Both the position numbers and the translations under genes were made by a program. From positions 1 through 20,732 of IMG/VR virus record IMGVR_UViG_3300030012_001999: a stretch of DNA of 20,732 nt. The stretch is one strand, 5' to 3'. Every line of letters begins with the position of its first letter. Positions within the stretch are counted from its first letter, which is position 1. The notes beneath the pieces were generated by a model, which saw only the letters and a list, made by a program, of their open reading frames with translations, did no database searches and was not told where the DNA came from. The stretch comes from a virus. Shown here piece after piece: positions 1-20,732 of this stretch.

Positions 1-113
1 GAGACCAAGCATATATTTCAGATGGAAATGCAGGTTCTCCTTGTATGGCTTTTAGCGACGGATCAAACTGGAAGAAGATGCATTCACCAGGCGATAACAT
101 ATCGAGTTCATAA
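1..113 (+). CDS. C-terminal end of a tail fibre-like protein (5' partial)
   Basis: An open frame enters from outside the window (first whole codon at position 3) and ends at TAA 111-113, giving 36 residues that finish GDNISSS. The pattern SDGNAG...FSDGSNWKKM resembles the end of the fibre encoded at 13346-14611 (TDGSRAN...FYDGSDWRYF), so both probably end in the same kind of fibre tip. The stop overlaps the next ATG as TAATG. It may be the far end of the fibre gene that leaves the window at 20732, but the reading frames at the two edges do not join directly. The fibre assignment rests on this short similarity and on position before the packaging genes. Confidence 0.55.
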   Translation, partial: DQAYISDGNAGSPCMAFSDGSNWKKMHSPGDNISSS

Positions 114-346
114 TGATAAAGACGGATAAAGTAGCAAACATGACTAAAACAAGTAAAGATGCAGATACAGAGATAGCTTTACTTAAGCGTGATATCCAGC
201 ATATAAGAGACAATCATTTAGCACATATGAAACAAGATATAGACAGAATAGAAAGAAAAGTTGATAAAATCGACAACAGAATTTGGTGGGTATTGGGAGT
301 CCTAATATCTACACAAGTAGCAAGTATGATAGCAAACATGCTATAA
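113..346 (+). CDS. small coiled-coil membrane protein, XhlA/holin-like
   Basis: A 77-residue protein. Residues about 18-56 are charged and heptad-like (LLKRDIQHIRDNHLAHMKQD and on), consistent with a helical coiled coil. Residues about 57-77 (IWWVLGVLISTQVASMIANM) form one hydrophobic helix at the C-terminus. A soluble coiled coil followed by a single C-terminal anchor is the layout of XhlA-type proteins, which take part in phage lysis; position between a fibre gene and the terminase genes also fits a holin-type role. I see no catalytic motif. The start at 113 was chosen because it overlaps the upstream stop (TAATG); no clear ribosome site is present, and ATG 140 is an alternative. Function is inferred from topology only. 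Confidence 0.6.
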   Translation: MIKTDKVANMTKTSKDADTEIALLKRDIQHIRDNHLAHMKQDIDRIERKVDKIDNRIWWVLGVLISTQVASMIANML

Positions 347-378
347 CCCTACCAGGGGTTAAATGGGAGGAGACACTC

Positions 379-723
379 ATGTCTGAGGAAAAAGACGATA
401 AAAAGAAAGCAGGAAGACCTAAAAAGAAGGTTGATACTGACTTACTTTATAAACTGGCACAGATACATTGCACCATGAAAGAAATGGTCGATATATTAGG
501 CGTCAGTGAAGATACCCTAAAAAGAAATTTCGCGGGTATTATAGACAAAGGGAAGGCAGAAGGCAAAATGAGACTTCGAAGAAAACAAATCGAAGTCGCT
601 ATGAAAGGCAACGCTGTAATGCTTATCTGGTTAGGTAAGCAAATGTTAGGACAGGCAGAAACGCCAATGAACGACAGTGATGCACAAGTCTTACCGTGGA
701 GCGATGATATTGCCGCTGAATAA
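379..723 (+). CDS. terS: terminase small subunit
   Basis: A 114-residue protein directly before the large terminase. Residues 10-17 (KAGRPKKK) form a basic, AT-hook-like segment. Residues about 31-52 (TMKEMVDILGVSEDTLKRNF) look like a helix-turn-helix. The rest is charged and helical, as in small terminases that recognise phage DNA and form a ring for packaging. ATG 379 is preceded by GGGAGGAGACACTC, a strong ribosome site; the longer open frame from 283 has no such site and overlaps the upstream gene. The last 20 bases overlap the chosen terL start, suggesting translational coupling. The assignment depends mainly on position and the HTH, since this family diverges fast. Confidence 0.8.
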   Translation: MSEEKDDKKKAGRPKKKVDTDLLYKLAQIHCTMKEMVDILGVSEDTLKRNFAGIIDKGKAEGKMRLRRKQIEVAMKGNAVMLIWLGKQMLGQAETPMNDSDAQVLPWSDDIAAE

Positions 724-1942
724 AGCACAAACGGCAGTAGCTGAAAGCCCGGCAAGATTTAGAGTAATGGCAGCCGGAAGAAGATGTGGTAAAACATATC
801 TTGCAGTCCGTGAGTTAGCCAGGTTTGCAAGAGAACCCGGCAAAAAGTGTTTATATATTGCCCCGACCTATCAAATGTGCCGGGACATTATATGGAAAGA
901 TTTGCAGAACAGATTAGGGCAACTTAACTGGATTGCAAGAACAAATGAAAGTAGATTGGAGATACAATTGGTGAATAGTTCAGTAATTGCATTAAAGTCA
1001 GGTGATAACCCAGATACTCTTAGAGGTGGCGGTTATGATATGGTTGTATGCGATGAAGCCGCAGACTTAAAACCAGAAGTATGGTATGAAGCAATCAGAC
1101 CGGCGCTTTCTGCACAAAAACCGCCTGGTTCTGCTTTATTCTGTGGGACACCAAAAGGTATCACAAACTGGTTTAAGGATCTATATGACCTTGGTAAAGG
1201 ATCTGATCCTGACTGGGCGAGTTACAGCTTTACTACGCTTGACGGAGGTAATGTCCCGGAGAGTGAGATTGAAGCCGCTAAAAGAGATTTAGATGAAAGA
1301 ACTTTTCGTGCGGAGTATCTTGCATCGTTTGAAACATTCTCTGGCGGGTTAATCGCTTATAATTTCTCTGATGAGAATATAAGACCGTATGTTGAACCGA
1401 ACCCAGCGAAATTCATTTATATCGGTATGGACTTCAACGTCTCGCCTTGCGCCGCTATAATAATGGTAAAGACAGAGCAAGGCTTACATGCTATCGATGA
1501 GATTGTAATACATGATAGCAACACTGATGAGATGGTAGCGGAAATAAAGAACCGTTATGCAGGTTATCAGATTACGGTATTCCCGGATCCGGCAGGCGCG
1601 GCTCGTAAGACAAGTGCAGGCGGAAGAACGGACATATCTATATTACAAAATGCAGGCTTCGTTGTAAAATATAAACGACAACATCCTGCAGTAAGAGATA
1701 GGATAAATGCTTGTAACTCTTTATTAAAGAATGCAAATGGTGAAAGAAGATTTCTTGTAGATCCAAAATGCAAACATTTAATAAAAAGTTTTCAGCGTTA
1801 TACCTATAAAGAAGGGACTCAAATCCCTAACAAAGGTGAATGGGATCACGCCTTCGATGCAGGAACTTACTGCATTGAGTATTTGTATCCTGTAACACGG
1901 GAAGTAAAGCCCGATAAAACAAAAACATTTGGAGTGTATTAA
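704..1942 (+). CDS. terL: terminase large subunit (packaging ATPase/nuclease)
   Basis: A 412-residue protein of normal TerL length. ATPase domain: Walker A GRRCGKT (residues 25-31), Walker B MVVCDEA (113-119) and the coupling motif CGTPKG (147-152). Nuclease domain: acidic residues at GMDFNVSP (D243), FPDPAG (D295) and WDHAFDAG (D381, D385), matching the RNase H-like metal site that cuts concatemers. It pumps DNA into the prohead through the portal encoded next. ATG 704 was chosen because it begins close to the conserved N-terminus and overlaps terS by only 20 bases; ATG 680 is possible, and neither has a well-spaced ribosome site. The stop overlaps the portal ATG. All key residues are present, so the enzyme looks intact. 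Confidence 0.96.
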   Translation: MILPLNKAQTAVAESPARFRVMAAGRRCGKTYLAVRELARFAREPGKKCLYIAPTYQMCRDIIWKDLQNRLGQLNWIARTNESRLEIQLVNSSVIALKSGDNPDTLRGGGYDMVVCDEAADLKPEVWYEAIRPALSAQKPPGSALFCGTPKGITNWFKDLYDLGKGSDPDWASYSFTTLDGGNVPESEIEAAKRDLDERTFRAEYLASFETFSGGLIAYNFSDENIRPYVEPNPAKFIYIGMDFNVSPCAAIIMVKTEQGLHAIDEIVIHDSNTDEMVAEIKNRYAGYQITVFPDPAGAARKTSAGGRTDISILQNAGFVVKYKRQHPAVRDRINACNSLLKNANGERRFLVDPKCKHLIKSFQRYTYKEGTQIPNKGEWDHAFDAGTYCIEYLYPVTREVKPDKTKTFGVY

Positions 1943-3477
1943 TGGACATAGACTATAGACACCCGCTTTATGAAGCGAACCTGGGAAGGTGGAACTATTA
2001 TAGAGCCAGCTATTTAGGTGGTTTCGATTATCGTTTTGCATCCCTTGGCATGTTACGCAAATACCTTTTCGAAGATGATGCCCCAGGAAATCAGTATCTT
2101 CAACGATTAGAATATACAGCATTAGATAACATGGTAAAACTCACGGTAGATACTTACAGAAGTTTCTTATTCCGTGCAACCCCGACAAGAACATTCGGCT
2201 ATCTTGCAAACGATCCGATGATAAAATCCTTTATGGAGTCAGTAGATTATACCGGTTTGGATTTTGACGATTTTATGAAAGAAGCCAATGATATGGCAAC
2301 AATATATGGTAATGTATGGATACTTTGCACAAAAGGTAATATGCCAGGCATTATTACAAGAGAGCAAGAGATTGCAAATGATATTAGACCATATCTAAAA
2401 TTATTTACACCAGAAAACGTATGCGACTGGAGATATCAGACGCAACCTAATGGTTCAGAGAAATTAGTATATGTAAAAACAAAAGAATGGAAAGGTCAAG
2501 ACGCCTTCAAATATATTGAATGGACACCAGAGCAAATCGCTGTCTATCATGTATTCGAAGATGAGATTGTAGGATCAGAGATATTTGAAAATGCAATCGG
2601 AGAAGTCCCTTTCGTCATTCACTATGCAAATAAATCGCAATATCCAGGAGTAGGACAAACTGATATTGCCGATGTTGCAAAAATACAACAAGTTTGCTTT
2701 AACTTACTAAGTGAAGCAGAGCAGGCAGTAAGAGTATCAAATCACCCGACTTTAGTTAAGACACAAGATGTTCAAGCTACAGCAGGTGCAGGTTCTGTAA
2801 TTAATTTAGACCAAGCTGTAGATCCAGCACTAAAGCCTTACTTAATTGAACCGTCAGGCACAAATATTGGAAGCATTGTAGATATGATAAAAGTTCATAT
2901 TGAAGCATTCTTAAGAGCAACCAATTTAGGTGCAATCATGGCGGCAAAAGGTCTAAGTGTAAAATCAGGCATTGCTCTATCTACAGAGTTTGAACAATTA
3001 AATGCAAGATTGGCAGACAAGTCAGCCAAGATGGAAGCAACAGAATGGAATATATGGAAACTATTCTGGAAGTGGTCAAACATGCAACCTGATGAAGAAT
3101 TCAATGTTGAATATCAAAAGACATTTGACTTACGTGATGAACATGCAGACTTAGCCCTGTTAGGACAATCACTTAAGATGGGTATTTCATCACCAAAATA
3201 TATCGCAGAGATGCACAAACAAATCGCTAAGATTACAATCAAAGATGGCGACAAGTTAGATGATATCTTTGCAGAAATAGATGGTGATAATGAAATGGTT
3301 GCAGAAGAACCTACAATGACGCATCCAGTAACCACAGCAGAGAATAGACAAGAGCATATTGAAGCTATGATACAAGAAGGACTAACAGACCAAGAAATGT
3401 TGGATCTACATCCTGAACTATCACAAGCAGATTTAGATAAAGCAAAGGGAGATATGAATGCAGACACAAATAGTTAA
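1942..3477 (+). CDS. portal protein
   Basis: A 511-residue protein immediately after TerL, starting at ATG 1942 in a TAATG overlap and preceded by GGAG at 1931-1934. Length and place are those of the portal, the dodecameric ring at the capsid vertex through which DNA enters and to which the neck attaches. Visible traits fit: an aromatic-rich N-terminus (HPLYEANLGRWNYYRASYLG), a long mixed alpha/beta middle, helical segments around residues 320-400 (IEAFLRATNLGAIMAAKGLS, then LNARLADKSAKMEATEWNIW) expected for the stem and crown, and an acidic C-terminus. The last 20 bases overlap the next small gene in another frame. There is no fused MuF or protease domain. Exact family cannot be named by eye. 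Confidence 0.9.
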   Translation: MDIDYRHPLYEANLGRWNYYRASYLGGFDYRFASLGMLRKYLFEDDAPGNQYLQRLEYTALDNMVKLTVDTYRSFLFRATPTRTFGYLANDPMIKSFMESVDYTGLDFDDFMKEANDMATIYGNVWILCTKGNMPGIITREQEIANDIRPYLKLFTPENVCDWRYQTQPNGSEKLVYVKTKEWKGQDAFKYIEWTPEQIAVYHVFEDEIVGSEIFENAIGEVPFVIHYANKSQYPGVGQTDIADVAKIQQVCFNLLSEAEQAVRVSNHPTLVKTQDVQATAGAGSVINLDQAVDPALKPYLIEPSGTNIGSIVDMIKVHIEAFLRATNLGAIMAAKGLSVKSGIALSTEFEQLNARLADKSAKMEATEWNIWKLFWKWSNMQPDEEFNVEYQKTFDLRDEHADLALLGQSLKMGISSPKYIAEMHKQIAKITIKDGDKLDDIFAEIDGDNEMVAEEPTMTHPVTTAENRQEHIEAMIQEGLTDQEMLDLHPELSQADLDKAKGDMNADTNS

Positions 3478-3616
3478 TAACGCAGAGATTAACCCAGCAG
3501 TTATCATGCGTGGAAAGAATTCTAATCCTTACGGTAGAAGAGGATCAGGTGGTGGTAAATCATCAGGATCCAGCACAAGTAAAGATAAGAAAAAGCCGAA
3601 AAAAGGCAAAAAATAA
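3458..3616 (+). CDS. small basic protein between portal and scaffold
   Basis: A 52-residue open frame beginning inside the 3' end of the portal gene in another frame. ATG 3458 follows AAAGGGAGATATGA, a good ribosome site. The N-terminal half (MQTQIVNNAEINPAVIMRGK) is ordinary; the rest is Gly/Ser/Lys rich (GRRGSGGGKSSGSS, then KDKKKPKKGKK) and very basic. A longer frame overlapping this region (from 3510) leads into the scaffold, but that gene has its own start at 3654, so this stretch is better read as a separate gene. Its place suggests a minor head or assembly protein, perhaps nucleic-acid binding because of charge; this is inference. I do not recognise a family. Confidence 0.7.
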   Translation: MQTQIVNNAEINPAVIMRGKNSNPYGRRGSGGGKSSGSSTSKDKKKPKKGKK

Positions 3617-3653
3617 GTATGCTAAATACATACATAAAAAGGAGATAATAGGT

Positions 3654-4337
3654 ATGACCGATATGACCGAGACAAGCGGGATTGATAAAGAAGTAGATAC
3701 TGGTGCTACTCCTCAAAATCAAACAAATAATGAACACCAGGAAGAGCGTAACTTTACTCAAGCAGATGTAGATAAAATCGTTCAAGCAAGATTAGAGAAA
3801 TACAAAAGACGTTTCTCCGATATTGATATGAATGAATATAAAAATCTTAAACAAGCAGAGGAAGAGCGTGAATTAGAGGCGATGAAGAAGCGTGAAGAAT
3901 TCGATGATATTCTTAAATCTCAAAAAGAGAAATATGCATCAGAGATTTCAACACTTCGTTCAGAACTTACAAGCATGAAAGTAGATGGCACTTTATTAGA
4001 TGTAGCGGCAAAAAGAAATGCTGTAAATCCAGAACAAGTTGCACAACTATTGAAAGCAAATGTAGGTTTAGACGAGACAGGTCGCCCTGTCGTATTTGAT
4101 AAAGATAAAAATGTCCAATACGATCCAGAAACAGCAGAACCTCGCAAGATAGAGAGTTATGTAAATGAATGGTTAGATGCTAACCCACATTTTCTTCGTA
4201 GCACTCCAGGCGGCGTTGTTTCGCAAGGATCTACTGGTTCAGTAAATGCTGGAGCAATAGATTTAGGTTCATTAGATATGACTAACCCTGCAGACAGAGC
4301 CAAATATAAACAGCTAAAGTCAGCAGGTAAATTATAA
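3654..4337 (+). CDS. capsid scaffolding protein
   Basis: A 227-residue acidic protein just before the major capsid gene. ATG 3654 lies 9 bases after GGAG (AAAAAGGAGATAATAGGT). Residues about 32-110 form a highly charged, helix-rich region (DVDKIVQARLEKYKRRFSDI, then KQAEEERELEAMKKREEFDD) typical of coiled-coil scaffolds that template prohead assembly and then leave. The C-terminal part (residues about 130-227) is less charged and ends in KQLKSAGKL, where scaffolds often contact the capsid protein. Because no protease gene is visible beside it, the scaffold is probably released rather than digested, though that is inference. Assignment rests on composition and on position between portal and capsid. 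Confidence 0.85.
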   Translation: MTDMTETSGIDKEVDTGATPQNQTNNEHQEERNFTQADVDKIVQARLEKYKRRFSDIDMNEYKNLKQAEEERELEAMKKREEFDDILKSQKEKYASEISTLRSELTSMKVDGTLLDVAAKRNAVNPEQVAQLLKANVGLDETGRPVVFDKDKNVQYDPETAEPRKIESYVNEWLDANPHFLRSTPGGVVSQGSTGSVNAGAIDLGSLDMTNPADRAKYKQLKSAGKL

Positions 4338-4338
4338 T

Positions 4339-4360
4339 ATAGAGGAGACCAGAAATGGCA
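4339..4360 (+). promoter_or_regulatory. strong ribosome site of the capsid gene, copy 1
   Basis: ATAGAGGAGACCAGA followed by ATGGCA. The AGAGGAG core is 7-8 bases before the capsid ATG at 4355. The same 22-base stretch, with one difference (A or C before the AATG), precedes the tail tube gene at 6070-6091. Confidence 0.85.
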
Positions 4361-5194
4361 CAAACAAACTATGTATCGTCCTTACAATCGGACGCACTAT
4401 TGGTTCCAGTAAAAACTGCAACCGTATATGCCGCACATGAGCAATCAATGTTCTTAGGCGGTCAAGTTATCCCTGTAGTAAATGCACCAAACGGAGTTGC
4501 ACAAGTTCCTGAATTAGCGGCAGTTACAGCAGAGGCAGTAACTTTAACAGGCTCAAATGTCGATGACTTATCAGTTCTAACACCAGCAGACACAAAAAAT
4601 ACAATTACATGTAGTCTATTTGGTGCAAGAAGTGTTATCAGAGACTTAGGTAATATCGATCCAGCAGAAGTAGGTCGTTCATTAGGTAACGCAGTCGCTA
4701 CAGCTTTTGATAAATCTGTAATGGCAACTATCGGTGCAAACACTACTGAGCAAGAAATTGCATCAGGTGATTTAGACCTTGATGAAATCTTCAAAGCCGT
4801 TGGCACAATTCGTGCAAACGGGGAGATGGGTCAGCTTTACGGCATCGTTAATGCCGCTGAGTATGGCACATTAATGTCTGCAATCGGTTCTGCCGCATAT
4901 GCAGGTGGTGATTTCCAAACGGAAGCACTAAGAAATTCTAACATTGGGGTCATTGCAGGAGTTCAGTTCTTCGTCAGTTCGCATTTAACAGATGCTAACA
5001 CAGGACTATCTTCACACAATGTTAAAGCCGCTGTATTCGGTGCAGATGCATATCGTATCGCAATGCAGAAAAATGTTGATATCGAAGTGGCTCGTAGAGC
5101 AGAAGCAGTTGGTGTAGATTGCGTAGCATCCTTACATGCAGCCGCAGGCGCTATCGATGCCGGTCGTTCAGTTCTTATAATCAACGAGAGCTAA
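4355..5194 (+). CDS. major capsid protein
   Basis: A 279-residue protein after the scaffold, with one of the two best ribosome sites in the window (AGAGGAGACCAG). Composition is typical of an HK97-fold shell protein: Ala/Val/Thr/Gly rich and almost free of Trp. The N-terminal arm (MAQTNYVSSLQSDALLVPVK) is followed by sheet- and helix-forming segments. The middle (SLFGARSVIRDLGNIDPAEV and then GRSLGNAVATAFDKSVMATI) resembles the spine-helix part of encapsulin-like coat proteins, and the C-terminus (IEVARRAEAVGVDCVASLHA) resembles the P-domain end of this fold. At about 30 kDa it is at the small end for such proteins. There is no sign of an N-terminal delta domain; the scaffold is separate. Confidence 0.88.
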   Translation: MAQTNYVSSLQSDALLVPVKTATVYAAHEQSMFLGGQVIPVVNAPNGVAQVPELAAVTAEAVTLTGSNVDDLSVLTPADTKNTITCSLFGARSVIRDLGNIDPAEVGRSLGNAVATAFDKSVMATIGANTTEQEIASGDLDLDEIFKAVGTIRANGEMGQLYGIVNAAEYGTLMSAIGSAAYAGGDFQTEALRNSNIGVIAGVQFFVSSHLTDANTGLSSHNVKAAVFGADAYRIAMQKNVDIEVARRAEAVGVDCVASLHAAAGAIDAGRSVLIINES

Positions 5195-5217
5195 TATATA
5201 ATAGTTAGGAGAAGGTA

Positions 5218-5631
5218 ATGAGTGCATATGCAACAGATGAAGATTTGGTAAAGATTGTTCCAGACATCTTTGACCATGGTGTAGAGACCTTTGATGAAGA
5301 ATTACTTCGTTCAACAGGTGATATACAAAGGCGTATCAAAAGCGATTGGTGGAATCTATCACATGATCCAGCAACCTTTGAGATTGCCAAACTAAATGCG
5401 TCAGAGTGGAAGAGAGCAACCATTTATCATGCTTTAGCATATTACATTCTACCGAGACTTTCTAATTTTCAGGACAATGATACTTTTCAGCGTCAAATGT
5501 CTTTCTATAGAGAAAGATATTCAGAAGAATTCTCTGCGGTTCTTGCCGCAGGGATTTCCTATGATACTGATGGTGATGGTTCATATGAGTCCGGCGAAAT
5601 AGAATATATCAAGGAAAGGTTATATAGATAA
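5218..5631 (+). CDS. head-tail adaptor (gp6-like neck protein) with an EF-hand-like loop
   Basis: A 137-residue, mostly helical protein after the capsid gene, preceded by TTAGGAGAAGGTA and so well placed for translation. Size, helix content (ELLRSTGDIQRRIKSDWW; NASEWKRATIYHALAYYILP) and position match the adaptor ring that docks on the portal. Residues 116-127 read DTDGDGSYESGE: Asp at loop positions 1, 3 and 5, Gly at 6 and Glu at 12, a full EF-hand/dockerin-type calcium loop. It may bind calcium to stabilise the neck; this is inference. The stop overlaps the next ATG (TAATG). The family was judged from position and helix pattern, not from a signature motif. Confidence 0.72.
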   Translation: MSAYATDEDLVKIVPDIFDHGVETFDEELLRSTGDIQRRIKSDWWNLSHDPATFEIAKLNASEWKRATIYHALAYYILPRLSNFQDNDTFQRQMSFYRERYSEEFSAVLAAGISYDTDGDGSYESGEIEYIKERLYR

Positions 5632-6068
5632 TGGCAGATAGTAAGCGAAAATTAATCTTAGATGATATCGTAGCGAAACTAAAAACTATTAAATCACCTC
5701 GTCTTGGTAAAGTTTCTACTAAGCCAGAAGATTTTCAAAGGCTTGCAAGAACGGCTTATCCTTTCGTCGGTGTAGAAATCACTGATGAAACTAAAGAAGA
5801 TATTGCAAGAGAATGGAGATTATCAACTCTATCTATCGACATTACAGTTCATATTGATGGCAAGAAGAAAACGACAGATGTTCAAACACAGATGTCCAAT
5901 ATCATCGAAGCTATTGAAGAAAAGCTGGAAGCAGATAGAACCCGAGATGGAAATGCTCAACTAACTGAATTAGTAAGCGTAGGGGATATACAGGAAACTG
6001 CGTATCCTACAATAAGACAAACAATGACTGTAAGTGTTCAATATACTTACAATAAAGGCAACACTTAA
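5631..6068 (+). CDS. tail terminator / tail completion protein
   Basis: A 145-residue protein translated through a TAATG overlap with the adaptor gene. The N-terminal helix (KLILDDIVAKLKTIKSPRLG), the PFVGVEITDE strand region, a central IDITVHIDGK strand followed by a long helix (QTQMSNIIEAIEEKLEAD), and a last beta stretch (TIRQTMTVSVQYTY) match the alpha/beta layout of gpU-like tail terminators, which cap the growing tail tube and join it to the head. Position directly before the tube gene supports this. No catalytic residues are expected. It could instead be a head-closure protein, but the strand-helix-strand order favours a terminator. Confidence 0.72.
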   Translation: MADSKRKLILDDIVAKLKTIKSPRLGKVSTKPEDFQRLARTAYPFVGVEITDETKEDIAREWRLSTLSIDITVHIDGKKKTTDVQTQMSNIIEAIEEKLEADRTRDGNAQLTELVSVGDIQETAYPTIRQTMTVSVQYTYNKGNT

Positions 6069-6069
6069 C

Positions 6070-6091
6070 ATAGAGGAGACCAGCAATGGCA
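6070..6091 (+). promoter_or_regulatory. strong ribosome site of the tail tube gene, copy 2
   Basis: ATAGAGGAGACCAGC followed by ATGGCA, a one-base variant of the stretch before the capsid gene at 4339-4360. AGAGGAG sits 7-8 bases before ATG 6086. Confidence 0.85.
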
Positions 6092-6553
6092 TTAAATATC
6101 TACTCTGGATCGCAAGGCATCGTGTATATGAATAATATAGCGGTAGCATCTATTCGTAGCTTTTCTTTAGAGGAAACTCAGGAAGTTATCGATGCTACAA
6201 CTATGAATACAGGTGGTGTAGCGTTCAGAACAAACAAAGCTACTTTCAAATCATGGTCAGGGTCAATCGATGTCTTTTGGACAGTGAATGAAAACTCTGG
6301 AGCCAATGCAGATGAAAGTTCAGGCGCAGGCTCAACCGGTGATGCGGACTTAACTCCAGGAACTTCTGAAGTTGAAATCGTATTCTGGCCAGCAGGCGAC
6401 AGCCAATATGAGTTAGGTTACAGAGGTAAGTGTCTAATCACAAGCAGAAGCATATCATCTTCAGTAGATGGCATGGTTGAAGCTACAGTTTCAGTTACTG
6501 GAACTACTGCATTAGCACAAGACTTTGGAACAAGTTCATATAACGGACAATAA
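6086..6553 (+). CDS. major tail tube protein
   Basis: A 155-residue beta-rich protein with the same strong ribosome site as the capsid gene, as expected for a protein made in many copies. Segments such as GIVYMNNIAVASIRSFSLEE, SWSGSIDVFWTVNE, SEVEIVFWPAG and GMVEATVSVTGTTAL fit the beta-sandwich of tail tube proteins that stack as hexamers around the tape measure. It follows the terminator and precedes the chaperone and tape measure, the normal place. The C-terminus (AQDFGTSSYNGQ) is short with no added Ig domain. The next gene starts two bases after its stop. Confidence 0.88.
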   Translation: MALNIYSGSQGIVYMNNIAVASIRSFSLEETQEVIDATTMNTGGVAFRTNKATFKSWSGSIDVFWTVNENSGANADESSGAGSTGDADLTPGTSEVEIVFWPAGDSQYELGYRGKCLITSRSISSSVDGMVEATVSVTGTTALAQDFGTSSYNGQ

Positions 6554-6554
6554 T

Positions 6555-6869
6555 ATGAAAGTATTCGTTAAGGGCAATGTGGATCTTAAGAAAGCATTCA
6601 AAAAAGTGCTGAATGAGGTTACTGATGACTTATTTAATGAAGTAAGGCAACTTACTCCGGTAGATACAGGCAGAGCCCAAAGCGGATGGCAAATTATGAG
6701 GGGCGGTGATACTAATATTATTAGTAATGCTGTCCCTTATATTGAACCTTTGGATAAAGGTCATTCAGACCAAGCACCAGAGGGTATGACTAAACCGGCA
6801 GTTCAGCGTATCGTTCAGAACGCAAAGTCCGGGAAATATAAAATAAAGAAAAGAGGACTATTCAAATGA
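6555..6869 (+). CDS. HK97 gp10-like neck/minor tail protein
   Basis: A 104-residue protein. The pattern FNEVRQLTPVDTGRAQSGW (residues about 29-47) is the hallmark of the HK97 gp10-like family, in which the TPVDTGRA segment is the most conserved part; SNAVPYIEPLDKGHSDQAPE (about 55-76) matches the family's later Y..LE.G.S.QAP.G region. Family members act at the head-tail joint or tail completion. ATG 6555 begins the conserved part; a longer frame from 6525 would overlap the tube gene and has no ribosome site. This family usually sits before the tube gene, so its place after it is unusual. Its last four bases overlap the chaperone start. Confidence 0.9.
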   Translation: MKVFVKGNVDLKKAFKKVLNEVTDDLFNEVRQLTPVDTGRAQSGWQIMRGGDTNIISNAVPYIEPLDKGHSDQAPEGMTKPAVQRIVQNAKSGKYKIKKRGLFK

Positions 6870-7270
6870 GTAAAGTTTTAAGTAAAGCAAAGTTACACTT
6901 TGCAGAAATCTCAAACAAAGGCATGGAAAGTTTTGAAGTGCCAGAATGGGATACAACTGTATATTGGAAAGTAGGAGGACTAAACTTCGCTTCTCAAAGT
7001 GCAGTAATAGAATTACAAAATGCAGGTAAGTCGGCCGACGCTCTTGTGGAGATGTTGCTGATACGTGCATTAGATGAAAATGGAAACAAAATGTTTTCAA
7101 AGATGGAAAAACCAGTATTAATGAACCAAGTGGATCCTAATGTAATCCTTAAAATTGTAACAGCTATGGGCGAAAGCGATAAAGTAGCTGAAGCAAATGG
7201 TGGAGACCCAGTGGGAAACTCCAAAAGGACGCAGAGCTCCGGTTCATCTTCTTCCTCGCAAAAGAGTTAG
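6866..7270 (+). CDS. tail assembly chaperone, G-like form
   Basis: A 134-residue protein before the tape measure, in the place of lambda gene G. Residues 1-105 look folded (ESFEVPEWDTTVYWKVGGLN; DALVEMLLIRALDENGNKMF); after the frameshift site the zero frame ends in a Ser-rich tail (TQSSGSSSSSQKS) with no sign of a fold. G-type chaperones coat the tape measure protein before tube assembly and are absent from the virion. The start ATGAG overlaps the previous gene by four bases. The slippery heptamer GGGAAAC at 7213-7219 would send some ribosomes into the -1 frame to make a longer G-T form. Family by position and architecture. Confidence 0.82.
   Translation: MSKVLSKAKLHFAEISNKGMESFEVPEWDTTVYWKVGGLNFASQSAVIELQNAGKSADALVEMLLIRALDENGNKMFSKMEKPVLMNQVDPNVILKIVTAMGESDKVAEANGGDPVGNSKRTQSSGSSSSSQKS
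7213..7219 (+). promoter_or_regulatory. -1 programmed frameshift site GGGAAAC
   Basis: In the chaperone frame the codons are GTG-GGA-AAC, so the heptamer reads G GGA AAC, a perfect X XXY YYZ slippery site. Lambda uses G GGA AAG at the same gene junction. After a -1 slip the frame stays open from 7219 to 7419 and encodes a T-like domain. No obvious strong downstream hairpin was found. Confidence 0.88.
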
Positions 7271-7419
7271 GTAAAAGCGTAGAAGAAGTGATGCAATTCA
7301 GCGTCCAAGAAATTACATATTGGGGTGCATACTTTGAATTACTAAGGAGAGAGCAAAAGAATGAGCGACATAAATCTAATAATCTCAGCCACAGACCAGG
7401 CAAGCGGTCCGTTAGGTAG
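7219..7419 (+). CDS. T-like domain of the G-T frameshift product
   Basis: Reading on in the -1 frame after AAC (7217-7219) gives 66 more residues beginning LQKDAELRFIFFLAKELGKS, with a later VEEVMQFSVQEITYWGAYFE, and ending at TAG 7417-7419. The pattern of Leu-rich helix, LGKSVEEV, S.QEI..W.AYF and a charged end is the usual form of gpT-like extensions. The full G-T protein would be 184 residues (118 in zero frame plus 66). It overlaps the tape measure start by 59 bases, as in lambda, where T overlaps H. There is no separate start with a ribosome site, so it is expected only as a fusion. In tail assembly the T domain is thought to bring tube subunits to the chaperone-coated tape. Confidence 0.87.
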   Translation, partial: LQKDAELRFIFFLAKELGKSVEEVMQFSVQEITYWGAYFELLRREQKNERHKSNNLSHRPGKRSVR

Positions 7420-9439
7420 TATTCAAGGTAAGTTAGCCGGAGTAACAAGTGCCGCGGCAACTACAGGCGGTGGCTTTACAAACATGGGTGGCAAAATAAA
7501 AGCCGCTCTTGGTGTAGCGGCGGCAGGTTTTGCTGTATTCAAAGGTATTACTGCAATCAATGATAGAATTGCAGAGATGGATGACTTAGCAAAGCGAGCC
7601 AGAACAGTGGGAGCCGCTACAGAAGAAGGCTTTGCAGGATTTCAAGTAGCAACACAACTATTAGCAGAAGGTGGTCTATCAGCACAAGAGGCAGATAGAG
7701 CATTCAACAACTTACAACTAAGATTAGCAGAAGGTGCCAAAGGTAATAAGGCATATGCTGAGATTATGGGTAAGTTAGGCGACAGCGTAATGGATGCGAA
7801 CGGTGATTTGAAAACTGCACCAGAACTATTTGAAAGTGTAGCAACAGCAGTCCAAGATGGAACGCTATCAATAGATGAAGCATCAAAAATATTAGGACAA
7901 AGAGTTGGTCCAAAGATTGTAGGTATATTTACAGACTTAGCCGCAGGTGGAACAGATGTTAAAACTGCATTAGAAGATGTTGCGGCAAATACAAATATTA
8001 TCCCGCTTGATGCGGCAAAGAATGCAGAAGTATTTGGCGATACAATGGAAAGAATTAGACAAGTTCTTGGTAAAGTTATGACGGAAGCTATTACTCCGTT
8101 ACTACCATTATTAGTTCAACTGGCAGAGAATGCATTAGCGGCATTACCGCCTATCATTGAGAAAGTTCAAAAAGGATTTGCGGCGGCACAACCTATATTC
8201 GAAGCTATAGGAGTTGTCTTAACAGATGTCGTATTCCCTATCATTGGTTTATTAGCAGATGGACTTATAACTCTATTAGAAGCATTAGGGCCTATCTATG
8301 AAAAAGCATTACCTATATTCAAAACAACGCTTGAAGCTGTATCAAATGCAATCGAAGTAATTGTAGAAAAGATTACAGGCTTTATCGATGGTGTAAAAGA
8401 AGTAGGTGAAACTATTTCAGATATTACAGGCGGAGTTAAAGACAAAGTATCAGACTTAGCATCAGGTGTTGGCGATAGCTTTACATCTATGGCAGATAAT
8501 ATGAAATCAAAAGCCGCAGACGCAAAAGATGGTGTCTTAAGGTTCTTTGGTATTATGGAACATGAGGCAGTCGGTGGATCTATTATCCCTGATATGGTTA
8601 GAGCTATCATTGGTGAATTTGAAACAATGCGAAGCACCATGATAAGCAAAACTAAAGAAGCTGGTAAAGGTGTTATAAAAGAATTAGACTTAGTTAAAGG
8701 TGAATTAAATGACGATGGGTCAGTAGATTTTTTCTTTGATCCTAAACAATGGGAAAAATTACACGCCGATGCATTTAAGAAAGGTGGCGCAAGTATAGGA
8801 AACTATATCAAGCATGTAGATTTAGCAGATGCTACTTCAAATACATTTACAGGTAATATTGCAAGGTCAGCCGTGCAAATATCAGATGCATTTGGTTCAA
8901 TGACCGGAACTATCTCAGCAACTATGACTGATGTTGTATTAGGAATGAAAGATGGCTTTGAAGCATTAGAAGACATTGCATTATCAGTTGTAAAATCAAT
9001 CGTAAATGCATTAATACAAAACTTTATCGTCTCACCATTAATTAGAAATATTCAAAACTCAATCATGGGAGTTACAGGTGCTGGAGCAGGCGCTGGAGGC
9101 TTTATGTCTTCTTTAGGTGGATTTGGTCCGCTTGGTGCATTAATAGGTATAGGTGGATTGATAGGAGGCTTCTTAGCAGATGGTGGCCCTGCAAGAGCAG
9201 GCACTCCTTATGTCGTAGGTGAAAGAGGCCCGGAACTCTTTGTCCCTAATACATCAGGAACGGTTGTAGCAAATGAAGAATTAGCAATGGTAAATCAACA
9301 ACCATTAAATGTTACATTCCAGATACAAGCTATTGATACTCAGCAAGGCGTAGAGTTCTTATTAGACAATAAACAAATTATAACTGGCGTAGTCCAAGAT
9401 GCCTATAATCGAAGAGGCGAAGCTGGACCGTTAGGTTAA
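7361..9439 (+). CDS. tail tape measure protein
   Basis: The longest gene here, 692 residues, after the chaperone; ATG 7361 follows AAGGAGAGAGCAAAAGA. The N-terminus (INLIISATDQASGPLGSIQG) and Ala/Gly-rich helical segment at about 35-60 are typical. Long helical, partly hydrophobic stretches occupy the middle (about 240-320), which could insert in or cross the host membrane during DNA delivery. Near residues 606-630 lies the common tape measure motif GGPARAGTPYVVGERGPELF, after a Gly-rich hydrophobic segment (PLGALIGIGGLIGGFLADGG). At the usual rule of about 1.5 angstrom per residue the tail would be near 100 nm. No lysozyme or peptidase motif was seen. Confidence 0.93.
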   Translation: MSDINLIISATDQASGPLGSIQGKLAGVTSAAATTGGGFTNMGGKIKAALGVAAAGFAVFKGITAINDRIAEMDDLAKRARTVGAATEEGFAGFQVATQLLAEGGLSAQEADRAFNNLQLRLAEGAKGNKAYAEIMGKLGDSVMDANGDLKTAPELFESVATAVQDGTLSIDEASKILGQRVGPKIVGIFTDLAAGGTDVKTALEDVAANTNIIPLDAAKNAEVFGDTMERIRQVLGKVMTEAITPLLPLLVQLAENALAALPPIIEKVQKGFAAAQPIFEAIGVVLTDVVFPIIGLLADGLITLLEALGPIYEKALPIFKTTLEAVSNAIEVIVEKITGFIDGVKEVGETISDITGGVKDKVSDLASGVGDSFTSMADNMKSKAADAKDGVLRFFGIMEHEAVGGSIIPDMVRAIIGEFETMRSTMISKTKEAGKGVIKELDLVKGELNDDGSVDFFFDPKQWEKLHADAFKKGGASIGNYIKHVDLADATSNTFTGNIARSAVQISDAFGSMTGTISATMTDVVLGMKDGFEALEDIALSVVKSIVNALIQNFIVSPLIRNIQNSIMGVTGAGAGAGGFMSSLGGFGPLGALIGIGGLIGGFLADGGPARAGTPYVVGERGPELFVPNTSGTVVANEELAMVNQQPLNVTFQIQAIDTQQGVEFLLDNKQIITGVVQDAYNRRGEAGPLG

Positions 9440-9449
9440 AGGAGAAACA

Positions 9450-11318
9450 ATGGCATTCGATTTGAAACATTATCAGGCAACGTATGCAGATAGTAATAAA
9501 GGAAACTTTGATAATGATGCAATCATAAACAGATATCCTTTTATCTGTAGCAGAGAAGCATTATATCAAGCATTAGATGGGGCAAACTTAGCAAACAATT
9601 CACAAAGAAACCCTAATGGTTATACAATCAAACAACTGACGGATAAGATTATAGCACATTGGGATCAAATTATGGCTCAAAACTGGGATAGAAGTGTTAG
9701 TTATAATAACCCTCGACCATTTGCAGATGTTATAGACAATTATAACTGGTCACAATCAGCGTTTTGGGCAAATAGTAGCACAAGTTTCATTGCATTAAAT
9801 GAACAAGATAACGGACCAAGAACAGCCGCACAGATTGTAGGTGATGTAGATATTATTCTATTACCTCAAACAATTTATACTGTAGATACGGTAGTTTATA
9901 AACAAAAACCTTTCTTAGCATTTGATACTAATGGTTATATTGCAGACGCAAGTGGCACAAGTGCTACATTAATTGGAACAGATGACTTTGGAGTAGAGTT
10001 AGATGTAAATAGTGATGGCAGAGTAACTGGCATAACATCATCAGGCACGACAGATGATCCTACAGCTATTGCCAGCGGTGCAAGATATGGTGCAACTTTA
10101 TTACATGTCTATGACTTTAACTTTTACCACGATGACTTAAATGTAAATGGATCAGACTTCTCAGTCAATCCAGCATACACAGGACATGATGTAATTGCAA
10201 CATCAACTAAATGGTTTGACCTGCGTAGAGCAAAGTTCTCAGTAACTATATCAACAAGTGGAGGAACTTCTGGTCAAGTAACTGCAATTACACCTGTAGC
10301 AGTTAATGATGGATCAGGAGCGGCAAGAACAGGTGGTTGGGATTATGATGAGACAGCAGATGACTATTGGGAGTTATACTTTATTAATAAATTACCATTA
10401 CAAACTAATACACAGTTACCGCCAAGAGTTCTATTCAGAACAAACACAGCGGCAGACAATGGTAAAGGTAAAAAAGCTACAGTAGATATTACAGACAAAG
10501 AAAGTGAGTTCTTCGAAGGTAAAGCATTAACAAATTCATATATTGATACAGCATTTGCAATACCTACATTTTCATTAGTAAGTCCTGGACATACTCAAGT
10601 TATGGGAACAAGCACTGATAGAGGCAAACAATGGTTTGAAAGAAACTGGCCAAGCAAGGCATTTGGAGATGGCATTGATCCAGCAGTTGTAAGAATTATA
10701 AGTGAAAGACCTTCATTAAAATCTACAACAAGAAGTTTCAAAACAACTACAACAGGAACTGGTGCTCATAGATTTAGATTTGAATTTGAATACCCGCCAA
10801 TGAGTTATGAAGAAGCAAAACCTTACTTAGAAAAGTTTGAAAGTTTCAGAGCAGATACTTTACCCTTACAGTTGTATATTCCTTCTACAGCAATAAATCA
10901 TTATGGTAAATGGACATCAGAACAAACAACTATTGGTGATTGGCCAAGAAGACAAGTTATGGAAAGTGCTGAAAAAGGTTCAGAGAGAATGATATTAAAT
11001 GGTCATACACCTCAAACCCCTCTTATCCCTAAAGGAACTTTTTTCTTTTCAGCAATGAGTAAAAAGCTGTATCAGATTGTAGGTGCAGGAACACAAAATC
11101 CAGACATATATGGTAGAGTTGCATATTTGGTTGAACCGCCTTTCATAACGGATCAAAGTGGTGACTTTATTAAAAACAATAATAAAGACCAATTTTCTAT
11201 TAACAAAAACTATCTATTAATAAAAGCATTCTTAGAAGACAATACATTAAATTATACTGTAGATGCCGCAGGTATCTATCGTATGACCTTCAAGTTTAGG
11301 GAGGCGGTAGATGAGTAG
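9450..11318 (+). CDS. distal tail / minor tail protein
   Basis: A 622-residue protein following the tape measure, preceded by AAAGGAGAAACA. The N-terminal 110 residues are Asn/Asp/Trp rich (NNPRPFADVIDNYNWSQSAF) and look like a separate module. The middle (about 130-350) is beta-rich with a Gly/Thr/Ser-rich linker, and has an Asp/Asn loop (DVNSDG, 185-190) that might bind a metal. The C-terminal part (about 420-560: HRFRFEFEYPPMSYEEAKPY, then FESFRADTLPLQLYIPS) resembles distal tail proteins that start the baseplate. Position before L-like and J-like genes fits. Length is large for a plain Dit, so extra domains are likely. I cannot name a precise family. Confidence 0.65.
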   Translation: MAFDLKHYQATYADSNKGNFDNDAIINRYPFICSREALYQALDGANLANNSQRNPNGYTIKQLTDKIIAHWDQIMAQNWDRSVSYNNPRPFADVIDNYNWSQSAFWANSSTSFIALNEQDNGPRTAAQIVGDVDIILLPQTIYTVDTVVYKQKPFLAFDTNGYIADASGTSATLIGTDDFGVELDVNSDGRVTGITSSGTTDDPTAIASGARYGATLLHVYDFNFYHDDLNVNGSDFSVNPAYTGHDVIATSTKWFDLRRAKFSVTISTSGGTSGQVTAITPVAVNDGSGAARTGGWDYDETADDYWELYFINKLPLQTNTQLPPRVLFRTNTAADNGKGKKATVDITDKESEFFEGKALTNSYIDTAFAIPTFSLVSPGHTQVMGTSTDRGKQWFERNWPSKAFGDGIDPAVVRIISERPSLKSTTRSFKTTTTGTGAHRFRFEFEYPPMSYEEAKPYLEKFESFRADTLPLQLYIPSTAINHYGKWTSEQTTIGDWPRRQVMESAEKGSERMILNGHTPQTPLIPKGTFFFSAMSKKLYQIVGAGTQNPDIYGRVAYLVEPPFITDQSGDFIKNNNKDQFSINKNYLLIKAFLEDNTLNYTVDAAGIYRMTFKFREAVDE

Positions 11319-11871
11319 AGGTGTCGTATCCGCAACCGCTACTGAAATCGCAACAAGAAGTTTTAATATAGTTAATCTTGTAGATTTTGCAGTTGGTTCT
11401 GGTAATTATGGAACAGATGCACAAGTAGATATATCGTTTGGTGGTAATAACTATCTTGCGGCAGGCGGTGCATTACAAATTAGCGAAGTCACAGAAGAAG
11501 ATACACTTAAGATTGAAAGTATTACTATAACCTTAAGTGCTTTAGATACCTCAGTTGTAAGTTATTTCTTAGATAACGATTACATGGACAAACAAGTAAT
11601 AGTTCGTAAAGCTGTAATAGGTGATGACCATCAAATCATTGGAGATCCTATATTAGTATTCGATGGTAGATTGGATCAACCTACAATTACAGAAGACTTT
11701 AATTCAAGCACAGCAGTTATTCAAGTAAAAGCAAGTTCGCATTGGGCAGACTTTGATAAATCAAATGGTCGTCATACAAATGATGCTGAACAAAAGCAAC
11801 TCTTTCCTGGAGATACATTCTTTGAAAAAGCAAGTGTTGTAAATAAAGATGTTAAGTGGGGTAGAGAATAA
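11311..11871 (+). CDS. baseplate hub / L-like minor tail protein
   Basis: A 186-residue beta-rich protein overlapping the previous gene by eight bases, with GGGAGGCGGTAG before ATG 11311. Segments such as NNYLAAGGALQISEVTEEDT, IESITITLSALDTSVVSYFL and PILVFDGRLDQPTI, then a terminal region with HTNDAEQKQLFPGDTFF and the ending DVKWGRE, match the hub proteins found between the distal tail protein and the J-like tip in many siphoviruses (L-like or DUF2163-like N-terminal domain). The W.D.....GRHTNDAEQ segment is a recognisable feature of these proteins. It likely forms part of the ring closing the tail tube. The stop overlaps the next ATG as TAATG. Confidence 0.72.
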   Translation: MSRGVVSATATEIATRSFNIVNLVDFAVGSGNYGTDAQVDISFGGNNYLAAGGALQISEVTEEDTLKIESITITLSALDTSVVSYFLDNDYMDKQVIVRKAVIGDDHQIIGDPILVFDGRLDQPTITEDFNSSTAVIQVKASSHWADFDKSNGRHTNDAEQKQLFPGDTFFEKASVVNKDVKWGRE

Positions 11872-13343
11872 TGGGTCTATTTTCAGGTATATTTGGTTTT
11901 GTAAAAACAATTTTTACAACTTTTAATCCGGTAGTTACTATTGCCGCTATAGCTTTAGGCGTTTTTGCCGCAAAGTCATTAAAAAAGAAAAAGCAAAAGG
12001 CAATGCAAGCCGCTACTGCTGGTATATCAGGAGTATTAGTTACAAAGCAAGGAACTAATGAACCTATACCGGTTATATATGGTGAGCGTAGAGTAGCAGG
12101 TGCAAGAGTTTTTATAGAAGCATCAGGAACTGATGGTGATACAAAGAATGCTTACTTTCATATGGTAGAAGTTATAGCAGAAGGCCCAGTTCAAGGACTA
12201 CAAGAAATTTATTTTAATGATGAGTTAGTAGCTACATCTGGTGATAATGGTGCAACTATAGATTACTCAGCAGGAGCAACAGATTACTCTGCAAAAGCGG
12301 CAACTAAGTTTTTTGATGGATCACAATCAGCAAGAGTATCCGGAACTTTATTAGGACAAAGTATTTCAAGCAACTGGCCAAGTGGTGCAATTGGAAATAA
12401 AATATCATATGTTTATACAGTATTAAAATGGGATCAGGACTTATTTGGTTCTGGTGTCCCGACAATTACATACAAGATGAAAGGAAAGAAAGTTCCTGCT
12501 CTTGGAAGTAATCAATCATCTACACTTACATACAGTGATAACCCAGCATTATGTATCCATGACTATCTTACATCAACTCTTTACGGGAAGGCTATAGACC
12601 ATACATTATTAGATGCTGATCCTTCAAGTTCAAGTTTCAAAACTGTAAAAGATTACTGCGACCAGACAGTTGCAAAGACGGCAACAGATAGCACGGCAGT
12701 TACAAGATATACTGCAAATGAAGTTATAGATACAGATACAAGAATGCTTGATAACTTAGAAGATTTATTATCTACATGTCGTGGTGGTCTAATTACAAAT
12801 GAAAAATATAAACTAATCGTAGATAAACCAGAAAGCACATCAGGTATAATTACAATAGATGATAACCATATTATAGGTAATATTACATTTACTCAAGCAA
12901 GTAAAAAGACTTTAACTAACAGATTAAGATGCTCATTTCCTAATGAAGCAGGAACTCTTAACTTCCAAGATGATATCGTTGTATTAGAAAGCACAGCATT
13001 ACAATCAAGTGATGGTCTTGTATTGAATAATGATGTGGTTCTTACAGGAGTTACAAATAAAGAAAGAGTGCTAAGAATATTAAATGAAGAACTAAATCAA
13101 AGCAGACAAAGTGGTCAATTAAGTGTTCAAGTTGATGCAAGTCTAATTGATATAGGTGTATATGATATAGTTAAATTTACAAATACGACATTTGGACAAA
13201 CTAATAAGCTATATCGTATCATGCAAACGGTCTTGAACCCCGATAATACTATCACACTAAATATGAAAGAGTATGATGCAAACGTATATTGGGATAACAA
13301 TAAAAGCATCATAACAAATAATAAAGACGATACGGATTATTAA
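11871..13343 (+). CDS. J-like tail tip protein
   Basis: A 490-residue protein. A hydrophobic N-terminal segment (PVVTIAAIALGVFAAKSLKK, residues 20-39) and the block PIPVIYGERRVAGARVFIEA (65-84), followed by YFHMVEVIAEGPVQGLQEIY, are characteristic of J-like/central tip proteins, which form the tail tip and contact the host surface. Later segments (DNLEDLLSTCRGGLITNEKY, then VQVDASLIDIGVYDIVKFTN) match the barrel domains of this family. It is shorter than lambda J, so receptor binding is probably done by the separate fibre encoded next. It is translated through a TAATG overlap with the hub gene. Confidence 0.85.
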   Translation: MGLFSGIFGFVKTIFTTFNPVVTIAAIALGVFAAKSLKKKKQKAMQAATAGISGVLVTKQGTNEPIPVIYGERRVAGARVFIEASGTDGDTKNAYFHMVEVIAEGPVQGLQEIYFNDELVATSGDNGATIDYSAGATDYSAKAATKFFDGSQSARVSGTLLGQSISSNWPSGAIGNKISYVYTVLKWDQDLFGSGVPTITYKMKGKKVPALGSNQSSTLTYSDNPALCIHDYLTSTLYGKAIDHTLLDADPSSSSFKTVKDYCDQTVAKTATDSTAVTRYTANEVIDTDTRMLDNLEDLLSTCRGGLITNEKYKLIVDKPESTSGIITIDDNHIIGNITFTQASKKTLTNRLRCSFPNEAGTLNFQDDIVVLESTALQSSDGLVLNNDVVLTGVTNKERVLRILNEELNQSRQSGQLSVQVDASLIDIGVYDIVKFTNTTFGQTNKLYRIMQTVLNPDNTITLNMKEYDANVYWDNNKSIITNNKDDTDY

Positions 13344-13345
13344 CT

Positions 13346-14611
13346 ATGACTATAATTATACCAGGAGTTTCAGCAGATGGATCAGTTGTAAAAGCACAAC
13401 TGGCAAATGATAGTGTCGATGCAACCAAGATAGACTTTGGCACAGGAAGCAATCAAGTTGATACAGATGTTTTACCAGAAGGTTCAACTAATCTATATCA
13501 TACAAGTGAAAGAGTAGATGATAGAGTAAATGCATTATTAACCGCCGGCTCTAACATAACATTAACTTATGATGATGCGGCTAATACACTTACTATAGCG
13601 GCTACAGAAGATAACTTAGCAAACAATAGTTTATTTGACTTATCAGATGTAACTGGAACACACGGTGCAGGCAAGTTATTAGTTAATACAGGTTCTGCCT
13701 TTGCCGCAGTTGATGTAGATACAGATAGTATTACAGAAGGTTCATCAAACTTATTTCATACTACAGCAAGAGCCATTTCAGCAGTAGAAGGTGAAGCAAC
13801 TCTTAATTTACAAAAAGGTGTAACTGTAGATACTGATATATCTATAGGTGATTGGAGCTATCGTAATAATACAAACTTACCTGCAACAGGTCTAAGGATC
13901 ATATCACCAGAAGATAAAGTTAGATGGCCTATGATAAACTTAGAAGGCTTTGGTGGTAACTTAGCAGACGCAGATGATAAGCCTTTCAATATACATAATC
14001 CTACAATATCAGGTATAATACACGGCGGAACACAAGCATCGCCTACAGCGGCGGCAACTGACCAGCGAACTTTAAGTATATCTGGCACAGCAAGATTTGG
14101 AACTTCATCAGGAGATATAGATACGATATCACAGATATCAATGAATACAACTGAAGCACAAACTTCAACTAATCGTGGTGGTAATCAAATATTTAGAATA
14201 ACTCCTACAACTACTACTTCTATGAAAGATTATCTAAAAGTAGATGCCGCAGGATTGAATAATCTTAATATAGCATATGATCCAAGCGGAGAGTTTTCTT
14301 TTACTAACTTATCTTCACAATCAACTAACGGATTTCAAATAGGTAATAATGTTAAAATAGATGGTAATACTACTCTTGGAGATGCTAATACAGATACGGT
14401 AACTGTAAATGCAGTTATGAGCATAGCCGATACAGCAGGCTTTAAGATAGGTAATATTTCTAAAGCAACAGCAGATGCTTTAGATGCCGGAGGCTTTGTT
14501 TCAAAAGGCGGTATCGCTTTAATTACAGACGGGTCAAGAGCAAATGTTCCTATCTTTTACGACGGTTCAGACTGGCGATATTTCTCAGACAGTGCCGTGA
14601 TAGCGAGTTAA
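13346..14611 (+). CDS. tail fibre with EGSxNLxHT repeats
   Basis: A 421-residue protein starting two bases after the J-like stop; no clear ribosome site, so it may depend on coupling. The N-terminus (GVSADGSVVKAQLANDSVDA) is of the kind seen in marine phage fibres. Two copies of a repeat follow: PEGSTNLYHT (residues 44-53) and TEGSSNLFHT (130-139), the first continuing as SERVDDRVNALLTAGSN. This 27-residue block recurs with 22 identities at the end of the window (20652-20732). The rest is Thr/Asn/Gly-rich beta structure, and the C-terminus (DGSRANVPIFYDGSDWRYFS) looks like a fibre tip domain. It probably binds the host receptor. Confidence 0.82.
   Translation: MTIIIPGVSADGSVVKAQLANDSVDATKIDFGTGSNQVDTDVLPEGSTNLYHTSERVDDRVNALLTAGSNITLTYDDAANTLTIAATEDNLANNSLFDLSDVTGTHGAGKLLVNTGSAFAAVDVDTDSITEGSSNLFHTTARAISAVEGEATLNLQKGVTVDTDISIGDWSYRNNTNLPATGLRIISPEDKVRWPMINLEGFGGNLADADDKPFNIHNPTISGIIHGGTQASPTAAATDQRTLSISGTARFGTSSGDIDTISQISMNTTEAQTSTNRGGNQIFRITPTTTTSMKDYLKVDAAGLNNLNIAYDPSGEFSFTNLSSQSTNGFQIGNNVKIDGNTTLGDANTDTVTVNAVMSIADTAGFKIGNISKATADALDAGGFVSKGGIALITDGSRANVPIFYDGSDWRYFSDSAVIAS
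13475..13555 (+). repeat. fibre repeat block, copy 1
   Basis: Codes for 27 residues (44-70 of the fibre at 13346), of which 22 are identical to the last 27 residues of the fibre gene at 19383. The DNA is also similar, with GTAGATGATAGAGTAAATGC shared exactly. A shorter copy of the start of the block lies at residues 130-139 of the same fibre. Confidence 0.85.
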
Positions 14612-14615
14612 TCAG

Positions 14616-14831
14616 ATGATACAGACAGCAAATACAATGAATAGTTATACTCTAATGCGTTTAGATTACATGTTAGATAGATATAAAGATTATGGCTTTA
14701 TAGACTTACATGACTTACATCAATTCGTTATAGAGTTTAGACATTTGCCTCAAGCAAAACAAGAAAAGTATGCATTCTTATTAGATGAGTGTGCAGAATT
14801 ATTTGACGAGGCAGAACAACCTACGAGGTAA
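14616..14831 (+). CDS. small acidic protein of unknown function
   Basis: A 71-residue protein after the fibre gene, acidic and probably helical (YTLMRLDYMLDRYKDYGFID; LPQAKQEKYAFLLDECAELF). No known motif. ATG 14616 is four bases after the fibre stop; ATG 14637 is an alternative and neither has a clear ribosome site. It is the first of five small genes that follow the fibre and end the rightward structural block. Confidence 0.6.
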   Translation: MIQTANTMNSYTLMRLDYMLDRYKDYGFIDLHDLHQFVIEFRHLPQAKQEKYAFLLDECAELFDEAEQPTR

Positions 14832-14835
14832 GATT

Positions 14836-15093
14836 ATGGCAAAACAAAAAGTTCCTAAACTAACTGAAGGTGTAAGAAAGTCTTTACAAGCAAGAGCAAA
14901 GACAACTAAAAAATATACATACGGAGACTTAGCTAAAGTTTATCGTAGAGGTCAAGGTGCATACTTAGGTGCAGGATCTCGTCCAGGAGTAAGCATGTCT
15001 CAATGGGCTTTCGGCAGAGTAAATAGTTTCATAAGAGGTGGCAACCACGATACAGATGTAAAACTTTCTGCGGCAAAAAGGAGAAAGCGATAA
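14836..15093 (+). CDS. small basic phage protein of unknown function
   Basis: An 85-residue, strongly basic protein; ATG 14836 follows CGAGGTAAGATT. A longer frame from 14785 would overlap the previous gene without a ribosome site. The middle (KKYTYGDLAKVYRRGQGAYL followed by GAGSRPGVSMSQWAFGRVNS) has the form of a conserved phage protein I have seen described only as hypothetical in marine phages: YGDL.KVY.RG.GAY..GSRPG.S..QWA..RVNSF. The end is Lys/Arg rich (KLSAAKRRKR). Function unknown; charge would fit contact with DNA or RNA. The stop overlaps the next ATG. Confidence 0.75.
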   Translation: MAKQKVPKLTEGVRKSLQARAKTTKKYTYGDLAKVYRRGQGAYLGAGSRPGVSMSQWAFGRVNSFIRGGNHDTDVKLSAAKRRKR

Positions 15094-15287
15094 TGGCAAA
15101 GAAGCAAAGACGAGTAGCAAAAGATAAAGCAACTGGATTGCCTAAAAAATATCTATCAGGTATCAAAGGGGCACAAAGAACAAGATTAGCACAAGTAACT
15201 GCACAGATAAGTAGATTATATCAAGCAGGAAAAAGAATACCTAAAAGTCTTTTAGATGAAAAGATGAGATTAGGTAGAAAGAAGTAA
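15093..15287 (+). CDS. small basic protein with a PKKYLSGIKG motif
   Basis: A 64-residue, strongly basic protein. AAAAGGAGAAAGCGATA precedes ATG 15093, and the start overlaps the previous stop. Sequence: TGLPKKYLSGIKGAQRTRLA, then helix-forming RLYQAGKRIPKSLLDEKMRL. This LPKKYLSGLKG...R...I.R.Y..GK.IP pattern recurs in small phage proteins of unknown role, often beside the kind of protein encoded just upstream. A paired role with that neighbour is likely but unproven. Confidence 0.72.
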   Translation: MAKKQRRVAKDKATGLPKKYLSGIKGAQRTRLAQVTAQISRLYQAGKRIPKSLLDEKMRLGRKK

Positions 15288-15288
15288 T

Positions 15289-15615
15289 ATGCCATATAGA
15301 CCAAATGAAATGATGAGAAAAGCGGCACAGACTGCATTAGATTATAATGATACAGTTGCACCATCAAATAGATGGGGAACTCCTACAGGTCTTCAAAGAG
15401 CAAGAAAGATAGCCGCAGGAAAAGAGTTTGATAGAGATGAGATTGCCCAGATAGCAGGGTTCTTATCTCGTTTTGAAAAAGATTATGAGCGCCAAAGAGC
15501 CAGCAAGAAATACGGAAAAGCATACTACGCCTATATGGGGTGGGGTGGGCCTTCTGGTCTTGCATGGGCCCGTGATAAGCTAAAACGATACGAGCAGAAA
15601 AAACGGGAGTATTAG
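15289..15615 (+). CDS. small protein with a WGGPSGLAWARDKL motif
   Basis: A 108-residue basic protein one base after the previous stop. The N-terminal half (RKAAQTALDYNDTVAPSNRW, then GLQRARKIAAGKEFDRDEIA) and the ending AYMGWGGPSGLAWARDKLKR match a small domain common in phage proteins, whose pattern is NA..GL.....G.GT..G..RA..L..G..........M..FF.RH followed by LWGG..G..WA...L. The domain occurs alone or attached to head or maturation proteins; its biochemical role is unknown to me. Third member of the small-gene cluster behind the fibre. Confidence 0.72.
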   Translation: MPYRPNEMMRKAAQTALDYNDTVAPSNRWGTPTGLQRARKIAAGKEFDRDEIAQIAGFLSRFEKDYERQRASKKYGKAYYAYMGWGGPSGLAWARDKLKRYEQKKREY

Positions 15616-15628
15616 GTATGAGGCTCTC

Positions 15629-15901
15629 ATGTATAAAGTTTTAGATAAAGAAAAATTTAGATACGCTGGCAGATTAAAGATAAGAAAAGGCGCACTAAAG
15701 CATTCATCAGGACATATTCTTATATCAAGTTCAACAGATTTAAGCAAAATACCCCCAAATGTGCAATTAATTACAACCTTAGTTGATAAAGTCAATTATT
15801 GGGAGATTATTCTACCTAAAAATGGTGAGTTTGGTAATTATGGTGCTAAGGATGTAGAAGAATTAGCTAAAAAGATGGATGCAGTCGCATATATTACATA
15901 A
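15629..15901 (+). CDS. hypothetical 90-residue protein
   Basis: A protein of mixed composition (GRLKIRKGALKHSSGHILIS; LITTLVDKVNYWEIILPKNG), probably alpha/beta, ending with a helix (AKDVEELAKKMDAVAYIT). No motif recognised. ATG 15629 lies in a weak context (TGAGGCTCTC before it). It is the last gene before the non-coding region with promoters and the first candidate RNA, and the poly-A/poly-T palindrome at 15900-15917 begins at its stop codon. Confidence 0.65.
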   Translation: MYKVLDKEKFRYAGRLKIRKGALKHSSGHILISSSTDLSKIPPNVQLITTLVDKVNYWEIILPKNGEFGNYGAKDVEELAKKMDAVAYIT

Positions 15902-15917
15902 AAAAATGCATTTTTTT
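15900..15917. terminator. poly-A/TGCA/poly-T palindrome, possible late terminator
   Basis: Seven A, TGCA, seven T form a perfect 18-base palindrome starting at the stop codon of the last late gene and ending in a T run. It could stop transcription on either strand, but a hairpin of only A-U pairs is weak. Confidence 0.35.
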
Positions 15918-15928
15918 GAAAAAAGTGC

Positions 15929-15957
15929 TTGACTTTACCTAATTATCGTGTTATATT
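15929..15957 (+). promoter_or_regulatory. sigma70-type promoter P1
   Basis: TTGACT (15929-15934), 17-base spacer, TATATT (15952-15957); start expected near 15964. It faces a stretch with no good gene and a terminator about 210 bases on. The -35 context GCTTGACT is shared with the promoters at 16195 and 17384. Confidence 0.82.
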
Positions 15958-15963
15958 AGTATT

Positions 15964-16174
15964 ATAAGCTGAACAATGGACATGGTTAGCTTATATATAC
16001 AACATTGTATATATCCTTAAGATGTGAGGGACATTCAGAGAGTTGGCGCTCGTCCCTCACAACTAAATATATGTTCAAGTTTATGTTTTTAACTTCATGC
16101 AGAAGTTCTAAGCGTATTTTCTCCCTGAATATCCACTAAGAGGGCTCATTTCTTTGAAATGGGCTCTTTTTTTT
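15964..16174 (+). ncRNA. candidate structured small RNA (about 210 nt)
   Basis: Lies between a sigma70 promoter and a strong terminator and has no supported reading frame. Four helices precede the terminator hairpin. Helix 1: TAAGCT-AAC (15965-15974, one bulged G) with GTTAGCTTA (15985-15993), 9 bp. Helix 2: TATATACAA (15994-16002) with TTGTATATA (16005-16013), 9 bp. Helix 3: TGTGAGGGAC (16023-16032) with GTCCCTCACA (16052-16061), 10 perfect bp including a GC-rich run. Helix 4: AACTTC (16091-16096) with GAAGTT (16102-16107), 6 bp with a five-base loop. I do not recognise a known family. It could be a trans-acting small RNA, a decoy for a host factor, or an antisense RNA; the sequence does not say which. 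Confidence 0.72.
16138..16174 (+). terminator. strong Rho-independent terminator
   Basis: AAGAGGGCTCATTTC (16138-16152), TTT loop, then GAAATGGGCTCTTTT: about 15 pairs including three wobbles, continuing into a run of eight T. It ends the candidate RNA from P1 and insulates the next promoter. Confidence 0.9.
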
Positions 16175-16194
16175 GGTTTATATACACTTTATGC

Positions 16195-16223
16195 TTGACT
16201 TTGATAAATAATAATGTTAGTAT
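16195..16223 (+). promoter_or_regulatory. sigma70-type promoter P2
   Basis: TTGACT (16195-16200), 17-base spacer, TAGTAT (16218-16223); start expected near 16230, just before the tandem hairpins. Drives the four-gene operon 16296-17380. Shares ATGCTTGACT with P3. Confidence 0.8.
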
Positions 16224-16234
16224 GAATATATTAA

Positions 16235-16267
16235 GTAGCGAGTGCTACCGGATAGCGAGTGCTATCC
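16235..16267 (+). promoter_or_regulatory. two tandem hairpins with identical GAGT loops in the operon leader
   Basis: First hairpin GTAGC-GAGT-GCTAC (16235-16248, 5 bp); one base later GGATAGC-GAGT-GCTATCC (16250-16267, 7 bp). The core AGCGAGTGCT is the same in both while the outer stem bases differ but still pair, suggesting selection on structure and loop. The pair sits within a few bases of the expected RNA start from P2 and 28 bases before the first ATG. A double binding site for a regulatory protein or RNA is the simplest reading; there is no T run, so a terminator is unlikely. Confidence 0.75.
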
Positions 16268-16295
16268 ACACTATTAACTATGAAAGGAAAACAAA

Positions 16296-16469
16296 ATGGC
16301 TAATAAACAAATGAAAGATGCTCTTATGGAATGGGTAAAAAGCGAAAAGGTTTTGGCCTGGAGTATAGGATATGTAAATGACCAGATTGGACATTATCTC
16401 AATAAAACAAAAGACCAAGCAGGTGCAGATGAAGCCTGGAAAATATATCAGGAGAAAATAAATGAATAA
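16296..16469 (+). CDS. small hypothetical protein, first gene of the P2 operon
   Basis: A 57-residue protein; ATG 16296 follows GAAAGGAAAACAAA. The sequence is probably helical (KQMKDALMEWVKSEKVLAWS; AGADEAWKIYQEKINE). No known motif. It is the first gene after P2 and the tandem hairpins, and its stop overlaps the next gene by eight bases, so both are likely made together. Its place in a promoter-rich region outside the virion genes suggests an early or regulatory role, which is inference. Confidence 0.75.
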   Translation: MANKQMKDALMEWVKSEKVLAWSIGYVNDQIGHYLNKTKDQAGADEAWKIYQEKINE

Positions 16470-16776
16470 CTTAAAAGGATATTGGGTTCTAAGCAAAGTC
16501 TCAGGGCCTTTTCAAAGCGATAGAACAGGAGATTACTTCTTAGTAGAAATGGTAGATGCTCATACTAAAAAGACCTACAAGAGTTATATCGTAAATGAAA
16601 ATCATAATCGTCATAACTGGCACGACATCTTAGAAGAACATTGGGGTGTCTATACTGGTATCAAACTCAAAAGGTCAAAAGGAAAACAAGTTATCAATGC
16701 AGATAGCAGACCTAAGTTAGCAGAGCAACTAACTGAGCAAGAGTGTAAAAATTTCCGAATGACGGGCAGTATTTAA
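16462..16776 (+). CDS. hypothetical protein, second gene of the P2 operon
   Basis: A 104-residue protein with CAGGAGAAAATAA before ATG 16462. The N-terminal part is strand-rich (KGYWVLSKVSGPFQSDRTGD, then YFLVEMVDAHTKKTYKSYIV), the middle has NENHNRHNWHDILEEHWGVY, and a basic stretch KLKRSKGKQ follows. The layout could fit a small beta-barrel nucleic-acid binder, but I see no signature and do not assign one. It is expressed with its neighbours: an overlap at its start and TAATG at its stop. Confidence 0.78.
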   Translation: MNNLKGYWVLSKVSGPFQSDRTGDYFLVEMVDAHTKKTYKSYIVNENHNRHNWHDILEEHWGVYTGIKLKRSKGKQVINADSRPKLAEQLTEQECKNFRMTGSI

Positions 16777-16946
16777 TGAACAAAGAAGAAGAATACGCAT
16801 ACAATATATTCTTATACGGCGAGTTGTTTAAGAATATATTACATGCATTACGCACAAAGAAAGACAAGAAGTTTCATGTGCCAAAAAGATATGAAGAAGC
16901 TACAAATTCAGCAGTAGCTTTCTTTAACAAATGGGAAAAACAATGA
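16776..16946 (+). CDS. small hypothetical protein, third gene of the P2 operon
   Basis: A 56-residue protein starting in a TAATG overlap. It is helical and charged, with aromatic residues (EEYAYNIFLYGELFKNILHA; SAVAFFNKWEKQ). No motif recognised. Its stop TGA overlaps the ATG of the next gene (ATGA), so it belongs to the same translation chain. Confidence 0.72.
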   Translation: MNKEEEYAYNIFLYGELFKNILHALRTKKDKKFHVPKRYEEATNSAVAFFNKWEKQ

Positions 16947-17380
16947 GTATAATAAATGAACAAATAAAAGACAAGGTAATACAATTAGACTGTGGATGTT
17001 GGATGTGGAACGGATCACAACATGCTCAAGGATATCCTATGAGCAGACATCCTGAAATAAAAAACAAAATGGTATTAGTAAGCAGACTATTCATGGAGAA
17101 TAAGTTAGGTTATAAACTTACAAAAGACCAGCGAGTAAAGAATACATGCGGTAATAAACTATGTGTAAATCCTGACTGCTATATTTTAGCAGAACCAGGC
17201 ACAGAAGAATGGAAATGTATTGGACACAAGATACCAAAAGATAAGAAAGATGCACTATGCGAAGAATATCAATCTACGCCTTATTATCACGGCAAGATTG
17301 TAGATATTAAAAGAAAGTATAAGATACATCATAATACAGTTACAGATATTCTTAAAAAAAGAGGAATATCTATAAGATAA
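16943..17380 (+). CDS. I-PpoI-like zinc protein lacking catalytic residues, with C-terminal HTH
   Basis: A 145-residue protein; ATG 16943 overlaps the previous stop (ATGA), and ATG 16931 is an alternative. Residues 17-34 (CGCWMWNGSQHAQGYPMS) and 67-79 (NTCGNKLCVNPDC) match the His-Me finger endonucleases. In I-PpoI the motif is H98-x-C100-x4-C105-x4-H110 with C41 as fourth zinc ligand; here it is N67-x-C69-x4-C74-x4-C79 with C19. The zinc site is kept (His replaced by Cys), but the catalytic His is Asn, and the active-site Asn nine residues past the last ligand is Glu88. Residues about 115-142 (GKIVDIKRKYKIHHNTVTDI) look like a helix-turn-helix. A DNA-binding regulator derived from a homing nuclease is the best reading; function is inferred. 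Confidence 0.75.
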   Translation: MSIINEQIKDKVIQLDCGCWMWNGSQHAQGYPMSRHPEIKNKMVLVSRLFMENKLGYKLTKDQRVKNTCGNKLCVNPDCYILAEPGTEEWKCIGHKIPKDKKDALCEEYQSTPYYHGKIVDIKRKYKIHHNTVTDILKKRGISIR

Positions 17381-17383
17381 TGC

Positions 17384-17412
17384 TTGACTATGGCATTAAA
17401 ATAGTGTAATAT
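17384..17412 (+). promoter_or_regulatory. sigma70-type promoter P3
   Basis: TTGACT (17384-17389), 17-base spacer, TAATAT (17407-17412); start near 17419. Begins four bases after the previous stop and drives the gene at 17530. Confidence 0.8.
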
Positions 17413-17423
17413 TAATACACTAC

Positions 17424-17447
17424 AAGGACAATAAATTGTCTATCCTT
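17424..17447 (+). other. leader hairpin after P3
   Basis: AAGGA-CAAT (17424-17432) can pair with ATTG (17435-17438) and TCCTT (17443-17447), giving 9 bp with a four-base bulge; GACAAT/ATTGTC is an alternative inner pairing. It lies at the 5' end of the transcript from P3. A role in stability or control is possible. Confidence 0.45.
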
Positions 17448-17495
17448 TAGAACAACTAAAGTAAGCAATTAATCAATCGATTTAGGGGAACAAAT

Positions 17496-17594
17496 ATGAA
17501 AAGAACTATTAACAGAAAGGTTAAAAATAATGAAACATTATTTAGAAAAAGAAAATGCGATAGATATCGCACAATGGTTATCCAGAGATCCTGA
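17496..17594 (+). CDS. possible 32-residue basic leader peptide
   Basis: ATG 17496 follows TTAGGGGAACAAAT, a better ribosome site than that of the main gene at 17530. The frame encodes a very basic peptide (MKRTINRKVKNNETLFRKRK and 12 more residues) and runs 65 bases into the main gene in another frame. It may be a real overlapping gene, a leader that tunes translation of the main gene, or chance. Confidence 0.3.
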   Translation: MKRTINRKVKNNETLFRKRKCDRYRTMVIQRS

Positions 17595-18165
17595 AACTGG
17601 TGAAGTTACAATCGATGAGAAATGTCCATGGGTTGTAAGAACTAAACCTAATGCAAAACCTCAAATAAGATGCTGGAGTCTTAATCCAGAAAAGCAAAAA
17701 GAATACCCATATGGTAATCTACATAGCTTACAAATGTTTGCATGGGTTGTATTAGGCAAAAACCCATATCCAGGTAAAAGACATATTGAAGTTGTAAAAG
17801 GTCACAAGTTAAATATGAACCCGGATCATTTAAGACTTAAACCTCTGAGAGAAAAATCAAAATCAAAAGAAGTAGATTGGTATTATCCATACGACTTAAT
17901 GCGTGATGATGAAGATAAAGAATTGCAAAAGTATCTACATTGGTTAGCTAAATCACCGGCAATCAGAACGTTGATGCAAGAAATGAAACAATCTCTTGCA
18001 GGTAAAAAGGACAATATGATAGCTAAAATGCTATTTGCAGATATCTTATTAAGTGATGCAAAGCAATATGATAAAGCTAACGAGTTTTATGATATAGTTC
18101 AAGCAATAAGAGACATACAGTCTAAACATGTTGTATCTCTTTTAAGACAACAACTAAAAGGATAA
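17530..18165 (+). CDS. HNH-like protein without the catalytic His, plus C-terminal helical domain
   Basis: A 211-residue protein from promoter P3; ATG 17530 lies nine bases after AGAAAGG. Residues about 60-105 (LHSLQMFAWVVLGKNPYPGK, then HIEVVKGHKLNMNPDHLRL) follow the homing HNH pattern, in which HR.VA..F....P is followed by V-N/D-H-I-D-G...N.p.NL. At the place of the catalytic His there is Val88 (EVVKG), so cleavage is doubtful. Residues about 118-211 are helical (KYLHWLAKSPAIRTLMQEMK; ANEFYDIVQAIRDIQSKHVV) and unlike a nuclease. A DNA-binding regulator or recruiter is plausible. The alignment is weaker than for the protein at 16943, and His85 or His92 might substitute. A terminator follows at 18226. 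Confidence 0.65.
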   Translation: MKHYLEKENAIDIAQWLSRDPETGEVTIDEKCPWVVRTKPNAKPQIRCWSLNPEKQKEYPYGNLHSLQMFAWVVLGKNPYPGKRHIEVVKGHKLNMNPDHLRLKPLREKSKSKEVDWYYPYDLMRDDEDKELQKYLHWLAKSPAIRTLMQEMKQSLAGKKDNMIAKMLFADILLSDAKQYDKANEFYDIVQAIRDIQSKHVVSLLRQQLKG

Positions 18166-18225
18166 ATAATAATGATAATGTTATCAGCCATGATATTATC
18201 AATCCTGAATAGTTAATACTATATC

Positions 18226-18260
18226 GACCCTTGTATGACTCCCGTCTGCAAGGGTCTTTT
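18226..18260 (+). terminator. Rho-independent terminator after the second HNH-like gene
   Basis: GACCCTTG (18226-18233) pairs perfectly with CAAGGGTC (18249-18256), followed by TTTT. The loop can extend the stem through GAC/GTC. It separates the P3 transcript from promoter P4. Confidence 0.82.
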
Positions 18261-18285
18261 AGTATGAAAAAAGGCTAAAAAAAGG

Positions 18286-18314
18286 TTGTAATAGAGTTTA
18301 TTTTATGTTATATT
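18286..18314 (+). promoter_or_regulatory. sigma70-type promoter P4
   Basis: TTGTAA (18286-18291), 17-base spacer, TATATT (18309-18314); start near 18321. The -35 is weaker than in P1-P3, but spacing and -10 are ideal. It points into the large non-coding structured region. Confidence 0.68.
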
Positions 18315-18320
18315 ATAAAT

Positions 18321-18842
18321 AATACTAATAAAAAACTATTCAGGCTAATATCTATCTAATACAATTCAACTATAGTCTCCTGGCAAACGGGAAATGCGCC
18401 GATGTAAAGGTGGTGAATCCCATGAGACCTGCGTGTAGCAGTATCTACAATATGGTTGGCTATATGAACACACGAGCCGAAGTGTTCTTAAAAACTCTGG
18501 ACTAATGGTGAAGGATCGAGGCCAAATAGCAATACAACCTGGAGTATTCCGAAAGTCCCACGCCCCGAGCAGGGCGTCTTATGGATGGAGAGATGAGAAC
18601 ATCATTACTCCATATATCTTCACATATACCAATATATTATGAAATACAACTTAGGTCTTAAGTAATCGTTAATGAGAAATAGCTTTAATGAGCAAAGCGA
18701 ATTAAAGTATTTCGATATTAACAGGTCTTGTAAAGACCTTCTAATATTACTACCGTAATCAACTAACAATGAATAGCTATGGATAGATGGGAGGGTTAGC
18801 AAAAAGGACAGAAACTTACCCTCCCTTGAAAACTGTATCACC
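18321..18842 (+). ncRNA. candidate large structured RNA (about 500 nt)
   Basis: No supported gene on either strand, a promoter in front, and a chain of helices: 18434-18449 (5 bp); 18450-18465 (6 bp, TTGG loop); 18466-18487 (GAACAC/GTGTTC); 18494-18500 with 18539-18545 (7 bp); 18560-18577 (ACGCCC/GGGCGT, GC-rich); 18585-18613 (ATGGAG and GATG nested); 18668-18722 (19 bp in three runs, one bulge, one internal loop); 18723-18739 (7 bp); 18746-18759 (5 bp); 18789-18825 (GGGAGGGT/ACCCTCCC). Bases 18349-18358 can pair with 18780-18789 (10 pairs, two wobbles), closing most of the region. Size, phage setting and many helices recall the giant phage RNAs GOLLD and ROOL, but I cannot confirm membership. 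The 3' end is uncertain; no T run follows the last helix. Confidence 0.75.
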
Positions 18843-18914
18843 GGTTTCCATTCGTATTTATAGCTAAAACTTCAAGCATAAATAGATGTAAGTAAAAAAA
18901 CTAAAGGATTAATT

Positions 18915-19034
18915 ATGACGGAACATGAAAAACACAAAACAAGATTTTATAAGATGGCAAATGGGTTAATGTCTATTGCATATATCGCCTTATTTGCATA
19001 TTTTTTAGCAGAACTATCATCATTGATATTCTAA
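18915..19034 (+). CDS. 39-residue membrane peptide
   Basis: ATG 18915 follows AAAGGATTAATT. The sequence begins with a basic, polar head (MTEHEKHKTRFYKMANG) and continues as one hydrophobic helix (LMSIAYIALFAYFLAELSSL), a clear single-span topology with the positive end probably inside. It is the first gene after the large RNA and lies 13 bases before the next structural gene. A small holin, antiholin or membrane effector is possible; there is no signature to decide. Confidence 0.65.
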   Translation: MTEHEKHKTRFYKMANGLMSIAYIALFAYFLAELSSLIF

Positions 19035-19047
19035 CAGGAGTAAGTGC

Positions 19048-19383
19048 ATGGCATCAGGCAAATTAGACATTACAGTAGAACAAGGCGCTACATTTAGCAG
19101 ACTTATTACTATAAAAGACGCATCAAATACAGCAGTAAATATATCATCAGATACATTTGCAGGTCAGATAAGAAAAAGACATCAAAGTGCAACAAAAGAA
19201 GCAGACTTTGACTTTACAATTACAAATGGTTCAGCAGGTCAAGTTACAGCTACAATCACTAATACTAATACAGCTTCAATGGATCCAGGAGACTTCGTAT
19301 ATGATATTGAATGGACAAGTGGATCAACTGTAACAAGATTATTAGAAGGGACAGCTACAGTAACGCCTGAGGTAACCAGATAA
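19048..19383 (+). CDS. small virion/fibre-associated protein
   Basis: A 111-residue beta-rich protein with AACAGGAGTAAGTGC before ATG 19048. The pattern KLDITVEQGATFSRLITIKD, then FAGQIRKRHQS, VTATITNTNTASMDPGDFVY and DIEWTSGSTVTRLLEGTATV, ending TPEVTR, matches a common phage structural domain in which Q.R......GT.....L..G.Y.YDLE......V.RLLEG...V.PEVTR is the usual form; it is found near fibre genes. It probably forms an attachment or adaptor module for the following fibre, translated through a TAATG overlap. Precise role unknown. Confidence 0.75.
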   Translation: MASGKLDITVEQGATFSRLITIKDASNTAVNISSDTFAGQIRKRHQSATKEADFDFTITNGSAGQVTATITNTNTASMDPGDFVYDIEWTSGSTVTRLLEGTATVTPEVTR

Positions 19384-20732
19384 TGACCTCAGTTACAGTT
19401 TCAGACACACAATTTAATATAACTGTAAGCGATACTGCAAATACAGTTACAGTAGGGACAGGCGGTGACGTAAATGTAACCGTTAATCAACAAACTTTAT
19501 CTACAGCCGTATCTAATGTAGGTGGAGGCGCACAAGTATTAAAAAGTATCACAGGTGATACACTAATTGCAAGAACGATTGTAGCAAATACAGAAGGCGA
19601 TATCGTTGTAACGCAAAATGCAAATGATATTGACTTAGCATTAAGTGATGCAATAGAAGTCAATTCAGTTGCACTAAACGGGACATCAGGCGATGTTCTA
19701 AATCAAACTCAAGCAGGAGCAACTGCTCGTTTTGCCGGAACTGTCGTAGCAGGCACTTTACAAGCATCAAATATTGACGGAGCATCAACTATTGACGGCA
19801 CAGGTAATATTACGATTACTCCTGGCAGTTCAAACTTTGTTCATGCTAATACACAACTAAGTGTAGGTAATACTGCAACTCCGCAGTCAGTAGAAATCAC
19901 AGGAACTACAATAGGTAAATCAAGTGGTTCAGCTACAGACATTACATTTACAGGTAATCACTCAGGTAATTTAACTGCGGCAACTACAAATATATCTGGT
20001 CATCTTATCCCAGTAACAGACGATACACACGATTTAGGTTCAACTACAAAAAGATTTAGAGACTTATATTTAGGTCCGGGATCTCTTTTCGTTAATAATC
20101 AGAAAGTATTAGAAGACGATAGCGGTGAGATTAAGATATCTTCAACTAACAACTTAAGTATTCAAAGTGGTGGCGCTTTAACTATTGATAATACAGGTAA
20201 TACTACAACTATAAATGATACAGCTATCAACTTAGGCCCTTCACAATCAGGAGCTACAGTTCGAATAAGAGGAACTTTAGAAAGTCCTGATACACATGTA
20301 GGTGATTTAGAGTTAGGCGCACAACTTATCAATCAAACTACTACAAATGGTAACTTAGAAATAAGAACTAATGGTGCAGGCTTTACGCATATTAATACAG
20401 CAGATTTATATGTAGGTCCGCTATCAGGTGCAGTAAAGATTGACGAGAACTCAATAGGTGTAACTGCAGGAACTCTTACAGTTACAGGTAATCTTACAGG
20501 TTCAGTTACAGGACAAGTATCAGATATATCAAATCATTTATTAGATGAAGATAACTTTGCAAGTGATAGTGCAACAAAGGCACCATCACAGCAATCTACA
20601 AAGGCATATATTGCTTCACAAATTTCTACAAAAGACAATACAGACGAGATTACAGAAGGTTCAAGCAACCTTTATTTTACAAATGAACGTGTAGATGATA
20701 GAGTAAATGCACTATTACAAGCAGGATCTAAC
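19383..20732 (+). CDS. large tail fibre (3' partial)
   Basis: Open for 450 codons from ATG 19383 (TAATG overlap) to the window edge with no stop. It is Thr/Asn/Gly/Ser rich and beta-repeat-like (VSDTANTVTVGTGGDVNVTV; LTVTGNLTGSVTGQVSDISN). At residues about 214-235, TDDTHDLGSTTKRFRDLYLG is a well-known fibre motif of marine phages. The last 27 residues (TEGSSNLYFTNERVDDRVNA and LLQAGSN) repeat a block of the fibre at 13346. The C-terminus is missing; the fragment at 1-113 is a candidate for it. Likely a receptor-binding long fibre or a partner of the first fibre. Confidence 0.82.
   Translation, partial: MTSVTVSDTQFNITVSDTANTVTVGTGGDVNVTVNQQTLSTAVSNVGGGAQVLKSITGDTLIARTIVANTEGDIVVTQNANDIDLALSDAIEVNSVALNGTSGDVLNQTQAGATARFAGTVVAGTLQASNIDGASTIDGTGNITITPGSSNFVHANTQLSVGNTATPQSVEITGTTIGKSSGSATDITFTGNHSGNLTAATTNISGHLIPVTDDTHDLGSTTKRFRDLYLGPGSLFVNNQKVLEDDSGEIKISSTNNLSIQSGGALTIDNTGNTTTINDTAINLGPSQSGATVRIRGTLESPDTHVGDLELGAQLINQTTTNGNLEIRTNGAGFTHINTADLYVGPLSGAVKIDENSIGVTAGTLTVTGNLTGSVTGQVSDISNHLLDEDNFASDSATKAPSQQSTKAYIASQISTKDNTDEITEGSSNLYFTNERVDDRVNALLQAGSN
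20652..20732 (+). repeat. fibre repeat block, copy 2, at the window edge
   Basis: The last 81 bases encode the 27-residue block also found at 13475-13555 (22 of 27 residues identical). The window ends exactly inside this shared block. Confidence 0.85.

Follow-up and report, generated by a model that had tools for sequence, protein, structure and literature searches.

Small RNAs encoded by phages are already known as a kind. PreS of phage lambda, VpdS of VP882 and DicF of the Qin prophage have mRNAs of the host or the phage as their targets, and the OOP RNA of lambda is a short phage RNA transcribed from its own promoter (PMC12197685). The first three come from temperate phages or prophages of enterobacteria and Vibrio, and OOP acts in cis, as an antisense RNA to cII. 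OOP also has its own terminator. In the alphaR8 sRNAs (Rfam RF00519, suhB; MmgR of Sinorhizobium meliloti and SisA-D of Caulobacter crescentus), an exposed anti-Shine-Dalgarno 10-mer, UUUCCUCCCU, does the acting and is accompanied by an intrinsic terminator, and members of the family associate with Hfq (PMC12559287).

The stretch of DNA analysed here, referred to as the window, is a virus record of 20.7 kb (20,732 nucleotides). Its large terminase, portal and tail-tip proteins are closest to those of the Pelagibacter phages HTVC026P, HTVC111P, HTVC112P and HTVC202P and of phage DSL-LC06, and because the identities are 26-48%, the window phage is taken to be an uncultured relative of these phages. 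Two related contigs of 24.8 kb (G005) and 23.7 kb (G006) have terminal overlaps of 126 and 96 bases, respectively, from which complete genomes in the group are probably about 24 kb long. The cultured phages HTVC026P and HTVC111P have structural genes in common with the window, but the gene order at the RNA locus differs. When bacterial genome contigs were scanned for a host, the tail protein gave no match and TerL gave a single 45% match in a Spirochaetales MAG, which is uninformative on the host. The frame at the right end (19383-20732) and the tail gene at 13346-14611 match one and the same place in relatives, over about 32 residues, and seem to share a segment.

The RNA unit is located directly 3' of the gene at 15629-15901, which closes a same-strand run of packaging, capsid and tail genes; its placement just past the last late gene by the earlier note is borne out. 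The features of the locus are as follows:

15629-15901, + strand: 90-aa gene with no function assigned (no Pfam or PHROGs match), directly 5' of the RNA unit.
15929-15957, + strand: promoter TTGACT-17-TATATT with TGT immediately 5' of the -10 hexamer (10 of 12 matches).
15964-15994, + strand: hairpin 1 of the predicted fold, 9+2 pairs, containing GACAUGGUUAGC.
15995-16012, + strand: hairpin 2 of the predicted fold, 7-8 pairs.
16013-16019, + strand: linker with AUCCUU, unpaired in the predicted fold (UCC unpaired, 0.89).
16024-16060, + strand: hairpin 3, GUGAGGGAC...GUCCCUCAC with loop segment GUUGGCGCU, from the predicted fold and comparison with 4869-4909 of the related phage L002.
16071-16132, + strand: hairpin 4 of the predicted fold, interrupted, with UUUUCUCCCU (16117-16126) mostly exposed on its 3' side.
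16117-16126, + strand: anti-Shine-Dalgarno-like segment UUUUCUCCCU, identical at 9 of 10 positions to the alphaR8 10-mer.
16138-16174, + strand: intrinsic terminator of 15 pairs (16138-16170) with eight T (16167-16174).
16195-16223, + strand: following promoter, TTGACT-17-TAGTAT; its spacer, GATAAATA, is conserved in relatives.

Because the separate promoter at 16195-16223 starts the next operon, the RNA unit is distinct from that operon.

The promoter of the RNA unit is of the sigma70 type, with the -35 hexamer TTGACT at 15929-15934, a 17-nt spacer, the -10 hexamer TATATT at 15952-15957 and TGT as an extended -10 element, the last being an addition to the textbook promoter described earlier. 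An equally good TGn promoter was found in 2.3% of dinucleotide shuffles of the 330 nt 5' of the terminator. The terminator, likewise found as it had been described, is the strongest in the window and the sole terminator-like site of more than 10 pairs in bases 1-20000. With a predicted transcript start at about 15964, the RNA would span 15964-16174 (211 nt) and its body without the terminator 174 nt. The unit was said to hold no usable reading frame, and no convincing one was found: the only frames inside it are a TTG-started frame of 44 aa at 16005-16139, which has no evident ribosome-binding site and lies in body sequence that is unconserved in relatives, and the beginning of another at 16159. 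As read from the sequence, the unit therefore has the attributes of a phage trans-acting sRNA, namely its own promoter and terminator and a noncoding body. No Rfam family matched anywhere in the window at its gathering score, and loose thresholds gave nothing convincing on the unit, in keeping with the earlier failure to recognise a family; a previous description of the family was not found in Rfam or in the literature searched. No second copy of the unit was present in its own record.

The predicted minimum-energy fold of RNA 15964-16174 has a free energy of -65.7 kcal/mol (z -5.45), and 0 of 200 shuffles were as low. For the body minus the terminator the value was -48.2 kcal/mol, compared with -31.8 +/- 4.0 kcal/mol for shuffles (z -4.2). 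The stems in the minimum-energy fold have 9(+2), 7 and 10(+2+4) pairs, followed by an interrupted hairpin of 7/2/7/6 pairs and then the terminator, and the four helices of 9, 9, 10 and 6 bp proposed earlier are close to this arrangement.

Relatives of the window were reached via the 108-aa gene at 15289-15615, and consisted of L002 (89% identity), L003, L004/L005, L006 and L007. L004 and L005 are nearly identical and were treated as one, and L007 stops inside the -10 box; L030 is the opposite end of the same contig as L007 and runs on through the RNA unit. A distant relative, L021 (tail-tip protein 42%), was also included, so that seven units were compared (window, L002, L003, L004/L005, L006, L030 and L021). 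The promoter, multi-hairpin body and terminator were found again in six related marine phage genomes. The unit lies between the homologue of the 90-aa gene and the early promoter in L002, L003, L004/L005, L006 and L030; the RNA promoter sits within the 3' end of the 90-aa gene in L003, L004, L006 and L030, and L002 has an additional terminator between that gene and the RNA promoter. In L021, the promoter-hairpins-terminator unit is located behind another gene. TGn extended -10 promoters with 9-11 of 12 matches were present 5' of the terminator in all seven units, and were equalled in 0-10% of the shuffles of each. This layout in six other genomes, together with the folding z-scores and the Rfam result, supports the claim of a stand-alone small RNA gene of about 210 nt.

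Another relative, L137 (TerL 72%), came up when the pattern of the early promoter was searched for. It is without the RNA unit at the usual site, where the early promoter directly follows a gene end that by eye resembles that of the 90-aa protein. A shorter similar unit is located some 1.3 kb further downstream. Its RNA promoter resembles the one in L002, and one of its hairpins contains CAUGGUU; this motif, and GACAUGGUU in the hairpins of L002, are akin to GACAUGGUUAGC in hairpin 1 of the window. Directly 5' of the relocated unit, the reverse complement of L137 at 1290-1450 is a terminator-bounded noncoding stretch with ACUCCUG and a hairpin CUACUG..CAGUAG, which is possibly a second small RNA. 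When cultured phages were searched with the unit by BLASTN, the best informative match was promoter-like DNA alone, in pelagiphage Mosig EXVC030M, where an annotated protein gene begins 37 bases beyond the match. BLASTN with the L002 unit gave nothing useful, and a search for the exact hairpin 3 across viral contigs gave zero matches.

The bodies minus terminator were predicted to fold more stably than their shuffles in all seven units, with z-scores of -4.2 (window), -3.2 (L002), -2.2 (L003), -3.8 (L004), -6.3 (L006), -2.9 (L030) and -2.2 (L021). Body lengths ranged from 82 to 240 nt, with L006 the smallest (about 82 nt). The bodies hardly align, and k-mer sharing among the seven units was not above that of dinucleotide shuffles; notable words in this search were TACTCCTT, in three of seven units, and TCCTT, in six of seven. 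No loop motif recurs across all relatives. Hairpin 3 can be aligned between the window and L002 (GUGAGGGAC...GUCCCUCAC and GUAUGUAAGAC...GUCUUACAUAC). Five of the nine window pairs are unchanged, four are altered on both sides in a compensatory manner, and the 9-nt loop segment GUUGGCGCU is identical; the alignment comprises two sequences, fewer than a formal test of covariation requires. The comparison shows a unit whose sequence diverges quickly while its predicted folding stays. The earlier note regarded a loss of the stems in phages that keep the promoter and terminator as evidence against the gene, and on this point the outcome was mixed. The stems are non-homologous between phages, the body of L006 is very short and the usual site of L137 is without the unit; on the other side, every relative has stable stems and L002 retains one of them by compensatory change. 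In our assessment, the unit is very probably a genuine and recurrent small RNA gene that diverges fast and represents a new family, as a gene and as a transcript class.

The window RNA is like the alphaR8 sRNAs in that a mostly single-stranded pyrimidine segment with an anti-Shine-Dalgarno signature (predicted so for UUUUCUCCCU in the window, UUUCCUCCCU in alphaR8) precedes a terminator with a U run, which in the window is found at 16138-16174. The UCC of UUUUCUCCCU is unpaired at 0.74 in the predicted fold, and since 82 of 100 shuffles also produce a 9/10 match of this kind at some point in the window, only its location tells. The RF00519 model scored 25.5 bits over 16101-16181, below the gathering cut-off of 41, and 21 bits at the same RNA unit in G003 and G004 (G004 3129-3196 is L005 4811-4878). 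None of 11 records had a match above the cut-off, and at E up to 10 the model also matched 14 of 14 control genomes. In contrast to the 77 positions of the alphaR8 model, the window RNA has 211 nt; it has extra strong hairpins and more UCC linkers, it is phage-encoded, and its 10-mer is inexact and missing from most window relatives. The candidate that the window RNA is an alphaR8 member was rejected because of the score under the cut-off and the matches in all 14 control genomes, and the resemblance to MmgR and SisA may lie in a possible way of working. Like PreS, VpdS and DicF, it is encoded by a phage, with host or phage mRNAs as the inferred class of targets, but it has no Rfam link. Unlike the cis-antisense OOP RNA, it has no complement in the record that is longer than expected by chance.

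Exposed trinucleotides were counted because the linkers repeatedly carry UCC and pyrimidines, and the motif was picked after the sequences had been inspected. UCC is the core of the anti-Shine-Dalgarno sequence. In the predicted folds of the seven units it was the most exposed trinucleotide, with 12 of 19 fully unpaired (63%) compared with 22% for all trinucleotides. Shuffles gave 4.1 +/- 1.6 exposed UCC, and 0 of 120 reached 12. Random segments of the same phages gave 1.1 +/- 1.1 on the + strand and 6.6 +/- 2.8 on the minus strand, and 5 of 120 minus-strand sets reached 12. ACUCCUU is found close 5' of the terminator in L003, L004 and L030, and GGA was rarely exposed (1 of 4). At the level of the group, the exposure of UCC in the modelled folds stands out clearly in the statistics, but because the motif was chosen post hoc, one of four UCC in the window passes the strict exposure test and the shorter unit of L137 has none, it falls short of proving a mechanism.

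A target search against mRNAs, of the kind that the earlier note proposed for the loops, gave a negative result on the phage side. Binding of the RNA tail to the ribosome-binding sites of its own phage, at 29 annotated or likely starts, was not above that of shuffled tails (mean P 0.065, best P 0.34). No perfect complement elsewhere in the record exceeds 10 nt, a length reached between 16115-16124 and 16451-16460 in the Shine-Dalgarno region of gene 16462, compared with a shuffle mean of 11.1; with a match length as by chance, this Shine-Dalgarno sequence is a target candidate only. A pairing of GGCGCUCG in hairpin 3 with the GCGAGUGCU hairpins of the next leader (16238 and 16255), which was seen by eye, is of chance length and was rejected.

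The early promoter 3' of the RNA unit in L002-L006 and L030 has the form TTGAC...GATAAATA...TGTTA, with close variants. The promoter at 16195-16223 contains the conserved spacer TTGACNNNGATAAATANNNNTGTTA, whose pattern, allowing A or C at a single position, was matched by 116 stretches of viral contigs, some from contigs seemingly unrelated to this group, and which may be an operator or a widespread type of early promoter. The leader of gene 16296 has tandem hairpins at 16233-16266 with an identical core, GCGAGTGCTA (16238 and 16255), and differing letters in the outer stems. The L004 RNA contains two hairpins with GAGU loops. A second noncoding stretch is located at 18225-18870, 3' of the gene at 17530-18165. 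It has a terminator-like CCCTTG..CAAGGG, then a promoter region that is strongly conserved in L003, L005 and L030, and then about 530 nt with GC-rich patches and no good frame. Parts of the stretch are conserved in L005 and L030, and L002 carries protein genes there. It had no convincing Rfam match and no match in cultured phages, and is possibly a larger structured RNA.

Tentatively, the RNA is best read as a base-pairing regulator with anti-Shine-Dalgarno segments between its hairpins, working in a manner like that of alphaR8. Host RNA polymerase with the main sigma factor would transcribe the unit from the start of infection, and the hairpins would stabilise the RNA and keep the UCC segments open. 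Binding of an RNA chaperone, for instance Hfq, may occur at the terminator stem and U tail. The UCC segments would pair with the Shine-Dalgarno sequences of host or phage mRNAs, so that translation initiation would be blocked, and quick change elsewhere in the RNA would mirror adaptation to differing hosts or targets. We give little credence to the wider proposal that the RNA family evolves fast and is kept for its layout and shape and not for its sequence, as a string of stable hairpins with several anti-Shine-Dalgarno linkers made from the first minutes, and that it would bring about a broad shut-off of host mRNA translation or titrate a chaperone.

The unit could also be a passive insulator, in which the terminator stops late transcription and the promoter and hairpin spacer have no RNA role or shield the early promoter from read-through. 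The lack of conservation of stems and length, and the site in L137 where the early promoter follows the gene end directly, are consistent with this. It is nevertheless unlikely, as a terminator by itself would suffice and L002 has a separate one before the RNA promoter, a strong forward promoter inside the unit would be needless, and all seven bodies beat their shuffles, with compensatory change and enrichment of exposed UCC. A shape that is kept while the sequence is quickly altered would also be expected if shape or short motifs count, as in a decoy whose array of hairpins sequesters an RNA-binding protein or a nuclease of the host, or affects a defence system, with pairing being secondary, and a strong promoter would fit a titrating RNA. 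We consider this quite unlikely, because no loop motif is common to all relatives and the exposure of UCC favours pairing; the scarcity of exposed GGA makes a CsrA sponge unlikely.

The position of the unit directly 5' of the early genes, on the same strand, would be compatible with a leader or attenuator that forms the 5' end of the early mRNAs and has a conditional terminator. This is very unlikely, since close relatives carry a second promoter with a conserved spacer just after the terminator, L137 retains the early promoter without the RNA unit, and no anti-terminator alternative was seen in the predicted fold. The small size, the noncoding look and the presence of the 44-aa frame might suggest an RNA that primes replication, serves in packaging or acts in cis as an antisense RNA, or else a gene for a short peptide, all of which we regard as extremely improbable. 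An antisense role is opposed by the absence of a second match in the record and by a longest complement below the shuffle mean, and a primer by a cumulative GC skew without a turn at the unit. The TTG start, the missing ribosome-binding site and the unconserved sequence of the 44-aa frame argue against a peptide.

Dedicated sRNA genes in small marine phages have hardly been described. The RNAs compared here have diverged past alignment while their position and architecture stay, and sequence searches consequently miss the RNA gene of the window. If the anti-Shine-Dalgarno reading is true, this would be a phage that regulates by the same logic as the sRNAs of bacteria, and it suggests that further hidden phage RNAs would come to light in searches based on synteny.

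What the first reader, a model, noticed from the sequence alone, without database searches (positions are those of the whole stretch)
18321..18842. Large structured non-coding RNA candidate in a phage, perhaps of the GOLLD/ROOL kind
About 500 bases with no supported gene, headed by a 17-spaced promoter, contain at least eleven local helices, including a 19-bp interrupted hairpin (18668-18722) and GC-rich stems in an AT-rich genome. A possible 10-pair helix joins 18349-18358 to 18780-18789, closing the element end to end. Giant ornate RNAs of unknown function are known from phages and prophages (GOLLD, ROOL); this could be a member, a shorter relative or a new class. What is seen is pairing and lack of genes; the class is inference.
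Basis: partly seen in the sequence, partly recalled or inferred. Interest (0 to 1): 0.88.

Follow-up and report, generated by a model that had tools for sequence, protein, structure and literature searches.

The report
New large structured RNA in marine phages
A small marine phage carries a roughly 540-base RNA gene that makes no protein and whose folded shape, not its sequence, is kept by evolution in related phages; it matches no known RNA family, so it looks like a new kind of large phage RNA whose job is still unknown.

Summary
Window 18321-~18862 is a stand-alone non-coding transcription unit: an upstream terminator-like hairpin, a promoter (TTGTAA-17-TATATT) conserved in relatives, no conserved reading frame, many helices. 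The decisive evidence is comparative. I found three divergent homologues in other marine viral contigs (L006/L004, L007/L017, L019). In the 3' hairpin pair (18668-18739), 12 of 28 base pairs show compensatory double changes and 98% of cells pair. A model built from two relatives' 5' domains finds the window's 5' domain, E about 1e-4. A central helix (18454-18463/18526-18539) keeps the same 5+5-bp, 4-nt-bulge form while its bases change. Folding energy alone is not diagnostic, because coding tiles score as low. The end-to-end helix is only weakly supported.

It is not a recognisable GOLLD, ROOL or any other Rfam RNA, not an intron, and not a leader of the next genes. It sits in a cargo slot that in sister phages holds protein genes instead, or the RNA plus a DNA methylase. 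Best reading: an accessory, trans-acting RNA of a new family that may work like ROOL/GOLLD. The mechanism is inferred, not shown.

The parts
18226..18260 (+). Terminator-like hairpin plus T4 tract ending the upstream operon
   Evidence: Stem GACCCTTG.../...CAAGGGTC; fold -21.5 kcal/mol, z -6.4; the equivalent hairpin is present in L003, L005, L006, L007
18286..18314 (+). Sigma-70-type promoter of the RNA (TTGTAA, 17, TATATT)
   Evidence: TTGACT/TTGACA at the same place in five relatives, whatever the cargo behind it
18315..18321 (+). ATAAATA, T4-like late-promoter motif overlapping the promoter
   Evidence: 24 of 28 coding-strand copies in six contigs are intergenic
18321..18862 (+). Inferred non-coding RNA transcript (about 540 nt)
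   Evidence: Bounded by the promoter and by a 3' hairpin plus ATTCGTATTTA that relatives share; no transcript data
18349..18358 (+). 5' strand of the proposed end-closing helix (partner 18780-18789)
   Evidence: 10 pairs; 23/300 shuffles as good; weak
18375..18428 (+). 5' domain P1: P1a 18375-18379/18424-18428 and P1b 18389-18392/18418-18421
   Evidence: C-G to A-U in P1a (L006), G-C to A-U in P1b (L019); model R2 from L019 and L006 finds it at E 9e-5 to 6e-4
18434..18449 (+). P3 hairpin TGTAG/CTACA (GTGTTG/CAACAC in L006, L019)
18454..18539 (+). Central helix P4: 18454-18463 with 18526-18530 and 18535-18539, 4-nt bulge AATA
   Evidence: Same 5+5-bp, 4-nt-bulge topology in window and L006, near-same in L019, with different bases; 45, 22 and 9 of 500 shuffles as good
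18466..18487 (+). P5 hairpin GAACAC/GTGTTC inside P4
   Evidence: GTCAGC/GCTGAC in L019, ATCAGC/GCTGAT in L006, same position
18499..18558 (+). Possible pseudoknot GGACT (18499-18503) with AGTCC (18554-18558), crossing P4
   Evidence: Analogous pairing in L019 and L006, but within shuffle range; tentative
18560..18577 (+). GC-rich hairpin P8 ACGCCC/GGGCGT
   Evidence: 12-bp counterparts in L019 and L006
18585..18613 (+). P9 ATGGAG/CTCCAT
   Evidence: ATGGAA/TTCCAT in L019
18668..18722 (+). P10: long hairpin with two tandem G-A internal loops
   Evidence: 11 of 21 pairs with compensatory double changes across four sequences
18723..18739 (+). P11 hairpin AGGTCTT-GTA-AAGACCT, almost invariant
   Evidence: A-U to G-C compensatory change in L007
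18780..18789 (+). 3' strand of the proposed end-closing helix
   Evidence: weak
18789..18825 (+). GC-rich hairpin GGGAGGGT...ACCCTCCC
   Evidence: not seen in relatives
18830..18864 (+). 3' hairpin AAACTG/CGGTTT and conserved ATTCGTATTTA; likely 3' end of the unit
   Evidence: A hairpin followed by a GTATTTA-type motif at the slot's 3' boundary in L003, L006, L007, whatever the cargo; the window and L003 hairpins alone are not significant

Best explanation
The region is a free-standing phage gene for a large (about 540 nt) structured non-coding RNA of a family not in Rfam. It has its own promoter and is carried as exchangeable cargo (a 'moron') between a terminator and the tail-fibre cassette. 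Shown by comparison: an RNA fold under selection, with a conserved 3' double hairpin, a conserved 5' hairpin domain and a variable centre. Inferred: it is transcribed late in infection and acts in trans as a folded particle, by itself or with copies of itself, as ROOL and GOLLD do. It would give the phage an optional advantage, such as host take-over or counter-defence, rather than an essential function.
For: Compensatory changes: 12 of 28 pairs in the 3' domain, 98.1% of cells paired; 0 of 500 shuffles and no slid version come close. Model R2, built without the window, ranks 18372-18452 first in the window at E 9e-5. P4 keeps its topology with changed bases. No conserved ORF. Own promoter conserved. 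In L019 the RNA lies elsewhere, after an acetyltransferase-like ORF and before a new promoter, so it is an independent unit. Cargo exchange: in L003 and L005 the slot holds two protein ORFs instead; in L007 the RNA is followed by a DNA methyltransferase. No Rfam match.
Against: Only four distinct homologues, so most of the central fold rests on three sequences. Folding energy is not exceptional for this genome. End closure and the pseudoknot are within or near shuffle range. There is no transcript, partner or oligomerisation evidence. L007 lacks a recognisable 5' domain.
Confidence: 0.55

Rival explanations
1. It is a divergent member of GOLLD or ROOL.
For: Phage location, about 500 nt, many helices, conserved 3' part with a variable 5' and centre, as described for GOLLD (PMC12286853).
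Against: No GOLLD or ROOL match at E up to 10 in the window or any homologue; no tRNA genes nearby; shorter than GOLLD (many members over 800 nt, PMC12286853).
Confidence: 0.05
2. It is a group I intron or related ribozyme: P4 and the GGACT/AGTCC pairing crossing it mimic the P3/P7 pseudoknot.
For: Strand order P4 5' - P5 - pseudoknot 5' - P4 3' - small hairpin - pseudoknot 3' resembles P3-P7-P8.
Against: No Rfam group I or II match even at E 10; pseudoknot within shuffle range; no room for P4-P6; no interrupted gene, as relatives without the RNA show no joined exon but other cargo.
Confidence: 0.04
3. It is a long cis-acting leader (riboswitch-like) of the downstream small membrane ORF and tail-fibre cassette.
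For: In the window and L006 it lies directly upstream of that cassette.
Against: In L007 a methylase ORF lies between; in L019 the RNA is at another locus with a new promoter after it; L003 and L005 have the cassette without the RNA.
Confidence: 0.07
4. It is a counter-defence or host-factor decoy RNA: an abundant folded RNA that sequesters a host protein or nuclease, with no cage-like assembly.
For: Shares its slot with a DNA methyltransferase (L007) and unknown small ORFs; accessory distribution.
Against: No known partner motif tested; no anti-defence family match for the other cargo ORFs.
Confidence: 0.25
5. It is not a selected RNA: chance pairing in a non-coding spacer or a decayed gene.
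For: Coding tiles fold equally well.
Against: 12 compensatory pairs in four sequences, control shuffles 0 of 500; an independent model finds the 5' domain.
Confidence: 0.02

Closest known systems
ROOL RNA (rumen-originating, ornate, large)
   Same: Phage/prophage RNA of 500-660 nt, own unit, many helices, unknown function
   Different: No Rfam match; different helices; no tRNA island; marine small-genome phages
GOLLD RNA
   Same: Phage RNA, conserved 3' region with variable 5' part, marine members known, raised during lysis (PMC12286853)
   Different: No Rfam match; shorter; no tRNAs; 3' hairpins of different sequence and layout
OLE RNA
   Same: Large ornate RNA that acts as RNA or RNP and forms RNA-only dimers (PMC12286853)
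   Different: Bacterial, with dedicated protein partners; no sequence or structure match here
Group I introns
   Same: Superficially similar strand order around a possible pseudoknot
   Different: No core match, no exons

Membership tests
ROOL | Match to the Rfam covariance model | tested here: not met
   no ROOL match up to E 10 for window, L006, L007, L019
ROOL | Near tRNA islands in phage or prophage | tested here: not met
   ARAGORN: none in window or relatives
ROOL | Octameric RNA nanocage | not testable with these tools
   Needs cryo-EM or light scattering
GOLLD | Match to the Rfam covariance model | tested here: not met
GOLLD | Conserved 3' region, variable 5' region | tested here: met
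   3' domain found in all homologues by R1; L007 lacks the 5' domain and the centre varies
GOLLD | Large size (many over 800 nt) | tested here: not met
   About 540 nt between promoter and 3' boundary; L007 about 700 nt
Group I intron | Catalytic core match (RF00028) | tested here: not met
   E up to 10
Group I intron | Interrupts a gene; intron-less relatives carry the joined exons | tested here: not met
   L003 and L005 lack the RNA and carry protein cargo at the site
Large structured phage ncRNA (general kind) | Covariation-supported structure without a conserved ORF | tested here: met
Large structured phage ncRNA (general kind) | Detected transcript | not testable with these tools
   No metatranscriptome tool

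The most novel reading that the evidence does not exclude
A new family of large phage RNA that folds into an RNA-only particle (possibly homo-oligomeric, unrelated in sequence to ROOL and GOLLD) and serves as an accessory effector in a small marine element that has virion genes but no recognised replication genes.
Probability: 0.3. Interest if true: 0.85.

Novelty: new variant of a known kind. Interest (0 to 1): 0.62.

Why it matters
Only a handful of very large phage RNAs are known, and the function of ROOL and GOLLD is unsolved. A third, unrelated family, whose slot alternates with protein cargo in sister phages, would argue that such RNAs arose repeatedly for a phage-level advantage. It would also give a compact (about 540 nt) test object in a 20-25 kb genome. 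The exchange with protein ORFs and the link to a methylase make a testable prediction: the RNA is an accessory weapon or shield, not a housekeeping part.

Tried and rejected
- Group I intron (from AAACGGGAAA...AATCCC and GGACT/AGTCC by eye): no model match, no exons; dropped.
- RNase P or tmRNA resemblance (GAAAGTCC, ACAGAAAC): no Rfam or ARAGORN match, motifs absent in homologues; dropped.
- First idea of a helix CYUG/CGRG and of YCAUG/YRUGG: replaced by the nested P1a/P1b, which fits all three sequences.
- Folding z-score as evidence: rejected, because coding tiles reach about -5.
- DNA patterns in viral contigs: one gave L017 and L019; others gave only protein-coding chance hits (L020, L021, L023, L024).
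- Pattern scan of 84,980 genomes: 65 chance hits, none confirmed by model R1 (best 18.7 bits against 42.6 for the weakest true homologue). R1 in 754 proteobacterial genomes: none.
- blastn of window, L006, L007, L019 RNAs against 50,697 phage records: only short chance matches.
- T4-like phages sharing the neighbouring tail-fibre protein do not carry the RNA in the three loci checked.
- Protein 17530-18162: no relatives found.

Full report
OBSERVATION. The stretch 18321-18842 lies between an ORF ending at 18165 and a small ORF starting near 18916. Upstream are a stable terminator-like hairpin (18226-18260; fold -21.5 kcal/mol, z -6.4) and a sigma-70-like promoter TTGTAA-17-TATATT (18286-18314). 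ARAGORN and Rfam at gathering thresholds find nothing in the whole window. The minimum-free-energy fold is -136.7 kcal/mol, z -4.6. However, 522-base tiles of coding sequence from the same genome reach z of about -4 to -5 (only five shuffles per tile), so folding energy by itself proves nothing here. The case must rest on homologues.

HOMOLOGUES. The 111-aa protein downstream (19048-19380) led to sister phages L003-L007. L006 (and the partial L004) and L007 carry a related RNA in the same place. L003 and L005 do not: the same slot there holds two protein ORFs (195+64 aa; 184+78 aa). A DNA pattern for the conserved 3' hairpins found L017 (same RNA as L007) and L019, in which the RNA sits at another locus, behind an acetyltransferase-like ORF and ahead of a fresh promoter. 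L019 resembles L006 in its 5' and central parts (81% identity) and the window in its 3' part (74%), so the RNA looks modular. The two small ORFs inside the window element are not conserved.

COVARIATION, 3' DOMAIN. Model R1 was built from window, L019 and L007. It finds L006, which was not used to build it, at E 3e-7 in 122 kb. On the four-sequence alignment, 98.1% of cells form standard pairs, 12 of 28 pairs have changes on both sides, and the covariation score is 0.47 against 0.18 in shuffles (0 of 500 as high). Sliding the partners destroys it. Control (a) ignores relatedness and the alignment leans on the structure, but changes such as GC/CG/AU at the first pair and GC/AU/UA in the second helix are not explained by either. 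The hairpin has two tandem G-A internal loops and is followed by the near-invariant hairpin AGGUCUU-GUA-AAGACCU.

COVARIATION, 5' AND CENTRAL DOMAINS. P1a is GUCUC/GAGAC in window and L019 but GUAUC/GAUAC in L006. P1b is GGGA/UCCC in window and L006 but GAGA/UCUC in L019. A second model, R2, built from L019 and L006 only, ranks 18372-18452 as the best place in the window (28 bits, E 9e-5 with filters off; the next is 11.5 bits). The central helix P4 was predicted independently in each sequence as two helices with the same 4-nt bulge: GGUUG+GCUAU / AUAGC-AAUA-CAACC (window), AGGUAG+GUGUA / UACAC-AAUA-CUACCU (L006), and AGGUUAU+GAUAUC / GAUAUC-ACAU-AUAAUCCU with one extra bulge (L019). Shuffled sequences do as well in 45, 22 and 9 of 500 cases. 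Taken together, and with the same topology, this is persuasive. P5 and P9 also covary. A pseudoknot crossing P4 (18499-18503/18554-18558) is possible but within shuffle range. The end-closing helix is weak (23/300 in the window; better in L019, 2/300).

WHAT IT IS NOT. No Rfam family matches the window or a homologue meaningfully, even at E up to 10 in short stretches. Neither GOLLD, ROOL nor group I/II introns appear. There are no exons, since relatives without the RNA carry different cargo. It is not a leader of the tail-fibre cassette, since the cassette occurs without it and it occurs without the cassette.

CONTEXT AND LIKELY WORKING. The slot has a conserved front (terminator, promoter) in the sister phages, and a hairpin plus GTATTTA-type motif at its rear in most of them; the content changes. 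That is the anatomy of a moron. Its contents include a DNA methyltransferase behind the RNA in L007. I infer an optional, trans-acting function in the phage-host contest. The large size, layered helices and modular evolution suggest a folded particle, as shown for ROOL and GOLLD (8-mer and 14-mer RNA-only nanocages, PMC12286853); an abundant stable transcript is known for the Lactobacillus salivarius RNA (PMC5643018), which PMC12286853 counts as ROOL. Whether this RNA assembles is unknown.

THE PHAGE. TerL is closest to pelagiphages HTVC026P/HTVC111P (48%). The neighbouring 111-aa protein is closest to tail-fibre proteins of T4-like marine phages (HTVC008M 46%). Contig G003 (24,761 bp) begins and ends inside the same portal gene, which suggests a complete circular map. 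In the ORFs I listed from it and its relatives I recognised structural, HNH and methylase genes, but no replication gene. ATAAATA, the T4 late-promoter core, occurs 28 times on the coding strand of six contigs, 24 of them intergenic. One copy overlaps the RNA promoter. This fits late expression, perhaps helped by a T4-like co-infecting phage; that is speculation.

VERDICT. Real, new to Rfam, and supported by covariation: a new family within the known kind of large structured phage RNAs. Confidence that it is a genuine structured RNA gene is about 0.9; that it works like ROOL/GOLLD, about 0.3.

Noticed in passing
16204, 18162, 18315, 18878 (+) and contigs of L003-L007, L014: T4-like late-promoter core ATAAATA on the coding strand is almost only intergenic (24 of 28 in six contigs), unexpected in a small phage with lambda-like tail genes.
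   Followed up: partly
window whole; G003 (24761 bp), G004 (23738 bp): These 20-25 kb genomes carry packaging, head and tail genes but no recognised replication, integrase or lysis gene; together with T4-like late motifs and a T4-like tail-fibre neighbour this hints at a helper-dependent element (satellite with its own capsid).
   Followed up: partly
19048-19380: 111-aa protein homologous to tail-fibre (assembly) proteins of T4-like marine phages (HTVC008M 46%), beside a pelagiphage-like terminase: mosaic tail-fibre cassette.
   Followed up: partly
18855-18884: Inverted repeat TATTTAT...ATAAATA; a GTATTTA...TAAATAC arrangement recurs in L003, L006, L007 and L014 at the slot's 3' boundary; role unknown.
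   Followed up: no
17530-18162: 211-aa ORF with an HNH-like NPDHLRL stretch; no family match and no relative in IMG/VR; its position is empty in L003.
   Followed up: partly
L003 2986-3767, L005 2901-3633: Two-gene protein cargo (195+64 and 184+78 aa) that replaces the RNA in sister phages; the second ORFs are alike (AEHRVNGxWxKWIGxxEL), no family match.
   Followed up: partly
L105 5839-7170 (G004): ParB-N plus N6/N4 methylase fusion (444 aa) just upstream of the terminase small subunit in G004 and G001, absent from the window.
   Followed up: no
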